Both the position numbers and the translations under genes were made by a program. The notes beneath the pieces are model-generated. The model did no database searches. It saw only the letters and a list, made by a program, of their open reading frames with translations, and was not told where the DNA came from. A DNA stretch of 64,000 nucleotides from Catellatospora sp. IY07-71 (GTDB lineage: Bacteria > Actinomycetota > Actinomycetes > Mycobacteriales > Micromonosporaceae), in assembly GCF_018326265.1 (NCBI RefSeq), contig NZ_AP023360.1, positions 4,373,501 through 4,437,500 of the forward strand, in the 5' to 3' direction. This document shows positions 1 through 64,000 of this stretch, piece by piece. Within the stretch, counting starts at the first letter, position 1. Each line of letters starts with the position of its first letter.

Positions 1-382
1 AGCGGGCGTGCACCGTGTGCAGCGGCTGTCCGGGCAGGTCACCGTCGAGATCGGCCAGTACGACGGTGACGCTGGCCAGCGGCGATCCGGCGGTGAGGGT
101 GAACGCGGGCAGGTCCGCGAGCGCCTCGGTGAGCCGATCGGTGAGCTCGGCGCGTTCGCCGGGGCCGATCTCGGCGGCGGGGATGCCCATCACCGGCTGG
201 ACCGTGACGTGCAGCCACGGGTCGGGCACCGGCGCGAGGAACGGGAACGGCGCCATCGCCGCCCGGCAGCCCCGCACCAGCCGGGCCAGGTCACCGTCGT
301 GCGCGAGGTCCGGGAGCAGGTACACGTGCAGCCGGGTCCAGCCTGGGGGCCAGACACGCCCGCCGGTCAGGAAGGGCTTCAC
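1..382 (-). CDS. 2'-5' RNA ligase-like 2H phosphoesterase (partial, 3' end outside window)
   Basis: Open frame on the minus strand from a GTG at 382 to the window edge, about 127 residues, with no stop inside the window. Near residue 60 it reads WLHVTVQPV, the HxTx signature of the 2H phosphoesterase superfamily, preceded by a beta-strand-like LHVYLLPD segment near the start. Proteins of this type have a second HxT/S motif further on, which would lie beyond the edge. Bacterial members act on cyclic or 2'-5' phosphodiesters in RNA or nucleotides, but the substrate here is unknown. The GTG start overlaps the stop of the upstream VOC gene as GTGA, so the two genes are probably translationally coupled. 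Confidence 0.6.
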   Translation of the reverse strand, partial: MKPFLTGGRVWPPGWTRLHVYLLPDLAHDGDLARLVRGCRAAMAPFPFLAPVPDPWLHVTVQPVMGIPAAEIGPGERAELTDRLTEALADLPAFTLTAGSPLASVTVVLADLDGDLPGQPLHTVHAR

Positions 383-747
383 TTCCCGCGCGGCGGCTGC
401 CACAGCTCGAAGCGGTTGTCCTCGGCGTCGTACGCCCAGCCGAACCGCCCGAACTCCCCGTCCTCGACCTCGTCGGCGACCTTGACCCCCGCCTCGCGCA
501 GCTGCGCCAGCATGGCGTCCAGATCGTCCACCCGAAAATTGATCATGTATGGCTGCTCGCGCGGCCCGAGGTAGTCGGAGTCCTGCTCGAGGATCGACCA
601 GGCCGTCGTGCCGCCCGCGTGCCAGCGGAAGGTGTGCCCACCCCATTCGCTCACGTCGATGCCGAGATGCTCGGCGTACCAGGCCCGCAGGGCTACGGCA
701 TCGCGGGCGCGGAGGAACACCCCGCCGATTCCGGTCACTCGCTGCAT
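379..747 (-). CDS. VOC (glyoxalase/bleomycin-resistance fold) family protein
   Basis: A 122-residue single-VOC-domain protein. It has the paired beta-alpha-beta-beta-beta layout, with GGVFLRARDAVALRAWYAEHLG at the N-terminus, FRVDDLDAMLAQLREAGVKV in the middle and an AYDAEDNRFELWQP ending typical of the metal-site strand. I chose ATG 747, where the domain begins; an upstream extension to 831 would add a low-complexity leader. The family includes metal-dependent lyases, dioxygenases and drug-binding proteins, and nothing here fixes the substrate. It is the first gene of a coupled pair with the 2H phosphoesterase. The gene is divergent from the aldehyde dehydrogenase at 822. Confidence 0.75.
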   Translation of the reverse strand: MQRVTGIGGVFLRARDAVALRAWYAEHLGIDVSEWGGHTFRWHAGGTTAWSILEQDSDYLGPREQPYMINFRVDDLDAMLAQLREAGVKVADEVEDGEFGRFGWAYDAEDNRFELWQPPRGK

Positions 748-821
748 TCGGACATTCTGACATGAAAGTCCGGAGACCGCCGGACCTTGGCGGGCGGGCC
801 CGGCGGGAGCATGATGCTGGC

Positions 822-2354
822 ATGCTCTCATCGATGATCGACGGCGTCCCGGTGCCCGGCGGCGCGCGCGTGCAGGACAGCCGCAACCCGGCCGACCTCG
901 CCGACGTGGTCGGGCAGGTCGCGCTGGCCGACGCGGACACCGTGACGGCCGCCGCCCGCTCGGCGCACGCCGCGCAGCGGGCCTGGGCGGATGTGCCCGC
1001 GCCGGTGCGCGGCCAGGTGATCGCGAACATCGGCGCGCTGGTCGAGGCGAACGCCGAGGCGCTGGCGCGGCTGGTCACCCGCGAGATCGGCAAGCCGCTG
1101 GCCGAATCCCGGGGCGAGGTGCAGGAGATCGTCGACACCTGCCGCTTCTTCCTCGGCGAGGGGCGGCGCCTGTACGGCCAGACGGTGCCCTCGGAGATGC
1201 CCGACAAGCAGCTGTTCACCTTCCGCGAGCCGGTCGGCACCGCCATGATCATCACGGCGGGCAACTTCCCGGTCGCCGTACCCTCCTGGTATCTGGTGCC
1301 CGCGCTGCTGTGCGGCAACACCGTGGTGTGGAAGCCCGCCGCGTACGCCGCCGCCGGCGCGGATGCGCTCTACCAGCTGTTCGTCCGGGGTGGCCTGCCC
1401 GCCGGGGTGCTCAACCTGGTGCAGGCCGACGGCCCCGAGACCTTCGCCGGGCTGTCCGCCGCGCTGGACGCGGGCCTGGTGCATAAGGTCGGTTTCACCG
1501 GCTCGACCGAGGTGGGCCGCGCGATCGGCGAGCTGTGCGGGCGCCACCTGCAGAGCCCCTGCCTGGAGCTGGGCGGCAAGAACCCGATGGTGGTCACCGA
1601 GGACGCCGACCTGGACCTGGCGGTAGAGGGCGCGCTGTTCGCCGGGTTCGGCACCGCGGGCCAGCGCTGCACCTCGCTGGGCACGGTGCTCGTGCACGAG
1701 TCGGTGCACGGCGAGTTCCTGCGCCGCTTCGCCGCGGCGACCGCCGCCGCCGCGATCGGCGACCCGACCCGCGAGGTGCTGTACGGGCCGCTGCTGGACG
1801 AGCGCTTCGCCACCTCGTACGAGAAGTATCTGGGCTGGATCGAGGGCGGGCACCGGGTGCTCGGCGCGACCGGCCGGATCACCCCGGACAACCCGCGCGC
1901 CGGGTTCGTCGGCGACCCGTCGACCGGGCTCTTCTACCACCCGGTCATCGTGGACGGGGTGCGTCCCGGCGACGCCCTGTTCGACAACGAGACGTTCGGC
2001 CCGATCGTCGGCGTGACCGCGTACCGCTCCCTGGACGAGGCGATCGACCTGGCCAACGCCCCCGGCTACGGCCTGTCCAGCGCCATCTACACCACCGACC
2101 CGGCCAAGGCGTTCGCGTTCCGCCGCGGCATCGGCGCGGGCATGGTCAGCGTGAACAACTCCACCTCCGGCGCCGAGGCGCACCTGCCCTTCGGCGGCAA
2201 CGGCCGCTCCGGCAACGGCAGCCGCCAGTCCGGCATGTGGGTCCTCGACCAGTTCACCCGCTGGCAGGCCCTGAACTGGGACTACTCCGGCCGCCTCCAG
2301 AAAGCGCAGCTGGAGGTCGCGGTACTCCCCGCCGACCTGGACTTCCGCCTGTAA
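822..2354 (+). CDS. NAD(P)-dependent aldehyde dehydrogenase
   Basis: A 510-residue aldehyde dehydrogenase, close to the usual family length. The general-base glutamate is E249 in LELGGKNP and the catalytic cysteine is C283 in GQRCTS; the 34-residue spacing is canonical. The cofactor-binding stretch ITAGNFPVAVPSWY followed by GNTVVWKPA is present, as is GFTGSTEVG for the Rossmann turn, and NETFGPIVGV near the C-terminus. It should oxidise an aldehyde to the carboxylate in the cytoplasm. Overall form is near the semialdehyde dehydrogenase branches (ALDH7-like), but the substrate cannot be read from sequence. The ATG at 822 (or ATG 834) is the natural start. Its TAA stop forms the first bases of a dispersed palindromic repeat. 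Confidence 0.85.
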   Translation: MLSSMIDGVPVPGGARVQDSRNPADLADVVGQVALADADTVTAAARSAHAAQRAWADVPAPVRGQVIANIGALVEANAEALARLVTREIGKPLAESRGEVQEIVDTCRFFLGEGRRLYGQTVPSEMPDKQLFTFREPVGTAMIITAGNFPVAVPSWYLVPALLCGNTVVWKPAAYAAAGADALYQLFVRGGLPAGVLNLVQADGPETFAGLSAALDAGLVHKVGFTGSTEVGRAIGELCGRHLQSPCLELGGKNPMVVTEDADLDLAVEGALFAGFGTAGQRCTSLGTVLVHESVHGEFLRRFAAATAAAAIGDPTREVLYGPLLDERFATSYEKYLGWIEGGHRVLGATGRITPDNPRAGFVGDPSTGLFYHPVIVDGVRPGDALFDNETFGPIVGVTAYRSLDEAIDLANAPGYGLSSAIYTTDPAKAFAFRRGIGAGMVSVNNSTSGAEAHLPFGGNGRSGNGSRQSGMWVLDQFTRWQALNWDYSGRLQKAQLEVAVLPADLDFRL

Positions 2355-2403
2355 GGAAGGGCACCTTCTTATCGTTATCCGTAGAGGAAGGGCACCTTCT
2401 TAA
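2352..2403. repeat. Family A palindromic repeat, copy 1 (arms in direct orientation)
   Basis: Two arms of GGAAGGGCACCTTCTTA flank a spacer TCGTTATCCGTAGA. Unlike most copies both arms read GGGCACC, so they are direct rather than inverted. The aldehyde dehydrogenase stop codon is the first three bases of the element. Similar copies lie at 3321, 12625, 42356, 46123, 62420 and 63506. Confidence 0.85.
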
Positions 2404-2457
2404 CCTCTCGCCGAAACGGGCATGCGCGGCGGCGGTGTGGGCTGCGATCGTGTGACG

Positions 2458-3312
2458 ATGTATGCCTACCCGCCGCCGTCCCCGCAGACCCTGGCCTGGC
2501 TGCGCGGGGCGCTCGGGGCGCCCGTCGCCGCGACGACGCCGCTGACCGGCGGCATCTCGCAGGCCGTCGACGCGGTGGACACCGCCGACGGGCGGCGGTA
2601 CGCGCTGCGCCGCTGGTGCCGCCCCGGCTGGCAGGCCGACGACCCGTGGTTCACCCCGCAGAACGAGGCGACGGCGCTGACCTCGCTGTCCGGCACCGGG
2701 CTGCCGGTGCCCGAGGTCGTCGCACTCGACCCGACCGGGGCCGAGGCGGGGCACCCGGCGCTGCTGATGACCTGGCTGCCGGGGGAGATGCTGCCGAGCG
2801 CCACGCACCGCGACGCCGCCGTCCCGCCGCCCACCCCGGACATGCTCGCCCGGCTCGTCGAAGCGGCCCACGCGATCCATGCCGTGGACGGCGGCGGCGT
2901 GGCGCCGTTCGAGCCGTACGTGGTGCTCGCCGAGGCCCGCCCGCCGGCCGCGAGCACCCGTCCGGAGCTGTGGGAACGCGCGATCGCGGCCGGACTCGCG
3001 GCGCCCGCGCCGACGCGGACCACCCTGGTGCACCGCGACTACCACCCCGGCAACACGCTGTGGCGGGACGGGACGCTCACGGGCATCGTGGACTGGACGA
3101 ACGCGTCGCGCGGGGTGCCCGGCTACGACTTCGGCTACCTGCGGGTCAACCTGCTCATCACGTACGGGCCGGAGTACGCCGACTCGCTGCTGCCGCTGCT
3201 GGACGGGCACGATCCGGCCGACGACCTGGCGGCGTTCCTCGACATGGAGTGGGAGGGCCCGCACGCCGCGCCGCTCCCGGTGATGGAGTCCTACCTGGAG
3301 CGCCTCCTCTAG
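2458..3312 (+). CDS. Aminoglycoside phosphotransferase-fold small-molecule kinase
   Basis: A 284-residue APH/choline-kinase-fold protein. The catalytic loop is VHRDYHPGNTLW (H192, D194, N199) and the metal-binding aspartate follows in GIVDWTNA (D212). An N-terminal lobe begins with LTGGISQAVDAV, a nucleotide-binding loop. Such proteins transfer phosphate from ATP to a hydroxyl of a small molecule, but most soil-actinomycete members are not antibiotic resistance enzymes, so resistance should not be assumed. I chose ATG 2458; GTG 2452 is possible. Palindromic repeats of one family flank the gene on both sides (2352 and 3321). Confidence 0.75.
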   Translation: MYAYPPPSPQTLAWLRGALGAPVAATTPLTGGISQAVDAVDTADGRRYALRRWCRPGWQADDPWFTPQNEATALTSLSGTGLPVPEVVALDPTGAEAGHPALLMTWLPGEMLPSATHRDAAVPPPTPDMLARLVEAAHAIHAVDGGGVAPFEPYVVLAEARPPAASTRPELWERAIAAGLAAPAPTRTTLVHRDYHPGNTLWRDGTLTGIVDWTNASRGVPGYDFGYLRVNLLITYGPEYADSLLPLLDGHDPADDLAAFLDMEWEGPHAAPLPVMESYLERLL

Positions 3313-3320
3313 GCGAGGCG

Positions 3321-3372
3321 TTAAGAAGGGCACCTTCCTATACGGAAAACGATAAGAAGGTGCCCTTCCTTA
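3321..3372. repeat. Family A palindromic repeat, copy 2 (inverted arms)
   Basis: Inverted arms AAGAAGGGCACCTTCCT and AAGAAGGTGCCCTTCCT around a spacer ATACGGAAAACGAT. The element lies between convergent genes. It also encodes the last ten or so residues (RKGTFLSFSV) and the stop codon of the S41 peptidase read on the minus strand, so it overlaps that gene. Confidence 0.9.
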
Positions 3373-4306
3373 GGGCGGTTTCGGCTTCGGTGGCGGAGGG
3401 GCCGTCGGTGGCGGCTACCTGGGCCAGGGCGGCGCGGTACGCGGTGGGCAGGGCGTCGTCGGCGGGGACGGGGAGGTCGGGGAGGACGCCGGTGCCCTCC
3501 CAGTTGGCGCCGGTGGCGGGGTGGACCGCGCGGGCGACGGGGATGGTCGCTTCCAGGTGCGGGTGCAGGCGGAAGGCCTCGCGGGGGTGGGCGCCGCCGC
3601 GGGTGCGCTCGCCGACCAGGGTGCCGCGGCCGGACTGCTGCACGTCGTAGGCGAGCGCCTCGCCGCCGGAGAAGGTGGCCGGGCCGGTCAGCACGTAGAG
3701 CGGCTTGGTCCGGCCGAAGCGGCGGCCGGGCACGTGCGCCGACGTCCACGACTGGCGTACGCGGTCGGTGGCGCGCTCGTAGGTGCCGGTCAGCTCGACC
3801 GGCTCGTGGTCCCACAGGTAGCTCATGAGCAGGGCCACCGCGGACGGCTCGCCGCCGAGGCAGCCGCGCAGGTCGACGATGAGCGCCCGGGTCGGCGCGA
3901 GCAGCGTCAGCGCCGCGGCGTACACGTCGCCGACCAGGGCCGCGGGGAAGATGAGCGGCTGGATCTCCAGCAGGCCCACGTCGCCGGGCAGGCGCCGGGC
4001 GCCCGCGACGCCGCCGCAGGTGCGCTCGGCCCACTCGGCCATCGCCGCGTACTCGGCCGCCTCGTCCTGCTCGGCCCGCTCCGGCTGGGGCTCCTCGTGG
4101 TGCAGCAGCCGCAGGTGCAGGTCGCCGTTGACGGCCTGCAGGTCGGCGGTGACGGCGGCGGCGAGGGCGGCCGGGTCGGCGGGGTAGCCGGCGGCGGCGC
4201 CGGCCAGCCGCGCGGAGATGGCCGCAGCCGCGTCAGGGAAGACGTAGTGCTGCTCAATGAGGGTGCGCAGGCGGTCGATCACGCTGTCCGTCTCGGTCTT
4301 CTGCAT
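3338..4306 (-). CDS. S41 family serine peptidase (IRBP/tail-specific protease-like), cytoplasmic
   Basis: A 322-residue S41 peptidase starting at ATG 4306. An N-terminal helical domain (VIDRLRTLIEQHYVFPDAA) resembles the IRBP/S41 leader. A catalytic core follows, with IVDLRGCLGGEP around residues 143-154 and the nucleophile Ser213 in GPATFSGGEALAY. No signal peptide or PDZ domain is visible, so it is a short cytoplasmic type. The substrate is unknown. The C-terminal tail RKGTFLSFSV and the stop codon are supplied by a family A palindrome, so the original C-terminus was probably different. The gene is divergent from an ArsR regulator. Confidence 0.8.
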   Translation of the reverse strand: MQKTETDSVIDRLRTLIEQHYVFPDAAAAISARLAGAAAGYPADPAALAAAVTADLQAVNGDLHLRLLHHEEPQPERAEQDEAAEYAAMAEWAERTCGGVAGARRLPGDVGLLEIQPLIFPAALVGDVYAAALTLLAPTRALIVDLRGCLGGEPSAVALLMSYLWDHEPVELTGTYERATDRVRQSWTSAHVPGRRFGRTKPLYVLTGPATFSGGEALAYDVQQSGRGTLVGERTRGGAHPREAFRLHPHLEATIPVARAVHPATGANWEGTGVLPDLPVPADDALPTAYRAALAQVAATDGPSATEAETALRKGTFLSFSV

Positions 4307-4386
4307 AGGACCAGGGAAGCACGCCGCTTGACAAAGCGTCAAGAGGCCTTGACGCTTAAACCGCGAGGGGCACCCGCCTCGCAGCG

Positions 4387-4426
4387 TCACAACTTCTGGG
4401 TTGTAGGTACAACCCAGAAGTTGTGA
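4387..4426. repeat. Family E perfect palindrome, copy 1
   Basis: TCACAACTTCTGGGTTGTA and its exact complement flank a two-base GG centre, giving 19-base arms with no mismatch. It lies between the S41 peptidase and the ArsR gene, where it could be mistaken for an operator. The same palindrome recurs at 57552 in an unrelated setting, so it is better read as a dispersed repeat. Confidence 0.85.
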
Positions 4427-4462
4427 AGCGTGGCACGAGGTATCACGGAGGAGAGGCGGCTC

Positions 4463-4990
4463 ATGACGAATGAGGCGAGCGGTGGCGACGACGATGAGGT
4501 GATGCCCGTCAGCGCGGCCGAGCAGCACAAGGCACTGGCCCACCCGATGCGCCACCGGCTGCTGTTCGCGCTGGAACGGCCCGCCACAGTCAGCGGGCTC
4601 GCCGCGTCCCTGCGTACCAACAAGGGGAACGTCGCCCACCACCTGAAGGTGCTGGCCGACGCGGGGCTGGTGCGACCGGCCGGGACCCGCACCGTGCGGG
4701 GCGGCACCGAGCAGTACTACGCCCGCGCCGCGAAGGCCCTGCACTACACCGGGCCCGGCGCGGCGGGCACCACCACGGCCGCGTTCCAGGCGCTCGGCGA
4801 GGAGATCGCCGCGGCGCGGGACCCGCTGCTGGTGCTGCGGCACCTGCGGCTCACCGAGGCGCAGGTCCGCGAACTAACCGCGACGCTCACCGCGCTGGCC
4901 CGCGACACGCCTGACGCGGGCGACGGCGCGACCCGCTACGGCCTGCTCGTCGGCCTCTACGAAGCCCCGGGGCCACACAGCCAACAGTGA
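4463..4990 (+). CDS. ArsR/HTH_20-type winged-helix transcriptional regulator
   Basis: A 175-residue regulator starting at ATG 4463, 7 bases after a GGAGGAGAGG ribosome site. A winged helix-turn-helix spans residues 20-95: HKALAHPMRHRLLFAL, then LAASLRTNKGNVAHHLKVLADAGLVR as the recognition helix, then a wing RTVRGGTEQYYAR. The C-terminal half is helical and may dimerise. No cysteine metal site typical of ArsR/SmtB sensors is visible, so the ligand is unknown. It is divergent from the S41 peptidase, and that gene or itself is the likeliest target. Confidence 0.8.
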   Translation: MTNEASGGDDDEVMPVSAAEQHKALAHPMRHRLLFALERPATVSGLAASLRTNKGNVAHHLKVLADAGLVRPAGTRTVRGGTEQYYARAAKALHYTGPGAAGTTTAAFQALGEEIAAARDPLLVLRHLRLTEAQVRELTATLTALARDTPDAGDGATRYGLLVGLYEAPGPHSQQ

Positions 4991-5065
4991 TCTCCCCATC
5001 AGCGTTTTCACAGCTTACGGCCGTTGAGGTGTGGAAGTACGCGAGCAACAGGGGGTACGCGGGGG

Positions 5066-7231
5066 ATGAGCACTGTGTGGCGGGAGCGGCTGCGGGCGGA
5101 CGTGCCGGCGTCCCTGGTGGTGGTGCTGGTGGCGCTGCCGCTGTCGTTGGGCATCGCGGTCGCGTCCGGCGCGCCGGTCCTGGCGGGACTGGTCAGCGCC
5201 GTGGTCGGCGGGGTCGTGGCGGGCGCGCTGGGCGGGTCGGCGGTGCAGGTCAGCGGCCCGGCGGCCGGGCTGACCCTGATCGTGGCGCAGACCGTGGCGA
5301 CCTTCGGCTGGCGCGGGGCATGCGCCATCACGATGGCGGCCGGGCTGCTGCAGCTGCTGCTGGGCGCGGCCCGGGTGGCGCGGGCCGCGCTGGCCGTCTC
5401 CCCGGCGATCATGCACGGCATGCTGGCCGGGGTGGGCGTCGTGATCGTCCTGTCCCAGCTCCACGTGCTGCTCGGCGACGCGCCGCAGGCCTCGGCGCTG
5501 GCGAATCTGCGCGCGCTGCCCGGCGAGCTGCTGCACAACCACACCCCGGCCGTGTTCATCGGCGTGCTGACGCTGGCCGTGCTGTGGGGCTGGCGGCTGC
5601 TGCCGCAGGTCTCCACATACGTGCCGGCGCCGCTGGCGGCCGTGGTCATCGGCACCGCCGTCGCGGCGCTCACCGGCTGGGAGCTGCAGCGCGTCGACAT
5701 CCCCGGCGACCTGCTCGCGTTCGACGCCGGGCCGGTCTGGCCGGACGCGACCGCGCCCACGATCCTCGCCGCGGTCGGCGCGGTGGCGCTGGTCGCCAGC
5801 GTCGAGTCGCTGCTGTGCGCGGTGGCGGTGGACCGCATGCACGACGGGCCGCGTGTCAACCTGGACCGGGAGCTGGCCGGGCAGGGCGCGGCCAACGTGG
5901 TCGCCGGGGCGCTGGGCGGGCTGCCGGTGGCGGGCGTCATCGTGCGGTCCACCACGAACGTGCGGGCCGGGGCGCGCTCCCGGCTGTCCACGGTGCTGCA
6001 CGGCGTGTGGATCCTGGCGCTGGTGCTGGCCGCCGCGCCGGTCATCGAGCTGATCCCGCTGCCCGCGCTGGCCGCGCTGCTGGTCTACACCGGCGTGAAG
6101 ATGGTCAACCTGACCCACGCCCAGCAGGTGCACCAGCACCGGGAGATGCCGGTCTACCTGCTCACGCTGGCCGCGGTGGTGGTGCTCGGGCTGTTCGAGG
6201 GCGTGCTGGTCGGCATGGTCTGCGCACTGCTGCTGTCGGTCTGGCGGCTCACCCACGCCACCGTGCGCGCGTACCACGACGAGCACGGCTGGCACGTCGC
6301 CGTCGAAGGCTCGCTCACCTTCCTCGCCGTGCCGAAGCTGACCCGGGTCCTGGCGCAGGTCCCGGCGGGCACGCCGGTCGCGGTCGAGCTGAACGCCGAC
6401 TTCATGGACCACGCCGCGGTCACCGCGCTGCACGACTGGCGTACCGGCCACGAGCGCGGCGGCGGCACCGTCGAGGTGCACGAGCTGCACCACCACTGGT
6501 ACGCCGAGGCGATCACCGGCCAGCGCCCGCCGGCCCGCAAGGTGCACCCCACCGCGTGGCTGCTGCCGCGCATGCATCGCGCCGTCCCGTCCGGCGCCCG
6601 CGAGCGCCTCACCCGCGGCGCCCGGCTGTTCCACCGCCACGGCGCCCGCCGGGTCGGCCCGCTGCTGGCCGAGCTGGCCCGCACCGGCCAGCAGCCCACC
6701 CAGCTCTTCATCACCTGCGCCGACTCGCGCATCGTGCCCAGCCTGATCACCGCCACCGGCCCCGGCGACCTGTTCACCGTGCGCAACGTCGGCAACCTGG
6801 TGCCCCGCCACGGCGACGAGCACGACGGCAGCGTCCACGCCGCCGTCGACTTCGCCCTCCAGGTCCTCAACGTCCGCACCATCACCGTCTGCGGCCACTC
6901 CGGCTGCGGCGCCCTGGCCGCCCTCCTCCGCTCCGACACCCACCCCGCCCCCATGCCCCACCTGCGCCGCTGGCTCCGCCACGCCATGCCGAGCATGCAC
7001 CGCACCGCCCCCCGCACCGCCTCACCCAGCGACCACCTCACCCGTCTCTGCCAGCAGAACGTGATCCAGCAACTCGAGAACCTGATGACCTACCCCCCGG
7101 TCGCCGAACGAGTCCACGACGGCCGCCTGGAACTCGTCGGCATGTACTTCGACATCGCCGCCAGCCAAATCCACCTCCTCGACCCCCACCACCACGCCTT
7201 CACCCCCGTCGACTCCCCGGCCCCGCGCTGA
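5066..7231 (+). CDS. SulP-family anion transporter fused to a beta-carbonic anhydrase
   Basis: A 721-residue two-part protein. Residues 10-400 form a SulP/SLC26 permease with ten or more hydrophobic segments, including SGPAAGLTLIV and an amphipathic SVESLLCAVAVDRM region. Residues 405-480 look like a degenerate STAS domain. From about 525 to the end is a beta-carbonic anhydrase, with zinc ligands C551 in CADSR and H611/C614 in HSGCG. The product should sit in the membrane with the anhydrase cytoplasmic, coupling bicarbonate movement to CO2 hydration. SulP-CA fusions are known in actinobacteria and proteobacteria. Start is ATG 5066; the upstream GTG-rich stretch is not conserved-looking. The gene end overlaps the convergent LysR gene by 32 bases. 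Confidence 0.9.
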   Translation: MSTVWRERLRADVPASLVVVLVALPLSLGIAVASGAPVLAGLVSAVVGGVVAGALGGSAVQVSGPAAGLTLIVAQTVATFGWRGACAITMAAGLLQLLLGAARVARAALAVSPAIMHGMLAGVGVVIVLSQLHVLLGDAPQASALANLRALPGELLHNHTPAVFIGVLTLAVLWGWRLLPQVSTYVPAPLAAVVIGTAVAALTGWELQRVDIPGDLLAFDAGPVWPDATAPTILAAVGAVALVASVESLLCAVAVDRMHDGPRVNLDRELAGQGAANVVAGALGGLPVAGVIVRSTTNVRAGARSRLSTVLHGVWILALVLAAAPVIELIPLPALAALLVYTGVKMVNLTHAQQVHQHREMPVYLLTLAAVVVLGLFEGVLVGMVCALLLSVWRLTHATVRAYHDEHGWHVAVEGSLTFLAVPKLTRVLAQVPAGTPVAVELNADFMDHAAVTALHDWRTGHERGGGTVEVHELHHHWYAEAITGQRPPARKVHPTAWLLPRMHRAVPSGARERLTRGARLFHRHGARRVGPLLAELARTGQQPTQLFITCADSRIVPSLITATGPGDLFTVRNVGNLVPRHGDEHDGSVHAAVDFALQVLNVRTITVCGHSGCGALAALLRSDTHPAPMPHLRRWLRHAMPSMHRTAPRTASPSDHLTRLCQQNVIQQLENLMTYPPVAERVHDGRLELVGMYFDIAASQIHLLDPHHHAFTPVDSPAPR

Positions 7232-8144
7232 CCCCTCCGCCGCGTCGATCTTCGGGGCGGGCGGCGGTGAGGAGGGCGTCGGCGAAGGCGGCGGCGGGGG
7301 TGCCGGTGGCGTCGGGGGTGCGCAGGGCGGCGTAGACGTTGCGGGTCGGGGGGTCGCGGAGCCGGCGGACGGCGATGTCCGGGCGCAGCGCGGGGACCAG
7401 CAGGCCGGGCACCAGCGTGACGCCGAACCCGGCCGCCACGAACGCCTGCTTGCCCAGCCAGCCGCCGCACTCGATGTCGATGCGCGGGGTGAACCCGGCC
7501 CGCCCGCACGCGCTCACCAGCATCGCGGCCGCCCCCGCGTAGTCCTCGACCCACGTGTCACCGGCCAGTTCGGACAGGTCGACGATCTCGCGCCCGGCCA
7601 GCCGGTGCCCGGCCGGCAGCGCGGCGTACAGCGGGTCTTCGCGCAGGTGGAGCAGGCGTATGCCGTCGTGCGGGGGCAGGCCGGGCGGGTAGTCGGTGAC
7701 CACGGCCAGGTCCAGGTCGCCGTCGAGCAGGCGCGGCAGCAGCTGCGGGGTGACGCCCGCGGCGAAGACGACCCGGGCCTGCGGGAACGCGGCGGTGTAC
7801 GCGGTCAGCGCGCGCGGCATCAGGTCGGCGGTGACCGTGGGCACCGCCCCGACGCGCAGCGGCACGGCCTGGAGCCCGCCCGCCGCGGCCACCTCCTCGG
7901 CGGCCCGCTCCGCCCGGGACAGGATCACGGCGGCATGGCCGAGCAGCACGTCCCCGGCGGTCGTGGGGCGTACGCCGCGCGCGTGCCGACGCAGCAACGG
8001 GCTCTTGAGCTGCGCCTCCAGCACCGCGATCTGCCGTGACACGGCCGACTGGGTGTAGCCGAGGGCCTGCGCCGCGGCGCTGATCGAGCCGAGCCGGCAC
8101 ACCTCCTGAAACGAACGGAGCGCGGTGAGATCCACGGCGGCCAT
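7200..8144 (-). CDS. LysR-family transcriptional regulator
   Basis: A 314-residue LysR protein. The N-terminal helix-turn-helix reads LRSFQEVCRLGSISAAAQ followed by LGYTQSAVSRQIAVLEAQL (residues 8-45). A periplasmic-binding-fold effector domain covers 85-290. Start is ATG 8144 (MAAVDLTAL); a further in-frame ATG at 8168 would run into the promoter of the divergent Rid gene. LysR regulators usually control the divergent operon, here Rid plus a beta-hydroxyacid dehydrogenase. The Arg- and Gly-rich C-terminal tail overlaps the SulP-carbonic anhydrase 3' end. Confidence 0.88.
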   Translation of the reverse strand: MAAVDLTALRSFQEVCRLGSISAAAQALGYTQSAVSRQIAVLEAQLKSPLLRRHARGVRPTTAGDVLLGHAAVILSRAERAAEEVAAAGGLQAVPLRVGAVPTVTADLMPRALTAYTAAFPQARVVFAAGVTPQLLPRLLDGDLDLAVVTDYPPGLPPHDGIRLLHLREDPLYAALPAGHRLAGREIVDLSELAGDTWVEDYAGAAAMLVSACGRAGFTPRIDIECGGWLGKQAFVAAGFGVTLVPGLLVPALRPDIAVRRLRDPPTRNVYAALRTPDATGTPAAAFADALLTAARPEDRRGGGVSAGPGSRRG

Positions 8145-8251
8145 GCTAGCTGCAGCTATGAATGACACGCATGGCTCGCATCGCGATCATGCGCTGGTGC
8201 GATGGCACCGCTCGGGACAGGATGGTCGGGCAACCCGAGGACAGGAGAGAC

Positions 8252-8659
8252 ATGCCGCACGTCGTACGCGTCCGCGCCCCCGAAGGCGTGGCGCAGGCCC
8301 CCGGTTACAGCCACACCGTCTGGGGCACCGGCCGGATCGTGGCGATCGCCGGGCAGGTCGCCATGGACGAGCAGGGTCACCTGGTCGGGCCGGGCGACCC
8401 CACCGCACAGGCCCGGCAGGTGTTCGAGAACCTGCGCCGCTGCCTGGCCGCCGCCGGGGCGACCTTCGCCGATGTGATCAAGCTGAACTACTACGTGGTC
8501 GACATCGGCCACCTGCCCGCGGTACGCGCCGCGCGGGACGCGGTCATCCCCGCCGAGCAGCTGCCCGCGAGCACGGCGGTGCAGGTGGCGGCGCTGTTCG
8601 ACCCCGGCTACCTGATGGAGGTCGAGGCGTGGGCGGTCGTGCCGGCGGACCGGGCATGA
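8252..8659 (+). CDS. Rid (YjgF/YER057c) family protein lacking the RidA arginine
   Basis: A 135-residue Rid-fold protein preceded by an AGGAGAG ribosome site 6 bases before ATG 8252. Family landmarks are IAIAGQVAMDEQG and the ending LMEVEAWAVVP. Canonical RidA, which hydrolyses 2-aminoacrylate and other imines, has a conserved Arg in the segment before the last beta strand (PARSCVEVA in enteric RidA). Here that segment is PASTAVQVA, with Ser107 in place of Arg. This suggests a Rid4-7-type protein without classical imine deaminase activity. The stop overlaps the next gene's start as ATGA, and a LysR regulator is divergent. Confidence 0.8.
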   Translation: MPHVVRVRAPEGVAQAPGYSHTVWGTGRIVAIAGQVAMDEQGHLVGPGDPTAQARQVFENLRRCLAAAGATFADVIKLNYYVVDIGHLPAVRAARDAVIPAEQLPASTAVQVAALFDPGYLMEVEAWAVVPADRA

Positions 8660-9504
8660 CGCGCGTCGCCGTGTGCGGGCTGGGCCGGATGGGCACGGCC
8701 ATGGCGCAGACGCTGCTCGCGGCCGGATACCCGGTCACGGTCTGGAACCGCACCCCGGCCGCCGCGGCGGACCTGGCCGGGGAGGGCGCGGTCCGGGCGC
8801 CGAGCGCGGCCGGGGCCGCCGCCAGGGCGGACATGGTGGCGCTGATGCTGTTCGACGGCGCCGCCTGCGCGCAGGTGCTGTCCGGACCCGACGGGGTGCT
8901 CGCCGGTGCCGCGCCCGGCACCCTGGTGGTCAACCTGAGCACGATCGGGCCCGAGGAGTCCGCGGCCCTCGCCGAGGCGTCGCGCGCTGCGGGACTGCGC
9001 TACGTCGAGGCGCCGGTGCTGGGGTCGGTGCCCGCCGTCCGGGCCGGATCGCTGAACATCCTGGCCGGTGGCACGGCCGAGGACGTCGCCGCGGCCACGC
9101 CCCTGCTGTCGGTCTGGGGCAGACCGCGCCACACCGGAGACGTGGGCACGGCCACCGCCCTGAAACTCGTCGCCAACCTCGCGCTCGGCGTCGTCGCGGC
9201 CGGCATGCGCGACGCGGTCCGGCTCGGCGAGGACTTCGGCCTGCCCCGCGACCTGGTGCTGGACACGCTGGCCGTGGGTGCGTTCGAGCGCATCGCGGGC
9301 CGCAGCCGCGAGCGCCTCGGCGCCGACGACTACGACGGCGCCCCGTTCACCCTGGGCGCGCTGGCCAAGGATCTCGACCTGGCCCTGTCCCGCGCCCGCC
9401 GCCCGCTCCCGGTCGCGGCGGCCGCCCGTGACACCGCGCTGGACGGAGTCGCCCACGGCGACGCCGACTCCGACATCGCCGCCCTCGCCCGCACCACCCG
9501 CTGA
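8656..9504 (+). CDS. NAD(P)-binding beta-hydroxyacid dehydrogenase / imine reductase-like protein
   Basis: A 282-residue member of the 6-phosphogluconate/3-hydroxyisobutyrate dehydrogenase superfamily. Residues 1-160 are a Rossmann domain with VAVCGLGRMGTAMA at the start. VEAPVLGSVPAVRAGSL corresponds to the substrate-binding DAPVSGG segment, and the catalytic lysine is K170 in TALKLVANL, followed by an all-alpha dimerisation domain. Either a beta-hydroxyacid dehydrogenase or an imine reductase would fit. Pairing with a Rid protein under a LysR gene suggests removal of a reactive imine or keto-acid intermediate, which is inference. Translationally coupled to the Rid gene by a 4-base overlap. 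Confidence 0.82.
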   Translation: MTRVAVCGLGRMGTAMAQTLLAAGYPVTVWNRTPAAAADLAGEGAVRAPSAAGAAARADMVALMLFDGAACAQVLSGPDGVLAGAAPGTLVVNLSTIGPEESAALAEASRAAGLRYVEAPVLGSVPAVRAGSLNILAGGTAEDVAAATPLLSVWGRPRHTGDVGTATALKLVANLALGVVAAGMRDAVRLGEDFGLPRDLVLDTLAVGAFERIAGRSRERLGADDYDGAPFTLGALAKDLDLALSRARRPLPVAAAARDTALDGVAHGDADSDIAALARTTR

Positions 9505-9561
9505 CCCCGCGCCGCTCCGCCGCGCCCCCTGCGGACGGGAGCGGAGGGCGGGCGGGGACGG

Positions 9562-9960
9562 TCAGGACTTGCCGCCGGTGAAGGGGGCCTCGCCGGGGCG
9601 GTCGGGGCGGAAGCGGAGGGCGGACCAGGTGTCGTCGATGGCGACCTGGCCGTTGGGGCGCAGGCCGTACTCGGTGACGATCGGCCACAGCGAGTCGCGG
9701 TTGATGTCGGCACGGCCGCCCTTCGGGTACGCCACCCAGAGCACCTGCGGCGCGGCCAGCTCGGCCCGGTGCGTGTCCAGCTCGCGCCGGGCCGAGGCCG
9801 CGTCGGCGGCGAAGATGACGCCCACGGCCGCCGCGCCCAGGCCGTCCGCGCGGCTCGCGCCCGCGGGCAGCGGGCCGATCAGCGTGGCGTGCGCCTCGTC
9901 GGTCCAGTAGGTCGTGCCGGGCTTGATCAGCAGCTTTTCGGCGATGGTCTTGGTGCTCAC
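9562..9960 (-). CDS. DUF3052 family protein
   Basis: A 132-residue protein. The opening (IAEKLLIKPGTTYW), LIGPLPAG, VIFAADAASARREL and VLWVAYPKGG match the actinobacterial DUF3052 family as I remember it; its function is unknown. No signal peptide or transmembrane segment is visible. It lies 27 bases downstream of the DHFR-fold gene on the same strand, so the two are likely co-transcribed. A GGTTCCTCT stretch just before the start, read on the minus strand as AGAGGAACC, gives a weak ribosome site. Confidence 0.7.
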   Translation of the reverse strand: MSTKTIAEKLLIKPGTTYWTDEAHATLIGPLPAGASRADGLGAAAVGVIFAADAASARRELDTHRAELAAPQVLWVAYPKGGRADINRDSLWPIVTEYGLRPNGQVAIDDTWSALRFRPDRPGEAPFTGGKS

Positions 9961-9987
9961 GGGTGGTTCCTCTCGGGCGGTGCGGGA

Positions 9988-10515
9988 TCAGGCGCGGGTG
10001 TAGGTCAGGTTCAGCACGCCGGTCTTGAAGGTCTCGGACTTCACCAGCGTCAGCGGGACGGTCTCGCCCTCGTCGAACAGGCGCTCGCCGTGCCCGACCC
10101 AGATCGGGTGCACCATGAGGTGCAGTTCGTCGAGCAGGCCGGCCCGCAGCAGCGAGCGCACCAGGACGAGGCTGCCGGTGATCCCGATGGTGCCGCCCGG
10201 CTCCTCCTTCAGCGCGCGGACCCCGTCGAGGTCGCGCACGACGGTGGTGTTCTGCCAGGTGGCCTCCTTCAGTGTGGTCGACACGACGACCTTGCGCGCG
10301 TCGTTCATCTGCGCGGCCATCTCGTCCTCGCTGTTCGGCCAGTACGCCGCGAAGCCCTCGTAGGTGGTGCGGCCGAGCAGGGTGATCTCGGCGTCGGACA
10401 TGAGCGCGCCGACGGCGGCGCCCATCTCGTCGTTGAAGTACGGGAAGTGCCACGTCTCCGGCGCCTCGGCGACGCCGTCCAGCGACAGGAAGATTCCCGC
10501 GACGATCTTGCGCAT
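9988..10515 (-). CDS. Dihydrofolate reductase-fold (RibD C-terminal type) protein
   Basis: A 175-residue RibD_C/DHFR-fold protein. It begins MRKIVAGIFLSLDGVAEAPE, contains ITLLGRTTYEGFAAYWP and the NADPH-binding IGITGSLVLVRSLLRAGLLDELHLMVHPIWVG. This family is common in actinobacteria, often next to sigma factors or AHSA1 proteins; it is not the housekeeping folate enzyme and its substrate is generally unknown. The ribosome site CAGGAG lies just upstream of ATG 10515. DUF3052 follows in the same direction. Confidence 0.8.
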   Translation of the reverse strand: MRKIVAGIFLSLDGVAEAPETWHFPYFNDEMGAAVGALMSDAEITLLGRTTYEGFAAYWPNSEDEMAAQMNDARKVVVSTTLKEATWQNTTVVRDLDGVRALKEEPGGTIGITGSLVLVRSLLRAGLLDELHLMVHPIWVGHGERLFDEGETVPLTLVKSETFKTGVLNLTYTRA

Positions 10516-10719
10516 GATGACTCCTGTGGTTCGTCCCGCGCCCTGCCCGGGTGGCCCGGCGTCGGTCTCACCCGGTCAGACGAGCGGCCCCGCCGGAACT
10601 CATCGGTCCTCCGACGAAAATCCTGTCGGTGAAAGTGCGAGCCGCCGCGGCGATGAGTACGACGGGCATGCGCCGTCTGATGTACGGGGGCACCACGGGT
10701 GCTCCGTGGAGGAGGCGGC

Positions 10720-11148
10720 GTGGGGGCGCATGGTCGGGAGTCGTACGTGGTGCTGGTTCTCGGCCCCGTGGTGGGCGCGGGCGACCTAGCCGGGCTGTGC
10801 GCACGGGTGGACGAGGCCGCGCGGGGCGCGCCCGGCGGGGCGCTGCTCGTGGTGCTGTGCGACGTCAGCGCGCTGACCCGGGCGGACCTGGCCGCGCTGG
10901 ACGTGCTGGGGCGGCTGCGCCTGCACACCGTACGGGCCGGGGGCACGCTGCGGCTGTGGCGGGTCGGCCCCCGGCTGCGGCTGCTGCTGGAGCTCACCGG
11001 GCTGCGCATGGTGCTCCCGGCGCACCCGGACGATTCAGCCGACGAGCTCGGCGGGCTGGTCGCGCAGCAGCACGGGCGGCAGCCCGAACAGCGGGAACAG
11101 CCGCTCGGTGTCCAGGAAGTTGTTGACCCCGGCGATCCGTCCGGCTGA
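10720..11148 (+). CDS. STAS-domain protein (anti-sigma antagonist-like)
   Basis: A 142-residue protein read from GTG 10720, which follows a GGAGGAGG ribosome site by a few bases; GTG 10699 is an alternative. Residues 5-100 fit a STAS fold: [37 protein letters not shown], then [22 protein letters not shown]. The phosphorylatable serine position (D-S-S-G in SpoIIAA) reads TRADLAAL, so phospho-regulation is unlikely. The last 38 codons are antisense to the 3' end of the sigma factor gene, a 114-base convergent overlap. Function unknown, and the neighbouring sigma factor is not necessarily its target. Confidence 0.6.
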
Positions 11149-12021
11149 GATCTCCAGCACGATCAGCGCCCACGGCTCGTGGCGGCCCGGATCGTCGGTG
11201 GGCCGGTACTGCCCGAAGGCGGGCAGGCCGTTGGCCCCGGCGACGGGCACCAGGCGCGAGCCGCGGCAGCCGCAGCCGAGGCCGAGCATCCACTCGCGGA
11301 TGTCGGCGACCCCGCGGAACCACAGGTCCAACGGCGGCATGGACAGCGTCGCGTCCTCGTGCAGCAGCTTCGCCAGCGCGTCCATGTCGTAGCTCTCGAA
11401 CGCGGAGACATACCTCGTCAGCAGCGCGAGCTGCTCCTCGTCGGCCGGGGCGACGGTGTCGGCGGCGGCCGGGCCGAGCGCGGTGAGGGTGGCCCGGGCC
11501 CGCTGCAGCGCGCTGTTGACCGAGGCCACGGACAGGCCGAGCAGCTCGCCGGTCTCGGCCGCGCTCCAGGCCAGCACCTCGCGCAGCACCAGCACCGCGC
11601 GCTGCTTCGGCGGCAGGTGCTGCAGCGCGGCGACGAACGCCAGGCGCACGCTCTCCCGGGCGACGGTCAGCTCGGCCGGGTCGGCGTGCTCGGGCAGCAG
11701 CCGGTCGTCGGGGGCCGGGCCGACCCACACCGACTCGGCCAGCGGCACCGGCGCCGAGGTCACCTGCGACGGCGTGCCCGCCGAGGCGAGATCCATGGGC
11801 CGGGCCCGGCGCTGCGCGCTGCCGAGCATGTCCAGGCACACGTTGGTGGCGATGCGATACAGCCAGGAGCGGACGGCCGAGCGGCCCTCGAACCGGTCGA
11901 AACCCTTCCAGGCGCGGATCAGCGTCTCCTGCACGGCGTCCTCGGCCTCGAACGCCGAACCGAGCATGCGATAGCAGTACGCGGTCAGCTCGCGCCGGTG
12001 GGTCTCCAGCATCTCCTCCAC
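11035..12021 (-). CDS. ECF sigma factor with C-terminal SnoaL-like domain
   Basis: About 328 residues. Sigma region 2 is at residues 10-75 ([24 protein letters not shown], then [15 protein letters not shown]), and region 4 at roughly 145-200 ([30 protein letters not shown]). The C-terminal 125 residues ([21 protein letters not shown] through GVNNFLDTE) form a SnoaL/NTF2-like domain. This is the layout of the SigX5-type or SnoaL-ECF groups, where the C-terminal domain replaces a separate anti-sigma factor. I chose GTG 12021; ATG 12012 is possible. The gene is divergent from the GH95 gene with only about 60 bases between starts, so both promoters must overlap. Confidence 0.85.
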
Positions 12022-12080
12022 GTCCCGCAACCTACACCCGCGCCCCGACACGGGAGCGTGTCCGCCACTAACGTGTGCGC

Positions 12081-14450
12081 GTGATCTGGTACGGCACACC
12101 GGCCTCGGACTGGGAACGCGAAGCGCTGCCGATCGGCAACGGAGCCATGGGCGCGATGGTGTTCGGCGGGGTGGGCGGCGAGCGGCTGCAGTTCAACGAG
12201 AAGACGCTGTGGGCCGGCGGTCCCGGCACCGACGGCTACCGGCACGGCGACTGGGCCGGACCCCGGCCGGAAGCCCTGGCCACGGCACGGGCCCGGATCG
12301 ACGCCGCCGGGCGGCTGGACAACGACGAGGCGGTCGCGCTGCTGGGCGAGCCGCGGCGCGGCTTCGGCGCGTACCAGAACTTCGGCGACCTGCACCTCGA
12401 CCTGCACCACGGCGACGCCGCCACCGGCTACCGGCGCGAACTCGACCTGGCCGACGCGCTGGCCCGCGTCCGCTACGAACTCGGCGGCGTCACCTACACC
12501 CGGGAATACCTCGCCAGCCACCCGGCGGGCGTCATCGCCGGCCGCCTGACCGCCGACCAGCCCGGCCACGTGTCGCTGACCGCCCACATCGCGCCCGCCC
12601 AGGACACTGCCCACCTGACCGCCGAAAGGAAGGGCACCTTCTTATCGGAATACGTAGTAGAAGGTGCCCTTCCTAACCAGGGTCTGGTCACGGTGTGCGG
12701 CGCGCTGGCGGACAACGGTCTGCGCTACGAGGCACGGCTGTGCGTGCTCGCCGAGGGCGGCGAGCTGACCTGCGACGGTGACCGGATCACCGTCACCGGC
12801 GCCGACAGCGTCGTGTTCGTGCTGGCCGCGGGCACCGACTACGCCGACGTGTACCCGCACTACCGCGGCGCCGACCCGCACGCGCGGGTGTCCGCCGCGG
12901 TCGAGGCCGCCGCCGCGCGTGGCTACGCCGCACTGCGGGCCGAGCACGTCGCCGACCACCGGGCGCTGTACTGCCGGTGCCGCCTCGACCTCGGCGGCAC
13001 GCCGCCGGACCTGCCCACCGACCGGCTGCTCGCGCGGGGCGGGCCGGGGCTCGCCGAGCTGCTCTTCGGGTACGGCCGCTACCTGCTCATCGCGTCGTCG
13101 CGGCCCGGCTCGCTGCCCGCGAACCTGCAGGGCGTGTGGAACAACTCGAACCTGCCGCCCTGGTGCGGCGACTACCACGTCAACATCAACCTGCAGATGA
13201 ACTACTGGCTCGCCGAGACCACCAACCTGGCCGAGACGGCGCGGCCGCTGTTCGCGTTCATCGACGCGCTGCGCCCGCCCGGCCGGGCCACCGCGCGGCT
13301 GATGTTCGGCAGCGGCGGCTGGGTGGTGCACAACGAGACGACCCCGTACGGCTTCACCGGCGTGCACGACTGGCCGACCGCGTTCTGGTTCCCGGAGGGC
13401 GCGGCGTGGCTCTGCCAGCACCTGTACGAGCACTACCTGTTCGGCCTCGACGAGGACTTCCTGCGGGCGCGGGCGTATCCGGTGCTGCGCGAGGCGGCCG
13501 AGTTCTGGCTGGCCAACCTGCACACCGACCCTGTCGGCGGCAGCCTGGTCGCCTCGCCCAGCTTCTCGCCCGAGCACGGCGAGCACGTCGCCGGGGCGGC
13601 CATGTCCCAGCAGATCATCGGTGACCTGCTCACCAGCACCCTCGACGCCGCGCGGATCCTGGACGCCGACCCGGAGCTGCGGGTACGGCTGGAGCGGACG
13701 CTCCAGCGGCTCGATCCCGGGTTGCGGGTCGGCTCGTGGGGGCAGCTGCAGGAGTGGCGGGCCGACCTCGACGACCCCGCTGACGAGCACCGCCACGTGT
13801 CCCATCTGTTCGCGCTGCATCCCGGGCGCCGCATAGGACGGCCCGGGCCGGGCGGCGACGGCGTGCCGGACCGCGACGCACGGCTCGTCGAGGCGGCGCG
13901 GGTGTCGCTGGCCGCGCGCGGTGACGGCGGCACCGGCTGGAGCAAGGCGTGGAAGGTCTGCTTCTGGGCGCGGCTCGGTGACGGCGACCGGGCCCACCGC
14001 CTGCTGACCGAGCAGCTGCGGCACAGCACGCTGCCGAACCTGTTCTGCGACCACCCGCCGTTCCAGATCGACGGCAACTTCGGCGCGACCGCGGGCATCG
14101 CGGAGATGCTGCTGCAGAGCCACCGGCACGGGGTGATCGAGGTGCTGCCCGCGCTGCCCGCCGCCTGGCCGGACGGCTCGGTCACTGGCCTGCGCGCCCG
14201 CGGCGACGTCACCGTCGACCTCACCTGGCGCGCCGGTCAGGCCACCGACGTCCTCCTCACCACCGGCAGGGCGGGCACCCTGACCGTGCGCACCACACTG
14301 GCCCAGGTCACCGACCTCACCACCGGCGCGCCGATCCCCGCCCACCGCGACGGCCTCCACCTGACCTTCCTCACCTCATCCGGCCACCGCTACCACCTCG
14401 CCACCGCCCCGGACGCCCCTTCCACCACCGGACCTGCCCTCCCGGCATGA
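12081..14450 (+). CDS. GH95 alpha-L-fucosidase-type glycoside hydrolase, cytoplasmic, with in-frame palindrome insertion
   Basis: A 789-residue GH95-type enzyme. The N-terminal beta-sandwich opens [19 protein letters not shown] and has [12 protein letters not shown]. Catalytic-centre residues known from bifidobacterial GH95 fucosidase are all present: N368 and N370 in [11 protein letters not shown]498 in SFSPEHG and D664 in FQIDGNFGA. No signal peptide is seen, so it should act inside the cell on imported alpha-1,2-fucosyl or alpha-galactosyl oligosaccharides. Start is GTG 12081 or 12075. Codons 182-198 are a complete family A palindrome ([17 protein letters not shown]) in frame, within the N-terminal domain and away from the catalytic residues. 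The enzyme may therefore still fold. Confidence 0.87.
12625..12676. repeat. Family A palindromic repeat, copy 3, inside the GH95 coding sequence
   Basis: Arms AGGAAGGGCACCTTCT (12627-12642) and AGAAGGTGCCCTTCCT (12659-12674) around TATCGGAATACGTAGT. It is the only copy fully inside a gene. It contributes about 17 codons without a stop and keeps the frame. Confidence 0.9.
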
Positions 14451-14512
14451 TCGCGATCTCGTGTCAGCACCTGTGGCGTGGCCTCACTTTCTGACCCGAG
14501 ACCGCGATCTTC
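14449..14512. repeat. Family B palindromic repeat, copy 1
   Basis: Outer arms GATCGCGATCTCGTGTCAG and CTGACCCGAGACCGCGATC flank a loop containing ACCTGTGGCGTGGCCTCA. The loop is the reverse complement of that in the copy at 16075, so this copy is inverted. It begins at the GH95 stop codon. Confidence 0.85.
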
Positions 14513-14579
14513 CTTCCAGCGCGACCACGGCGTGGCGGCACCCGGGCATGCGCCCTCCGGCGACGTATCCTTCGGGGCG

Positions 14580-15260
14580 ATGGACAGCCGTGAGATCTGC
14601 ACCGACCGCCGCCTCGCCGAATTCCTCGTCGCGTACCTGGGAGCCTGGTCGGACGAGGACGGACTGACCGTCGTCGGCAGCGACGAGCGGACCCGCCCCG
14701 GCTGGGACGGCACCGTGCGTGACGTCGTGGGCGTGGCCACCCCGACCGGCGGCGTGCTCTCCGTGCGGCCCTCGGCCGCCGATGCGGTACGCGCTGCCGT
14801 GCCGACCTGGGCCGACGTGCCCGCCCGGCTGCCCGCCGCGCTGGACCGGCCCGACGCGGCCGTCTTCTCCGGCGTGTTCCGCTGGACAGTGGACCCGGCC
14901 GCCCTGCCCGACGTGGGCGAGTGGGTGCCCGCCCTGGACCAGCGGGTGCCGCAGTGGCTGCACCCGTTCGGCGGCCAGGTGCTGGTCAGGTTCGACGAGG
15001 ACGGCCGATACGCCGCCGGGGTCGGCATCAAGCGCCACAACAGCGCGGGCATGGAGATCTCGGTCGGCACCGAGGCGGCGCACCGCGGCCGCGGCCTGGC
15101 CACCGCGCTGGTCGCCCAGGCCGCCCGCTGGATCATCGCGGCCGGCGCCGTGCCCATCTACCTGCACGACCCGGCGAACATCGCCTCCGACCGCACCGCC
15201 CGCAGCGCGGGCTTCCCCGACCTCGGCTGGCGCATCATCGGCGTCGGCACCCCTCGCTGA
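14580..15260 (+). CDS. GNAT-family N-acetyltransferase
   Basis: A 226-residue protein. The acetyl-CoA-binding loop is HRGRGLATALVAQAARWI at about 165-182, preceded by the beta-strand SAGMEISVGTEAAH. The ending (ASDRTARSAGFPDLGWRIIGV) is the usual GNAT C-terminal strand, whereas the N-terminal 110 residues are variable and could bind the acceptor. Start is ATG 14580; extending upstream would run into a family B repeat. The acceptor is unknown. Confidence 0.75.
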   Translation: MDSREICTDRRLAEFLVAYLGAWSDEDGLTVVGSDERTRPGWDGTVRDVVGVATPTGGVLSVRPSAADAVRAAVPTWADVPARLPAALDRPDAAVFSGVFRWTVDPAALPDVGEWVPALDQRVPQWLHPFGGQVLVRFDEDGRYAAGVGIKRHNSAGMEISVGTEAAHRGRGLATALVAQAARWIIAAGAVPIYLHDPANIASDRTARSAGFPDLGWRIIGVGTPR

Positions 15261-15390
15261 CCCACGGCTGTCCCGAGCGCACCCGGGCCGGTGTCCGGGG
15301 TCGTCCGGATGTGGACACGGCACGTGACCGGCCGCACACGATCCGATGTGATCGGCGGGTCCAGCCATCCGGCAGCGAAGGAAGCACCGC

Positions 15391-16044
15391 ATGACCACCC
15401 TGCACGCTGAACTCGTACTCGTGCGCCACGGCGAGGCCGTCTGCAACGTCACCGGGGTCGCCGGCGGCGAGCGCGGCTGCACCGGGCTGACCGAACTCGG
15501 CCGCTGGCAGGCGGCCCAGGTCGCGGCCCGGCTCGCCCGTGAGCACGCGGACCGCCCGTTCGACGTGCTGTACACCAGCCCGCGCCGCCGGGCGGCGGAG
15601 ACGGCCGCAGCCATCGCGGACCGGCTCGGCCTGCCCGTGCTCGCCGAACCCGGCCTGCGCAACCCCGACCACGGGTCGGCGGACGGCCTGCCCTGGGCGC
15701 AGGCGCGCGCGGGGCTGACCGGGTCGGCCCGCCACCACCCGGACCGGGTGCCCGCGCCCGGCGCCGAGACGTGGAACGGCTACCTCACCCGCTCGGCCAC
15801 CGCGCTGCGCACGATCATCGAGCGCCATCCCGGCCGCCGGATCCTGGTCGCCGGTCACCGCGAGACCGTCGAGACGGCCCAGCTGGCCATGGTGTGCCAC
15901 CCCGGCTGCGCGGGCAGGGGACCGGTCGGGGTGGTCGCCGACCACACGGGCGTGACCCGCTGGCGCCACGAGACCGACCGGCACGGCTACGGCACCTGGC
16001 TGCTCGCGGTGCACAACGACATCGGCCACCTGGCCCCCGACTGA
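15391..16044 (+). CDS. Histidine phosphatase (phosphoglycerate mutase-like) family protein
   Basis: A 217-residue branch-1 histidine phosphatase. The phospho-accepting histidine is H13 in VLVRHGEAV and the second catalytic histidine is H156 in LVAGHRETV. An acidic segment LRNPDHGSADGLPW lies between them in place of the usual E-x-x-G-xxxG. A GAAGGAAG ribosome site precedes ATG 15391. It should dephosphorylate a small phosphoester or act as a broad phosphatase; no substrate is evident. A 130-base gap separates it from the acetyltransferase upstream. Confidence 0.8.
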   Translation: MTTLHAELVLVRHGEAVCNVTGVAGGERGCTGLTELGRWQAAQVAARLAREHADRPFDVLYTSPRRRAAETAAAIADRLGLPVLAEPGLRNPDHGSADGLPWAQARAGLTGSARHHPDRVPAPGAETWNGYLTRSATALRTIIERHPGRRILVAGHRETVETAQLAMVCHPGCAGRGPVGVVADHTGVTRWRHETDRHGYGTWLLAVHNDIGHLAPD

Positions 16045-16074
16045 GCGGCCACGCCGTGGTGACCTTGGAAGGAA

Positions 16075-16135
16075 GATCGCGGTCTCGTGTCAGAAACTGA
16101 GGCCACGCCACAGGTTCTGACACGAACTCGCGATC
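16075..16135. repeat. Family B palindromic repeat, copy 2
   Basis: Arms GATCGCGGTCTCGTGTCAG and CTGACACGAACTCGCGATC, with central CTGAGGCCACGCCACAGG. It sits between convergent genes and could act as a bidirectional terminator, though there is no U-tract. Confidence 0.88.
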
Positions 16136-16177
16136 ATGCCGGGAGCGCACGTGGCGGTGGTGAGGCGGAGGCCTCGA

Positions 16178-17143
16178 TCACGCCGGGAGTGCCGCGAACC
16201 GGTGGGCGGCCACGGCCTGCGCGGTCTCCTCGGTGACCAGGTCGGCGTTGATCTGGGCGGCTGCCCCGGCGCCCGCGGCCGCGGCGGTGCCGACCTGGGC
16301 CACGAGGTCGGTGGCGTTGCCGGCGACCCACACCCCGGGCGCGTCGGTGCGGCCGGACGGGTCGGCCGGCAGGTGCTCGCCGACACCCGCCGGATGCGGC
16401 ACGGGCCGCAGTCCGAGCCCTGCGAGGAAGCCCAGCCGGGCGACCATCCGCGTGGCCACCGCCACCACCTCGCGCGCGACCACGGTGCCGTCGGCGAGCC
16501 GCACCCCGGTCAGCCGGTCGTCCGCGACCTCGACCGCCGCGACCTCGCCGGACACGACGGGGATGCCGCGCGCCGCCAGCTGCTCGGCCTGCTCGTCGGT
16601 CGGCGGCACCACGTGCGCGAAGTACGTCACGTCCGCGCTCCACTGCCGGAACAGCAGCGCCTGGTGCACCGACATCGGTCCGCTGCCCAGCACGCCGACG
16701 GCCCGGTCGCGCACCTCCCAGCCGTGGCAGTACGGGCAGTGCACCACGTCGCGCCCCCAGCGCTCGCGCAGCCCCGGCAGCTCGGGCAGCTCGTCGACCA
16801 GGCCGGTGGCGACCAGCAGCCGCCGCGCCCGGACGGTCCGGCCGCCGCCAAGGGTGACGGCGAACCGGTCGCCGTCGCGGCGCACGTCCTCGACGGTGCC
16901 CGCCATGATCTGGCCGCCGTAGCCGCGTACCTCCGCCCGGCCGCGTTCCAGCAGCTCCGCCGGGGGCATGCCGTCGCGGGCCAGCAGCCCGTGCACGCCG
17001 TCGGCGGGGGCGTTGCGGGGCGCGCCCGCGTCGATCACCACCACGGACCGGCGGGCCCGGGCGAGCATCAGCGCCCCGCTCAGCCCGGCCGCCCCGCCAC
17101 CGGCGACCACCACGTCGTACTCGTCTCTCCACTGCTCGGTCAC
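16178..17143 (-). CDS. NAD(P)/FAD-dependent oxidoreductase (thioredoxin reductase-like)
   Basis: A 321-residue flavoprotein in the low-molecular-weight thioredoxin reductase class. FAD binding is at VVVAGGGAAGLSGALMLARA near the start. CPYCHGWEVRD around residue 135 provides a CxxC-type motif, and VGVLGSGPMSVHQALL is the NADPH Rossmann segment. The ending GVWVAGNATD completes the FAD site. The family includes true TrxR and many reductases without known partners, and there is no thioredoxin gene nearby. I chose GTG 17143 because GGAGG sits 8 bases before it; ATG 17158 or 17167 would lack a site. It is divergent from an XRE-cupin regulator. Confidence 0.82.
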   Translation of the reverse strand: MTEQWRDEYDVVVAGGGAAGLSGALMLARARRSVVVIDAGAPRNAPADGVHGLLARDGMPPAELLERGRAEVRGYGGQIMAGTVEDVRRDGDRFAVTLGGGRTVRARRLLVATGLVDELPELPGLRERWGRDVVHCPYCHGWEVRDRAVGVLGSGPMSVHQALLFRQWSADVTYFAHVVPPTDEQAEQLAARGIPVVSGEVAAVEVADDRLTGVRLADGTVVAREVVAVATRMVARLGFLAGLGLRPVPHPAGVGEHLPADPSGRTDAPGVWVAGNATDLVAQVGTAAAAGAGAAAQINADLVTEETAQAVAAHRFAALPA

Positions 17144-17223
17144 CGTGACCACCTCCATGGCAACCATGCGGGAGGCGACGCGAAGGTGGCAATGTTCGTT
17201 GCTGTTCTGGCAAGCTGGTGGGT

Positions 17224-17817
17224 ATGGCGGATGAAGACGAGCAGACCCTGGACGGGGTCGGCGCCCGGCTGCGCGCGCTGCGCCAGCAGCGGGAGACCAC
17301 GCTGGCCGAGCTGTCGGCCGAGACCGGCATCTCGGTGAGCACGCTGTCCCGGCTGGAGTCCGGCAGCCGCCGGCCCACGCTGGAGCTGCTGCTGCCGCTG
17401 GCCCGGGCGCACGGCGTCACGCTGGACGAGCTGGTCGACGCCCCGCCGACCGGTGATCCACGCGTGCACCTGCGGGCGGTCTCGCAGCACGGCATGACGA
17501 TGCTGCCGCTGACCCGGCGCGCGGGCGGCATCCAGGCGTACAAGATCATTATCCCCGGCGGGAAGGGCAGGCGGGAGCCGGAGCCCAAGACGCACGAGGG
17601 TTACGAGTGGCTGTACGTGCTCAACGGCCGGCTGCGGGTGGTGCTGGGCGAGCACGACCTGGTGCTCGCGCCGGGCGAGGCCGCGGAGTTCGACACCCGG
17701 GTGCCGCACTGGTTCGGCGGCGCCGACGCCGAGCCGGTCGAGTTCCTCAGCCTGTTCGGCCGCCAGGGCGAGCGCGCCCACCTGCGCGCCCGCCCCAGCA
17801 GCTCGTTCCGTTCGTAG
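17224..17817 (+). CDS. XRE-family regulator with C-terminal cupin domain
   Basis: A 197-residue regulator. An HTH_XRE domain (residues 10-65) reads VGARLRALRQQRETTLAEL, then ISVSTLSRLESGSRRP. A double-stranded beta-helix cupin at 105-185 has KTHEGYEWLYVLNGRLRV and LAPGEAAEFDTRVPHWF. XRE-cupin proteins sense a small ligand or metal through the cupin. The pairing with a divergent TrxR-like flavoprotein recurs in actinobacteria, which suggests it controls that gene. The start is ATG 17224, although GTG 17218 is also in frame. Confidence 0.85.
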   Translation: MADEDEQTLDGVGARLRALRQQRETTLAELSAETGISVSTLSRLESGSRRPTLELLLPLARAHGVTLDELVDAPPTGDPRVHLRAVSQHGMTMLPLTRRAGGIQAYKIIIPGGKGRREPEPKTHEGYEWLYVLNGRLRVVLGEHDLVLAPGEAAEFDTRVPHWFGGADAEPVEFLSLFGRQGERAHLRARPSSSFRS

Positions 17818-17820
17818 GGG

Positions 17821-19491
17821 TCAGACGCGGGTGATCCGGACCGCGTCGGCGATGACGTATCCGGTGCCGCTGGTCCACCGGCTCACGCCGACCTTGTCGC
17901 CGTCCCCGGCGGCCAGCGTGAACACGCCGAGCGACACCCACTGCCCACCGGTGAGCCGCTGGTTCACCTGCACCGACTGGTTGCCGCTGCTGGTGGCCAC
18001 GATGAACGGCGTCATGTTGTTGTAGCCGGGGTCGGCCGGATACCAGACGGCGACCTCGTAGGTGTCCGTGGCCGGGATGTTCACCTTGAACCAGGCCGCG
18101 TCGCTCGACGCGACGGGGCTGGCGAAGCGGTAGTCGGCCCCGAATCGCTGCGCGGAGAACGCCGAGCTGCCCCAGTTGGCGCTGGCGGTGAACCGGCCGC
18201 TGGTGGCGTTGTCGACGGTGACCGTCCAATCCTCCGACGGCGGCGTCTGGTCGGTGGACACGTCGAGGTAGTTGCGGTCGATGTGCATCGTCACCCCGCC
18301 CCAGGTCTCGTTCACGTCCCCGGCGTACTGGTGCAGCCGCTGGTGGTTCGCCCAGTACGCGTCGTCGCAGTAGGTGCCCGCGTCGGTGTCGGCCACGCCG
18401 TTCCACCACGCGATCCAGAGCTGGTCGATCCTGGTGTACGCCGGATTGTCGTGCTCCAGGCACACGTCCCGGATGCCGGACGAGCCGCTGGAGTACATGC
18501 CGGACAGGTAGCCGCGGGCGTGCAGCTGTTCGGTCCAGCCGGACAGGAACGACAGCACCGCCGCGCGGCACGACGCCGTGGTCGGGTAGTGCTCGATGTC
18601 GTTGTAGATGGTGCTGCCCGCACCGATGCCCAGCGCCTGCGCGGCGCTGACCGCGCTGTTCGCGGCGGTGACCCCCTGCGAGCGGGCGGTCGTCGTGTTG
18701 CTCGACATCTTCGGCGTACGCGTCCCGCACGGCGCCTGGTAGCCCAGCTCGATCGGGATGAGCCGCCAGCCGTTGTTCGTCTGGTTGGTCACCCAGGTCG
18801 CGGTCAGGTTCGGCTGGGCGCAGGAGCGGCTGGCCCCGCTGATGTAGATGCCGACGGCGCGGTACGGCGAGCTGTTGCGCCAGGCGTTCATCGCGGACTG
18901 GGCCGGGGCGGTGCAGGTGTCGAAGCCCTTGCCGGTGTACGTGCCGGGCTGCGGCCCGGCCGCGGCGAGCGGGGCCACGGCCGCGGTGGCGGCACGCTGC
19001 GGCGCGGCGGGCACGGCCGCGCGGGTGAGGGACGCCGACCCGAGCACGGCGCGCACGGCGGCCGCGGTGTCGGGGGTCTGCACGGCGGTGACCAGCACAC
19101 CGGCGCCGCGTACCGCGATGGTCACGGTGTCCGCGCCGGAGGGCACGGCCGCGGCGGCGCCGGTGGCGGGGGTGGCCGCGGCGGTGCGCTCGGCGTTGGC
19201 CGCGCTGAACGGTTCGATGACGAGCCCGGCGGTGCGGCCGCGCAGGCCGGCCGGGCAGGAGGACTGGTCGCCGATGCGGCCGAGGTAGACGGCGGGCCGG
19301 TCGAATCGCACGCACGCGGCCGGGTCGGCGTCGAGGTCGACGACCGTCCAGGCGGCGGGCACGGCGACGCGGTAGCCGCGATAGGTGACGGTGCGAGTGT
19401 CGGCGGTGGTGGCCGCGGCGGCGGGCGCGGCGGCGATCGCGAGGGTCGCCGCGGCGGTGAGTCCCGCCATCCGCGCAAGGATCCTGCTCAT
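17821..19491 (-). CDS. Secreted DUF1906 (Rv2525c-like glycoside hydrolase-like) protein with golvesin C-terminal domain
   Basis: A 556-residue exported protein. A signal peptide covers residues 1-27 (MSRILARMAGLTAAATLAIA, then Ala-rich). A lightly conserved region follows to about 185. A DUF1906 TIM-barrel-like domain is at 190-405 (GKGFDTCTAPAQSAMNAW, LIPIELGYQAPC, TIYNDIEHY, SGMYSSGSSGI, MHIDRNYLD). A golvesin/Xly carbohydrate-binding-like beta-sandwich is at about 425-556 (SAQRFGADYRFASP to YVIADAVRITRV). DUF1906 proteins resemble GH25-type cell-wall hydrolases and are often Tat- or Sec-exported. A target in the envelope or an extracellular polymer is plausible. AAGGAG precedes the ATG. 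Confidence 0.82.
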   Translation of the reverse strand: MSRILARMAGLTAAATLAIAAAPAAAATTADTRTVTYRGYRVAVPAAWTVVDLDADPAACVRFDRPAVYLGRIGDQSSCPAGLRGRTAGLVIEPFSAANAERTAAATPATGAAAAVPSGADTVTIAVRGAGVLVTAVQTPDTAAAVRAVLGSASLTRAAVPAAPQRAATAAVAPLAAAGPQPGTYTGKGFDTCTAPAQSAMNAWRNSSPYRAVGIYISGASRSCAQPNLTATWVTNQTNNGWRLIPIELGYQAPCGTRTPKMSSNTTTARSQGVTAANSAVSAAQALGIGAGSTIYNDIEHYPTTASCRAAVLSFLSGWTEQLHARGYLSGMYSSGSSGIRDVCLEHDNPAYTRIDQLWIAWWNGVADTDAGTYCDDAYWANHQRLHQYAGDVNETWGGVTMHIDRNYLDVSTDQTPPSEDWTVTVDNATSGRFTASANWGSSAFSAQRFGADYRFASPVASSDAAWFKVNIPATDTYEVAVWYPADPGYNNMTPFIVATSSGNQSVQVNQRLTGGQWVSLGVFTLAAGDGDKVGVSRWTSGTGYVIADAVRITRV

Positions 19492-19591
19492 CCGGACTCC
19501 TTGAAGGTTTTCTTGCTCCGATGGGAGAAAGTTGGAAAGTTTTTACCACACATCGACACCAGTGGGTAGAGATCCGCGTCGTTCCCGGGCA

Positions 19592-19619
19592 TTGACCCTA
19601 TGTAGATTGACGGCATAGA
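19592..19619 (+). promoter_or_regulatory. Possible promoter with PadR-like inverted repeat
   Basis: TTGACC (19592-19597) is followed by CTATG-N11-CATAG (19598-19618), whose second half overlaps a -10-like CATAGA. PadR-type regulators often bind TATGTA...TACATA-like sites ahead of membrane genes of the kind that follows, but no padR gene lies next to it here. Low certainty. Confidence 0.35.
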
Positions 19620-19670
19620 GTTCAGGCCGTGCGCGATCGCGTACGGCAGCACGGACGGGGGAGTGACGGC

Positions 19671-20552
19671 GTGGCGAGGATGACGGTCCGGCTCGCGTCG
19701 TCGCTGCTGGCGTACGCGGCCGAGCGCTGGCCGGTGGACCGGCGCGAGGAACTGCTGCACGAATGGCAGGCCGAGGCGCACGTGCTCGCCGCGGGCCGGC
19801 GCGACCTGCGGCTGCTCGCCTACGCGGCCAGCCTGGCGCTGTCCCGGCCGCCGCGCGGGCAGCGGGCGCACGACTGGCGGCGGCTGCTGACGCTGCGCTC
19901 CGGCGCGGCGCTGCTCGCGCTCGCGGCGGGTCCGCTGGTGGCGGTGCCGCTCGCGCTCGTGTCCTACCCGCTCGGGCCGCTGCTGCTGCCGATGGTGGCT
20001 CTGCTGATGGCGCTCGGCGGCCTGTGGGCCGGGGCGTCCTGGCCCGCGCCGCGCCGCTCGGCGATCGCGGTCGCCGCACTGCTGCCCGCGCTCGGCTACG
20101 TGGTGCTGGCGCCGCACCTGCTGGTCGCCATGAACCCGCCTGCGGCTTCGGCGGCCGTGTCCTGGGTATGGCTGGCCGTGCTGACCGGCACGATCGTGTG
20201 GCTGATCCGCGGCCCCGCGCATCCCGTGTGGACCTGGCTGCTCGGGGTGACCGGGGCGGCGTGGGCGGCGGTGACCGTCGCGGTGTGGCAGGTCGGGGCG
20301 CGCGGCTGGGACGGCGTGCACCTGGACACGGCGTACGCGCCGCTGTGGTTCCCGGCCTCGGTCGCGCTGCCCGTCGAGATCCCGCTCGGCCCCGTGCCCG
20401 ATCCGGACGTGTCCTCGAACTTCCTGGTCACCGACTACACCGAGCTCTACCCGCACACGCTGCTGCTGATCGGCGCCTTCCTCGCCGCGTTCGGCTACGC
20501 CGCCGCCCGCGCCCGCACCGAGGCCGCCCTGGAGCCCGTACCGGTACCCTGA
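19671..20552 (+). CDS. Polytopic membrane protein of unknown function
   Basis: About 293 residues from GTG 19671, which is preceded by GGGGGAG; ATG 19680 is a close alternative. An N-terminal amphipathic segment (ERWPVDRREELLHEWQAEA) resembles the cytoplasmic prefix seen before actinobacterial permease-like proteins. About six to seven hydrophobic segments follow, such as LLALAAGPLVAVPLALV and LLLPMVALLMALGGLW. A short C-terminal cytoplasmic tail ends the protein. No transport motif is recognised. Related proteins are often encoded after a PadR regulator, which is absent here. Confidence 0.65.
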   Translation: MARMTVRLASSLLAYAAERWPVDRREELLHEWQAEAHVLAAGRRDLRLLAYAASLALSRPPRGQRAHDWRRLLTLRSGAALLALAAGPLVAVPLALVSYPLGPLLLPMVALLMALGGLWAGASWPAPRRSAIAVAALLPALGYVVLAPHLLVAMNPPAASAAVSWVWLAVLTGTIVWLIRGPAHPVWTWLLGVTGAAWAAVTVAVWQVGARGWDGVHLDTAYAPLWFPASVALPVEIPLGPVPDPDVSSNFLVTDYTELYPHTLLLIGAFLAAFGYAAARARTEAALEPVPVP

Positions 20553-20577
20553 TCCGCCAGCGTGGCCGGGAGGCCAA

Positions 20578-20638
20578 GATCGCCGTCTCGTGTCGAAAAA
20601 TGCGGCCAGACCACGGGTTTGGACACGAACCGCCGATC
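20578..20638. repeat. Family B palindromic repeat, copy 3
   Basis: Arms GATCGCCGTCTCGTGTCGAAA and a matching GGACACGAACCGCCGATC, with central GGCCAGACCACGG. It lies 25 bases after the membrane protein stop and is followed at 20684 by a second copy. Confidence 0.8.
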
Positions 20639-20683
20639 ATCCTTCGCGCCGCCGTGTCAACCGGCTCCAGGTGCGCTCGCCAT

Positions 20684-20744
20684 GATCGCGATCCTGTGTC
20701 GAAAAGTCTGGCCAGAGCGCAGGTTTCGACACGGGACGGCGATC
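20684..20744. repeat. Family B palindromic repeat, copy 4
   Basis: Arms GATCGCGATCCTGTGTCGAAA and TTTCGACACGGGACGGCGATC around GTCTGGCCAGAGCGCAGG. With copy 3 it forms a tandem pair separated by about 45 bases in a convergent intergenic region. Confidence 0.82.
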
Positions 20745-20758
20745 TTCGCGCGCTCCGG

Positions 20759-21511
20759 CTACACCGGGGCGCGGCGGGCGGTGGTCAGGAAACGGTGGCC
20801 GGTGACGTGCAGCGGGTTGCCGGCGGCTAGCCGGTGGTGCAGGTCGCGCAGGCGGGGGGTGTAGGTGTCGAGGTCGTAGCCGGGGATCTGCCACGGGGTG
20901 ATCCGCAGCAGCAGCACGACCGCGCCGATGTCGTGCAGCGTGGCGGGGACGAGCTGCTCATGCCGGTCGAGGACGGTCAGGCCGGCCTGCTCCAGCCCGG
21001 TGACGGCGGACGCCAGGTCCCAGGACCGGAAGGGATGCGGCGGGCCGCCGAGCGCGGCGTTGAGCTGCTCAAGGTCGCGCCCGCCGACCTGCTGGGTGAC
21101 GAACACGCCGCCGGGCCGCAGCACCCGGTGCACCTCTGCCGGGTCGTACGCCTCATGTCTGCTGAGCACCAGGTCGAAGCTCTCGTCCGGGAACGGCAAC
21201 CGGTCCGGTGCCCCGGTGGTGTCGTGCACGATCACGCCGAGCGGGGCCAGCCGCCGCCGCGCCACCGCGACGTTCGGCGGGAAGCCCTCGGTCGCCGCGG
21301 TCACCGGCGGCAGCGGTGCGAGTGAGGCGAGGAACTCGCCGCCGCCCGTGCCGAGATCCAGAAGCGCGCCGGTGGTGCGCAGCCGTTCCTGGACGAGCGC
21401 GCGATAGTCCCAGGAGGGCGCACCCTGCACGTACCGTCCATGGAAGACGCCGAAGTCCCAGCCCTCGAACGGGGTGCGGGACGCCTCGCCGACCAGCTCC
21501 TCATAGGTCAT
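20759..21511 (-). CDS. Class I SAM-dependent methyltransferase
   Basis: A 250-residue methyltransferase. Motif I is ALLDLGTGGGEFLASL near residue 50, an acidic loop follows at VTAATEGFPPN, then FPDESFDLVLSRHEAYDP and VLRPGGVFVTQQVGG as motifs post-I to III. The C-terminal part (TLHDIGAVVLLLRITPWQIPGYDLD) matches the common actinobacterial methyltransferase-11-like proteins near chemotaxis or unknown loci. Substrate unknown. The gene sits convergent to a pair of family B repeats. Confidence 0.82.
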   Translation of the reverse strand: MTYEELVGEASRTPFEGWDFGVFHGRYVQGAPSWDYRALVQERLRTTGALLDLGTGGGEFLASLAPLPPVTAATEGFPPNVAVARRRLAPLGVIVHDTTGAPDRLPFPDESFDLVLSRHEAYDPAEVHRVLRPGGVFVTQQVGGRDLEQLNAALGGPPHPFRSWDLASAVTGLEQAGLTVLDRHEQLVPATLHDIGAVVLLLRITPWQIPGYDLDTYTPRLRDLHHRLAAGNPLHVTGHRFLTTARRAPV

Positions 21512-21563
21512 GCCCGCAGACGTTAGAGCGCCGGGAGCCCGAGCGCGCTCGCTTTACGCACGG

Positions 21564-22127
21564 TCACGGCAGGTCGCGGACCGCCTCCAGGAACGCATCC
21601 GGGGCGTCGCGATGCACGTGGTGGCCCACCGGGATGGTCACGAGGCCCCCACGTGGGAAGCGGGCCGCCATCGCGGCTATCCGGTTCTGGGGCAGGAAGC
21701 TCGCCGGGCCGCCCCCGATCACGACGACCGGGCAGGTGATCGCGGCGACCGCGTCCCGCCAGGCCGGGTCCGGCGCGTTGAGCTGCCGCACGATGGGCCC
21801 GCGGATCTCGTGCTCCGGCACGGTGAACCCCATCGGCTCGGGCGCCACCAGCGCCACCCCGGACAGGCTGAGCGCGTCGAGGAAGCCGATGACGTCGTCG
21901 CGCATCAGCTCGAACGAGTAGCTCCCGGGACGGTCGCTCGCGCCGTGCCCGCGCAGGTCGAGCACGTACACGTGCCAGGACTCGGCCAGCCCGCCCACCA
22001 CCGCGTCCCAGGCGGAGCCGTCGGCGTTGCCGCCGTGCAGCAGGACCATCGGCGCTGCGCCGGGCGCGCCGTGCACCTGGTAGGCCAGGGTCACCCCGCC
22101 GGTCACCAGTTTTTGATCACCCGCCAT
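21564..22127 (-). CDS. Alpha/beta hydrolase with an internal deletion removing the nucleophile elbow
   Basis: A 187-residue alpha/beta-hydrolase-fold protein, compared with 250-270 residues normally. The N-terminal strands are intact: MVLLHGGNADGSAWDAVVGG (oxyanion region) and VYVLDLRGHGASDRPG. After FLDALSLSGVALV the expected GHSMGG nucleophile elbow and the following helices are missing. The sequence goes straight to APEPMGFTVPEHEIRG and then the C-terminal half (CPVVVIGGGP, the late VPVGHHVHRDAPD histidine). The junction is near 21845 and the frame is kept. It cannot be a normal hydrolase. It is either a decaying gene or a re-purposed binding protein. Confidence 0.7.
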   Translation of the reverse strand: MAGDQKLVTGGVTLAYQVHGAPGAAPMVLLHGGNADGSAWDAVVGGLAESWHVYVLDLRGHGASDRPGSYSFELMRDDVIGFLDALSLSGVALVAPEPMGFTVPEHEIRGPIVRQLNAPDPAWRDAVAAITCPVVVIGGGPASFLPQNRIAAMAARFPRGGLVTIPVGHHVHRDAPDAFLEAVRDLP

Positions 22128-22255
22128 CGGGGCGAGCGTACCGTCGACGTGCCCCCGTCCGTCAGGATCGGATGAGTGATCCAGTCACGCTCGTGGATGG
22201 CGGATACGCTCGCGGTACACCGCCCGGCAGGGCCGGTGCCGGGGAGGGAGCCGCC

Positions 22256-24160
22256 GTGTCCGCGCCGTCCGAAGCCGCCGAGCCCGGCCCCGCCGCCTCG
22301 GTCCTGCCCGAGCTGCGGGTGATGTGGTGGGAGGAGGGCGTGCGCGCCCGCGCCGAGGCGGGACTGCGGGCCGTGGCGCAGGCGCTTCCCCGGCTGGTGC
22401 GCACCGCGTTCCGCATCGCGTGGCAGGCCGACCGCGGCCGCACCGCGATCGTGCTGACCTGCACGCTGGTGGCCGGGGCGATGTCCACGGCGGGCCTGCT
22501 GGCCACCCAGCAGGTGCTGGTGGGCCTGTTCAGCGCCGGGCCCACCCCGGACCGGGTGTCCGCGGCGCTGCCCGCGCTGGCGCTGCTGGCTGGTGCGGCG
22601 GCGGTCCGCGCGGGCATGGGCATCGCCACCGGGTACGCCCTCAACGGCCTGACCCCGCGGGTGGACCGCACGGTGCAGCGGCGGCTGTACGAGGCGACCA
22701 CGGCGGTGCGGCTGGACGCGTTCGACGAGGACGCGTTCGCCGACGACATGGAGCGCGCCGGGCGGGGCATGGACTCGGTGATCGGGCTGGTCAACGCGAC
22801 CATGGCGCTGGCCGCCGGGGCGATCGGGGTGCTGTCGGTCGCGGTGGCGCTGGTGGTGGTGCATCCGCTGCTGCTCGGGGCGATGCTGCTGGCGACCCTG
22901 CCCAACGCGTGGGCCGCGCTGCGCGCCGGGCACCTGGAGTATCAGACGTACGTGGCGGGCTCGGTGCGCCGCCGCCGGCTGTGGATCCTGAACCGGCTGA
23001 TGGCCGATCGGCTGACCGCCGCCGAGCTGCGCGCGTACGGGCTGCGCGGCTTCCTGCTGGGGCAGTTCGACACGGTGATGGAGACCGAGACCCGCATCCA
23101 GCTCGACCTGGCCCGCCGGGTGACCACCACCAACGCGCTCGGCGCGGTGACCGGCGGGCTCGCGTCCGGGGCGGTGTACGTGCTGCTGGGCTGGCTGCTG
23201 CTGAGCGGCTCGATCCCGCTGGCGGCCGCGGCCACGGCGGTGATCGCGCTGCAGGCGGCGCGGCACTCGCTGAACACGGTGACGTACCAGGTGGACACGC
23301 TCTACACGGAGGGGCGGCACTTCGACGACTACACCGGGTTCATGGAGCGGGCGCGGGCGCACCTGCCGGCGGGTGACGGCCGGGGCGCGGTGGGCCCGCT
23401 GCGGGAGCTGCGCGTGGACGCGGTGCGGCTGAGCTATCCCGACCGCGACCGGCCCGCGCTGGACGAGGTCAGCCTGACCGTGCGCGCCGGGCAGACGGTC
23501 GCGTTCGTGGGGGAGAACGGGTCGGGCAAGACCACCCTCGCGGCGGTGCTCGCGGCGCTGCGTACCCCCTCGTCGGGTGGGGTCAGCTGGAACGGGACGC
23601 CGCTGCCGGAGCTGGACGCGGGGCAGTTGCGGGCCCGGATCGCGGTGGTGTCGCAGGACTACTGGAAGTGGCCGTTCAGCGCGGGGGTGAACATCCGGCT
23701 CGGCGACCCGGACAGCCCGGCCGATCAGGAGCGGGTCGAGGCCGCGGCGCGGCGCGCGGTGGCCCACGACATGATCATGCAGCTGCCGTTCGGGTACGAC
23801 ACGCTGCTGGACCGGACCTTCGCCGACGGGCAGGACCTGTCCGGCGGGCAGTGGCAGCGGATCAGCGCGGCGCGCGGCTTCCTGCGCGACGCGGACCTGC
23901 TCATCATGGACGAGCCGTCCTCCGCGCTGGACCCGCGTGCCGAGGACGCCCTGTTCCAGGCGATCCGCGACCGGCAGGGCCGGTTGACCACCATCCTCAT
24001 CACACACCGGCTGGCCAACGTGCGCCACGCCGACATGATCTACGTGCTGCACGAGGGGCGGCTGGTCCAGTCAGGGCGGCACGCCGAGCTGATGGCCGCG
24101 GGCGGCCGCTACGCCGAGCTGTTCACGCTCCAGGCGCAGGGCTACCTCGAACCGGCCTGA
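22256..24160 (+). CDS. ABC transporter, fused permease and ATPase (exporter type)
   Basis: A 634-residue half-transporter. An N-terminal transmembrane region of six segments spans roughly residues 50-330 (TAIVLTCTLVAGAMSTAGLL, AMLLATLPNAWAAL, GAVYVLLGWLLL). The nucleotide-binding domain carries Walker A G419-K425 in VGENGSGKTT, signature LSGGQ at 528-532, Walker B D552-E553 in LLIMDEPSSALD, and ITHRLANV for the H-loop. I chose GTG 22256, which follows GGGAGGGAG; ATG 22172 would add a Gly-rich leader. It would act as a dimer in the membrane. No substrate or precursor gene is adjacent, so drug, lipid or peptide export cannot be distinguished. Confidence 0.85.
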   Translation: MSAPSEAAEPGPAASVLPELRVMWWEEGVRARAEAGLRAVAQALPRLVRTAFRIAWQADRGRTAIVLTCTLVAGAMSTAGLLATQQVLVGLFSAGPTPDRVSAALPALALLAGAAAVRAGMGIATGYALNGLTPRVDRTVQRRLYEATTAVRLDAFDEDAFADDMERAGRGMDSVIGLVNATMALAAGAIGVLSVAVALVVVHPLLLGAMLLATLPNAWAALRAGHLEYQTYVAGSVRRRRLWILNRLMADRLTAAELRAYGLRGFLLGQFDTVMETETRIQLDLARRVTTTNALGAVTGGLASGAVYVLLGWLLLSGSIPLAAAATAVIALQAARHSLNTVTYQVDTLYTEGRHFDDYTGFMERARAHLPAGDGRGAVGPLRELRVDAVRLSYPDRDRPALDEVSLTVRAGQTVAFVGENGSGKTTLAAVLAALRTPSSGGVSWNGTPLPELDAGQLRARIAVVSQDYWKWPFSAGVNIRLGDPDSPADQERVEAAARRAVAHDMIMQLPFGYDTLLDRTFADGQDLSGGQWQRISAARGFLRDADLLIMDEPSSALDPRAEDALFQAIRDRQGRLTTILITHRLANVRHADMIYVLHEGRLVQSGRHAELMAAGGRYAELFTLQAQGYLEPA

Positions 24161-24204
24161 ACCGCCCATATCATGGCAAGGTGGGTGAGGTGCCGGAGGA
24201 GACA

Positions 24205-25080
24205 GTGCGTGAGCTGTACACGGCCCTGCCCGAGGAGTTCGTCGCCGCGCGCGACGCGGCGGCGGCCGCGGCCAAGGCCGCCGGACACGGCCCGCAGGCC
24301 ACCGCGATCAAGCGGCTGCGCCGCCCGACCGTCGCCGCCTGGCTGGTGAACCTGCTCGCCCATCGCGCGCCCGAGCGGATCACCGAGCTGGCCGAACTCG
24401 GCACCGAGCTGCGCGAGGCCCAGCGGCGGCTGCGCGGCGACGAGCTGCGCGCGCTGACCGTACGCCGCCGCGAGCTGCTGTCCGCCCTCGCCGACGACGC
24501 CGAGCAGCTCGCCGTCAAGGCCCAGCCCTCGCTCAGCCCCGCCCGGCTGCCCCGCGCCGAGGTCGAGGAGACCCTCGCCGCCGCGCTCGCCGACGAGGAC
24601 GTCGCCGCCCAGATCCGCGCCGGCACGGTGGTCAAGGCCGTCTCCTACACCGGCTTCGGCACGGCCCTGCCACCCGTCGACGAGTCCGCGGAAGCAGAAG
24701 CACGGCGTGCGCCGACTCCCCGGGTTGAGCGGCGGCTGCGGGCGGTCCCCGCGCCGGAACCGGCCCCGACGGACGAGGAGGTCCGGGTGCCCGAGCCGCC
24801 CCGGGTGCCCGCCGGGCTGCGGCGTGCGCTCGACGCGGCGGAGGAGGCGGAGGGGCGCGCCCGAGCCGAGCTGGACGCGGCGCGCGAGGCGGAGCAGGCG
24901 GCCGGGGCGGAGCTGGCCGAGGTGCGTGCGGCGATGTCGGCGCTGGAGGAGCGGCGCGACCGGGCGCAGCAGGAGGCCAACCGGCGGCGGGCCGCGCGCA
25001 CCGCCGCCGAGCGCGCGCTGGCGGCGGCGGTGCGGCGCACGGCCAGGGAACAGGCGGCGATCGACGCCCACGGCGGCTGA
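24205..25080 (+). CDS. Actinobacterial coiled-coil protein of unknown function
   Basis: About 291 residues. GGAGGAG lies four bases before GTG 24205; GTG 24181 is an alternative start. The N-terminal 150 residues (ELYTALPEEFVAARDAAAAA, IKRLRRPTVAAWLVNLLA) match a conserved actinobacterial family whose role is not known to me. A Pro-rich linker at about 165-200 leads to a long Ala/Glu/Arg coiled coil (ALDAAEEAEGRARAELDAAR onwards) to the C-terminus. There is no membrane segment. It begins 44 bases after the ABC transporter and may share its transcript. Confidence 0.6.
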   Translation: MRELYTALPEEFVAARDAAAAAAKAAGHGPQATAIKRLRRPTVAAWLVNLLAHRAPERITELAELGTELREAQRRLRGDELRALTVRRRELLSALADDAEQLAVKAQPSLSPARLPRAEVEETLAAALADEDVAAQIRAGTVVKAVSYTGFGTALPPVDESAEAEARRAPTPRVERRLRAVPAPEPAPTDEEVRVPEPPRVPAGLRRALDAAEEAEGRARAELDAAREAEQAAGAELAEVRAAMSALEERRDRAQQEANRRRAARTAAERALAAAVRRTAREQAAIDAHGG

Positions 25081-25117
25081 CCGGGGTGGTTCATCGATGG
25101 TTACAGGAGGGACGGAA

Positions 25118-25498
25118 ATGCTGGGCAGGACGCGGGCTTTCTCAGGCTTCTCGGTCGACGACACCGAGGCGGCGAGGCGGTTCTACGGTGAGACGCTGGG
25201 GCTGGAGGTGACCGACCTGGGCGGCGGCATGCTGCGGCTGGAGCTGGCGGGCGGCGGCCAGGTGCTCGTCTATCCGAAGCCAGATCACCAGCCCGCCACG
25301 TACACCATCCTGAACTTCCCGGTCGTGGACCTGGCGGCGGCGATGGCGGAGCTGCGCGGGCGCGGGGTCGAGTTCGAGCGCTACGACGTGCCCGGCCTGC
25401 AGACCGACGCGGACGGGTTGGCCGAGGGCGAGGGTCCGCGGATCGCGTGGTTCAAGGATCCCGCGGGCAACATCCTGTCCATGCTGGAGGAGGACTGA
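25118..25498 (+). CDS. VOC family protein
   Basis: A 126-residue glyoxalase-fold protein starting at ATG 25118 after AGGAGGGA. Two half-domains are visible: GFSVDDTEAARRFYGETLGL with MLRLELAGGGQVLVY, then ILNFPVVDLAAAMAELRGRG with IAWFKDPAGNILSMLEED. The ending (KDPAGNILSM) carries the usual metal-ligand region. Members of this short group are often uncharacterised. It is 37 bases after the coiled-coil gene. Confidence 0.78.
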   Translation: MLGRTRAFSGFSVDDTEAARRFYGETLGLEVTDLGGGMLRLELAGGGQVLVYPKPDHQPATYTILNFPVVDLAAAMAELRGRGVEFERYDVPGLQTDADGLAEGEGPRIAWFKDPAGNILSMLEED

Positions 25499-25572
25499 AC
25501 AGGTCGCGTACGATGTGGACGGCCTTCGAACGTGTGTTCTAAACCACAATCCGTGTATTAACCGACTACTGG

Positions 25573-25601
25573 TTGACACCTAAGAGACGTATCTATATAT
25601 G
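25573..25601 (+). promoter_or_regulatory. Strong sigma-70-type promoter upstream of the hemoglobin cluster
   Basis: TTGACA at 25573-25578, a 17-base spacer, then TATATG at 25596-25601 (TATATA two bases earlier). The surrounding 25530-25640 is conspicuously A/T-rich for this window. About 150 bases of leader separate it from the hemoglobin start, enough for further control, but no NsrR- or FNR-type site is certain. Confidence 0.65.
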
Positions 25602-25753
25602 CTGCTGGTGCGCGGATAACCAGCAGTTTGTTTGGCGGCCTTCGGGAAAACCGCTGGTTGTGCCGGTGTGTTTCGTCGCGTCCGTTCCGGGTGCGGGCCC
25701 GGGCCGGACACGGTCGGCTCCGCGCGGCTCACCACTGCGAGACGGAGGCGAAC

Positions 25754-26149
25754 GTGTCCGACAGTCCAGGAGCGACCACCACAGCCACCAGCGCGTACGA
25801 GCTCATCGGCGGAGCCCCGTCGGTGCGCGAGGCGGTGGACCGGCTCTACACCTACCTGCTCGCCGACGAGCAGCTCAGGGAATACTTCGACGGCGTCGAC
25901 CTGCCCAGGCTCAAGGGCCACATGGCGATGCTGCTCAGCCACGTGCTCGGCGGCCCGGCCACCTACCCGGTGGAGCACCTCGGGTCGGCGCACGCGCGGC
26001 TGAGCGTCAGTCCGGCGCACTACGAACGGGTGGTGCAGTACGCCGCCGGAGTCCTCTTCGAACTGCACGTCCCGATGGACATCATCCTCAATGTCGGACA
26101 GGTGCTGGCCAGCGTCCAGCCCCTGATCGTCAGGCCGGCGGCGGCCTGA
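25754..26149 (+). CDS. glbN: Group I truncated hemoglobin
   Basis: A 131-residue truncated hemoglobin, read from GTG 25754, 7 bases after GGAGG. The opening AYELIGGAPSVREAVDRLYTY matches the trHbN-type A and B helices with B10 Tyr at residue 32. The proximal F8 histidine is H80 in HLGSAHARL, and the GG turn after VLGG fits group I. Group I proteins bind O2 and catalyse NO dioxygenation to nitrate when supplied with electrons. A flavohemoglobin begins two bases after the stop. That adjacency makes NO defence the most likely role. Confidence 0.85.
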   Translation: MSDSPGATTTATSAYELIGGAPSVREAVDRLYTYLLADEQLREYFDGVDLPRLKGHMAMLLSHVLGGPATYPVEHLGSAHARLSVSPAHYERVVQYAAGVLFELHVPMDIILNVGQVLASVQPLIVRPAAA

Positions 26150-26151
26150 GG

Positions 26152-27309
26152 ATGGACGCCCACCGCCTGCAGCGCAGCTTCGCCGTGGTCCGGTCCCACG
26201 GCGATCGTGCCGCGCAGCACTTCTACGCCTTCCTCTTCGTGGCGTATCCGGAGCTGCGCGATCTCTTCCCGGTGTCCATGGCCGGCCAGCGGGAGAAGCT
26301 GCTGCAGGCGCTCGGCCACGTCGTGTCGCACGCCGACCGCCTCGACCAGGCCCTGCCGTACCTGGAGGGCCTGGGCCGCGACCACCGTAAGTTCTCCGTG
26401 GTCGGGGCCCACTACGCGCAGGTCGGGCAGGCGCTGTTCGCCACCCTGGAGCACTTCCTGGGCGAGCGGTGGACCCCCGACCTGGCCGCGGCGTGGGAGT
26501 CGGCGTACGGCGAGGTGTCGGGCATCATGCTGCGGGCGGCCGAGCACGCCGCCCGCAGCCAGCCCGCCTGGTGGACCGCGGACGTGCTGGAGCACGAGCG
26601 CCGCGGCACCGACCTGGCGGTCTTCACGGTGCGGCCCACCATGCCGCTGCACTACCGGCCGGGGCAGTCGGTGTCGCTGGAGTGCGCGCTGCGGCCCCGG
26701 GTGTGGCGGCTGCTCTCGCCCGCGAACACGCCGCGCGCCGACGGCACCATCGAGTTCCACGTGCGCGCCCAGCCCGGCGGCGAGCTCAGCCCGGCGCTGG
26801 TGCACCAGCTGCGCGAGGGCGACCAGGTGCGGCTCGGCGCGCCGGTGGGCCGGCGGCTCACGCTGACTCCCGGCGGCGGCCGGGACCTGCTGCTCATCGC
26901 CGCGGGCACCGGCCTGGCGCCGATGCGCGCGCTGGCCGAGCAGGTCGAGGTCGAGGCCGGCGCGGGCGTGCCACCTCGGTCGGTGCACCTGTTCCTGGGC
27001 GCGCGCGGCGTGCCGGACCTCTACGACCTGCCGACGCTGCGCGGGCTCGAAGCGGCCCACCGCTGGCTCACCGTCGTGCCGGTCACGCCCGAGGACCACG
27101 GCGGCGACGACGTGCTCGGCGCGGCGCTGCGCACCGCCCGCCTCGCCGAGCGTGAGGTGTACGTCTGCGGGCCGCCCGCGCTGACCGGCTACGCGCACGG
27201 CGCGCTCGCCGCCGCGGGCGTGCCCGAGCGCCAGATCCACATCGAGGAGTACGACGGCGGTCGCTACCTGCCGTCGCCGATGCCCGCCGCGGTCAACGCG
27301 GTCCGGTGA
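26152..27309 (+). CDS. hmp: Flavohemoglobin (NO dioxygenase-like)
   Basis: A 385-residue flavohemoprotein, near E. coli Hmp in length. The globin domain (1-135) carries B10 Tyr25, E7 Gln46 in GQREKLLQAL, and proximal His78 in GRDHRKFSVV. The FAD-binding barrel (145-245) has RVWRLLSPAN, where the usual RxYS reads RLLS, so the flavin-stacking Tyr is missing. The NAD(P)H domain has LLLIAAGTGLAPMRAL and VYVCGPPAL. It should oxidise NO to nitrate in the cytoplasm using O2 and NAD(P)H. It follows the truncated hemoglobin by two bases, so both are one transcript. Confidence 0.87.
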   Translation: MDAHRLQRSFAVVRSHGDRAAQHFYAFLFVAYPELRDLFPVSMAGQREKLLQALGHVVSHADRLDQALPYLEGLGRDHRKFSVVGAHYAQVGQALFATLEHFLGERWTPDLAAAWESAYGEVSGIMLRAAEHAARSQPAWWTADVLEHERRGTDLAVFTVRPTMPLHYRPGQSVSLECALRPRVWRLLSPANTPRADGTIEFHVRAQPGGELSPALVHQLREGDQVRLGAPVGRRLTLTPGGGRDLLLIAAGTGLAPMRALAEQVEVEAGAGVPPRSVHLFLGARGVPDLYDLPTLRGLEAAHRWLTVVPVTPEDHGGDDVLGAALRTARLAEREVYVCGPPALTGYAHGALAAAGVPERQIHIEEYDGGRYLPSPMPAAVNAVR

Positions 27310-27322
27310 GACAGGGGGAACC

Positions 27323-27955
27323 GTGACACCAGTCAGCGCACTCGGCACCCAGGACGCGCCGGACCTGCGTAAGCGCGTGCCGCACACGCCCGAGTCGATC
27401 GTCCGGCACCACCTGCCGGACGCGACCGGCCGCCGCCGCGGGTACGACAAGGAGGCCGTCGACCGGCTGCGCCGCACCGTCGCGGAGGACGTCGACGCGC
27501 TCAACGCCTACATCGTGATGCAGCAGGCCGAGCTGGACCGGGTCAAGCGGCTCGGCGACCGGCTGGGCGCCGCCGACCCGGCGGTGCGGGCCCGCCAGGT
27601 CGCCGCCGAGGCGGTCACCCTCACCGCGCGGGCGCAGGCCCAGGCCGACACCGTGATCGCCGCGGCGCAGCAGCAGGGGCGCCTGATCGTGGAGACCGCC
27701 GAGAAGCAGGCCGCGAACATCCTGGAGGCGGCCCGGCGCGAGGCGGACCGGGCGGCGGCCAGCTACCGGGCCACGGCCGGCGTCGCGTACAGCGCGGAGA
27801 GCGAGCGGCAGGCCCGCGACGTCGCGATGCTGGCCACCTGCCTGCGCTCGCTGGAGGCGGCCCGCTCCAACCTGCCCGCCATCGAGGCGCAGTTCGACGC
27901 GGTGATCCTGGCGTTCCAGCACCAGCTGCAGCACCTGCACCCGCAACCCGAGTGA
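27323..27955 (+). CDS. DivIVA-domain-like coiled-coil protein
   Basis: A 210-residue helical protein starting at GTG 27323 after CAGGGGGAA. Residues 18-45 (KRVPHTPESIVRHHLPDATG, then GYDKEAVDRL) resemble the short DivIVA/GpsB N-terminal element. A long Ala/Gln/Arg-rich coiled coil fills most of the rest. No transmembrane segment is evident. Such proteins usually mark poles or septa in actinobacteria. It is 13 bases after the flavohemoglobin and probably in its operon, but why a polarity-type protein would be there is unclear. Confidence 0.55.
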   Translation: MTPVSALGTQDAPDLRKRVPHTPESIVRHHLPDATGRRRGYDKEAVDRLRRTVAEDVDALNAYIVMQQAELDRVKRLGDRLGAADPAVRARQVAAEAVTLTARAQAQADTVIAAAQQQGRLIVETAEKQAANILEAARREADRAAASYRATAGVAYSAESERQARDVAMLATCLRSLEAARSNLPAIEAQFDAVILAFQHQLQHLHPQPE

Positions 27956-27994
27956 GCACCCGAGCCGGTGTGCTGTGTCCGAAGCGGAGTGAAC

Positions 27995-28429
27995 ATGACC
28001 GGCCCGGCTTGCCCGTCCGATGATGGACAGATGCCCTCCCGACAGATGCCGCACTTCGCCGAGCGCTACAACCGCCTGGTCGAGGCGATCCGGCCGGGCG
28101 GGGTGCGCCAGACCGACGAGCTGGTGGCCCGCGCCGTCGAGGTGTCCGCGCAGTACATCGGGATGCTGCGCACCGGCAAGCGGGCCAACCCGAGCCACGG
28201 GCTGCTGCGGCGCATCGCGGCCCACTTCGGCGTGGACGTGGCCTACTTCCTCGACCCGGCCCGCGCCGCGGCGATCGACGGTGAGCTGGAGCTGCTCGGC
28301 GCGCTGCGCGACGCCAGGGTGCGCCGGGTGGCGTACCGGCTGACCGGGCTCTCCCCGGCGAGCCTGGACCTGGCCGCCGAGGTGGTGGAGCGGCTACGCG
28401 CGCTGGAAGGCCTATACGACGACCAGTAA
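27995..28429 (+). CDS. EspR-like helix-turn-helix regulator
   Basis: A 144-residue protein. Residues 22-90 hold an HTH: FAERYNRLVEAIRPGG, then VSAQYIGMLRTGKRANPSH and IAAHFGVDVAYFLD. The remaining part (LLGALRDARVRRVAYRLTGL, ASLDLAAEVVERLRALEGL) parallels the C-terminal dimerisation part of mycobacterial EspR. EspR binds DNA widely and regulates ESX-1 genes, but no ESX gene lies in this window. Start is ATG 27995, with an AGCGGAG upstream. It could be a nucleoid-type regulator of the hemoglobin cluster that precedes it; this is inference. Confidence 0.65.
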   Translation: MTGPACPSDDGQMPSRQMPHFAERYNRLVEAIRPGGVRQTDELVARAVEVSAQYIGMLRTGKRANPSHGLLRRIAAHFGVDVAYFLDPARAAAIDGELELLGALRDARVRRVAYRLTGLSPASLDLAAEVVERLRALEGLYDDQ

Positions 28430-28509
28430 AGGATCGGTAACGTGGCCGTGCGAGACTTCGCAGCGCCGCGGGCCGCCCGGTCGCGCGGCGACGGTAGTTA
28501 GGCGGTCAC

Positions 28510-28854
28510 GTGGTGGATCACACGGCGCACCGGCCCTCGGCCCCGGTCGGACTGGCCGCGAACCTGACGATCGGCACGAGCGTGCACCTGCTCGCCGCCG
28601 TCGTCTACGCCGGCCTATCCCTCCTGCGGCTGGAGGGCTGCGACCGGAAGGACGGTCTGGGAGCCGGCTGGGCGCTCGCCGTGCTGATCGACCTCATGCT
28701 CGGCGGGATCCTGCTGGCCCTGGCGCTGCGCCGGGCGGCGGGCGGCAACCGGTGGGCGGTGCTGGCGGGCTGGGCGTTGAGCTTCGTGCCTTTCGTGCTG
28801 GCCGCCGCGCTCAGCATGCGCTACATCAACAGCCTGCCCAGCGGCTGCGATTAG
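28510..28854 (+). CDS. Small membrane protein of unknown function
   Basis: A 114-residue protein with about three hydrophobic segments: LTIGTSVHLLAAVVYAGLSL, ALAVLIDLMLGGILLALAL, and WALSFVPFVLAAALSM. Starts at GTG 28510 or 28513, with no clear ribosome site. No family is recognised. Its TAG stop overlaps the next gene's GTG as TAGTG, so it is translationally coupled to a serine hydrolase. Confidence 0.5.
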   Translation: MVDHTAHRPSAPVGLAANLTIGTSVHLLAAVVYAGLSLLRLEGCDRKDGLGAGWALAVLIDLMLGGILLALALRRAAGGNRWAVLAGWALSFVPFVLAAALSMRYINSLPSGCD

Positions 28855-29786
28855 TGCGGGACCGGGAGATCGGGCGGCTGGCCCGCGCCGCCGGATACGC
28901 CGACCGCGAGCCGCTGGTCGTGGGCCTGTCCCGCCGCGCTGCCGACCCGGTGTTCGAGTGCCGCGGGCCGTACACCGCCACCAGCCTCGTCTACGCGGCC
29001 TCGCTGTCCAAGCAGGTCGTCGCGGCCTGCGCGCTGCTGCTCGCGCGGCGCGGCGCGCTGGCGGCCGACGAGCCGCTGTCGCTGCGGCTGCCGGAACTGC
29101 CCCGCTGGGCGGCGGGCGTACGGCTGCGGCACCTGGTCCACCACGCCGGCGGCCTGCCGGACGACGGGCTGGTGGACGCACGGATCACCGGCGACCGGAC
29201 CACCGCCGCCGTGCTCGGGGCGCTGACCGCGCTGCCCTTCCCGGCCCGGCCGCCCGGCACGGCCTACGCGTACTCCAACGCCGGGTACGTCTGCCTCGCC
29301 GAGGTGGTGCGCCGCGCGGCGGGCCGCCCGCTGCCGGGCCTGGCCCACGAGCTGCTGTTCGCCCCGCTCGGCATGCGCATGAGCCGGTTCTGGGGCGGCC
29401 CCGGACCGGCGCCGCCCGGTGCCCGGCCGCTGGCGCCGCTGCACCCGGCGCCGCTGTCACTGGGCGACGGCGGCCTCTGGACCACCGCCGCCGACCTGCT
29501 GCGTTGGGCGGACGCGCTCAACACCGGCGCGCTCGGGGAGAGCGGCCTGCTGCAGACGCCCGGCCGGCTCGACGACGGCACCCCGCTCGACTACGCGTGG
29601 GGCATGGGCGTACGCCGCCGCCACGGCTACCCGCTCTACCGGCACGGCGGCGGCCGGCCCGGCGTACGCAACGTGCTGGCCCGGGTGCCCGATCGCGGCC
29701 TCAGCATCGTCGTGGTCGCCCCCGGGGACGCCACCGAGCGCGCCGCCGTGCTCACCGATCTGCTGCTCGACCGGCTGCTCACCTAA
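28854..29786 (+). CDS. Serine hydrolase, beta-lactamase class C / penicillin-binding-protein-like
   Basis: A 310-residue class C beta-lactamase-fold protein without a signal peptide. Active-site motifs are SLSK (SxxK) in YAASLSKQVVAAC, YSN in YAYSNAGYVC, and a HGG-type third motif in YRHGGGRPGV. The layout places the nucleophile about residue 54. Family members include esterases, D-amino acid hydrolases and peptidases as well as lactamases, so no antibiotic role should be assumed. GTG 28854 begins inside the stop of the small membrane gene. Confidence 0.8.
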   Translation: MRDREIGRLARAAGYADREPLVVGLSRRAADPVFECRGPYTATSLVYAASLSKQVVAACALLLARRGALAADEPLSLRLPELPRWAAGVRLRHLVHHAGGLPDDGLVDARITGDRTTAAVLGALTALPFPARPPGTAYAYSNAGYVCLAEVVRRAAGRPLPGLAHELLFAPLGMRMSRFWGGPGPAPPGARPLAPLHPAPLSLGDGGLWTTAADLLRWADALNTGALGESGLLQTPGRLDDGTPLDYAWGMGVRRRHGYPLYRHGGGRPGVRNVLARVPDRGLSIVVVAPGDATERAAVLTDLLLDRLLT

Positions 29787-29794
29787 TACCAGGT

Positions 29795-29823
29795 TTGACT
29801 TATATAAGTTTCGGCTGTAACTT
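29795..29823 (+). promoter_or_regulatory. Promoter and palindromic operator of the ArsR-SRPBCC operon
   Basis: TTGACT (29795-29800), a 17-base spacer and TAACTT (29818-29823). A perfect palindrome ACTTATATAAGT at 29798-29809 overlaps the -35. The -10 ends only 6 bases before GTG 29830, which implies a leaderless mRNA. The palindrome is a good candidate for binding by the ArsR-type protein. Confidence 0.6.
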
Positions 29824-29829
29824 CGAGCC

Positions 29830-30210
29830 GTGCACGCCTTCGACGTACTGGGGGACCCGGTCCGGCGCCGGATCCTCGAACTGCTCGCCGACGGCGAGCA
29901 GGCCTCCGGTGCGCTCACCGAGGTGATCCAGGCCGAGTTCGGCATCTCGCAGCCCGCCGTCTCCCAGCATCTGAAAGTGCTGCGCGACAGCGGGTTCGCC
30001 ACGGTGCGCCCGGTGGGTACCAGGCGGCTGTACACCGTGGACACCACCCCGCTGCGGGAGGTGGACGCCTGGCTCGAACGGTTCCGGGGCTTCTGGAGCC
30101 AGCGCCTGGACGCGCTGGAGACCGAACTCGCGCGCGGCCGCCGGGAACGCCGGCAGCGCGGACCACAGCGACGAGGAGACCACGATGAAGGACATCACCG
30201 AGCAGCTTGA
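29830..30210 (+). CDS. ArsR-family transcriptional regulator
   Basis: A 126-residue winged-helix regulator. HAFDVLGDPVRRRILELLAD and ALTEVIQAEFGISQPAVSQH give the DNA-binding helices, followed by the wing VRPVGTRRLYTV. The C-terminus is Arg-rich (RRERRQRGPQRRGDHDEGHH) and overlaps the next gene by 26 bases. No metal-binding cysteines are seen, in keeping with the ArsR proteins that pair with AHSA1/SRPBCC genes. Probably autoregulates through the palindrome at 29798. Confidence 0.83.
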   Translation: MHAFDVLGDPVRRRILELLADGEQASGALTEVIQAEFGISQPAVSQHLKVLRDSGFATVRPVGTRRLYTVDTTPLREVDAWLERFRGFWSQRLDALETELARGRRERRQRGPQRRGDHDEGHHRAA

Positions 30211-30802
30211 GGCGATCCGCCGCCAGGTGGCCCGCGCCGACACCGAGGAGGGCGAGGGCGTCGCCGTGATCATCCGGCGCACCTACCGCGGCGACGCCGA
30301 GGACGTCTGGGACGCGATAACCAGCCCCGAGCGGCTGCCGCGCTGGTTCGCCCCCGTCACCGGCGACCTGAAGCAGGGCGGCACGTTCCAGGTCGAGAAC
30401 AACGCGGGCGGCGACATCCAGCGCTGCGACCCGCCCCGCCTGCTCCGCCTCACCTGGGGCGCCCCCGACAGCATCGTCGAGGTCACCCTCACCGCCGCCG
30501 GCGCCGACCACACCGACCTCGAGGTCCGCCACACCGTCCCGCTCTCGGTGGCCGGCAGCGCCGCGGGGGCCCTCTACGTCGGCCCCGGCTGGGACCAGGG
30601 CCTCCTCCGCCTGGCCCAGTACCTCTCCGGCGCGGACCTCGGCGACCTCACCGCGGCGGAGAACTCCATCGAGGGCCAGGAGTTCTCCCGCGGCTCCATC
30701 ACCGCCTGGGCCGACGCCGTCCGCGCCTCCCGCCTCGCCACCGAAGACCAGACCACCGCCGCCATAACCGCCGCCACCACCCACTTCGCCCCCGACCTCT
30801 GA
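30185..30802 (+). CDS. SRPBCC (AHSA1/ATPase-activator-like) family protein
   Basis: A 205-residue START-like protein. VIIRRTYRGDAEDVWDAITS and RLPRWFAPVTGDLKQGGTF are the diagnostic AHSA1 segments, followed by PRLLRLTW and DLEVRHTVPL. The C-terminal GPGWDQGLLRLAQYL is the long closing helix. These proteins bind hydrophobic ligands, and their genes are very often paired with ArsR regulators as here. AGGAG lies 7 bases before ATG 30185. Ligand unknown. Confidence 0.82.
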   Translation: MKDITEQLEAIRRQVARADTEEGEGVAVIIRRTYRGDAEDVWDAITSPERLPRWFAPVTGDLKQGGTFQVENNAGGDIQRCDPPRLLRLTWGAPDSIVEVTLTAAGADHTDLEVRHTVPLSVAGSAAGALYVGPGWDQGLLRLAQYLSGADLGDLTAAENSIEGQEFSRGSITAWADAVRASRLATEDQTTAAITAATTHFAPDL

Positions 30803-30810
30803 CCCGGCGG

Positions 30811-30854
30811 CCCGCCCCGCCCCTCTCCCGCCCCGCCCCTCTCCCGCCCCCTCT
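30811..30854. repeat. Short C-rich tandem repeat
   Basis: A 16-base unit CCCGCCCCGCCCCTCT occurs twice (30811-30826, 30827-30842) and is followed by a truncated third copy CCCGCCCCCTCT. It lies just after the SRPBCC stop. The 30803-31102 region otherwise holds only the two palindromes below and no gene. Confidence 0.75.
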
Positions 30855-30862
30855 GCTGCGCC

Positions 30863-30929
30863 GATCTTGCGCGAACTGTGGGTGCGACACGCCCTTTCCG
30901 GACAAAGGGGCAACAGCTCGCGCAAGATC
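30863..30929. repeat. Family D palindromic repeat (two nested stems)
   Basis: Outer arms GATCTTGCGCGAACTGT and ACAGCTCGCGCAAGATC, with a second stem GCCCTTT...AAAGGGGC inside. The nested shape could fold as a cruciform or an RNA with a side hairpin. Seen once in this window. Confidence 0.7.
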
Positions 30930-30969
30930 AACGCGATCTTGGCGTCGTGGGGCGGCGCCGCGGGGTGAA

Positions 30970-31030
30970 GATCGCGGGTTCGTGTCGAAACCTGTGGTCA
31001 GAGCGCAGATCTTGACACGAACCAGCGATC
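30970..31030. repeat. Family B palindromic repeat, copy 5
   Basis: Arms GATCGCGGGTTCGTGTCGAAA and a matching TTGACACGAACCAGCGATC, around GTGGTCAGAGCGCAG. It is 40 bases after the family D element in a convergent intergenic region. Confidence 0.8.
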
Positions 31031-31102
31031 TTCGCCGGACCGAGCCAGCCGGACCAAGCTGGCTGGACCGGGGCGGGCGTGACGGAGGTGGCGGGGCTGG
31101 GG

Positions 31103-32374
31103 TCAGGCGGGGAGAGGGGTGGCCGTGATGGTTCCGGTGGTGCGGGCCTGTTCGGCGGCCCAGACGACGCGGTGGCCGGCGAGGCTGGTGGCGGCGTCGG
31201 AGTTGAGGAGCTTGGCGTTGCCGGTGGCGACGGCGCCGAGGAAGGCGTCCATGATGGCCTCGTCGCCGCCGCCGTGCCCGTCGGCCGCGGTGCCTCCGGC
31301 GGTCAGCCCGGTGTCGACGGTGCGCTGCTCGCCGGTGCGGAAGTCGGTCAGGTGCAGCAGGCGGCCGTCGCCGTCGAGCTGGCCGTGGGTGCCGAACAGG
31401 CGGGTGCGCCGGTTCTCCATCGGCGTGAACGCGGTCATGGTGAAGGTGCAGGTCGCGCCGTCGGGGAACTCCATCGCGACCACCTGGTGGTCGACCACGT
31501 TGTTGTCGGCGTCGTAGACGCAGCGCCCGTACGGGCCGGTGCGCAGCGCGGTGTCGATGCCGTCCGGGGTGTGGTCGCGGGTCACCGCCGACAGCGGCCA
31601 GAACTCCCGGGCCGGGTCGCCCAGGCAGGAGCGGTAGAGCCGGGGCGCGGAGTACGCGCAGCGCGGTTCGAGGGGGCAGTCCAGGCACCGGTCGGCGGCG
31701 CCCTCGGGCCGCTGCTCGGGGCGGAAGTGGGTGAGCCCGCCGAACGAGCTGACCCGGCTGGGCGCGGTGCCGAACAGGTACAGCAGCCAGTCGATGTCGT
31801 GGCAGGACTTCGTCAGCAGCAGCGGCGCGGACGTCTCGGAGTTGTTCCAGTGGCCGCGCACGAACGAGTGCGCGAAGTGCCACCAGCCGATCGGCTCCAG
31901 GTGCTGCACGTTCACCAGCCGCCCGATCGCGTCCTCGTCCAGGAGCTTCTTCAGCGCCTGCGTGTACGGGGTGTAGCGCAGCACGTGGCACACGGCGAGC
32001 ATGACCCCGGCCCGGTCCACGGCCTCGGTGATGCGCAGCGCGTCCGGCTCCGTGGTGGCCATCGGCTTTTCCAGGAGTATGTGATAACCCAGCCCCGCGA
32101 ACGCGACGGCGGCGTCGGCGTGGGTCTGGTCCTGGGTGGCGATCACGACCGCCTCGGCCAGCCGCCCCGCCCCGGCGAGGTCGGCCCAGTCGGCGTAGAC
32201 GTGCTCGGCGGGCACCCCGAACTCGGCCGCGAACGCCGCCCGGCGTGCGGGGTCGGGCTCGGCCACGGCGACCACGCGGGCGCCGGTGGCGGCGGCGTGC
32301 CGGGCGTACCCGATACCGCGCAGCCCGGCACCTGCCACGACCAGCCGCACCCCGTCTACAGTCATCTCAGCCAT
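31103..32374 (-). CDS. Gfo/Idh/MocA-family NAD(P)-dependent protein (oxidoreductase or GH109-type glycosidase)
   Basis: A 423-residue protein. A Rossmann domain opens VRLVVAGAGLRGIGYARHAA and contains LLEKPMATT, the EKP signature with its active-site Lys. The second domain reads SFVRGHWNNSETSAPLLLTK and SCHDIDWLLYLFG. A cysteine cluster (CLDCPLEPRC...YRSC, about residues 235-255) is typical of one subgroup. Known members are sugar or inositol dehydrogenases, but the same fold includes GH109 NAD-dependent alpha-N-acetylgalactosaminidases. The gene is divergent from a ROK regulator and a sugar importer, so a sugar substrate is likely. Start ATG 32374 or 32365; neither has a good ribosome site. 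Confidence 0.8.
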   Translation of the reverse strand: MAEMTVDGVRLVVAGAGLRGIGYARHAAATGARVVAVAEPDPARRAAFAAEFGVPAEHVYADWADLAGAGRLAEAVVIATQDQTHADAAVAFAGLGYHILLEKPMATTEPDALRITEAVDRAGVMLAVCHVLRYTPYTQALKKLLDEDAIGRLVNVQHLEPIGWWHFAHSFVRGHWNNSETSAPLLLTKSCHDIDWLLYLFGTAPSRVSSFGGLTHFRPEQRPEGAADRCLDCPLEPRCAYSAPRLYRSCLGDPAREFWPLSAVTRDHTPDGIDTALRTGPYGRCVYDADNNVVDHQVVAMEFPDGATCTFTMTAFTPMENRRTRLFGTHGQLDGDGRLLHLTDFRTGEQRTVDTGLTAGGTAADGHGGGDEAIMDAFLGAVATGNAKLLNSDAATSLAGHRVVWAAEQARTTGTITATPLPA

Positions 32375-32391
32375 CCCAGGAGGAGTTACTT

Positions 32392-32420
32392 TTGAAGGTC
32401 TCCATCATTAGTAACATGAT
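32392..32420 (+). promoter_or_regulatory. Probable promoter of the ROK regulator
   Basis: TTGAAG (32392-32397), 17 bases, then CATGAT (32415-32420), 27 bases before GTG 32448. The 73-base divergent gap is A/T-rich and has an inverted pair GTTAC (32385) and GTAAC (32411). It must also hold the promoter of the Gfo/Idh gene. Confidence 0.45.
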
Positions 32421-32447
32421 TACCCGACGCGCAAAAGGGGGCCGACG

Positions 32448-33614
32448 GTGACCGAACAACTGGCGGGCGGGGATCTGTCCCGGTTGCGGCAGCTCAACGC
32501 GCTCGCGGTGGTGCACGTGCTGCGCGGCCGCGAGGCGCTGACGCTGACCGAGCTGTCCCGCGACACCGGCCTGTCCCGCCCCTCGACCGAGGACGTGGTG
32601 CTTCAGCTCCAGGAGCAGGGCTGGCTGGAGGAGGTACAGCCCGCGCCCGGGGTGATGGGCCGCCCGGCCCGGCGCTACCGGTTCCGCGCCGACGCGGGCC
32701 ACGTGCTGGGCGTCGACATCGGCGGGCACACCATCCGGGTGCTGGCCGCAGACCTGGACGGGCAGGTCAAGCACACGGTGCGCACGCCGGTGGCGATCAC
32801 CGCGGGCCGGGTTGACCGGCTCGGCGCGGTTGACGCGGCCGTGGCCGAGTGCCTGTCCGGGGCGGGGCTGGGCGGCGGTGACGTGTGGGCGACCACGGTC
32901 GGCACCAGCGGCCTGGTCGATGCGTCCGGCCGGGTCGTGCTGTCGGTGGCGTTCCCCGAGTGGACCGGGGTGCACCTGGCGCAGCACGTCGGGCGGCTGG
33001 TCGGCGGCCCGGTGCTGGTCGAGAACGACAGCCGGCTGGCCGCGCTGGCCGAGACCTGGCGCGGCGTGGCCCGCTACGCCCAGCACGTGGTCTACCTGCT
33101 GGCGGGCCTGCGTACGGGCACCGGCCTGATCATCGACGGGCGGCTCCACCGGGGCTTCGCGCAGGCCGCGGGCGAGATCGGCGCGCTGCCCGAGCTGGGC
33201 TGGATCCGGGCCCAGGAGCACCTGCGCGGCTGGACCGGCGCCCCGGCCGGCACCGACCCGGACGAGCTGGCGGGCTACGTGTTCGCCGCCGCGCGCGAGG
33301 GCGACCGGAAGGCCGTGGCAGTGGTCCGCCGCTACGCCAAGGATCTGGCGCTGGGTGCGTCCGCGCTGGTCTTGGCGCTGGACCCGCAGCTGGTGGTGCT
33401 CGGTGGCGGCTTCTCCCGCTCGGCCGACGTGCTGCTCGAACCGCTGCGCCGCGAGATCGAGAAGCGCTGCGTACGCATCCCGGAGATCGTCACCTCGGCG
33501 CTGGGCGACGAGGCGGTGGCGCTCGGCGCGGTCAAACACTCGCTCGAACATCTGCAGGAGCATCTCTTCGACGCGCGCACCGGGGTAGCCGCACCCGTCC
33601 GACCTGGGCGTTGA
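32448..33614 (+). CDS. ROK-family transcriptional regulator
   Basis: A 388-residue NagC/XylR-type regulator. The N-terminal winged helix (LRQLNALAVVHVLRGREALT, LSRDTGLSRPSTEDVVLQL) precedes a ROK domain with VLGVDIGGHTIRVLAADLDG, VENDSRLAALAE and an AQAAGEIGALP segment. The CxCGxxGC zinc motif of ROK kinases is absent, as expected for a repressor. Sugar binding in the ROK domain should release DNA. Its neighbours are the divergent Gfo/Idh gene and the downstream ABC-GH135-GH114 operon, probably its targets. Start is GTG 32448. Confidence 0.87.
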   Translation: MTEQLAGGDLSRLRQLNALAVVHVLRGREALTLTELSRDTGLSRPSTEDVVLQLQEQGWLEEVQPAPGVMGRPARRYRFRADAGHVLGVDIGGHTIRVLAADLDGQVKHTVRTPVAITAGRVDRLGAVDAAVAECLSGAGLGGGDVWATTVGTSGLVDASGRVVLSVAFPEWTGVHLAQHVGRLVGGPVLVENDSRLAALAETWRGVARYAQHVVYLLAGLRTGTGLIIDGRLHRGFAQAAGEIGALPELGWIRAQEHLRGWTGAPAGTDPDELAGYVFAAAREGDRKAVAVVRRYAKDLALGASALVLALDPQLVVLGGGFSRSADVLLEPLRREIEKRCVRIPEIVTSALGDEAVALGAVKHSLEHLQEHLFDARTGVAAPVRPGR

Positions 33615-33639
33615 CGCTCCGGAGCGGTCAACCCATGGC

Positions 33640-33677
33640 TGGACTCTTGACAAACTTATTCAGGAGTCCATTAATAC
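33640..33677 (+). promoter_or_regulatory. Promoter with overlapping inverted repeat ahead of the sugar-importer operon
   Basis: TTGACA at 33647-33652 and TAATAC near 33672. An inverted repeat TGGACTCTTGA-N9-TCAGGAGTCCA (33640-33670, one mismatch) covers the -35 and spacer. It is a strong candidate operator for the ROK regulator encoded just upstream. About 115 bases of leader follow to the importer start. Confidence 0.6.
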
Positions 33678-33794
33678 TGGGCAGCGCATGTGATGCGGGT
33701 CCCGACGGCACCGGGTGGTGTCACGCCACTCGACGGCCCCACGCGACCCGGGTGATTCCCCGATGATGTTGCTCTGGCGAGAAGGGTTCCTCAG

Positions 33795-35060
33795 ATGTGG
33801 AAAGCAGTGCGGACCGGCGCGGCCGTGATGGCCGCCGCCGTGCTCGCGGTGACCGTGGCGGGCTGCGGCGCCGACGAGCCGACCGCGGGCGCTGACGAGA
33901 AGGCGACGCTGTCCTACGCGGTGTGGGACAAGAACCAGGTCCCGGTGATGGAGGAGCTCGCGGCCGCCTTCACCGAGGACCACCCGAACATCACGGTCGA
34001 GGTCCAGCTCACCCCGTGGGCCGACTACTGGACCAAGCTGCGGGCCGCGGTCACCGGCGGCGCCGCCCCGGACGTGTTCTGGATGAACGGCCCGAACGTC
34101 CAGCTCTACGCCGACAACGGTGTGATCATGCCGCTGGCGGACAAGGTCGCCGAGGCGAAGCTGGACCTGGGCGTGTACCCGAAGGCCCTGGTCGACCTGT
34201 ACACCTTCGAGGGCAAGATCTACGGCCTGCCGAAAGACTTCGACACCGTCGGCGTCTGGTACAACAAGGAGCTCTTCGACGCGGCCGGCGTGAAGCACCC
34301 GGCCGCCGGGTGGACCTGGGACGACTTCAAGGCCGCCGCCGCCAAGCTGAGCAACCCGGCCAAGGGCCAGTACGCCGTCGGCGCCAACATCGCCGGCCAG
34401 GAGTACTTCTACAACACCATCTACCAGGCCGGCGGCAACGTGATCTCGGCCGACGGGAAGAAGTCGGGCTACGACGACCCGGCCACCATCGAGGGCCTGC
34501 GCTTCTGGACCGACCTGATCAAGAACAAGCAGTCGCCGGACCTGAAGACGATGACCGACACCCACCCGATCCAGCTCTTCGAGTCCGGCAAGCTCGCCAT
34601 GTACTGGGGCGGCTCCTGGAACGTCACCGAGTTCGGCAACAACGAGTACACCAAGACCCGCGTCGACGCCGCGCCGCTGCCGACCGGGGTCAAGCAGGCC
34701 ACCATCATCCACGGCCTGGCCAATGTGGTCTCGGCGAAGACGAAGTACCCGGCGCAGGCGTGGGAGTTCGTGAAGTTCCTCGGCTCGAAGCCCGCCGCCG
34801 AGATCCTCGGTAAGAAGGGCCCGATCCCGGCGTACACCGGCACCCAGGACGCCTGGCTCGCCGCCAACGCCAAGTTCAACGGCAAGGTCTTCCTGGACGC
34901 GGTGAGCTACGCGGTGCCCTACCCGGTGTCGCGCAACACCGCCGCCTGGAACGACGAGGAGTTCAAGCAGCTGACCAAGGCGTACACCGGTGAGGTGCCG
35001 GTGGAGCAGGCGGCGAAGGAGCTTGCCACCCAGATGAACGCCCTGCTGGCCAAGGAGTAA
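33795..35060 (+). CDS. Sugar ABC transporter substrate-binding lipoprotein
   Basis: A 421-residue extracellular solute-binding protein (family 1). The signal peptide ends in a lipobox VTVAGC (Cys24). The mature protein opens ATLSYAVWDKNQVPVMEELA and has the usual APDVFWMNGPNVQLY and YNKELFDAAG segments. It should be anchored outside the membrane and deliver oligosaccharides to the two permeases that follow. No ATPase gene is in the operon, so a shared MsiK-type ATPase elsewhere is likely. The two secreted galactosaminidase-type enzymes downstream suggest amino-sugar oligosaccharides as ligand. Confidence 0.9.
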   Translation: MWKAVRTGAAVMAAAVLAVTVAGCGADEPTAGADEKATLSYAVWDKNQVPVMEELAAAFTEDHPNITVEVQLTPWADYWTKLRAAVTGGAAPDVFWMNGPNVQLYADNGVIMPLADKVAEAKLDLGVYPKALVDLYTFEGKIYGLPKDFDTVGVWYNKELFDAAGVKHPAAGWTWDDFKAAAAKLSNPAKGQYAVGANIAGQEYFYNTIYQAGGNVISADGKKSGYDDPATIEGLRFWTDLIKNKQSPDLKTMTDTHPIQLFESGKLAMYWGGSWNVTEFGNNEYTKTRVDAAPLPTGVKQATIIHGLANVVSAKTKYPAQAWEFVKFLGSKPAAEILGKKGPIPAYTGTQDAWLAANAKFNGKVFLDAVSYAVPYPVSRNTAAWNDEEFKQLTKAYTGEVPVEQAAKELATQMNALLAKE

Positions 35061-35068
35061 CCGACACC

Positions 35069-36043
35069 ATGGTGATGACCGAGGAGGGCATCGCGGCCGA
35101 CCGCGCCGCGGTGCCCGCCCCGGCGCCCGGGGGCCGTGCCCGCCGCCCGCGCCGGTGGACCGCCGAGGCGGGGTGGGCGTACCTGCTCATCGCGCCGACC
35201 GGGCTGGGGCTGGCCGTGTTCTACCTGTGGCCCGTCCTGCAGACCGGGTACTTCTCCTTCACCGAGTGGGGCCCGTTCGGCGGGCACGAGTGGGTGGGGC
35301 TGGACAACTACCGGGCCCTGGCCGCCGACACCGAGGTGCGCCAGGCGCTGGTCAACACGCTGCTGTTCGCGCTGCTCGGCCTGCTCGGCATCCCGCTCGC
35401 GATCGTCTTCGCGGCGCTGCTCAACCGGCCGAAGCTGCGCGGCGTCTCGGTGTACCGCGCGCTGTTCTTCATCCCCGTGGTGACCATGCCGGTCGCCGTG
35501 GCGATGGTCTGGCGCTGGCTCTACAACGGCGACTTCGGCCTGGTCAACCAGTTCCTGTCGGTGTTCGGCGTGGAGGGCCCGCACTGGATCGCCGACCCGG
35601 CCACCGCGCTGTACGCGCTGGTGGCGGTGTGCATCTGGGCCGGGCTCGGCTACAACATCGTGGTCTTCCTGGCCGGGCTGCAGGCGATCCCGCGCGAGTT
35701 CTACGAGGCCGCCGAGATCGACGGGGCCGGGCCGGTGGCGCAGTTCCGGCGGGTCACCCTGCCGCTGCTGTCACCGTCGATCTTCTTCGTCTCGGTGCTC
35801 TCGGTCATCGGCTCGCTGCAGCTGTTCGACCTGGTGTACGTGATGGCCGGCAGCGGCCAGGCGGCCCGCTCGAACCCGGCCATGCCCCGCATCCAGACCG
35901 TCGTGGGGCTGTTCTACGACAAGGCGTTCTACACCAACGACCGCGGCTACGCGGCCGCGATCGTGATGGCGCTGCTCGTCCTCATCGTGGTGTTCACCGC
36001 GATCCAGTTCCGGCTGCAGAAGCGGTGGGTGCACTATGGCTGA
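35069..36043 (+). CDS. Sugar ABC transporter permease (MalF type)
   Basis: A 324-residue permease with six predicted membrane segments (YLLIAPTGLGLAVFYLWPVL first). The cytoplasmic EAA loop reads EAAEIDGAGPVAQFRRVTLP. The N-terminal 35 residues are a basic cytoplasmic extension. It should form a heterodimer with the following permease. Start is ATG 35069 (or ATG 35075), 8 bases after the lipoprotein stop. Confidence 0.9.
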   Translation: MVMTEEGIAADRAAVPAPAPGGRARRPRRWTAEAGWAYLLIAPTGLGLAVFYLWPVLQTGYFSFTEWGPFGGHEWVGLDNYRALAADTEVRQALVNTLLFALLGLLGIPLAIVFAALLNRPKLRGVSVYRALFFIPVVTMPVAVAMVWRWLYNGDFGLVNQFLSVFGVEGPHWIADPATALYALVAVCIWAGLGYNIVVFLAGLQAIPREFYEAAEIDGAGPVAQFRRVTLPLLSPSIFFVSVLSVIGSLQLFDLVYVMAGSGQAARSNPAMPRIQTVVGLFYDKAFYTNDRGYAAAIVMALLVLIVVFTAIQFRLQKRWVHYG

Positions 36044-36866
36044 GCCCCGGACGGCGCAGGGCCGGATGGCCGGCACGCACGGCACGCTGATCCTCGGCGC
36101 GGCCGTGATGGTGATCCCGTTCGCCTGGCAGCTGCTCACCTCGCTGAAGACGCTGACCAACGCCACCCGGGTGCCGCCGACCCTCGCGCCGGACTGGCGC
36201 TGGGCGAACTACGCCCAGGTGTTCGAGCTGCTGCCGTTCGGCGACCAGTTCCTCAACACCGTCCTGGTCGCCGTCGCGCGCACCGCCGGGCAGCTGCTGT
36301 TCTGTTCGATGGCGGCGTACGCGTTCGCGCGGCTGCGCTTCCCCGGCCGGGGCCTGCTGTTCGGGCTGTTCCTGTCCGTGCTGATGGTGCCGCCGGCGCT
36401 GTTCGTCATCCCGCAGTACGAGATCATGGCCGATCTGGGCTGGCTCAACAGCCTCGGCGCGATCATCGCGCCCGGCCTGTTCTCCGCGTTCGGCGTGTTC
36501 CTGCTGCGGCAGTTCTTCCTCGGCCTGCCCCGGGAGCTGGACGAGGCGGCCCGCCTCGACGGGGCCGGGCCGCTGCGCATCTACTGGTCCGTCATGCTGC
36601 CGCTCGCCAAGCCCGGCCTGCTGGCGCTCGGCATCCTCGTGGTGTTGGCGTCCTGGAACGACCTGTTCTGGCCGCTGATCGTCAACACCGACCCGGAGCA
36701 GATGACCCTGTCGGCGGGCCTGGCCTCGCTCCAGGGCCAGTTCCAGACCGACTACCCGGTGCTGATGGCCGGGTCGCTGCTCGCCTCGCTGCCGGTGATC
36801 GTGGTGTTCACCGTGCTGCAGCGCCACTTCATCCAGGGCATCGCCTTCAGCGGCAACAAGAGCTGA
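36036..36866 (+). CDS. Sugar ABC transporter permease (MalG type)
   Basis: A 276-residue permease with about six membrane segments (LILGAAVMVIPFAWQLLTSL, LLFGLFLSVLMVPPALFVIP). The EAA loop is DEAARLDGAGPLRIYWSVML. ATG 36036 overlaps the previous gene by 8 bases, indicating translational coupling. It forms the second half of the importer channel. Confidence 0.9.
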   Translation: MAEPRTAQGRMAGTHGTLILGAAVMVIPFAWQLLTSLKTLTNATRVPPTLAPDWRWANYAQVFELLPFGDQFLNTVLVAVARTAGQLLFCSMAAYAFARLRFPGRGLLFGLFLSVLMVPPALFVIPQYEIMADLGWLNSLGAIIAPGLFSAFGVFLLRQFFLGLPRELDEAARLDGAGPLRIYWSVMLPLAKPGLLALGILVVLASWNDLFWPLIVNTDPEQMTLSAGLASLQGQFQTDYPVLMAGSLLASLPVIVVFTVLQRHFIQGIAFSGNKS

Positions 36867-36906
36867 CCCCCAACCCCCTCACATACCCCAGATCGGAGAC
36901 ACGACC

Positions 36907-38742
36907 ATGCTGCATCGGCATGGCCGCGGACGCCTGCACCTCCGGGCGGCGGCCGTACTCACCGCACTGCTCCTCATCCCGGCCGCGCCCGCGCAGGCGA
37001 GCGGCCTCCCCGACCCGGCGTCGCAGCAGCTCGCGGTGCCCGCGTACTTCTACCCGGGCGGCGACGGCGCCGCCCTCTGGCAGCGGCTCAACGCGCCGGG
37101 CGTCGGCATCGCCGTGGCGAACCCCTTCTCCGGCCCCGGCAAGACCCGGGACCCCAACTACGCTGCGGCCATCGCCGCCGCGAAGGCAGCGGGGGTACGC
37201 GTGCTCGGCTACGTCGCGACCGGCTACCTCGGCACCACCGGCCGCGCGACGCGGCTCAACGAGACCACCCCGGCGGCCTGGGCCGCGCAGGTCCAGCAGG
37301 ACGTGGCCACCTGGTACCGGCTCTACGGCGCGGACGGCCTGGGCGGCATCTTCTTCGACGAGGTGCAGAACGTCTGCGGCCCGCAGGACGCCTACGTCAA
37401 GACCTACCGCGAGCTGGACCGGCACGTGCGGCGCGCGTTTCCCGGCGCGTTCACCGTGGTCAACCCGGGCATCGACACCGAACCGTGTTACGCGGACGTC
37501 GGCGACGTGATCCTCACCTTCGAGGGCACCTACGAGACCTACCTCGGCTGGCAGCCCCCGGCGTGGCACCGCGCGCTCGATCCGCGCCGGTTCTGGCACC
37601 TGGTGCACGCCACGGACACGACCGAGCAGCTGGCGAACGCGGTCGCGCTGAGCAAGCAGCGCCAGGCGGGCTACCTCTACGTCACGCCGGACGTGCTGGC
37701 CAACCCGTGGGACTCGCTGCCGCCGGACGCCTACTGGAACGCGCAGCTCGCCGCGGCGACCGACCACGGCGGCGACACTGCCGCGCCCCGCGTGTACGGC
37801 ACGCCGCTGGCCGTGCACACCACCTCGACCGAGGCGACCGTGGGCTGGCTGCCCGCCGCCGACGACGGCCGCGTCACCGGGTACGACGTGTACCTCGACG
37901 GGGTCCGGGTCACCGGCACGCTGAACGCGATCCCGCTGGTCACGCTGCACGGGCTCGACCCGGCGCGGTCCTACCGGGTGGCCGTCGCCGCGCGGGACGC
38001 GGCGGGCAACGTCTCCGCGCCCGGCCGGGCCGCGACGGTGACCACGAAGGCCGCCGACGCGTCGGCGCCCGCCGCCCCGGCCGGGCTGCGTGCCGCCGAG
38101 ACCAAGGTCGCCAGCGTGCGGCTGGCCTGGGACGCCTCCACCGAGGCCGACCTCGCGGGCTATGACGTCGAGGTGAACGGGCAGCCGCTGCTGTCGCTGC
38201 CGTCGTGGCTGGTCACGGCCGGGGACACGGTCAGCGTGCCGGTCAGCGGGCTGGAGCCGGGCACGGCGTACACGTTCACGGCGTACACCCGCGACAGCAG
38301 CGGCAACCGCTCGGCCGCCGCCGGGCCGCTGACCGTCACCACGACGGTGCCCTCCGGCGACCCGATCACCGGCGCGAGCGGCGTGATCGATGCCGACGGC
38401 GTGACCTACCAGGCGGCCTTCAACCTGCCGTTCGACTTCCACCACCTGTTCATCGACGTCGACGACGACGCCACCACCGGGTTCGCCACGGCCGGCATCG
38501 GCGCCGATCTGCTCATCGAGAACGCCTGGTTCTACCGCCACACCGGCACCGGCTGGAGCTGGGCGCCGGTGGACGGGCCGAGCCCGCTCGTGTCCAGCGA
38601 CGACGACCACTACGTCTGGCGCGTGCCCGCGTCCGTGCTGTCCGACGTGCTCGGCGGCGCGCCGGTCGGCCCGCACCGGGCGGTCTTCCACGGCTCCGGC
38701 AGCTCGCCGGAGACCTACACCGCAGTGATCACCATCAGCTGA
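36907..38742 (+). CDS. Secreted spherulin-4/GH135-type glycoside hydrolase with two Fn3 domains
   Basis: A 611-residue exported protein. A signal peptide covers residues 1-31. Residues 40-290 are a spherulin-4 domain (LAVPAYFYPGGDGAALWQRL, IAVANPFSGPGKTRDPNY, GVRVLGYVATGYLG, GIFFDEVQN), which is the GH135 TIM barrel. Fungal Sph3, the characterised GH135 enzyme, cleaves galactosaminogalactan as an endo-alpha-1,4-N-acetylgalactosaminidase. Two fibronectin type III domains (about 295-380 and 390-480) and a DOMON-like C-terminal beta domain follow. The gene is 40 bases after the importer permease and 25 bases before the GH114 gene, so it belongs to the same operon. Confidence 0.8.
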   Translation: MLHRHGRGRLHLRAAAVLTALLLIPAAPAQASGLPDPASQQLAVPAYFYPGGDGAALWQRLNAPGVGIAVANPFSGPGKTRDPNYAAAIAAAKAAGVRVLGYVATGYLGTTGRATRLNETTPAAWAAQVQQDVATWYRLYGADGLGGIFFDEVQNVCGPQDAYVKTYRELDRHVRRAFPGAFTVVNPGIDTEPCYADVGDVILTFEGTYETYLGWQPPAWHRALDPRRFWHLVHATDTTEQLANAVALSKQRQAGYLYVTPDVLANPWDSLPPDAYWNAQLAAATDHGGDTAAPRVYGTPLAVHTTSTEATVGWLPAADDGRVTGYDVYLDGVRVTGTLNAIPLVTLHGLDPARSYRVAVAARDAAGNVSAPGRAATVTTKAADASAPAAPAGLRAAETKVASVRLAWDASTEADLAGYDVEVNGQPLLSLPSWLVTAGDTVSVPVSGLEPGTAYTFTAYTRDSSGNRSAAAGPLTVTTTVPSGDPITGASGVIDADGVTYQAAFNLPFDFHHLFIDVDDDATTGFATAGIGADLLIENAWFYRHTGTGWSWAPVDGPSPLVSSDDDHYVWRVPASVLSDVLGGAPVGPHRAVFHGSGSSPETYTAVITIS

Positions 38743-38767
38743 TCCCCTCCACCGAAGCGAGGTGCCC

Positions 38768-41700
38768 ATGAACCGCCAAGCTCATCCGCACCGCACCGCT
38801 CCACCCGCGCGCCGGGGCATCGCCCGGCTGCTCGCCGCGGCCCTGCTCGCCGCCACCGCGCTGACCGCCGGGTTCGTCGCCACCGCGGCGACCCCGGCGG
38901 CCGCGGCCGGCTTCGAGATCGGCCGCACCCCGTTCTACGGCAAGGTCCCCACGCTCAACCAGCACAGCCGCACCGCGTTCTGGTACGGCGCGGTCGACCA
39001 GGCGAAGGTCAACCAGCTCAAGGCGTACGACCTGGTGGTCCTCGAACCGACCCTGCGCGTGCTGAACGTGACCAACGACCACTTCTACTTCGAGTCCGTC
39101 ACGTCCGCGCAGGTGCAGGAGATCAAGCGCGGCGTGGACGGGGCGCTGGGCACCGCCGACGACGTGATCGTGCTCGGCTACCTGTCGGTCGGCGAGATGC
39201 TGCCGACGATCATCCCCGGCCACAGCGGGCACATGACCATCCAGAAGGGCATCGAGCTGGGCCTGCTGCCCGCGGGCTACGGCGGCCCGTCCGGCCCGCT
39301 GCACGGCCCGAACCCGTGGAACTACAACGCCGCCGGCTCGTACCTGAACGTCGAGGGCGGCGCGACCCCGGACGGCACCTACGAGGACGGTTACGCCAAC
39401 TACGCCGGAACCTCGATCGGCGCGAACTACTCGTCCTGGGGCAACCGCCTGACCTGGCGCAACAACGGCGTCATGCCGTGGTACCTGGACCAGCAGGGCA
39501 CCTGGGTCAACGACAGCCGGTACCTGTACGGCGGCTACTGGAAGGACGGCGACGGCACCGTCGACGTCAACCCGACCTACGGCGGCGGGTACATCAACGG
39601 CGGCGACCCGGCCTGGCAGAAGTTCGTCACCTACCAGGTCGACAAGATCGTGCACGACGGCGACTACGACGGCGTCTTCCTGGACACCGTGGACACGCCC
39701 GACCCGGTCGGCGGCGCGGGACCCGGCATCTCGTGGGGGCCGCGCGGCAACTTCGGCTTCACCGCGGGCGGCATGGTCGACCTCGTCGAGAAGATCAAGG
39801 CGGTGGACCCGAGCAAGGTCGTCGCCTCGAACCGGGGCTACTGGTACTTCAACCCCGACGAGGGCACCTCGCAGTTCGCCACCCGCTACCGGCACGCGAT
39901 CAACATCTTCGTCACCGAGAGCTGGTACTACAACACGTACATCCCGGGCTTCTACGACACCAGCCCCGGGTTCGAGGCCAACTGGAACACGAACACCGCC
40001 TCGCCGACCTACCGCAGCCGGGACAACTTCGGCGGGTTCTGGAAAGACTATGTGAACGCGCAGGCCAACCAGGCCGACGGGTTCAACGTGGCGATCATCG
40101 ACTTCCGGGTGCCCGCCTCGGGCACGCAGAAGTGGATGAACGAGGTCGTGGGCAACTCCGACTACCTCGCCTACGACGTCTCGGGGGCGAACCACTTCAA
40201 CTCGGCCGTGTACGACGACGCCAAGAACTGGCTCGACGCGCAGGGCCTGGCCGCGCCGGCGCAGACGGGGGCGCACCCGACCGACCTCTACGGCGGGTTC
40301 GTCGCGGACGGCAGCACGGGGGAGTGGAACGCGGAGACGCCGATCTTCAGCGACGCCGCGGGGAACAACGGCAAGGGCATCACGAAGGTCTACGTGAAGT
40401 TCGTCGGGGACCGGTTCTTCATGATGGTCGAGGCGAAGCAGACCATCAGCCTGGCCCAGGAGATGATCTACTTCGACTACGACAAGGACGGGCCGACGGG
40501 CTGGCAGCCGTCCTGGCCGACCTCGCCGGACTCCCGGATCTACCTGGAGAACCTGAACCAGGCGTACCTGCTGCCGCACGCCGGGGCCGGGCAGGGCGAC
40601 GTGTTCAAGTTCAGCAGCCCCAGCGCCCCGACGAACCGGGGCTGGCCGGTGCGGGTGGTGCAGTCCGGCACCCGTGCCGAGTTCGAGTTCGACCGCAACT
40701 ACGTGTTCCCGGCCGCGATGGCGGGCACGGAGGTGTGGACCTGGCTGCGGGTGGCCAACTTCGGCGGGTCGTCGGTGCGGTTCACCGTGCCCGGCGGCGG
40801 CACCCCGCCGTCCCCGTCCCCGACCCCGTCCAGCTCGCCGCCCCCGGCACAGCCGCCGGTGATCTCGAACGTGCAGTACTCGAACGTCACCACGACCGGC
40901 GCGACGGTCACCTGGACCACGGACGTGGCCTCGTCGTCGGTGGTCGAGTACGGCACCACGACGTCGTACGGCTTCACCGCGACCGGTGCGAACAACGTGA
41001 CCAGCCACTCGGTCACGCTCTCAGGGCTGTCGCCGGGCACGGCGTACCAGTTCCGGGTGCGCTCGGTGTCCACGGGCGGCACCACCAGCAGCCCCAACGG
41101 CACGTTCACCACCGCGACGAGCGGCGGGAGCTACCCGGCGATCACCGTCGACGGGTCGGCCGGTGACTGGGGGAGCGTCACCCCGGTGCTGACCGGCAGC
41201 ACCACCGTGCAGTCGCTGTCGGTGACCAACAACGCCACCAACCTGTATCTGCTGGCGCGGGGCACCGGCCTGAACGTGCTCGGCCAGTTCTACCTGAACA
41301 CCGACAACAACACCGGCACCGGCTACAACGCGACCGGCTGGACCAACCCGTCCGGCGCGGACTACCTGCTGGAGAACGGCAACCTCTACCGGCACGCCGG
41401 CGGCGGCTGGGCCTGGACGTCCCTCGGCGCGGTCACCTTCAGCCGCAACGACACCGTGGCCGAGGCGGCGATCCCGCTGTCCACGCTCGGCCTGTCACCA
41501 GGCTCGCAGCTACGGGCGGGCTACCTGAAGAACAACTCCGCGACCGACCGGCTCCCGGCCGCGAGCGGCACGTTCCCGGTGGTCACCCTGCTCAACGGCT
41601 CGGGCGGCGGTGGCGGCGCACCCGTCATCAGCAACGTGCAGTACGCCAACGTCACCACGACCGGCGCGACGGTCACCTGGACCACGGACGTGGCTTCGTC

Positions 41701-42355
41701 GTCGGTGGTCGAGTACGGCACCACGACGTCCTACGGCTCGACCGCGACCGGCGCGAACAACGTGACCAGCCACTCGGTCACGCTCTCGGGGCTGTCGCCG
41801 GGCACGGCGTACCAGTTCCGGGTCCGCTCGGTCGCCACGGGCGGCACCACCAACAGCCCCAACGGCACCTTCACCACGGCGACGAGTGGCGGCGGCACAC
41901 CGTCGATCACGGTCGACGGCAACGCGGGCGACTGGGCGGCCGTCACCCCGGTGCTGTCCGGCGGCACCGGCGTCCAGTCGGTGTCGGTCACCAGCAACGG
42001 CACCACGCTCTACCTGTGCGTCAAGGGCACCGGCCTGAACGTGCTCGGCCAGTTCTTCCTCAACACCGACAACAGCACCGCCACCGGCTACAACGCCGCG
42101 GGTTGGACCAACCCGTCCGGCGGCGACTACATGCTGGAGAACGCCAACCTCTACGACCACGGCGGCAGCGGCTGGTCCTGGACCCCGCTCGGCGCGATGA
42201 CCTTCGCCCGCAACGACACCGTCGTCGAAGCCGCCATCCCCCTGTCCACCCTCGGCCTGGCCCCCGGCGCCCAACTCCGCCTCGGCTACATCAAGAACAA
42301 CACCACCGACCGCCTCCCCACCCCCTCCGGCACCTTCCCCTTGATCACCCTCTGA
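38768..42355 (+). CDS. Secreted multidomain GH114-type endo-alpha-1,4-polygalactosaminidase-like protein
   Basis: A 1195-residue exported protein starting at ATG 38768 (signal peptide to about residue 48). Residues 55-495 resemble GH114, the Glyco_hydro_114/PelA-type TIM barrel (AFWYGAVDQAKVNQLKAYDL, VIVLGYLSVGEM, DGVFLDTVDTPDP, VVASNRGYWYF). Known GH114 enzymes cut alpha-1,4-polygalactosamine. Residues 510-675 are a DOMON/CBM9-like beta domain (DGSTGEWNAETPIFSD). A Pro/Ser linker at 680-695 follows, then two repeats of an Fn3 domain plus a similar beta domain (VDGSAGDW..., VDGNAGDW...). It probably releases oligosaccharides taken up by the adjoining importer. A family A repeat lies directly after the stop. 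Confidence 0.8.
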   Translation: MNRQAHPHRTAPPARRGIARLLAAALLAATALTAGFVATAATPAAAAGFEIGRTPFYGKVPTLNQHSRTAFWYGAVDQAKVNQLKAYDLVVLEPTLRVLNVTNDHFYFESVTSAQVQEIKRGVDGALGTADDVIVLGYLSVGEMLPTIIPGHSGHMTIQKGIELGLLPAGYGGPSGPLHGPNPWNYNAAGSYLNVEGGATPDGTYEDGYANYAGTSIGANYSSWGNRLTWRNNGVMPWYLDQQGTWVNDSRYLYGGYWKDGDGTVDVNPTYGGGYINGGDPAWQKFVTYQVDKIVHDGDYDGVFLDTVDTPDPVGGAGPGISWGPRGNFGFTAGGMVDLVEKIKAVDPSKVVASNRGYWYFNPDEGTSQFATRYRHAINIFVTESWYYNTYIPGFYDTSPGFEANWNTNTASPTYRSRDNFGGFWKDYVNAQANQADGFNVAIIDFRVPASGTQKWMNEVVGNSDYLAYDVSGANHFNSAVYDDAKNWLDAQGLAAPAQTGAHPTDLYGGFVADGSTGEWNAETPIFSDAAGNNGKGITKVYVKFVGDRFFMMVEAKQTISLAQEMIYFDYDKDGPTGWQPSWPTSPDSRIYLENLNQAYLLPHAGAGQGDVFKFSSPSAPTNRGWPVRVVQSGTRAEFEFDRNYVFPAAMAGTEVWTWLRVANFGGSSVRFTVPGGGTPPSPSPTPSSSPPPAQPPVISNVQYSNVTTTGATVTWTTDVASSSVVEYGTTTSYGFTATGANNVTSHSVTLSGLSPGTAYQFRVRSVSTGGTTSSPNGTFTTATSGGSYPAITVDGSAGDWGSVTPVLTGSTTVQSLSVTNNATNLYLLARGTGLNVLGQFYLNTDNNTGTGYNATGWTNPSGADYLLENGNLYRHAGGGWAWTSLGAVTFSRNDTVAEAAIPLSTLGLSPGSQLRAGYLKNNSATDRLPAASGTFPVVTLLNGSGGGGGAPVISNVQYANVTTTGATVTWTTDVASSSVVEYGTTTSYGSTATGANNVTSHSVTLSGLSPGTAYQFRVRSVATGGTTNSPNGTFTTATSGGGTPSITVDGNAGDWAAVTPVLSGGTGVQSVSVTSNGTTLYLCVKGTGLNVLGQFFLNTDNSTATGYNAAGWTNPSGGDYMLENANLYDHGGSGWSWTPLGAMTFARNDTVVEAAIPLSTLGLAPGAQLRLGYIKNNTTDRLPTPSGTFPLITL
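40859..42355 (+). repeat. Internal duplication of an Fn3 plus beta-domain module
   Basis: The segment beginning at 40859 recurs from 41624, an offset of 765 bases (255 codons). The Fn3 halves (40859-41110 and 41624-41875) are nearly identical at the DNA level; the beta-domain halves are similar but more divergent. This points to a fairly recent in-frame duplication. Confidence 0.85.
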
Positions 42356-42405
42356 AAGGAAGGGCACCTTCTTATCGTTTTCCGAGGTAGAAGGTGCCCT
42401 TCCTA
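42356..42405. repeat. Family A palindromic repeat, copy 4
   Basis: Arms AGGAAGGGCACCTTCT and AGAAGGTGCCCTTCCT around TATCGTTTTCCGAGGT. It starts immediately after the GH114 stop and would be a strong hairpin at the end of the operon transcript. Confidence 0.9.
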
Positions 42406-42474
42406 ACCCGTCACCCGGCTGTGGCATGGTGACGGTTCGGTCCGCGCGGGCGGACGGCGGAGGAGGGACGGCAC

Positions 42475-43446
42475 ATGGGTGACTTCGTCTTCGACCATGA
42501 ACGCGTCGGGCCCTCGCTCGCCGCGATGGAGGCCCGCTTCGACGACGTCGCCGCGCGCCTGCGCACCGTGTACGGCCTGCGCCTGCCCCGCCACCTGGCC
42601 GTCTTCGCCGCGTACCTCGCCGCGATCGACGTCCCCGGCAGGCGCGCCCTGGCCGACGGCGTCGGCGTCAGCTCCGGCGGCATCGTGCGCTACTTCGAGG
42701 ACGGCGGCCTCGCGCTGACCGGCCGCGACGGCCTCGACGAGCGGCTGGACTGCCGGTTCCGCTGCGACGCGCCCGAGTTCGTCACCGTGCTGTGGGGCGA
42801 CACCGACGGGCTCCACTTCGGACTGTGGTACGACGACCCCGCCGAGCTGCCCACCCAGGTGGTGCACAACTACGCCCGCGACTCCGCCGAGACCTGGAGC
42901 GAAGCGCTGCCCACGGTGCTGGCCCAGGTGCGCAGGCGCCTCGACGACGCCGAGCAGGACGCCGCCGACGACCCCGACTACGACGCCCCGGACGGCGCCC
43001 GGCAGCGCGCCGAGCTGCTCCGCGCGATCGAGGCGTTCGCCGAGGCCGACGAGCGGGCCTGCGCGCAGGACGGGCCGGTGCGCTGGCGGGGCACGCCGCG
43101 CCCGGCGATCCTCGGCGGGTTCGGGCCCGCGCTGCCGGAGGGCTCCGGCGACCCGCGCGGCGGCTACGAGCGCTACGACGAGCGGTATCAGGCTTATCGG
43201 GCGCGCTCGCCGCTGGTACGGGAGTGGATCGCCGACGCCGAACGGGAGCTGGCGGCCGGGCTGCCCGCGTACGCCCTGGTCCTGGGTAGGGAGCTGCACT
43301 GGCTCGACGCCCCGGACCACCGCGAGGACGCGCTGCGCCTGCTGACCGGTGCATACCGGGCACTGGGGCGGGACGCGCTCGCCGAGATCGCGACCGTGCA
43401 CTACGCGAACCGCGACCTGCGCTCGGTGGAGGTGCTGGTGTCCTGA
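42475..43446 (+). CDS. HPF1-like (DUF2228) protein
   Basis: A 323-residue cytoplasmic protein. Residues 92-130 (CRFRCDAPEFVTVLWGDTDG, LHFGLWYDDPAELP) and the ending (ALRLLTGAYRALGRDALAEI, then HYANRD) parallel eukaryotic HPF1 as I recall it, in the segments with DPPEF, GYFRDSPDEFP and LAEIIEEHLANR. HPF1 completes the PARP1/2 active site for serine ADP-ribosylation. Its catalytic Glu lies in a segment that here reads AAGLPAYALVLG, so that residue appears absent. Bacterial relatives are annotated as ADP-ribosylation family proteins with no known function. There is no PARP-like gene beside it. ATG 42475 is 11 bases after GGAGGAGGG. Confidence 0.62.
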   Translation: MGDFVFDHERVGPSLAAMEARFDDVAARLRTVYGLRLPRHLAVFAAYLAAIDVPGRRALADGVGVSSGGIVRYFEDGGLALTGRDGLDERLDCRFRCDAPEFVTVLWGDTDGLHFGLWYDDPAELPTQVVHNYARDSAETWSEALPTVLAQVRRRLDDAEQDAADDPDYDAPDGARQRAELLRAIEAFAEADERACAQDGPVRWRGTPRPAILGGFGPALPEGSGDPRGGYERYDERYQAYRARSPLVREWIADAERELAAGLPAYALVLGRELHWLDAPDHREDALRLLTGAYRALGRDALAEIATVHYANRDLRSVEVLVS

Positions 43447-43515
43447 GCGGGGCGATGCCGAGCCGACTGCCATTCGTGGGCGGCACGTTTGCGGTGCTCG
43501 CGTATGGTGTCGGCC

Positions 43516-44586
43516 GTGTCCATGATCAGTGAACCCCTCGACTCGACGCCGCTCACCGTGAGCTCCACCGGCCCCGAGATGCGGGAGTTCACCACGCGCG
43601 TCCTCGGACACCGCCAGCGGTGGAACGTCTGGGCCGGCCTGCTCGTCCTCTACGCGGTCATGACGGCCGCCGTCGCGGCCCTCGGCTACGTCGCCTTGAT
43701 GATCGGCGCGCTGGGCGCGCAGGCGCAGGCCGGGCCGTTGCGTGACCACGCCGTGTTCCTGTCGGCCGGCACGGCGGCCTGCCTCGTCGCCGCCGTCTTC
43801 ATCCTGGTCGCCCACGTGAAGAGGGGCGACCGGGAGGAGCTGTTCCGGCTGCACCGGTTCGCCGCCGCCAACGGTTTCGACTTCGCGCCGGAGGTCAAGG
43901 ACCCCGACCTGCCGGGGCTCATCTTCCAGCGCGGCACCCTGCGTCGCGCCTCGGCACGGCTGCGCCGCTCCGGCCCTCGGCCGCTGGAGGTCGCGAACTA
44001 CCGCGCCTGGATCCCGAAGGGGCGCGCGGGCGAGTCGCTGAGCTGGTCCTACTTCGCGCTCACGCTGGACCGGCCGATGCCGCGGATCGTGCTCGAAGCC
44101 CGCGCCGACGGCGGACGGCTGCTCGGATCGAGCCCGCCCGAGACGGACCGGCGGGCGCCGTTGAGCGGCCCGTTCGAGGAGACGTTCCGCCTCTGGTCCC
44201 CGCCCGAGGCGGAGGGCTGGGCACGTGCGCTGTTCACGCCGGACGTCGTCGCGCGGCTCGTCGGCCCCGGGAAGACCGCTTTCGACGTGGAGGTGGTGGC
44301 GGACCGGCTGTTCGTGTACTCCCACCTCCGGTCGCTGTCCTGCTGCGATCCGCAGACCTGGCGGTGGATGAGCGAGACCGCGGCTGCGCTCTACATGCGG
44401 CTCGGGGAGCTCGGCGACGCCACGCGGACGGCCGCTCCCGGCCCGGCCAGCGCCGGGAGTGTGCCGGCCGGTGAGCCGCCGATCGGTCTCGCGCCGCCGT
44501 ACGCGCCGCTGCGCCGCCCGTTCCCGGTCCTGGTCGTGGCCCCGCTCCTCGTCATGATCGGTGTTTGGGCCGTCGTCCTCGCCTGA
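43516..44586 (+). CDS. Membrane protein with a large cytoplasmic domain, unknown function
   Basis: About 356 residues from GTG 43516; ATG 43504 and 43522 are alternatives. A TATGGT stretch 7 bases upstream of 43516 could be the -10 of a leaderless promoter. Two N-terminal membrane segments (VWAGLLVLYAVMTAAVAALG, AACLVAAVFILVAHV) are followed by a 230-residue soluble domain (HRFAAANGFDFAPEVKDPDL, TAFDVEVVADRLFVYSHL). A C-terminal membrane segment (FPVLVVAPLLVMIGVWAVVL) ends it. No family recognised with confidence. Confidence 0.55.
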   Translation: MSMISEPLDSTPLTVSSTGPEMREFTTRVLGHRQRWNVWAGLLVLYAVMTAAVAALGYVALMIGALGAQAQAGPLRDHAVFLSAGTAACLVAAVFILVAHVKRGDREELFRLHRFAAANGFDFAPEVKDPDLPGLIFQRGTLRRASARLRRSGPRPLEVANYRAWIPKGRAGESLSWSYFALTLDRPMPRIVLEARADGGRLLGSSPPETDRRAPLSGPFEETFRLWSPPEAEGWARALFTPDVVARLVGPGKTAFDVEVVADRLFVYSHLRSLSCCDPQTWRWMSETAAALYMRLGELGDATRTAAPGPASAGSVPAGEPPIGLAPPYAPLRRPFPVLVVAPLLVMIGVWAVVLA

Positions 44587-44702
44587 CCGGATCCTTCCCG
44601 CGTGGCGGCCCCGCCGAGCACGTGCACGAAGCTGCTGCGAAGATCTTGCGAACCCTGGCAACCATTCGTCGACCAGCGGTTGTTGGTGTGCCGAGGAGGT
44701 CG

Positions 44703-45203
44703 GTGGTGGAGGATTTCGACGCGTACGTCGTGGCGGCGTGGCCACGGCTGGTGCGCTCCGCCTGGCTGCTGACGGGGGACTGGCACAAGGCCGAGGACCT
44801 CGTGCAGACGGTCCTGGCGCGGGCGTACGGCCGCTGGGCGCGGATCAGGGACGACGCGCCCGACGCGTACCTGCGGGCCATGCTCGCCACCACGTTCCTG
44901 ACCTGGTGGCGGCGTAAATGGCGGGCGGAGGTCCCCACGGAGACGCTGCCCGAGCGGGCGGGCGCCGACGCGCTCTCGCCGCTGGACACGCAGCGCGTCG
45001 TCCGGGCCGCGCTGCTGTCGCTGCCGCAGCAGCAGCGGGCGGTGCTGATGCTGCGCTTCCACGCCGACCTGACCGAGGCGGCGACCGCCGCGGCGCTGGG
45101 CATCAGCGTCGGCACCGTCAAGTCGTACACCGCGCGCGCCCTCACCACCCTGCGCGGTCACGCCGCGCTGCGCGACCTCGTCACGGAAGGAGCACCGCTG
45201 TGA
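44703..45203 (+). CDS. SigE-family ECF RNA polymerase sigma factor
   Basis: A 166-residue ECF sigma factor of the actinobacterial SigE type. Region 2 reads FDAYVVAAWPRLVRSAWLLT and KAEDLVQTVLARAYGRWARI; region 4 reads LSLPQQQRAVLMLRFHADLT and ALGISVGTVKSYTARAL. GAGGAGG sits shortly before the tandem GTG codons at 44703/44706, so the start is one of these; longer readings start in the previous gene's end. Its stop overlaps the next gene's GTG as GTGA, and that gene encodes a single-span membrane protein, the usual place for a regulator of the sigma factor. Confidence 0.85.
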   Translation: MVEDFDAYVVAAWPRLVRSAWLLTGDWHKAEDLVQTVLARAYGRWARIRDDAPDAYLRAMLATTFLTWWRRKWRAEVPTETLPERAGADALSPLDTQRVVRAALLSLPQQQRAVLMLRFHADLTEAATAAALGISVGTVKSYTARALTTLRGHAALRDLVTEGAPL

Positions 45204-46060
45204 GCACCTCCGACATGCGCACCCTGCTGGACGAGGCGACCCGTGAGCTGCCCGCCGACGTCGCGCGGGCGCCGCTGGGCGAGATCCGCCACCGGGTACG
45301 CCGCCGCCGCGCCCGCCGGACGATCACCGTTGCGGCCGTGGCGGCCCTGGTCGCGGCAGGTCTCGTGCCGCTCCTGCACGGCATGGCACAGCAGCCCGCG
45401 CCCGACCCGGCCGTGTCCCGGCCCCCGGCGAACAGCCTGCCGTGGTCGTTCGCCTACCGCGACGGCGACCAGGTGCGGGTCTACCTGCACCGGCAGGACT
45501 GCCGGGTGCTCGACGCGCCCAGGGTGACGGTGGAGGTGCGGGGCGACACGGCGGCCGTCGCCGTCACCGGCACGCTGCGCCGCGCCGACGACTGCACCCG
45601 CGCGGGCATCCCCATGGTCGAGCTGCTGTCGCATGCCGTCAGCACGCAGCAGATCCTCGTGGACCCGGCCACGGGACGCCGGCCGCCTGTGTACGACCGG
45701 GCACACCTGCCGGTCGCGTGGCGGGGCATCCCTCTCAACGGCTACGGGGCCGTCGCCCGAAACGCGGATCCGGAGACGTTCCTCGCCAACTACACACCGA
45801 CGAACACGGGGAACCTCGAGATGGCCGTGTCGCAGGTCGATGTCATGGGCACCGATCCGGCCAAGGCCACCCCGAACGGCGTGCCGCTGCAGGCCGGGCC
45901 GGTCAACGGTGTTCTGTACGACCTGCTCGGCGAGTACCGCTTCCTGTGGCGGGTGCCCGCTCCGGGCGGCGGGGAGCTGGGCTATGAGGTGAGGTCGCTG
46001 CGGCCCGGCCTGTCCCGCGCCGAGTTCCTCGCCCTGCTCGACGGCTTCACCTGGAGCTGA
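45200..46060 (+). CDS. Single-pass membrane protein, putative anti-sigma partner
   Basis: A 286-residue protein. The cytoplasmic N-terminal 40 residues (MRTLLDEATRELPADVARAP, IRHRVRRRRARRT) are followed by one membrane segment (ITVAAVAALVAAGLVPLLHG) and a 220-residue extracytoplasmic domain with two cysteines (Cys in HRQDCRVL and DDCTRAG). The layout matches the membrane proteins coupled to SigE-family sigma genes in actinobacteria. No zinc-binding anti-sigma HxxxCxxC motif is seen. The role as regulator is inferred from the GTGA overlap alone. Confidence 0.6.
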   Translation: MSTSDMRTLLDEATRELPADVARAPLGEIRHRVRRRRARRTITVAAVAALVAAGLVPLLHGMAQQPAPDPAVSRPPANSLPWSFAYRDGDQVRVYLHRQDCRVLDAPRVTVEVRGDTAAVAVTGTLRRADDCTRAGIPMVELLSHAVSTQQILVDPATGRRPPVYDRAHLPVAWRGIPLNGYGAVARNADPETFLANYTPTNTGNLEMAVSQVDVMGTDPAKATPNGVPLQAGPVNGVLYDLLGEYRFLWRVPAPGGGELGYEVRSLRPGLSRAEFLALLDGFTWS

Positions 46061-46094
46061 GCGCAACAGCGGCCTGACCGACACCGACGTCTAC

Positions 46095-46122
46095 GGCGAC
46101 GGCGACGGCGACGGCGACGGCG
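46095..46122 (+). repeat. GGCGAC hexamer tandem repeat
   Basis: GGCGAC repeated 4.7 times in the convergent gap after the putative anti-sigma gene, directly before a family A repeat. Hexamer runs keep reading frame, but no gene spans it. Confidence 0.8.
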
Positions 46123-46173
46123 TTAAGAAGGTGCCCTTCCTCTACGGAAAACGATAAGAAGGTGCCCTTCCTT
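46123..46173. repeat. Family A palindromic repeat, copy 5 (direct arms)
   Basis: Two arms AAGAAGGTGCCCTTCCT in the same orientation around CTACGGAAAACGAT. Like copy 1, but in the opposite sense. It abuts the stop codon of the LacI gene (46174-46176). Confidence 0.88.
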
Positions 46174-47187
46174 TCAGGCGGATTCGCGGGTGACGAGTTC
46201 GGTGGGGAGGACCACGGGGTCCACGGTCTCGGCGCCGTCGATGAGTTCGAGGAGGAGGCGGACTGTTTCGGTGGCGACCTGTTCCAGGGGCTGGCGGACG
46301 GTGGTCAGGCGGGGGTGGGTGGAGGCGGCGATGGCGGAGTCGTCGAAGCCGCCGACGGCGACGTCCTCGGGGACGCGGCGGCCGCGGGCGCGCAGCACGG
46401 CGAGCGCCCCGGCGGCCATCAGGTCGGAGCCGACGAAGACGGCGTCGAGGTCGGGCGTCCGGTCGAGCAGCTCGGTCATGGCGGTCTCGCCGCCGTGCCG
46501 GGAGTAGTCGCCGTGCGCGATGAGCTTCTTGACGGCCTTGCGGCCGAGCACGTCGCAGAAGCCCTCCAGCCGGTTCAGGCCGCCGGGGGTGTCGAGCGGG
46601 CCGGTGATCGTGGCGATCTTCCTGCGGCCCTGGTCGACGAGGTACTGCGTCATCTGGCGGGCGCCCTCGCGGTCGTCGGCGGCGGCGTACGGGATCACGC
46701 CCTCGCGGCCCAGCACCGCGCCGCAGGCCACGGCCGGGATGGACAGGCCGTCGAGTTCGGCCAGCAGCGGGTCGCCGGAGTGGGCCGACAGCAGCAGCAC
46801 CCCGTCGGCGTGGCCGCCGCGCAGGTAGCGGATGACCCGCTCGCGGTCGCCGTCGTCGCCGGCCACCATCATGACCAGGGCGACGTCGCGCTGGGCCAGC
46901 CGCCGGGTGGCCACCCGCAGCAGCACGCTGAAGTTCGGGTCCTCGAACAGCTTCTCCTGCGGCTCGGACAGCACCATGACCACGGTGTTCGTACGCTGGG
47001 TGACCAGGCTGCGCGCGGCGCGGTTGACCACGTACCCGGTCTCGGCGACGGCGCGTTTCACCGCCGCGAGCGCCGCCGTGCTCACGTAGGGGTCGCCGTT
47101 GAGGGCGCGGGACACCGTGCCCCGGGATACTCCCGAGGCACGGGCCACGTCGTGGATCGTGGGACGCCGCTTGTTCGTCACGACCAT
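46174..47187 (-). CDS. LacI-family repressor of the galactan locus
   Basis: A 337-residue LacI protein. HTH residues 9-30 read PTIHDVARASGVSRGTVSRA, and a hinge helix follows (AARSLVTQRTNTV). The periplasmic-binding-like effector domain runs to the end, with DAVFVGSDLMAAGALAVL and VGGFDDSAIAASTHPRLTTV. It should bind the CTGTGAACGTTCACAG operators at 50332, 50550, 52646 and 54353 and release on a galacto-oligosaccharide or galactose. Its ATG overlaps the stop of the permease gene as TGATG, so it is the last gene of the importer operon and is itself autoregulated. Confidence 0.9.
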   Translation of the reverse strand: MVVTNKRRPTIHDVARASGVSRGTVSRALNGDPYVSTAALAAVKRAVAETGYVVNRAARSLVTQRTNTVVMVLSEPQEKLFEDPNFSVLLRVATRRLAQRDVALVMMVAGDDGDRERVIRYLRGGHADGVLLLSAHSGDPLLAELDGLSIPAVACGAVLGREGVIPYAAADDREGARQMTQYLVDQGRRKIATITGPLDTPGGLNRLEGFCDVLGRKAVKKLIAHGDYSRHGGETAMTELLDRTPDLDAVFVGSDLMAAGALAVLRARGRRVPEDVAVGGFDDSAIAASTHPRLTTVRQPLEQVATETVRLLLELIDGAETVDPVVLPTELVTRESA

Positions 47188-48083
47188 CAGCTTTTCACAG
47201 ACCCGCCGGACAGGTCCGTGCGCCAGTACCGCTGCATGGTCAGGAACAGCGCGATCAGCGGGATGATCGACAGCAGCGCCCCGGTGATCACCAGGTTGTA
47301 CAGCGCGGGCTGGTTGGCCCCGGTGGCCAGCAGCGTGTAGAGGCCGACGGTGAGCGGGAAGCGCTCGTCGTCGGCGAGCATGATGAAGGGCAGCAGGAAG
47401 TTGTTCCAGATCGCCACGAACTGGAACAGGAAGATCGTCACCATGCCCGGTCCCATCAGCGGCAGCGCCACCACCCGCAGCAGCCGGTGCTCGCCCGCCC
47501 CGTCGATCCGGCCCGCCTCCAGCAGCGCGTCCGGGATCGCCGCGGCGGCGTAGATCCGGGCGAGGTAGATGCTGTACGGGTGCAGGATGCTGGGCAGCAG
47601 CACCGCCCAGTACGTGTTGGCCAGCCCGGCCTTGGCCAGCAGCAGGTACTGCGGGACCGCCAGCACCACGGCCGGCACCAGGATGCCGCCGATCAGCACG
47701 TTGAAGATGGCGTTGCGGCCGAAGAACCGGAACTTGGCCAGGGCGTACCCGGCCAGCACCGACACCGCCGTGGACAGCAGCGCGCCGACGCCCGCGTACA
47801 GCGCGGTGTTGGCCATCCACTGCCAGAAGATCCCGTCCCGGTACGCCGACAGGTCCGCGATGTTGTCCAGCAGCCCCGTGCCCGGCGTGAACGCGTTCGA
47901 CGTGAACAGCTCGCCGCGGGTCTTGGTGGACGCGGCGAGCACCCAGCACACCGGCAGCAGGCAGTACAGCGCCCCGAGCAGCAGCACGGCCGTGGGCGCG
48001 AGCCCGAACCCCCGGCGTACCCCACGCGGCCGAGGCTTCTCCGCCTCGACGCGCGTGCGCGGCTTCTCCGCGACGGCGGTCAT
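47187..48083 (-). CDS. Sugar ABC transporter permease (MalG/GanQ type)
   Basis: A 298-residue permease. A basic N-terminal extension precedes about six membrane segments (APTAVLLLGALYCLLPVCWV, FNVLIGGILVPAVVLAVPQY). The EAA loop reads LEAGRIDGAGEHRLLRVVAL. Overlaps both neighbours by one to four bases, showing tight coupling in an operon of substrate-binding protein, two permeases and LacI. No ATPase is encoded here. Confidence 0.9.
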   Translation of the reverse strand: MTAVAEKPRTRVEAEKPRPRGVRRGFGLAPTAVLLLGALYCLLPVCWVLAASTKTRGELFTSNAFTPGTGLLDNIADLSAYRDGIFWQWMANTALYAGVGALLSTAVSVLAGYALAKFRFFGRNAIFNVLIGGILVPAVVLAVPQYLLLAKAGLANTYWAVLLPSILHPYSIYLARIYAAAAIPDALLEAGRIDGAGEHRLLRVVALPLMGPGMVTIFLFQFVAIWNNFLLPFIMLADDERFPLTVGLYTLLATGANQPALYNLVITGALLSIIPLIALFLTMQRYWRTDLSGGSVKS

Positions 48084-49006
48084 CTTTCCTCCCCGAACGC
48101 CTGGCGGCGCACCAGCCGCATGAACAGCAGCGACGGCACCACCGAGATCACCGCGATGACCAGCGAGGTGGCCGCCGCCGAGTAGAGGTCGCCGTTGATG
48201 AACGCGTCCGTGTACACCTTCATCAGCGGGCTCCAGGTGGAGCTGACCGCATTCGAGATGGGCCGCAGCGTCATCGGCTCGGTGAACACCTGGATGGTCG
48301 CGATGATGGAGAACACCGTGGTCAGCACCAGCGCCGGGGCCAGCATCGGCACCTTGACCCGCAGCGCGATGGCCAGCTCGCCCGCCCCGTCGATGCGGGC
48401 CGCCTCGTAGTAGTCGCGGGGGATGGCCCGCAGCTGCGTGTAGAGGACCAGCATGTTGAACCCGGTGCCGCCCCAGATCGCGACGTTGACCATCGAGAAC
48501 AGCACCGTGCTCGGGTCGAGCAGGTCCACGTTCTCCACCCCGAACGCGCGCAGCGTGGCGTGGATCGGGCTCAGGCTGGGCAGGTAGAGGAAGCCCCAGA
48601 GCAGGGTGGCGACCACGCCCGGCACCGCGTACGGCAGGAAGATCGCGATGCGGGAGAAGCGGGCCAGCCGCACCCGGGCCGAGTCCAGCAGCAGCGCGAA
48701 CACCAGCGCCAGCCCCAGCATCAGGGTCAGCACCAGCCCGGCGTACCCGAGCACGCGCAGCCAGCCCGCCCAGAACTCGCCGTCGGCGACGGCGGCCCGG
48801 TAGTTGTCCAGCCCGGCGAAGATCTCGGTGCGCGAGTTCTTGCCCAGGCCCAGGCCGGAGAACTTGACCCGGCGCATGCTCAGGTAGGCCGTGTAGCCGA
48901 TCGGCGCGGCCACGAACAGCGTGAACAGCACGACCGCCGGGGCCAGGTACAGGTAGGGGGTGGCGCCCGCGCGGTGTACGCGGGCGCCCTTCTGTGCCGT
49001 GGACAT
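48080..49006 (-). CDS. Sugar ABC transporter permease (MalF/GanP type)
   Basis: A 308-residue permease with six membrane segments beginning YLYLAPAVVLFTLFVAAPIG. The EAA motif is YEAARIDGAGELAIALRVKV. The 4-base ATGA overlap with the next permease and 3-base gap from the binding protein indicate one transcript. Expected to import beta-1,4-galacto-oligosaccharides. Confidence 0.9.
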   Translation of the reverse strand: MSTAQKGARVHRAGATPYLYLAPAVVLFTLFVAAPIGYTAYLSMRRVKFSGLGLGKNSRTEIFAGLDNYRAAVADGEFWAGWLRVLGYAGLVLTLMLGLALVFALLLDSARVRLARFSRIAIFLPYAVPGVVATLLWGFLYLPSLSPIHATLRAFGVENVDLLDPSTVLFSMVNVAIWGGTGFNMLVLYTQLRAIPRDYYEAARIDGAGELAIALRVKVPMLAPALVLTTVFSIIATIQVFTEPMTLRPISNAVSSTWSPLMKVYTDAFINGDLYSAAATSLVIAVISVVPSLLFMRLVRRQAFGEER

Positions 49007-49009
49007 GGG

Positions 49010-50305
49010 TCAGCCGGCCAGCGTGAAGCCGGACTTCTTCATGTCGGCGACCGTCGCGTCCTGCACCGCCGCGAGCGCGTCGGAGAAGGAGGACTTCTGC
49101 TGCACCGCCTTGTCGAAGGCGTCCTTGTACGCGCCGTACGCCACGTTGACGTTCGGGCCGAAGGTGAAGCCGCGCGCGGTGCCCGCGATGGTGGTGGCCT
49201 GCTGCCAGAAGTCGGGCTGGTTGGCGAAGTACTCCGGCGCCGTGGTCAGCAGCTTCTGCCCGCTCTTGGCGGCCGGGTAGATGGCGGCCTCCTTGATCAG
49301 CAGGTCGACGGCCTTGGCGTCGGTGTTGAGCCAGCTCAGGAACTGCGCGGCGGCCTTGCGGTGCTTGCTGCCCGCGGACACCGCGATCGACGAGCCGCCC
49401 CAGAAGCCGGAGTAGCTCTCCCCGGCGCTCCACTGCGGCAGCGGCGCGATCGCCCACTTGCCCTTGCCGTCAGGGGCGTTGCTGGACAGCACGCCCGGAC
49501 CCCAGACCGCCGACGCCCAGGTCAGCAGCTTGCCCCCGTTGAGCGCGGCGTTCCACTCCGGCGTCCACGGCGCCTGCGTGTCGACGGCGCCCTCCTTGGC
49601 CAGGCCGCCCCAGAAGTCGGCGACCTTCTTCGTGGCGTCGTCGTTGATGCCGACCTTCCACGCCTCGCCGGTGATGGCCCACCACTGGCCGCCCGCCTGC
49701 TGCGACAGCCCGGCGAACCAGCCCGGGTCCTTCGTGGAGAACCCGCCCAGGTAGACGCTCTTGTCCTTGGCGCGCACCGTCCTCGCCGCGGCGGCGTACT
49801 CGTCCCAGGTCTTCGGCACGGCGATGCCGTACTTAGCGAACAGGTCCTGGCGGTAGTAGAGCATCATCGGGCCGCTGTCCTGCGGCAGCCCGTACACGGC
49901 GTCCGTGCCCAGGGTGACCAGGCTCCAGATGCCGTCGGAGAACTCGCCGCGCACGCCCTCGACGTCGGCCTTGATGTCGGCGACCGCCTCGGCGGCCACG
50001 AACGACGGGAGCATCTGGTACTCGGCCTGCACCAGGTCGGGCGCGTTGCCCGCCTTGGCCGCGGTGAGGAACTTCGCCGCCGCCTCGTCGCCGCCGGCCT
50101 GCTTGCTGACCGTGACCTTGATGTCGGGGTGCGCCTCGTTCCACACCGCCGCGATCTTGTCCATGTTGGGCGCCCAGGTCCAGAAGGTCAGCTCGACCGG
50201 TCCGGTCTCCTGCGGGGTCTGCTCCTCCGCGCCGCTCGAACAGCCCGCCACGAGGGCGCCGGCGAGCAGCACGGACAGCGCCGCGCTGAGCCGCTTGGTA
50301 CGCAT
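49010..50305 (-). CDS. Sugar ABC transporter substrate-binding lipoprotein (galactan oligosaccharides)
   Basis: A 431-residue family 1 solute-binding lipoprotein. The signal peptide ends at the lipobox LVAGC (Cys22). The mature start VELTFWTWAPNMDKIAAVW is typical, with DLVQAEYQMLPSF and MMLYYRQDLFAKYG further in. ACGGAGGACCT precedes the ATG. A perfect LacI operator lies 27 bases upstream, so the importer should be repressed without galactan. Galactan specificity is inferred from the GH42 and GH53 neighbours. Confidence 0.9.
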   Translation of the reverse strand: MRTKRLSAALSVLLAGALVAGCSSGAEEQTPQETGPVELTFWTWAPNMDKIAAVWNEAHPDIKVTVSKQAGGDEAAAKFLTAAKAGNAPDLVQAEYQMLPSFVAAEAVADIKADVEGVRGEFSDGIWSLVTLGTDAVYGLPQDSGPMMLYYRQDLFAKYGIAVPKTWDEYAAAARTVRAKDKSVYLGGFSTKDPGWFAGLSQQAGGQWWAITGEAWKVGINDDATKKVADFWGGLAKEGAVDTQAPWTPEWNAALNGGKLLTWASAVWGPGVLSSNAPDGKGKWAIAPLPQWSAGESYSGFWGGSSIAVSAGSKHRKAAAQFLSWLNTDAKAVDLLIKEAAIYPAAKSGQKLLTTAPEYFANQPDFWQQATTIAGTARGFTFGPNVNVAYGAYKDAFDKAVQQKSSFSDALAAVQDATVADMKKSGFTLAG

Positions 50306-50331
50306 AGGTCCTCCGTCAAAAGGCGAAATCT

Positions 50332-50347
50332 CTGTGAACGTTCACAG
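50332..50347. promoter_or_regulatory. LacI operator of the importer operon
   Basis: CTGTGAACGTTCACAG, a perfect 16-base palindrome. It lies near the expected transcription start of the minus-strand promoter (TTGACG 50384-50379, 17 bases, CAGACT 50361-50356), so bound repressor would block initiation. Confidence 0.85.
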
Positions 50348-50355
50348 TGCGCCAC

Positions 50356-50384
50356 AGTCTGCGCTGCCGTATCGAGCCCGTCAA
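50356..50384 (-). promoter_or_regulatory. Predicted promoter of the galactan importer operon
   Basis: Read on the minus strand: TTGACG, 17-base spacer, CAGACT. The start would fall at about 50349, inside or next to the operator. The -10 is weak, as is common in actinobacteria. Confidence 0.5.
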
Positions 50385-50426
50385 GGCCCCGTGTCCGAGG
50401 CGTTACACGAGGGTTGCGGCCCTCAT

Positions 50427-50501
50427 GATCGTCCGACTTGCCTGGCAATAGGACGAATCTTGAGCCCGCGACCGCCCATGTGCCGGGCAAGTCGGACGAT
50501 C
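50427..50501. repeat. Family C palindromic repeat, copy 1
   Basis: Arms GATCGTCCGACTTGCCTGGC... and the matching ...GCCGGGCAAGTCGGACGATC, each 21 bases with one mismatch, around a 33-base centre containing ATCTTGA. It sits between the divergent importer and GH42 promoters. The related copy is at 54590. Confidence 0.85.
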
Positions 50502-50549
50502 AAGCGGCCCGCCCCGGGGGACCCTTCCCGGCCGGACCCGGCTCGGCTA

Positions 50550-50565
50550 CTGTGCACGTTCACAG
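50550..50565. promoter_or_regulatory. LacI operator of the GH42 gene
   Basis: CTGTGCACGTTCACAG, one mismatch from the consensus palindrome. It overlaps a -10-like TACTGT (50548-50553) and lies 26 bases upstream of the GTG start. Confidence 0.8.
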
Positions 50566-50591
50566 ACGTACCGTGCTTTCAGGGGGATCCT

Positions 50592-52577
50592 GTGCCTGAG
50601 TCCGATCATGTCGTGCCACGCCTGCGGGGGCTGGCCTACGGCGGCGACTACAACCCGGAGCAGTGGCCCCGCGAGGTGCAGGAGGAGGACGTCGCGCTGA
50701 TGCGCGAGGCCGGGGTCAACCTGGTCAGCCTGGGCGTGTTCGCCTGGGCGCTGCTGGAGCCGGCGCCGGGCCGCTACGAGTTCGGCTGGCTCGACGAGAT
50801 CGTGGACCGGTTGCACGCGAACGGGGTCAGCGTCGACCTCGCCACGCCCAGCGCCGCCCCGCCGCCGTGGTTCGCCAAGGCGTACCCGCACACCCTGCCG
50901 GTCAACCGCGAAGGGGTGCGTTACGGAGTCGGCGGGCGCGAGACCGCCTGTCCCAGCTCGCCGGAGTACCGGGCGGCCACCGCCGCGCTGGCGCGGAGGC
51001 TGGCCGAGCACTACCGGGACCACCCGGCGGTGGTGATGTGGCACGTGCACAACGAGTACGGCGCGCCGCTGGGCGAGTGCTACTGCGACACCAGCCTGCA
51101 CGCGTTCCGCGACTGGCTGCGCCAGACGTACGGCGAGCTCGACGCGCTGAACGCGGCGTGGGGCACGAACTTCTGGGGTCAGCGCTACGGCGGCTGGGAC
51201 GAGATCGACCTGCCGCGCGCCAACCACACCGTGGTCAACCCGGCGCAGCGGCTGGACTTCGCCCGGTTCAGCTCGGCGGAGAACCTGGCCTGCTTCACCG
51301 TGCAGCGCGACGTCCTGCACGAGGTCACGCCGGGCCTGCCGGTGACCACCAACTTCATGACCACCAACTGCAAGTCGATGGACCTGTGGCGGTGGGCGCC
51401 CGAGGTGGACGTCGTGTCCAACGACCACTACCTCAACGCCGAGCAGCCCGACAATCACATCGACCTGGCCCTGTCGGCGGACCTGACCCGCTCGCTGGGC
51501 AACGGCCGGCCGTGGCTGCTGATGGAGCACTCGACGGGCGCGGTCAGCTGGCAGCCCCGCAACATCGCCAAGCGGCCGGGGGAGATGCGCCGCAACAGCC
51601 TCGCGCACGTGGCGCGCGGCTCCGACGCGGTGCTGTTCTTCCAGTGGCGGGCCTCGCGGTCGGGTGCGGAGAAGTTCCACTCGGCGATGGTTCCGCACGC
51701 CGGGACCGGCTCGCAGCTCTGGCGCGACGTGGTCTCCCTTGGTGGCGAGCTTCAGGCCATCGCGGGGGTACGCGGCGAGCGCGTGCACGCCGAGGTCGCC
51801 GTGGTCTGGGACTGGGAGTCCTACTGGGCGCTGGAGCTGGAGTGGCGGCCCAGCGTGGACCTGCGCTTCCGCGAGCGCGTCGACGCGTACTACCAGGCGC
51901 TCTGGCGCGAGCACGCCACGGTGGACTTCGTGCACCCGGCCGAGAACCTCTCGGCGTACCGGCTGGTGGTGGTGCCGAGCGGCTACCTGCTGGGGGAGAC
52001 GGCGGCCAAGAACCTGCGCTGCTTCGTCGAGTCGGGCGGGCACCTGCTGGTGTCGTACTTCTCCGGGATCGTCGACGAGCACGACACCGTGCACCCGGGG
52101 GCGTACCCGGGCGCGCTGCGCGACGTGCTGGGACTGTCCGTCGAGGAGTTCCACCCGCTGCGCGAGCACGAGACGGTCGCGCTGTCGGACGGCACGGCGG
52201 CGCGGGTGTGGTCGGAGCGGGTGCGCCCGGCCGGTGCGGTGAGCGTCGCCGACTTCGCGACCGGCCCGGACGCCGGGCATCCCGCGATCACCCGGCATGA
52301 GCTGGGCCGGGGCACCGCGTGGTATGTCGCCACCAGTGTGGACGCGCTGCGGCCGGTGCTGGCGCGGGCACTGGACGCGGCCGGGGTGGACCGCCCGCGC
52401 GGGCTGCCGGAGACGGTCGAGGCGGTGCGGCGCGGCGGGCACCTGTTCCTGATCAACCACGGTGCGGAGCCCGTCACCGTGCCGGACGTGGCCGGGACCG
52501 ACCTGCTCGACGGCACCAGCTGGGCCGGGGAGGTCACCGTGCCGGGTGGCGGAGTGCGCGTGATCGCCACCAGCTGA
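50592..52577 (+). CDS. GH42 beta-galactosidase
   Basis: A 661-residue GH42 enzyme. A TIM barrel opens GLAYGGDYNPEQWPREVQEE. The acid/base is E155 in WHVHNEYGAP and the nucleophile E312 in WLLMEHSTGAVSW. Cysteines at 120, 163 and 165 match the zinc cluster of type A GH42. A trimerisation domain (about 390-590) and a small C-terminal beta domain follow. No signal peptide, so it acts inside the cell, releasing galactose from imported beta-1,4-galacto-oligosaccharides. Start is GTG 50592, after AGGGGGAT; an ATG-initiated frame upstream crosses the operator and is not used. Confidence 0.92.
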   Translation: MPESDHVVPRLRGLAYGGDYNPEQWPREVQEEDVALMREAGVNLVSLGVFAWALLEPAPGRYEFGWLDEIVDRLHANGVSVDLATPSAAPPPWFAKAYPHTLPVNREGVRYGVGGRETACPSSPEYRAATAALARRLAEHYRDHPAVVMWHVHNEYGAPLGECYCDTSLHAFRDWLRQTYGELDALNAAWGTNFWGQRYGGWDEIDLPRANHTVVNPAQRLDFARFSSAENLACFTVQRDVLHEVTPGLPVTTNFMTTNCKSMDLWRWAPEVDVVSNDHYLNAEQPDNHIDLALSADLTRSLGNGRPWLLMEHSTGAVSWQPRNIAKRPGEMRRNSLAHVARGSDAVLFFQWRASRSGAEKFHSAMVPHAGTGSQLWRDVVSLGGELQAIAGVRGERVHAEVAVVWDWESYWALELEWRPSVDLRFRERVDAYYQALWREHATVDFVHPAENLSAYRLVVVPSGYLLGETAAKNLRCFVESGGHLLVSYFSGIVDEHDTVHPGAYPGALRDVLGLSVEEFHPLREHETVALSDGTAARVWSERVRPAGAVSVADFATGPDAGHPAITRHELGRGTAWYVATSVDALRPVLARALDAAGVDRPRGLPETVEAVRRGGHLFLINHGAEPVTVPDVAGTDLLDGTSWAGEVTVPGGGVRVIATS

Positions 52578-52645
52578 CCGCGCTGCCGTACGCCACGCGC
52601 GATGCGTGGTCGCGGCGAGCGCGGCATGTTGGACCGCCGATGTGT

Positions 52646-52661
52646 CTGTGAGCGTTCACAT
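52646..52661. promoter_or_regulatory. Fourth LacI operator, in a convergent gap
   Basis: CTGTGAGCGTTCACAT, two mismatches from the palindrome. It lies between the 3' ends of the GH42 and GH53 genes, with no gene start nearby. Confidence 0.65.
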
Positions 52662-52731
52662 GTTCGCAACAGTCGCGTCGGCTGTCAACGGCGGCGTCGC
52701 CGGGTGCCCTACCACCCGGCGGCGCCGTCGC

Positions 52732-54285
52732 CTACATCGAGCCGTACACCGACATCGCGGTCAGCGCCCGCGAGTTGTAGTCGAACAGGGCCTGGTTCTC
52801 CCAGCCGTTGCCCGACGACGGGTTGGCGGGGTCCCAGCCGGCGCCCGCCTGCGCGGTCCAGCCCGGCTCCCAGTAGAAGACGCCCATGCCGCGGCCGTTG
52901 GGCACGTTCTTGACGATGTTCACCACCGCCTGGAACGCGTCCCGCTGGCCCTGCGCGGTGGCCGGGTAGCCGCATGCGCTCGCCAGCGACGAGGTGAAGA
53001 TGTTGGTCTCCGCGTCGTCCTGCGCGGTGGTGAACCCGTAGGCAGTCTCCACCACGATCACCGGCTTGCCGTAGCGCGCGGCCATGTCGTTCAGGTTGTT
53101 CTGCAGGCCGGACATCGGGCCGTGCCAGTAGCAGTAGTAGGACGCGCCGATCACGTCGAACGGCACCCCGTACGCCACGGCCTGGTCGAACCACCAGCGG
53201 AAGGTGGCGTTGTCGCCGCCCTCGGCCAGGTGCAGCATCACCAGCGTCGAGGAGTTGACCGCCTTCACGGCGTTGATGCCGGACTTGAGCAGCTGGGACA
53301 GGTTGCCCCAGTTGGACGTGCTACCGGTCGGCAGCAGCATGCCGGGGTTGATCTCGTTGCCAACCTGCACCATGTCCGCCGTGGTGCCCTGCGCCTTGAG
53401 CGCGTTCAGCACGTCGTAGGTGTGGTTGTAGACATCCGTGACCAGCTGCGAAAGCGAGTGGCCGGACCAGGCGGCCGGGGGCACCTGCTTGCCCGGGTCG
53501 GCCCACGAGTCGGAGTAGTGGAAGTCGACCAGCAGCTTCATGCCCTGCGCCTTGATCCGGCTGGCCATGGTGAGCACGCGGGCCTTGTTGTTGTAGCCGT
53601 CGGCCGGGTTGACCCAGACCTTGAGCCGGGCGTAGTTCATCCCCGCGTTCTTGAGGATGAGCAGCGGGTCCTGCTGCGTGCCCGAGGCGTTGTAGTACAG
53701 CGCGCCCTTGTCCTCGTTCTTCTTCACCGAGGACACGTCACCGCCCTTGACCTGCAGGCTGGTGCCCCCGCCGTTCTTGACGAAGGTGACGTCGTCCACG
53801 TTGATCCACTGGTTGGCGGCGGCGCTGGAGTAGACGCTGATGGTGCAGTTCGCCGAGCTGACGTTGGCCGTCACCGACACCTGCACCCAGTTCGTGCTGC
53901 TGGTGGGGATGTTCGCCTGCGCCTGCGCGCCGCCGCAGTTCTTCATCGCGACGTACGCCGCCGACTGGCCGCCGCCCGAGCGCACCCACGCGCTCAGCGT
54001 GTACGACCCGCTGGTCAGGCCGGTCAGGGTCTGGTACGTCTCGACGGTGTACGCCGAGGCCGACCAGTGCGTGCCGCGGTAGCTGCCGCTGCGCCCGCCC
54101 GCCTCGGACTTCGACGCCGCGACCGTGCCCGACTCGGACCAGCCGGACGGGGTCTGGCTCGCCCCGTTGGACTCGAACCCGGGGTTGGTGACCGTCGAGG
54201 CGGCCGCCGCGGGCAGCGCGGGAGCGGCCAGCGCCGTCGCGACGGCCAGCGCCGCCGCGGCGAGCAGTGCCTTCGTTCTGTGCAT
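52732..54285 (-). CDS. Secreted GH53 endo-beta-1,4-galactanase with N-terminal carbohydrate-binding domain
   Basis: A 517-residue exported enzyme. A signal peptide ends at about residue 29. Residues 30-175 form a CBM-like beta-sandwich (TVTNPGFESNGASQTPSGWS, INVDDVTFVKN) of the CBM4/9/61 kind. The GH53 barrel (180-517) begins KGGDVSSVKKNEDKGALYYN; the acid/base is E311 in VGNEINPG and the nucleophile E413 in VVETAYGFT. It cuts beta-1,4-galactan of type I arabinogalactan outside the cell. A perfect LacI operator is 68 bases upstream. Confidence 0.92.
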   Translation of the reverse strand: MHRTKALLAAAALAVATALAAPALPAAAASTVTNPGFESNGASQTPSGWSESGTVAASKSEAGGRSGSYRGTHWSASAYTVETYQTLTGLTSGSYTLSAWVRSGGGQSAAYVAMKNCGGAQAQANIPTSSTNWVQVSVTANVSSANCTISVYSSAAANQWINVDDVTFVKNGGGTSLQVKGGDVSSVKKNEDKGALYYNASGTQQDPLLILKNAGMNYARLKVWVNPADGYNNKARVLTMASRIKAQGMKLLVDFHYSDSWADPGKQVPPAAWSGHSLSQLVTDVYNHTYDVLNALKAQGTTADMVQVGNEINPGMLLPTGSTSNWGNLSQLLKSGINAVKAVNSSTLVMLHLAEGGDNATFRWWFDQAVAYGVPFDVIGASYYCYWHGPMSGLQNNLNDMAARYGKPVIVVETAYGFTTAQDDAETNIFTSSLASACGYPATAQGQRDAFQAVVNIVKNVPNGRGMGVFYWEPGWTAQAGAGWDPANPSSGNGWENQALFDYNSRALTAMSVYGSM

Positions 54286-54352
54286 GGGTCCTCCTGAGGT
54301 GTTTGTTTGCCCACAGACACATCGGAGGCGTCCACACCGGACCGGGCGTCCG

Positions 54353-54395
54353 CTGTGAACGTTCACAGAAAACATCCACGAGCCCGCGCTGTCAA
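54353..54395 (-). promoter_or_regulatory. Promoter and LacI operator of the GH53 galactanase
   Basis: On the minus strand TTGACA (54395-54390) is followed by a TTTTCT -10-like region and then the perfect operator CTGTGAACGTTCACAG (54353-54368). The rest of the 400-base gap to 54684 holds only a family C repeat and no gene. Confidence 0.8.
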
Positions 54396-54589
54396 GTGCC
54401 CCTGCCGCCTGCTCCGCCGCGCTCCGGCTTGACCGGGCCGGGGCGTTCAGTGGAGGATCGCTGCCATGGAGGGCCCCTCCTCTGTCCACGCCTCGTGCGT
54501 GTGACCTGACACGTCCCTTGCGGACTTGCTGAGGGGTCCTCCGACCTTCTTTCCCGAACCGCGACCCCGTACTGGCCGGGAGCCGCCAT

Positions 54590-54664
54590 GATCATCCGAC
54601 TTGCCTGGCACTCGGGCGTATCTTGACCGCGCATTCGCCCATGTGCCAGGCAACTTGCCCGATC
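54590..54664. repeat. Family C palindromic repeat, copy 2
   Basis: Arms GATCATCCGACTTGCCTGGC... and ...GCCAGGCAACTTGCCCGATC. The right arm has drifted (ACTTGCCC for AGTCGGAC). It sits just after the LuxR gene 3' end. Confidence 0.75.
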
Positions 54665-54684
54665 TTGGGGCGGGGCGCGGGTGG

Positions 54685-57384
54685 TCAGTGGGTGAGGGCG
54701 GTGGTTACCTCGGTGCGGGAGGTGACGCCTAGTTTGCGGAGGATGCTGGAGACGTGGACGGCCGCGGTGCGGGGGGAGAAGTAGAGGCGGCGGGCCAGTT
54801 CGGCGTTGGTTAGGCCGTCGGCGACCAGGAGGGCGACCTCGCGTTCGCGGGTGGTGAGGGCGGCTACGCCGGTGACGGTGTGCCGGCTGTCGGCGGGGGT
54901 GAGGCCGAGTTGTGCCTGGAGTTGGGTGAGCTGCTCGACGCGCCAGCCCGCCCAGTGGCGTAGCAGCTCACCGGCCCGGTTCACGCGGTCGGCGGCTTCG
55001 GCGTCGCGGCCCAGGGTGAGCAGGCAGCGGGCCGCGCCGAGGTGGGCGGTGCCGTTGACGGCCGGGGCGAGCAGCGGGGTCCCCGCGACGGAACGGTAGC
55101 CGTCGAGCGCCGCGGCGGTCCGGCCGCACACCTCGGCGACCTGGGCTTCGACCAGGGTGCGCCAGTGGTCCCAGACCTGGCCGTCGAGCAGGGATTCGGA
55201 CAGCTGCCGCAGCCGGGGCAGCGGCAGCCCGAGGTGCAGCGCGGCGGACAGCAGGTCGTGGGCCTGCTCGCCGCTGCGCCAGGGCTGGGCGCGCAGGCCG
55301 TCCAGCACCCGGTCCAGCAGCGTGTCGGCGGTGGCGAGGTCGCCGTCGCGGCAGGCCAGGTGGAAGCCGATGCCGTGCAGCACCATCGGATCCACCTTCT
55401 CGATCCCGCCGAGGTCGACGAGCAGGCCGCGGGCCCGGTCCAGCGCGCCGGACTCCAGGCACAGCCCGGCCAGGAACACCGCGTGGTAGTCGGCGCGGCG
55501 GCCCGAGTAGTGGTAGCCGCGGTCGCGGGCGCGGCCGTCGTCGAGCGCGCCGATCGCCGCGCGCAGGTCGCCCTCGCGCATGGCCAGCCGGGCCCGGCCC
55601 TGGTAGTACGCGGCCACGGCCAGCGACTCGAACCCGGCCCGCTCCGCGTCGCGGCGCATCCGCTCCAGCAGCTCGGCCTGCTCGGTGAGCGAGGAGGTCT
55701 GCGGCATGTGCAACAGGCGGTTGAGCGCGCGGGCGGCCAGCACCCACTCGCCGCGCCGCTCCGCCTCGGCGACCAGTCCGGACAGGATCGCCCGGCCCTC
55801 GACGGCGCGCTCGGAGTAGCCGGTGAGCACGGTGCCCTTCTCGACCAGCGCGGCCAGCCGGATCTGCGGGAGATCGAACTCGGCGGCCAGCGCGAGCGCC
55901 CGGTCGGCCCAGACCAGCGACTCGTCGTCGTAGTCGCGCAGCATCGCCGACTGGGCCACCGCGGTCATCGCCCGCGCCTGGTCCGCGCCGGGCGGCAGCT
56001 CGGCGATGAGCTGCTCGAGGTCGGCGGTGACCCGCTCCAGCCAGGGCAGGTCGTCGGCCTCCCAGGACAGCCGGATCAGCAGGTAGAGCGCGTCGGCCCG
56101 GTCGGCGGGGCCGTCGGCCAGGTCGCGCCAGCGCCGGGCGTACCCGGCGGCGTCGTCGAGCAGGCCGGCCAGCCACGCGGCGCGCGCCGCCGCGGACAGC
56201 AGCACCAGGTCGTCCGGCTCCTCGGCCATGCCCATCTCGGCCAGCTGGAGCGCCTGGTACGCCGAGCCGATGGCCAGGTACTCCAGCGCACCGCGGCGGG
56301 CCGCGGAGACCATGTCGGCGTACCGCCCGGCGGCCTGCGCGTGGTGGGCGACCAGCGCCGGATCGGCTTCGCCGCCGCGCTGCAGCGCCTCCAGGGCGCT
56401 CTCGTGCAGGCGGCGGCGCTGGCGGCCCAGCATCTGCCCGGTGATGGCCTCGCGCACCAGGGCGTGCCGGAAGCTGAACTCGTCCTCGCCGGTCTCCACC
56501 AGCACGCCGCGCACCACCAGGTCGCGCAGCACACCGATCAGCTCGTCCTCACCCGCCCCGGTCACCGTCGCGAGCAGGTCGAACGGGGCCCGGCGGCCGA
56601 GCACCGCGGCGGCCTCGACGACCCGCTGCGCCGCCGGGTCGAGGCTGGCCACCTGGCGCCGCAGCACCTCGGCCAGGCTCCACGGCAGCGGCTTCTCGAC
56701 CAGCGACTCCAGGTCGCCGGGCGCGCACGAGCCGAGCAGCTCCTCCAGGAAGAACGGGTTGCCGCCGGTGCGGTGAAAGAGCGCGGCGGCGGTGCGGTAG
56801 GGCACCGGGCGGCCGGTGGCGGTGGCCAGCAGCGCCGCGGTCTCCGACTCGGTGAGCCGCTCCAGCCGCAGATGTGTCACCGCGTGGCGGCGCTCCATGC
56901 GCTCCAGCAGCGAGGCCAGCGGGTGGCGGTTGCTCACCTCGTCCGGCCGGTAGGTGCCGACGAGCAGGCGCGGGCCGTCGGTGTCGGCCAGGCGCTCGAA
57001 CAGGGCCGCGCTCTCCGAGTCGGCCCAGTGCAGGTCCTCGAACACGATGACCGTCGGCGCCTCGCCGGACAGCTCCGCGACCAGGGACAGCCCGCTGTGC
57101 AGCCGCTCGACCGGGCTCAGCTGCGGATCGGTCAGCGCGGTCAGGCGGCCGGCGGGCACGTCCACGCCGTCGACCGCGTCGAGCAGCAGCTCGTACGGCC
57201 GGGCCAGGGAGTCGGGCTCGGCCTGGCCGACCAGCGCCACGGCCTGCTCGGGCAGGGTCGCCAGCAGCTCGCGGACCAGGCGGGTCTTGCCGATGCCGGG
57301 CTCGCCGCCGACGAACACCACCGCCGGACGGCGGGCCGCCACGAGCTGGGTCAGCTGGCGCAGCTCACGGTCGCGCCCGATCAT
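54685..57384 (-). CDS. LuxR-family regulator with N-terminal AAA ATPase (LAL/MalT-like)
   Basis: An 899-residue large LuxR-type regulator. MIGRDRELRQLTQLVAARRP is followed by Walker A GGEPGIGKTRL at about residues 26-36, and FEDLHWADSESAALF supplies Walker B. A TPR-like helical middle spans 320-820. The C-terminal LuxR helix-turn-helix reads LTTREREVALLVADGLTNAE and FSPRTAAVHVSSIL. Such proteins activate transcription after ATP and inducer binding. ATG 57384 is used; GTG 57417 is an alternative. No obvious target is adjacent. Confidence 0.85.
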   Translation of the reverse strand: MIGRDRELRQLTQLVAARRPAVVFVGGEPGIGKTRLVRELLATLPEQAVALVGQAEPDSLARPYELLLDAVDGVDVPAGRLTALTDPQLSPVERLHSGLSLVAELSGEAPTVIVFEDLHWADSESAALFERLADTDGPRLLVGTYRPDEVSNRHPLASLLERMERRHAVTHLRLERLTESETAALLATATGRPVPYRTAAALFHRTGGNPFFLEELLGSCAPGDLESLVEKPLPWSLAEVLRRQVASLDPAAQRVVEAAAVLGRRAPFDLLATVTGAGEDELIGVLRDLVVRGVLVETGEDEFSFRHALVREAITGQMLGRQRRRLHESALEALQRGGEADPALVAHHAQAAGRYADMVSAARRGALEYLAIGSAYQALQLAEMGMAEEPDDLVLLSAAARAAWLAGLLDDAAGYARRWRDLADGPADRADALYLLIRLSWEADDLPWLERVTADLEQLIAELPPGADQARAMTAVAQSAMLRDYDDESLVWADRALALAAEFDLPQIRLAALVEKGTVLTGYSERAVEGRAILSGLVAEAERRGEWVLAARALNRLLHMPQTSSLTEQAELLERMRRDAERAGFESLAVAAYYQGRARLAMREGDLRAAIGALDDGRARDRGYHYSGRRADYHAVFLAGLCLESGALDRARGLLVDLGGIEKVDPMVLHGIGFHLACRDGDLATADTLLDRVLDGLRAQPWRSGEQAHDLLSAALHLGLPLPRLRQLSESLLDGQVWDHWRTLVEAQVAEVCGRTAAALDGYRSVAGTPLLAPAVNGTAHLGAARCLLTLGRDAEAADRVNRAGELLRHWAGWRVEQLTQLQAQLGLTPADSRHTVTGVAALTTREREVALLVADGLTNAELARRLYFSPRTAAVHVSSILRKLGVTSRTEVTTALTH

Positions 57385-57551
57385 CGCCGAGCTGACCCCA
57401 CCACGCTGACTACCCACGGGCGACAGCGTACCGGCGGGTACGGACAGGTCCGCCAGGCGTTTTCCGCCCGCCGGCTGTGTGCTCGGCCTCATCCGCGCCA
57501 CAGGCCAGCCGTCACCGGGCGGGTTCTTCGTCGTCGGGGGGCGAACGCAGT

Positions 57552-57603
57552 CGCGGGCCACAACTTCTGGGTTGTACCTACAACCCAGAAGTTGTGGCCC
57601 GCG
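57552..57603. repeat. Family E perfect palindrome, copy 2
   Basis: CACAACTTCTGGGTTGTA and its complement again, extended to 25-base perfect arms (57552-57576, 57579-57603) around CC. It lies in the tail-to-head gap between the HEAT-like gene's 3' end and the LuxR gene's start. Confidence 0.88.
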
Positions 57604-57618
57604 CGCGGACGATGCCCG

Positions 57619-60600
57619 TCAGCCCGCCGCGAGCACGAGGGCGTACGCGGCCTCGCGTACATCGGGGTCGGCGTGTCTGCGCAGCTGCCGCACCAGCTCA
57701 CGCCAGGGTTGCGGCCACTGGTCGGAGGCGCCGCGTGCCGCGAGCACGACAGCGAACTGCCCGGCTGCGGGCTCCGGCCGGGCGGCCAGTGCGGTGGCGG
57801 CGGCCAGCGTGGCTTCGGGGGACCAGGCGGCCCGGCGTTTGACGAGGACCTTCAGCCGGGGCAGCAGGCGTGCGGCGGCACCGGGGCGGTGCGCCAGGTG
57901 CACCGCGAGTTCGGTCAGCACCGGGCGCAGGCGGTCGTCGGAGCCCACCGCCGACTGCAGTGACAGGTGCGCGCCACTGTCCACGTGGTCCTCGTGCCGT
58001 AGCAGGACGGCGCCCAGCTCGGCCTGCAGTGCCGTCTCGGTCGGCTCCGGCGGGTTGAGCCGGCTGACGGTGTACGCGCCCACCAGGTGTTCGAGGCGGC
58101 GGCGGGCCGGCCGGTCGGCCTCGGGGTCGCGGTCGTCATCGGCCAGGTCCAGCTCGATCAGCCGGGACAGGACACGGTGCAGGAGGTCCTGGTGCTCGCC
58201 GCGCAGGGTCAGCGTCGCCAGGGCGGCCGCCACGCTGCGCCACACCTGCCGGTCGGCCAGGTCGGTGAGGCGGGTGTATGCGGCGTCGCCGGTCAGGGCG
58301 GCCGCACCGTCCCAGTCCGGCAGCGCGCGCCAGGCCGCGTCGGCGATGACGGGATCGGTGCTGTCGCAGCAGGCGGCGACGAGCGCGCCGTAGCGGTCAC
58401 GGTCGGCCGTCGCGACCGTCTCCGGAGCGGCGGCCAGCAGCGCCAGCGCGTCCTCCCGGGTGCCGTGCACCGCCCCGGCCAGGATCTCCCAGGACTGCGG
58501 CCACTCGGGGTGCTGCCGGGCGGCCGACACGATCGCGGTGCGTACGTCCCGGTGCAGGCCGTCGCGCTGCCACTGGGCCAGCAGCAGGCCACCCGCGTCC
58601 GGCACGGCGAACCGGGCCGCCAGCCGCAGGATCTCCTTCTGGCTGGTCACCTTGGCGCCGTCGAGCGCGGCCGCCAGCACGGGGCGCAGCTCGCTGGGGC
58701 GCAGGTGGGCGGCGGCACGGGTGGCGGCGTAGACCGCGACACGGGCCCGGTCGCCGGCGGCGTGCGCGAGCAGGGTGGGCAGGGCGTCACCGGGCCGGTC
58801 CGTCCACACCAGCGCGTGCAGCGCGGCCTCGGCCAGCACGACCTCGGGCGCTCCGAGGTAGGCCGCCACCAGGTCCCGGCCCGCGCCCGGCACGTCGGCC
58901 GCGGCGCGGATCGCGGCGGCGCGGCGGTGTTCGTTCGCGCCCGTGTCGGCGGCGACCCCGGCCAGCAGATCGAGGTAGCGGCGCTGCTGGCGGGGCAGCC
59001 AGCGGCGCGCCCCGTGCGCGTGCCGCGGCAGCCAGCGCGTGCCCGCGGACAGGAACATGCCGGTGGGCGCCGTCTCGCCGAGGACGGTGTCGAGCAGGTC
59101 GGTGCGCTGGCCCGCGAGGCAGTCCCACACCTGCGGCAGGTCGACGGTGGAGGGGTCCCACGCGAGGACCTCGGCGACCCGCTCGCCCCGGGTGGCGGGA
59201 TCGGCCAGCCACAGCTGCACGGCCTGCCGGACGACGGAGCCGACGTTGCCCCGGTTGATCGCGCACTGCAGCATCTCCTGCAGCTCGGGCAGCCGCCAGG
59301 CGCGCTCGTCCAGGCCGTCGGCCACGGCGAACAGCGGCCCGTACCGGCCGCGCGTCACCGCCGCGGTGACCCAGTCCCGCACCGCGGCGAAGAAGTCCTT
59401 CTCCTGGCCGCGCCGCAGCTGCCGACCCAGCCCGTACAGGCTGGGCAGCCGGTCGTCGCCGAACAGGTGGGACAGCGTGCGCAGCGCCCAACCGGCCAGC
59501 TCTGGCGTGGCGCTGCGCTGCTGCAGCACGCGGACGGCGAGCCGCTTGAGCGCGTCGCGTGTCCCGGCGGTGCTGTCCCTGGCGTGCGTCTCGTCGCGGA
59601 CGAGCTGGTCGAGCAGCTCGGCCGTGCCGGGCTCCAGCAGCCGCGGGTTGACCTGGGCCAGCTGGTCCAAAGCCTCATGACGCACCGGGAGCTGGTCGTT
59701 GCGCAGCCTGCCCAGCAGCGTGAGCGCTTCGGTGACGACGGCGGCGTCACGGCTGCGGGCCGCGCACGCGACCAGCCGCCGGTACGCGTACCCCCGGTCG
59801 GCTGCGGACGGTCGGCGGACCCAGGTGAGCAGCTCCGCCTTGGCCTCGGCCCACGGCAGGAACGCGTGGTAGCCGAGGATGAGGTGCTCGTCGGTGCGTA
59901 CGGTGGCCAGGCCGAGCATGCGCCGGGCCTCGGCCGCCCGCCGCGCGTGCGGGAGCAGCTCCAGCACCTCGTCCGGCACGATCACGAACTCGCGCGAGGT
60001 GCCCTCGTACGCGGCGTCGAACAGCGCCTCGCGGTCGCGCGGGGCACGGGCGGCCAGCAGCGGAGCCAGGCCCGCGCCGTCGCCGTGGCCGCGCCGGATG
60101 CGGGCCAGCCCGGCGAGCTCGGCGGTGCCGAGCGCGGCCAGCCGCCGCCACAGGCCGGAGGGCAGCACCGCGCCGCCGGTGCGCTCGGCCCGGCCGGGCG
60201 CGGTGAGCAGCCGCAAGACCCGCCGCGGGTCGGCCGCGGCCAGGGCGTGGTAGTGGCGGTAAGGTCCGGGCAGCCCGCTCACCGGGGCGTATGCCTCGAG
60301 CAGGTCGAGTGCACGCGCGGGCAGCTCGGCCGCGGCGGCCCAGAAGCCGGTGCAGATCCGCCCGTGGTTGGGCGGCAGCCACCACTGCTCGTGCGGCGGC
60401 AGGGTCCGGGCCAGCTGCCGCTCGACCTCGTCCAGCACGACGCCGGGGTGCCGTTTGGCGAGCACGGCCCAGCTGCCGATCGCGTGCGTCAGCTCCGGCA
60501 GCAGCCGGGCGACCGTCTCCGCGTCGCAGTCGCCCAGCAGGCCGGCGGCCTCGGCGTCGCCGTAGCGCTCGCGTACCCGGTCGATGATGCCGCTGACCGG

Positions 60601-60972
60601 ACCCGACAGCCGCGCCTTGCGCACGGCGCGGTAGGCGGTGCGGCGCAGCCGGGCGGGCGCGTCGGCGAGCAAGCCCCACAACTCGTCCGCGGTGACGGGA
60701 TGGCTGCGCAGCCAGCCGCCCAGGGCGATGCTCTGCAGCTCGGGGTCGGGGTCGGCCAGCGCGGCGACGACGGCGTCGCGGTGACCGGCGACGGTCGCGA
60801 AGAACAGCCACATTTCACGGTGGAACGTGTCACCCGTGCGGAGCTCGGCCAGCAGCGCATCGAGCGCGGGCGTCCCGGCCAGTTCCCGCGCCCGGCGCGC
60901 CAGCAGGCGCAGCCGCTCGGGGCGAGCAAGCGGGTCGATCTCGTGCAGCAGGGCGGTGCTCAGTCCGGGCAT
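57619..60972 (-). CDS. Large HEAT-like helical-repeat protein, unknown function
   Basis: A 1117-residue protein, mostly repeating pairs of Leu/Ala-rich helices, e.g. DAVVAALADPDPELQSIALG, VLAEAALHALVW and DPDVREAAYALVLA. The repeats look like HEAT or ARM-type units. No signal peptide, membrane segment or catalytic motif is seen. It may act as a scaffold for protein partners. The C-terminal segment RRHADPDVREAAYALVLAAG is the most HEAT-like. The gene lies upstream of the LuxR regulator on the same strand. Confidence 0.65.
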   Translation of the reverse strand: MPGLSTALLHEIDPLARPERLRLLARRARELAGTPALDALLAELRTGDTFHREMWLFFATVAGHRDAVVAALADPDPELQSIALGGWLRSHPVTADELWGLLADAPARLRRTAYRAVRKARLSGPVSGIIDRVRERYGDAEAAGLLGDCDAETVARLLPELTHAIGSWAVLAKRHPGVVLDEVERQLARTLPPHEQWWLPPNHGRICTGFWAAAAELPARALDLLEAYAPVSGLPGPYRHYHALAAADPRRVLRLLTAPGRAERTGGAVLPSGLWRRLAALGTAELAGLARIRRGHGDGAGLAPLLAARAPRDREALFDAAYEGTSREFVIVPDEVLELLPHARRAAEARRMLGLATVRTDEHLILGYHAFLPWAEAKAELLTWVRRPSAADRGYAYRRLVACAARSRDAAVVTEALTLLGRLRNDQLPVRHEALDQLAQVNPRLLEPGTAELLDQLVRDETHARDSTAGTRDALKRLAVRVLQQRSATPELAGWALRTLSHLFGDDRLPSLYGLGRQLRRGQEKDFFAAVRDWVTAAVTRGRYGPLFAVADGLDERAWRLPELQEMLQCAINRGNVGSVVRQAVQLWLADPATRGERVAEVLAWDPSTVDLPQVWDCLAGQRTDLLDTVLGETAPTGMFLSAGTRWLPRHAHGARRWLPRQQRRYLDLLAGVAADTGANEHRRAAAIRAAADVPGAGRDLVAAYLGAPEVVLAEAALHALVWTDRPGDALPTLLAHAAGDRARVAVYAATRAAAHLRPSELRPVLAAALDGAKVTSQKEILRLAARFAVPDAGGLLLAQWQRDGLHRDVRTAIVSAARQHPEWPQSWEILAGAVHGTREDALALLAAAPETVATADRDRYGALVAACCDSTDPVIADAAWRALPDWDGAAALTGDAAYTRLTDLADRQVWRSVAAALATLTLRGEHQDLLHRVLSRLIELDLADDDRDPEADRPARRRLEHLVGAYTVSRLNPPEPTETALQAELGAVLLRHEDHVDSGAHLSLQSAVGSDDRLRPVLTELAVHLAHRPGAAARLLPRLKVLVKRRAAWSPEATLAAATALAARPEPAAGQFAVVLAARGASDQWPQPWRELVRQLRRHADPDVREAAYALVLAAG

Positions 60973-61083
60973 CGGGACATTGTGCCGTCCGGGTGCCGCG
61001 CGAGGGCACCGGGTTTCGCAGCGGGCGGGGATACGAACAGGCCCGGGGCCGTGTGACGGCTCCCGGGCCTGTGCCGGTGGGGT

Positions 61084-61230
61084 TCACCGCGCGTTGCGGT
61101 CGTGCGCCTGGCGGCGCTTGCGGCCGTGGCGGTGCAGCCTCGCGGCCACCCGCTCCTTCTCGGCCTCGTCCAGGAGCTCGCGGTGGTGCAGCTTCGCGAG
61201 ATCGAAGTACAGCTCGGGCGATCCGAACAT
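61084..61230 (-). CDS. Small conserved actinobacterial protein
   Basis: A 48-residue basic protein (MFGSPELYFDLAKLHHRELL, then AEKERVAARLHRHGRKRR). TGAGGAG sits 6 bases before ATG 61230, so this start is preferred to an upstream one at 61275. Small proteins opening MF.SPEL are common in actinobacteria, with no known function. Probably one amphipathic helix with a basic tail that could bind nucleic acid. Confidence 0.55.
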   Translation of the reverse strand: MFGSPELYFDLAKLHHRELLDEAEKERVAARLHRHGRKRRQAHDRNAR

Positions 61231-61467
61231 CTCAGACTCCTCAGTCCGTCGTGCTTGTCTTTCCGACATGACCAATAGTCGTCTCCCGGCGGGCCCGATC
61301 CATCCGCAGCGATGGCGTATCTTGCCTGGCCGCGCGCTACCTAGAGGGGTGCGTAGGGCCGTCTAGTCATACGTAGGACGCCGGTCACCCGCGCCGGGTC
61401 CGTCCGGTCCGGACGGTGTCGTACCAGGCGGTTAGGGTCGGGCGATCTTCGAGGCGTGGAGGCGACG

Positions 61468-61881
61468 ATGCGGGTGGAGGTGCGTAGCCGGGTCCCGGGC
61501 GGGGAACGGCTGCCGGACGTGCTGATCGAGCTGGCGCGGGAGCGGACGACGGTGCGCGAGCTGATCCGGGCCGCGGTCGCCGAGCAGGTCCGCGCCTGGC
61601 GCGGGGACCACTCTCGCTGCCGGGCGCTGCTGGACCGGCAGTACCTCACCGACGCCGAGGTCCGCGCACAGGCCGCTACGGGCGTGGTGCGCCTGCCCGG
61701 CCGCGCCGAGGTGGACCCCGATCCGGACGCCGAGGTCGCCCGCGCCTGGCGGGCGTTCGAGGCGGGCGCGTTCGCCCTGTTCGTGAACGGTGTCCAGGCC
61801 GACGCCCTGGACGAGGAGATCGTGCTGCAAACAGGTGAGCCGGTGGTGTTCGTGCGGCTCACCGCATTGGTCGGGGGCTGA
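61468..61881 (+). CDS. Protein of unknown function, first gene of a pair
   Basis: A 137-residue protein starting at ATG 61468 after TGGAGG. MRVEVRSRVPGGERLPDVLI, ERTTVRELIRAAVAEQVRAW and the ending EEIVLQTGEPVVFVRLTALV suggest a beta-grasp-like N-terminus and a final beta-strand pair. There is no membrane segment or signal peptide. The next gene begins two bases after the stop, so they form an operon. Confidence 0.55.
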   Translation: MRVEVRSRVPGGERLPDVLIELARERTTVRELIRAAVAEQVRAWRGDHSRCRALLDRQYLTDAEVRAQAATGVVRLPGRAEVDPDPDAEVARAWRAFEAGAFALFVNGVQADALDEEIVLQTGEPVVFVRLTALVGG

Positions 61882-61882
61882 G

Positions 61883-62470
61883 GTGCTGCACCATCCGGTG
61901 CCGGAGCAGTATCGCGAGGCGTTCGAGCAGGAGCGGGCCGCGCTGCTGGCCAGGGTCGAGGAGGTCCGCGCGGCGCTGCGCGCCGGTGATCGCGGGCGGC
62001 TGCTGGGCGGGCTCGCCGCGGCGGGCGGGCTGGACGAGGCACTGGTCGAGGAGGCGTTCGCCAAGGACCGGTTCCTGGGCAACGAGCTGTTCGGCGACGC
62101 GTCGAGATACGGCGGGCCCGCGCAGGCGCCCTCGCCGTATGCGGCAATGGTGCGGCCGTACGCGCAGGAGGTGCTGTGGCGGCTCAGCGCTGCGGCGCTG
62201 CGGGACGACGAGCTGCCGCAGTTCCGGCCGCACGGGCTGCGGTTCGCGCTGCGCGGGCTGGACTGGGCGGGCGAGGCGGCCACGGGCGAGCGATTCGGCG
62301 CCGCCGCGCTGACCCCGGACGAGCTGGCGGCGTACGTCGCCCACCTGGACGGGCAGCCGGAGGAGGTGCGGCAGCGCGCGTTCCGGCTGCGCCGCGCGGC
62401 GGGCGACGCATACGCCTGCAAGGAAGGGCACCTTCTTAACGCTTTCCGTAGAGGAAGGTGCCCTTCTTAA
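61883..62470 (+). CDS. Protein of unknown function, second gene of the pair, C-terminus from a palindromic repeat
   Basis: A 195-residue helical protein from GTG 61883. EQYREAFEQERAALLARVEE and DEALVEEAFAKDRFLGNELF are conspicuous, then RPYAQEVLWRLSAAALRDDE. No family recognised. The last 17 residues (CKEGHLLNAFRRGRCPS) and the stop are supplied by a family A palindrome, so the original C-terminus has probably been replaced. The neighbouring 61468 gene is its likely partner. Confidence 0.5.
   Translation: MLHHPVPEQYREAFEQERAALLARVEEVRAALRAGDRGRLLGGLAAAGGLDEALVEEAFAKDRFLGNELFGDASRYGGPAQAPSPYAAMVRPYAQEVLWRLSAAALRDDELPQFRPHGLRFALRGLDWAGEAATGERFGAAALTPDELAAYVAHLDGQPEEVRQRAFRLRRAAGDAYACKEGHLLNAFRRGRCPS
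62420..62470. repeat. Family A palindromic repeat, copy 6
   Basis: Arms AAGGAAGGGCACCTTCTTAA and AGGAAGGTGCCCTTCTTAA around CGCTTTCCGTAG. The element overlaps the 3' end of the 61883 gene and its TAA stop. Confidence 0.88.
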
Positions 62471-62491
62471 CCCCTCACTGGTCCGGGCTGC

Positions 62492-63412
62492 TCAGGCGAG
62501 GGCCGTCGCCAGCAGCGGTCCGAGGTCGGCGGCGCCGGTCGCCTCGGAGTCGCTCAGCACCACGATGCGTACGTCCCGCTCCGGCACCCACGCCAGGAAC
62601 GAGCGGAATCCCGCGTTGCCGCCGTCGTGGTGAAACCACGGCGTCCCGCCGACCGTGCCGGTGAACAGGCCGTAGCCGTACCCGGCGGCGTCCGGCCCGC
62701 CGCCGGTCGGCGTGTGCGCGGTGTGCATCAGCCGGCGGTGCCGCTCGTCGAGCAGCTGCCCGGAGCCCAGCGCGTCCACCCAGCGCAGCAGGTCGCCGGT
62801 GGTGGACCAGAGGTCGCCCGCGCCCATCGCCACGACGTCGAGCTCGTACGGCGGCGCCGGCTCGCCCCTCGCGTCGCGGCCCACGGCGAGGTCCGCGCGG
62901 TCGCCGGGCTCCCCGGCGAACGTGTCCGCCATACCGAGCGGCGTGAAGATCATCTCAGCCAGCGCCTGCTGGTACGCCATCCCGGCGGCCTCGGCCACCA
63001 CGTGCGCCAGCAGCACGAACCCGGGGCTGCTGTAGTGGAAGCGGGCGCCCGGCGCGAACAACGGCGGCACCTCGTGGAACGACGCGAGCAGCTCATCGGG
63101 CTCGACCCGGCGGTGGAGGTCGATCAGCGGGTACTCGTCCCAGTGCCCCAGCCCGGACGAGTTGCTCAGCAGGTGGTGCCGGGTGATGCCGCGCCAGGCC
63201 CGAGGGCAGCCGCCGAGCCGATGTCCGATCGGGTCGTCCAGGGCCAGCGCTCCACGCTGCGCCAGCAGCAGCACGGCCGCCGCCGTGAACTGCTTGCTCA
63301 CCGAGGCGATCTGATAGCGGGTCCGGGCCGTGGTGCCGGCGGCGACGGTCTCGGCCAGCACCGTGCCGCCGCGCTGGAGCAGCGTCGCGCCGGGGATCTG
63401 TGCTGGGGGCAT
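62492..63412 (-). CDS. Serine hydrolase, beta-lactamase class C-like
   Basis: A 306-residue class C fold protein. SVSK in YQIASVSKQFTAAAVL is the SxxK nucleophile, YSS in RFHYSSPGFVLL is the YxS/N motif, and WFHHDGGNAGF is the third motif. No signal peptide is visible. Esterase, transesterase or DD-peptidase activities are all possible. It lies between two family A repeats, at 62420 and 63506. Confidence 0.8.
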   Translation of the reverse strand: MPPAQIPGATLLQRGGTVLAETVAAGTTARTRYQIASVSKQFTAAAVLLLAQRGALALDDPIGHRLGGCPRAWRGITRHHLLSNSSGLGHWDEYPLIDLHRRVEPDELLASFHEVPPLFAPGARFHYSSPGFVLLAHVVAEAAGMAYQQALAEMIFTPLGMADTFAGEPGDRADLAVGRDARGEPAPPYELDVVAMGAGDLWSTTGDLLRWVDALGSGQLLDERHRRLMHTAHTPTGGGPDAAGYGYGLFTGTVGGTPWFHHDGGNAGFRSFLAWVPERDVRIVVLSDSEATGAADLGPLLATALA

Positions 63413-63505
63413 GTCACCGACCCTAGATCACCGCGCCGCGCCGCAGGCACCGTCACGTGCGCGTCCCGGGCCGGGGTCGGCGGCGTGGCACGGGACGAGG
63501 AAGAG

Positions 63506-63557
63506 TTAGGAAGGGCACCTTCTTATACACATAACGATAAGAAGGTGCCCTTCCTTT
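63506..63557. repeat. Family A palindromic repeat, copy 7
   Basis: Arms TTAGGAAGGGCACCTTCTTA and AAGAAGGTGCCCTTCCTTTA around TACACATAACGA. It sits between the serine hydrolase start and the STAS gene 3' end. Confidence 0.9.
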
Positions 63558-63572
63558 ACCCTCACCCGGGCG

Positions 63573-63980
63573 TCAGGGACGTGCGGGCTGTGGCCGTCCT
63601 GACGGAGGCCGGCGGCGATGGTGGGTGCGGCAGGCGGGGGCCGAGGTCCGCGCCTGCGCGGCGGCGGACCCCGTGAGCAGGTGCTCCACTCCGCACAAAC
63701 CGATGGTGGCGGTGACCGCCCGGGACGGGTTGACGATGGCGAAGGGGAGGCGGTGCTCGGCCGCCTCGCGGCGGCAGCCGATGACCGCGGCGATCCCGGC
63801 GGCGTCGATGAACGTCACCGCGGACATGTCCATGGACAGGCTCGCCGCGTCGCGGGTGCGCAGCACCGCCGTGGTCACCCTGCCGAGCAGGTACGCGGTC
63901 GCCATGTCGACCTCGCCCGCGACGAGCAGGCACAGCTCGCCCGCCCGGGTGCGCAGACGGATCCGCAGGTCGTCAGACAT
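63573..63980 (-). CDS. STAS-domain protein (anti-anti-sigma type) lacking the phospho-serine
   Basis: A 135-residue protein with a STAS fold: ELCLLVAGEVDMATAYLLG, SLSMDMSAVTFIDAAGIAAV, then RREAAEHRLPFAIVNPSRAV. In SpoIIAA-type proteins the segment reads DSSG, with a phosphorylatable Ser; here it is DAAG, so kinase control by phosphorylation is lost. The C-terminal 25 residues are Arg/Pro-rich. No anti-sigma kinase is in view. Confidence 0.75.
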   Translation of the reverse strand: MSDDLRIRLRTRAGELCLLVAGEVDMATAYLLGRVTTAVLRTRDAASLSMDMSAVTFIDAAGIAAVIGCRREAAEHRLPFAIVNPSRAVTATIGLCGVEHLLTGSAAAQARTSAPACRTHHRRRPPSGRPQPARP

Positions 63981-64000
63981 GACGCCACCACCCGGGGAAC

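Follow-up and report, generated by a model that had tools for sequence, protein, structure and literature searches.

A predicted locus for the catabolism of galactosamine exopolysaccharides in Catellatospora sp. IY07-71

Sequence analysis of a 64,000-nt stretch of DNA (the window) from the soil actinomycete Catellatospora sp. IY07-71 led to a locus at positions 31103-42355 that probably serves the catabolism of an alpha-1,4-galactosamine/N-acetylgalactosamine exopolysaccharide made by other microbes (Pel or fungal GAG). Both occur as polymers in bacterial and fungal biofilms, and little is known about their consumption by soil microbes. The locus harbors genes for two putatively secreted enzymes (A and B), a sugar importer, a ROK-family regulator and a Gfo/Idh/MocA protein. 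A substrate of the alpha-1,4-galactosamine type had been proposed in an earlier sequence-only reading; it is backed here by an importer core that keeps recurring with exchanged hydrolases and by the amino-sugar-type genes that adjoin some of the related loci.

Gene content and signals of the locus

Pfam matches confirmed the importer and regulator of the earlier reading: the binding protein and both permeases match CUT1-type importer families, and the ROK protein combines an HTH with a ROK domain (Table 1). From the ROK gene onwards the genes for the binding protein, the two permeases, A and B are collinear, separated by 180 bp (between ROK and binding protein), 8 bp, an 8-bp overlap, 40 bp and 25 bp. 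The Gfo/Idh gene is divergent and thus lies outside the transcript of this run, so that the proposal of a single operon of Gfo/Idh, ROK, ATPase-less importer and two enzymes stands for the presence and position of all genes but not for the inclusion of Gfo/Idh. Neither an ATPase gene nor a gene for a known intracellular glycosidase occurs in the ROK-to-B run. The genome encodes six UgpC-type ATPases, one of which scores over the cut-off. GC3 of the locus genes is 0.93-0.99.

Table 1. Features of the locus, with positions in the window
Feature	Position	Strand	Match or basis
Gfo/Idh/MocA protein (423 aa)	31103..32374	-	PF01408 1.8e-18
ROK-family regulator, N-terminal HTH (388 aa)	32448..33614	+	PF00480 7.1e-31, PF09339 2.5e-7
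Putative promoter, TTGACA then TTAATA	33647..33678	+	by eye, from alignment
CUT1-type solute-binding lipoprotein	33795..35060	+	PF01547 (SBP_bac_1) 6.2e-45; lipobox by eye
Sugar ABC permease 1	35069..36043	+	PF00528 (BPD_transp_1) 1.3e-19
Sugar ABC permease 2	36036..36866	+	PF00528 (BPD_transp_1) 4.2e-20
Enzyme A: signal peptide (by eye), GH135 (Spherulin4), two fn3, C-terminal module	36907..38742	+	PF12138 1.5e-40
Enzyme B: signal peptide (by eye), ~450-aa catalytic domain, CBM9-like stretch, fn3, module, fn3, module	about 38768..42355	+	catalytic domain without Pfam family
Perfect 16-bp inverted repeat, directly after stop of B	42357..42404	.	possible transcript end

The putative promoter in the spacer between the ROK and binding protein genes was picked by eye, a consensus promoter scan having reported none; in alignments it is kept in all five other Catellatospora loci and in the related locus of genome G032, and just partly in Nonomuraea soli. 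The hairpin after B belongs to a repeat with 65 copies in the genome and cannot be called a specific terminator for that reason.

The Gfo/Idh protein carries a C-x2-C-x5-C cluster that is kept in all 12 aligned rows, and its orthologues occupy the same place in the loci of relatives. It is a candidate for an NAD(P)-dependent step on the imported sugar or oligosaccharide. Assignment to GH109 found no support, as no GH109 family occurs among its Pfam matches, and no alpha-N-acetylgalactosaminidase was present among the 60 PDB sequences listed for it out of 61.

The two hydrolases

Enzyme A scores 139.7 bits against the Spherulin4 profile PF12138 (cut-off 30.2) and aligns with PDB entry 5d6t at 1.2e-10. 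Its FFDE and FExTY motifs were aligned with 5d6t and 5c5g, which places D151, E152 and E206 on the acids of Sph3-type chains. We take the Sph3 catalytic residues to be numbered D166/E167/E222; an excerpt of PMC12054363 gives them as Asp196/Glu222. As judged from its sequence, A is a GH135 enzyme with conserved catalytic acids, as had been proposed, the match lying over the cut-off and the catalytic Asp/Glu being kept in the alignment. The C-terminal module of A is related to the modules of B, and these common modules are candidate binding modules.

For enzyme B the earlier assignment to GH114 had to be abandoned, since B gave no match to PF03537 (Glyco_hydro_114) up to an E-value of 10 and the links that were found lead to GH166 and GH191 instead. 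Up to the same E-value the first 500 residues matched no Pfam family except DUF3040, by chance (0.22). In hhalign comparisons B gave 0.2% with a GH114 set of 12 rows and was low with a GH135 set as well, but known members of the superfamily also score low (with the GH114 set, a PelA-like protein reached 27.4% and GH135 5.5%), so the low value of B leaves room for a distant GH114 kinship. The GH114 set comprised nine of 30 loci left after trimming plus three others; the GH135 set had 22 rows, and GH166 was represented by one protein.

A link to GH166 is suggested by one PelA-like protein, L020:2499-3911, which itself matches PelA at 1.4e-22: B aligns with it at 3e-12 over 102 residues in BLASTP and at 97.3% in hhalign. 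B has no direct sequence match in the PDB, and searching the PDB sequences with a B profile likewise turned up no endo-galactosaminidase. A Foldseek search with a weak model of B (mean pLDDT 52.6) ranked the PelA GH166 structure 5tcb first (E 2.2e-5, TMt 0.61, with an rmsd of 11.9 and TMq of 0.27), followed by low-TM hits to amylases, fucosidases and a branching enzyme at ranks 3-12 and by the GH191 structure 9ep5 at rank 13. Against the GH191 profile TIGR01370 (MJ1477/TM1410) B scores 15.8 bits, below the cut-off of 181.25.

Residues D306 and E384 of B (numbering of the 1195-aa protein) are invariant in all 14 relatives. They were placed against PelA D160/E218 by motif, FLDT being found in alignments and the xES motif and D160 being matched and counted by hand; the PelA catalytic Glu is printed as Glu223 in an excerpt of PMC12054363. 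Sequence comparison and the structural model thus suggest GH166 (PelA) and GH191 as the nearest relatives of B, with the catalytic acids kept, and B is a candidate for a new hydrolase family on a branch unnamed in Pfam.

Distribution of the locus and its core

Five other Catellatospora loci and the one of Nonomuraea soli have the same gene order, which shows that the arrangement is not due to chance. In other actinomycetes the core of Gfo/Idh, ROK and importer genes recurs with changing hydrolases: GH135 and B accompany it in the study locus, the five other Catellatospora loci and N. soli, B with DUF4874/4832 in G032, GH135 with DUF4874/4832 in G024, and short GH135 and DUF4832 pieces in G112. 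Of the eight core loci from outside Catellatospora, four (L121, L122, L132 and L140) showed no galactosamine hydrolase in the fetched stretch, which for L140 stops at a contig edge. L122 has a GH30 gene on the opposite strand. Two loci (L007 and L089) came to light by way of B and are not independent. The 20 regions fetched among the Gfo/core matches were picked by rank and interest, and in ten of them the core was not complete and none of the five hydrolase types looked for was present.

Among 150 genomes of the family, all eight with B fall among the 11 that have a close Gfo orthologue. B also occurs without the core, in N. jiangxiensis (L018) and in 12 Bacillota loci, ten of which have distant importer-type matches only and two none.

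Amino-sugar-type genes adjoin some related loci. The G032 locus extends further with the gene of a SIS protein, most similar among solved structures to glucosamine-phosphate enzymes, and with a ROK-kinase-like gene. In four of five fetched loci of genus g29, a Gfo relative lies beside genes for GH114, GH4, DeoR, SIS, PfkB and another importer, the DeoR protein being nearest AgaR. The SIS and AgaR matches fall under the NCBIfam cut-offs, and the SIS matches speak for glucosamine no less than for galactosamine. Tagatose-6-P kinase was rejected for the PfkB gene of locus L127, as hexose kinase and 1-phosphofructokinase models match better.

Proposed function and comparison with known systems

In the proposed pathway A would cut acetylated stretches of the polymer and B, as a GH166/GH191-like endo-enzyme, deacetylated ones, while the CBM9-like modules common to both may anchor the enzymes on their substrate. 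The binding protein and two permeases would take up the oligosaccharides, with energy probably supplied by a shared ATPase whose gene lies elsewhere. The ROK protein may sense a product and control the import/hydrolase run, perhaps also the divergent Gfo/Idh gene. The Gfo/Idh protein would work on the sugar or oligosaccharide after import, and the breakdown would be completed through amino-sugar genes located elsewhere.

Alternatively, A and B might trim the cell's own galactosamine polymer, as PelA, Sph3 and Ega3 do, the importer then recycling fragments. This is suggested by putative actinobacterial exopolysaccharide operons that carry GH114 genes, some of them spherulin-4 genes too (excerpt of PMC7229062), and by GH135-GH114 neighbor pairs, of which 12 were counted from listings in 11 of 296 actinomycete genomes, including the source genome. 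However, 11 of the 12 pair regions gave no match to the importer, ROK or Gfo proteins of the study locus, and the remaining one (L098) has weak importer-like matches 5 kb off. Also, no synthase, deacetylase or export gene was present among ten annotated flanking proteins, two of which have no Pfam match. PelG (PF16933), the synthesis gene that was searched for, was absent from all ten genomes with the locus or core, with T. maritima as positive control. A Pel biosynthetic operon was rejected on the absence of PelG, and remodelling of a self-made polymer seems quite unlikely.

A shift in the specificity of GH135 and B to another glycan, for example galacto-oligosaccharides, would fit GanS (galactooligosaccharide) as the top-scoring NCBIfam model for the binding protein, though at 62 bits versus a cut-off of 700, as well as a GH42/GH53 galactan-type region ca. 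6-12 kb downstream and the four core loci without galactosamine hydrolases. Against it, the GH42/GH53 region carries its own permease gene, the replacements of A or B come from Pel/GAG-tied families, and amino-sugar-type genes adjoin some relatives, so we consider this explanation unlikely. That the enzymes are a weapon, dispersing rival biofilms or attacking fungal walls with the importer as sensor or incidental neighbor, is very unlikely. Externally added Pel hydrolases do disrupt biofilms or aggregates (excerpts of PMC7112168 and PMC12345266), but here the enzymes are tightly linked to the binding protein and two permeases, and G100, of the same genus and without B, keeps Gfo and ROK, whereas within the 20 kb fetched neither importer nor hydrolases gave a match.

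Under the preferred assignment to catabolism of a foreign polymer, the locus offers a testable catabolic system and a hydrolase branch unnamed in Pfam, and the ROK protein is a possible biosensor for galactosamine oligosaccharides. A bolder version is possible, though we hold it with little confidence: B would found a further endo-alpha-1,4-galactosaminidase family with gene transfer between Actinomycetota and Bacillota, the core would be the first dedicated Pel/GAG uptake system, and Gfo/Idh, as an NAD(P)-dependent enzyme, would split or oxidize imported oligosaccharides.

Among the endo-alpha-1,4-galactosaminidase families described in an excerpt of PMC12054363, A corresponds to GH135, and B has the motifs and catalytic Asp/Glu of GH166. 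The B catalytic domain, of ca. 450 amino acids and without Pfam match, differs from the PDB chains of PelA (253) and GH191 (272). Members of GH135, GH166 and GH191 are reported in the literature to act on Pel/GAG; according to the same excerpt, one GH191 member is inactive on GAG and FsGH114 is inactive on Pel. The Streptococcus intermedius protein SIR_1591, a TIM barrel with DUF4832, disperses Pel aggregates and is part of a Pel synthesis operon (excerpt of PMC12345266). The study run has no such gene; in sister loci DUF4832 proteins, which resemble SIR_1591 in that domain, occupy the place of A or B, and the locus ties these actinomycete proteins to the same substrate class (Pel/GAG-type).

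Putative biosynthetic operons near actinobacterial Agd3 homologues carry GH114 and some also spherulin-4 (excerpt of PMC7229062). They resemble the study locus, where GH135 lies beside a second endo-galactosaminidase type, but the study locus has importer, ROK and Gfo/Idh genes, and its run is free of genes for synthesis. Because GH135-GH114 pairs are widespread and occur in such reported operons, this pairing is not itself new. No uptake locus for Pel/GAG was found in the literature searched (without bioRxiv and most subscription journals), and what appears new there is the pairing of galactosamine hydrolases with an importer and regulator. Actinomycete CUT1 sugar importers typically comprise a lipoprotein and two permeases without an ATPase of their own, together with a local regulator and secreted hydrolases. 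The study locus shares this plan and differs in its predicted substrate class.

Gene order and the two secreted enzymes

Every gene named in the sequence-only reading is present in the window. The genes for the ROK regulator, the CUT1-type binding protein, two permeases and the secreted enzymes A and B are collinear; the Gfo/Idh gene, which the sequence-only reading assigned to the same operon, is divergent. By eye, the ATG at 38768 is a more likely start of B than the GTG at 38762. A C-x2-C-x5-C cluster, possibly a metal site, is common to the Gfo/Idh protein and its relatives and is kept in all 12 rows of the alignment.

Enzyme A matches Pfam Spherulin4 (1.5e-40) and, in a phmmer comparison with the PDB, Spherulin-4 chains (1.2e-10); the adjacent D and E of these chains and a further E downstream are kept in the phmmer alignment as D151, E152 and E206. 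Because of the Spherulin4 match and these conserved acids, A falls within the sequence definition of GH135, and the GH135 domain predicted earlier is thus borne out. The GH114 label given to B did not hold, since a Pfam comparison of its N-terminal 500 residues gave nothing up to E 10 beyond one chance match; TIGR01370 gave 0.0055 against the whole of B, far under its cut-off. The bridge to B is a PelA-like protein of a Clostridiaceae MAG, the best PDB match of which is PelA (GH166; 1.4e-22). Pfam GH114 (PF03537) matches this protein at 1.7e-12, so the model reaches PelA-like proteins yet misses B. The MAG protein aligns with B at 3e-12 across 102 residues in BLASTP and at 97.3% in hhalign (shallow B profile, Neff 1.4, against a single sequence). 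Against the GH114 and GH135 sets the B profile gave 0.2% and 3.6%, figures that do not exclude kinship since the controls among known superfamily members failed too (27.4% and 5.5%). With the weak AlphaFold2 model of B (mean pLDDT 52.6), Foldseek placed the PelA structures 5tcb and 5tsy at ranks 1 and 2 and the GH191 enzyme 9ep5 at rank 13; the ranks in between went to other TIM-barrel enzymes, which had low TM-scores. Residues D306 and E384 of B (1195-residue numbering) are shared by all 14 sequences compared and would correspond to PelA D160 and E218, the numbering being fixed by the PelA variant E218A.

The C-terminal repeats of B are related to the C-terminus of A (25% in the alignment), a kinship also found by tblastn in sister Catellatospora loci (1e-7 to 4e-9). 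The model of a B repeat (pLDDT 96.4) has only two PDB matches under 1e-3, one CBM74 and one CBM9. In Paenibacillus, the A/B-type module is also carried by a DUF4832 protein and by a 491-residue protein that has no Pfam match; the latter is TIM-barrel-like by eye and its module CBM9-like. Near B, this genus also encodes large DUF4832 proteins that have SLH anchors and several module copies, and a protein of L008 resembles them by eye only.

Elsewhere in the window, a 16-bp sequence occurs in 12 copies (shuffled sequence predicts 0), many of them paired in inverted orientation around a variable 16-nt spacer that is frequently partly palindromic itself; the genome, a single contig of 8.6 Mb, has 65 exact inverted pairs and a reversed-pattern control gave 0. 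The protein encoded downstream of B has a Histone PARylation factor 1 match (PF10228, 2.1e-10, 50 residues), which seems unusual in a bacterium.

Coordinates of the features discussed
Feature	Sequence	Position
Gfo/Idh gene	window	31103-32374
Enzyme A	window	36907-38742
Enzyme B	window	38768-42355
Histone PARylation factor 1 match	window	42475-43446
Galactan-type region (ABC permease, GH42, GH53)	window	48080-54489
16-bp repeat sites	window	2354-2400, 3355-3370, 12627-12674, 42357-42404, 46126-46172, 62421-62436, 63508-63555
491-residue protein	L014, Paenibacillus	15176-16651
Large DUF4832 proteins	L006, Paenibacillus	3113-7633
	L014, Paenibacillus	16697-21256
Similar protein	L008	4906-9510
Second Spherulin4 gene	G000:C1 (in L090)	2598505-2599652

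The conserved core and the distribution of B

The core, i.e. the divergent Gfo gene followed by ROK, binding protein and two permeases (called at ≥ 60% identity), was found in the window, in 5 other Catellatospora loci and in 8 further loci (L007, L089, L121, L122, L123, L124, L132, L140). Galactosamine-group hydrolases accompany it in four of these eight: GH135 and B in Nonomuraea soli (L007), B and DUF4874/4832 in L089, GH135 and DUF4874/4832 in L124, and GH135 and DUF4832 as short pieces in L123; the other four have none in the stretch seen. As L007 and L089 were found via B, the independent count is 2/6; by comparison, Spherulin4 genes of any kind occur in 23 of the 296 class genomes. Among 20 fetched regions, the core was present in 6, a GH114 type (genus g29) in 4 and neither in 10, three of which (L133, L134, L137) have more distant importers.

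The catalytic domain of B shares 98% identity with its counterpart in Catellatospora bangladeshensis and 94-95% with those of four other Catellatospora. A pattern scan of 84,980 species genomes yielded a tight group of at least 19 loci in Catellatospora, Nonomuraea, Paenibacillus, Cohnella and one Clostridiaceae MAG; B is present in 8/150 genomes of the family and 1/296 of the class, the window's own. Within the family, it occurs in 8/11 genomes with a close Gfo orthologue vs 0/139 others (Fisher 3e-11, inflated by relatedness), or by genus in 2/4 vs 0/40 (p 0.006). G100, of the same genus and without B, keeps Gfo and ROK, but its 20-kb stretch gave no match to the importer or the hydrolases; N. 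jiangxiensis (L018) has B with no match to the core. The 12 Bacillota B loci show distant importer or Gfo matches alone (10) or none (L013, L014), and no GH135 was seen in them (in L010, among the matches listed). The B sequence of L006 is 75-79% identical to the actinobacterial group vs 66-73% to other Bacillota rows, which suggests inter-phylum transfer.

Probable polymer substrate and related enzymes

On the question of a foreign or a self-made polymer, PelG is absent from all 10 genomes that carry the locus or the core. GH135-GH114 neighbour pairs (genes under 1 kb apart) number 12; of the 23 genomes with a Spherulin4 gene, 11 have such a pair, among them the genome of the window. The regions around these pairs (L090-L101) have no match to the window's importer, ROK or Gfo except weak ones in L098, nor do L102-L106, which hold GH135 or GH114 genes; L100-L102 are cut by contig ends. 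Judged from these pair regions, the importer-less type is separate from the type in the window. The second Spherulin4 gene of the window's genome adjoins a partial GH114 match, with no match to the window's importer within the fetched 20 kb.

In L089 the gene run goes on with a SIS protein (22.6 bits, slightly below the Pfam cut-off of 25), the best solved relatives of which are glucosamine-phosphate enzymes, and a ROK-kinase-like gene. In 4/5 fetched g29 loci (L127, L128, L131, L139), a Gfo relative stands beside GH114, GH4, DeoR, SIS, two PfkB and another importer, the families being named on L127 and found in the others by tblastn. The DeoR protein is nearest to AgaR (181 bits vs a cut-off of 260); the PfkB gene adjoining GH114 is above the cut-off of a general hexose kinase model and fits the 1-phosphofructokinase model better than that of tagatose-6-P kinase. 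Such neighbours fit amino-sugar catabolism, without distinguishing between galactosamine and glucosamine. A DeoR-SIS-ROK-amidohydrolase cluster lies elsewhere in the window's genome. The galactosamine-polymer substrate proposed earlier is strengthened, and the locus probably serves the utilisation of alpha-1,4-galactosamine polymers of other microbes.

Among known enzymes, GH135, GH166 and one GH191 member are described as active on fungal galactosaminogalactan (GAG) or bacterial Pel, with deacetylated stretches preferred by GH166 and the active GH191 member, and another GH191 member is described there as inactive on GAG (PMC12054363). A TIM-barrel/DUF4832 enzyme is reported to disperse Pel aggregates (PMC12345266), and DUF4832 genes are described as accessory in some Gram-positive pel operons (PMC7112168).
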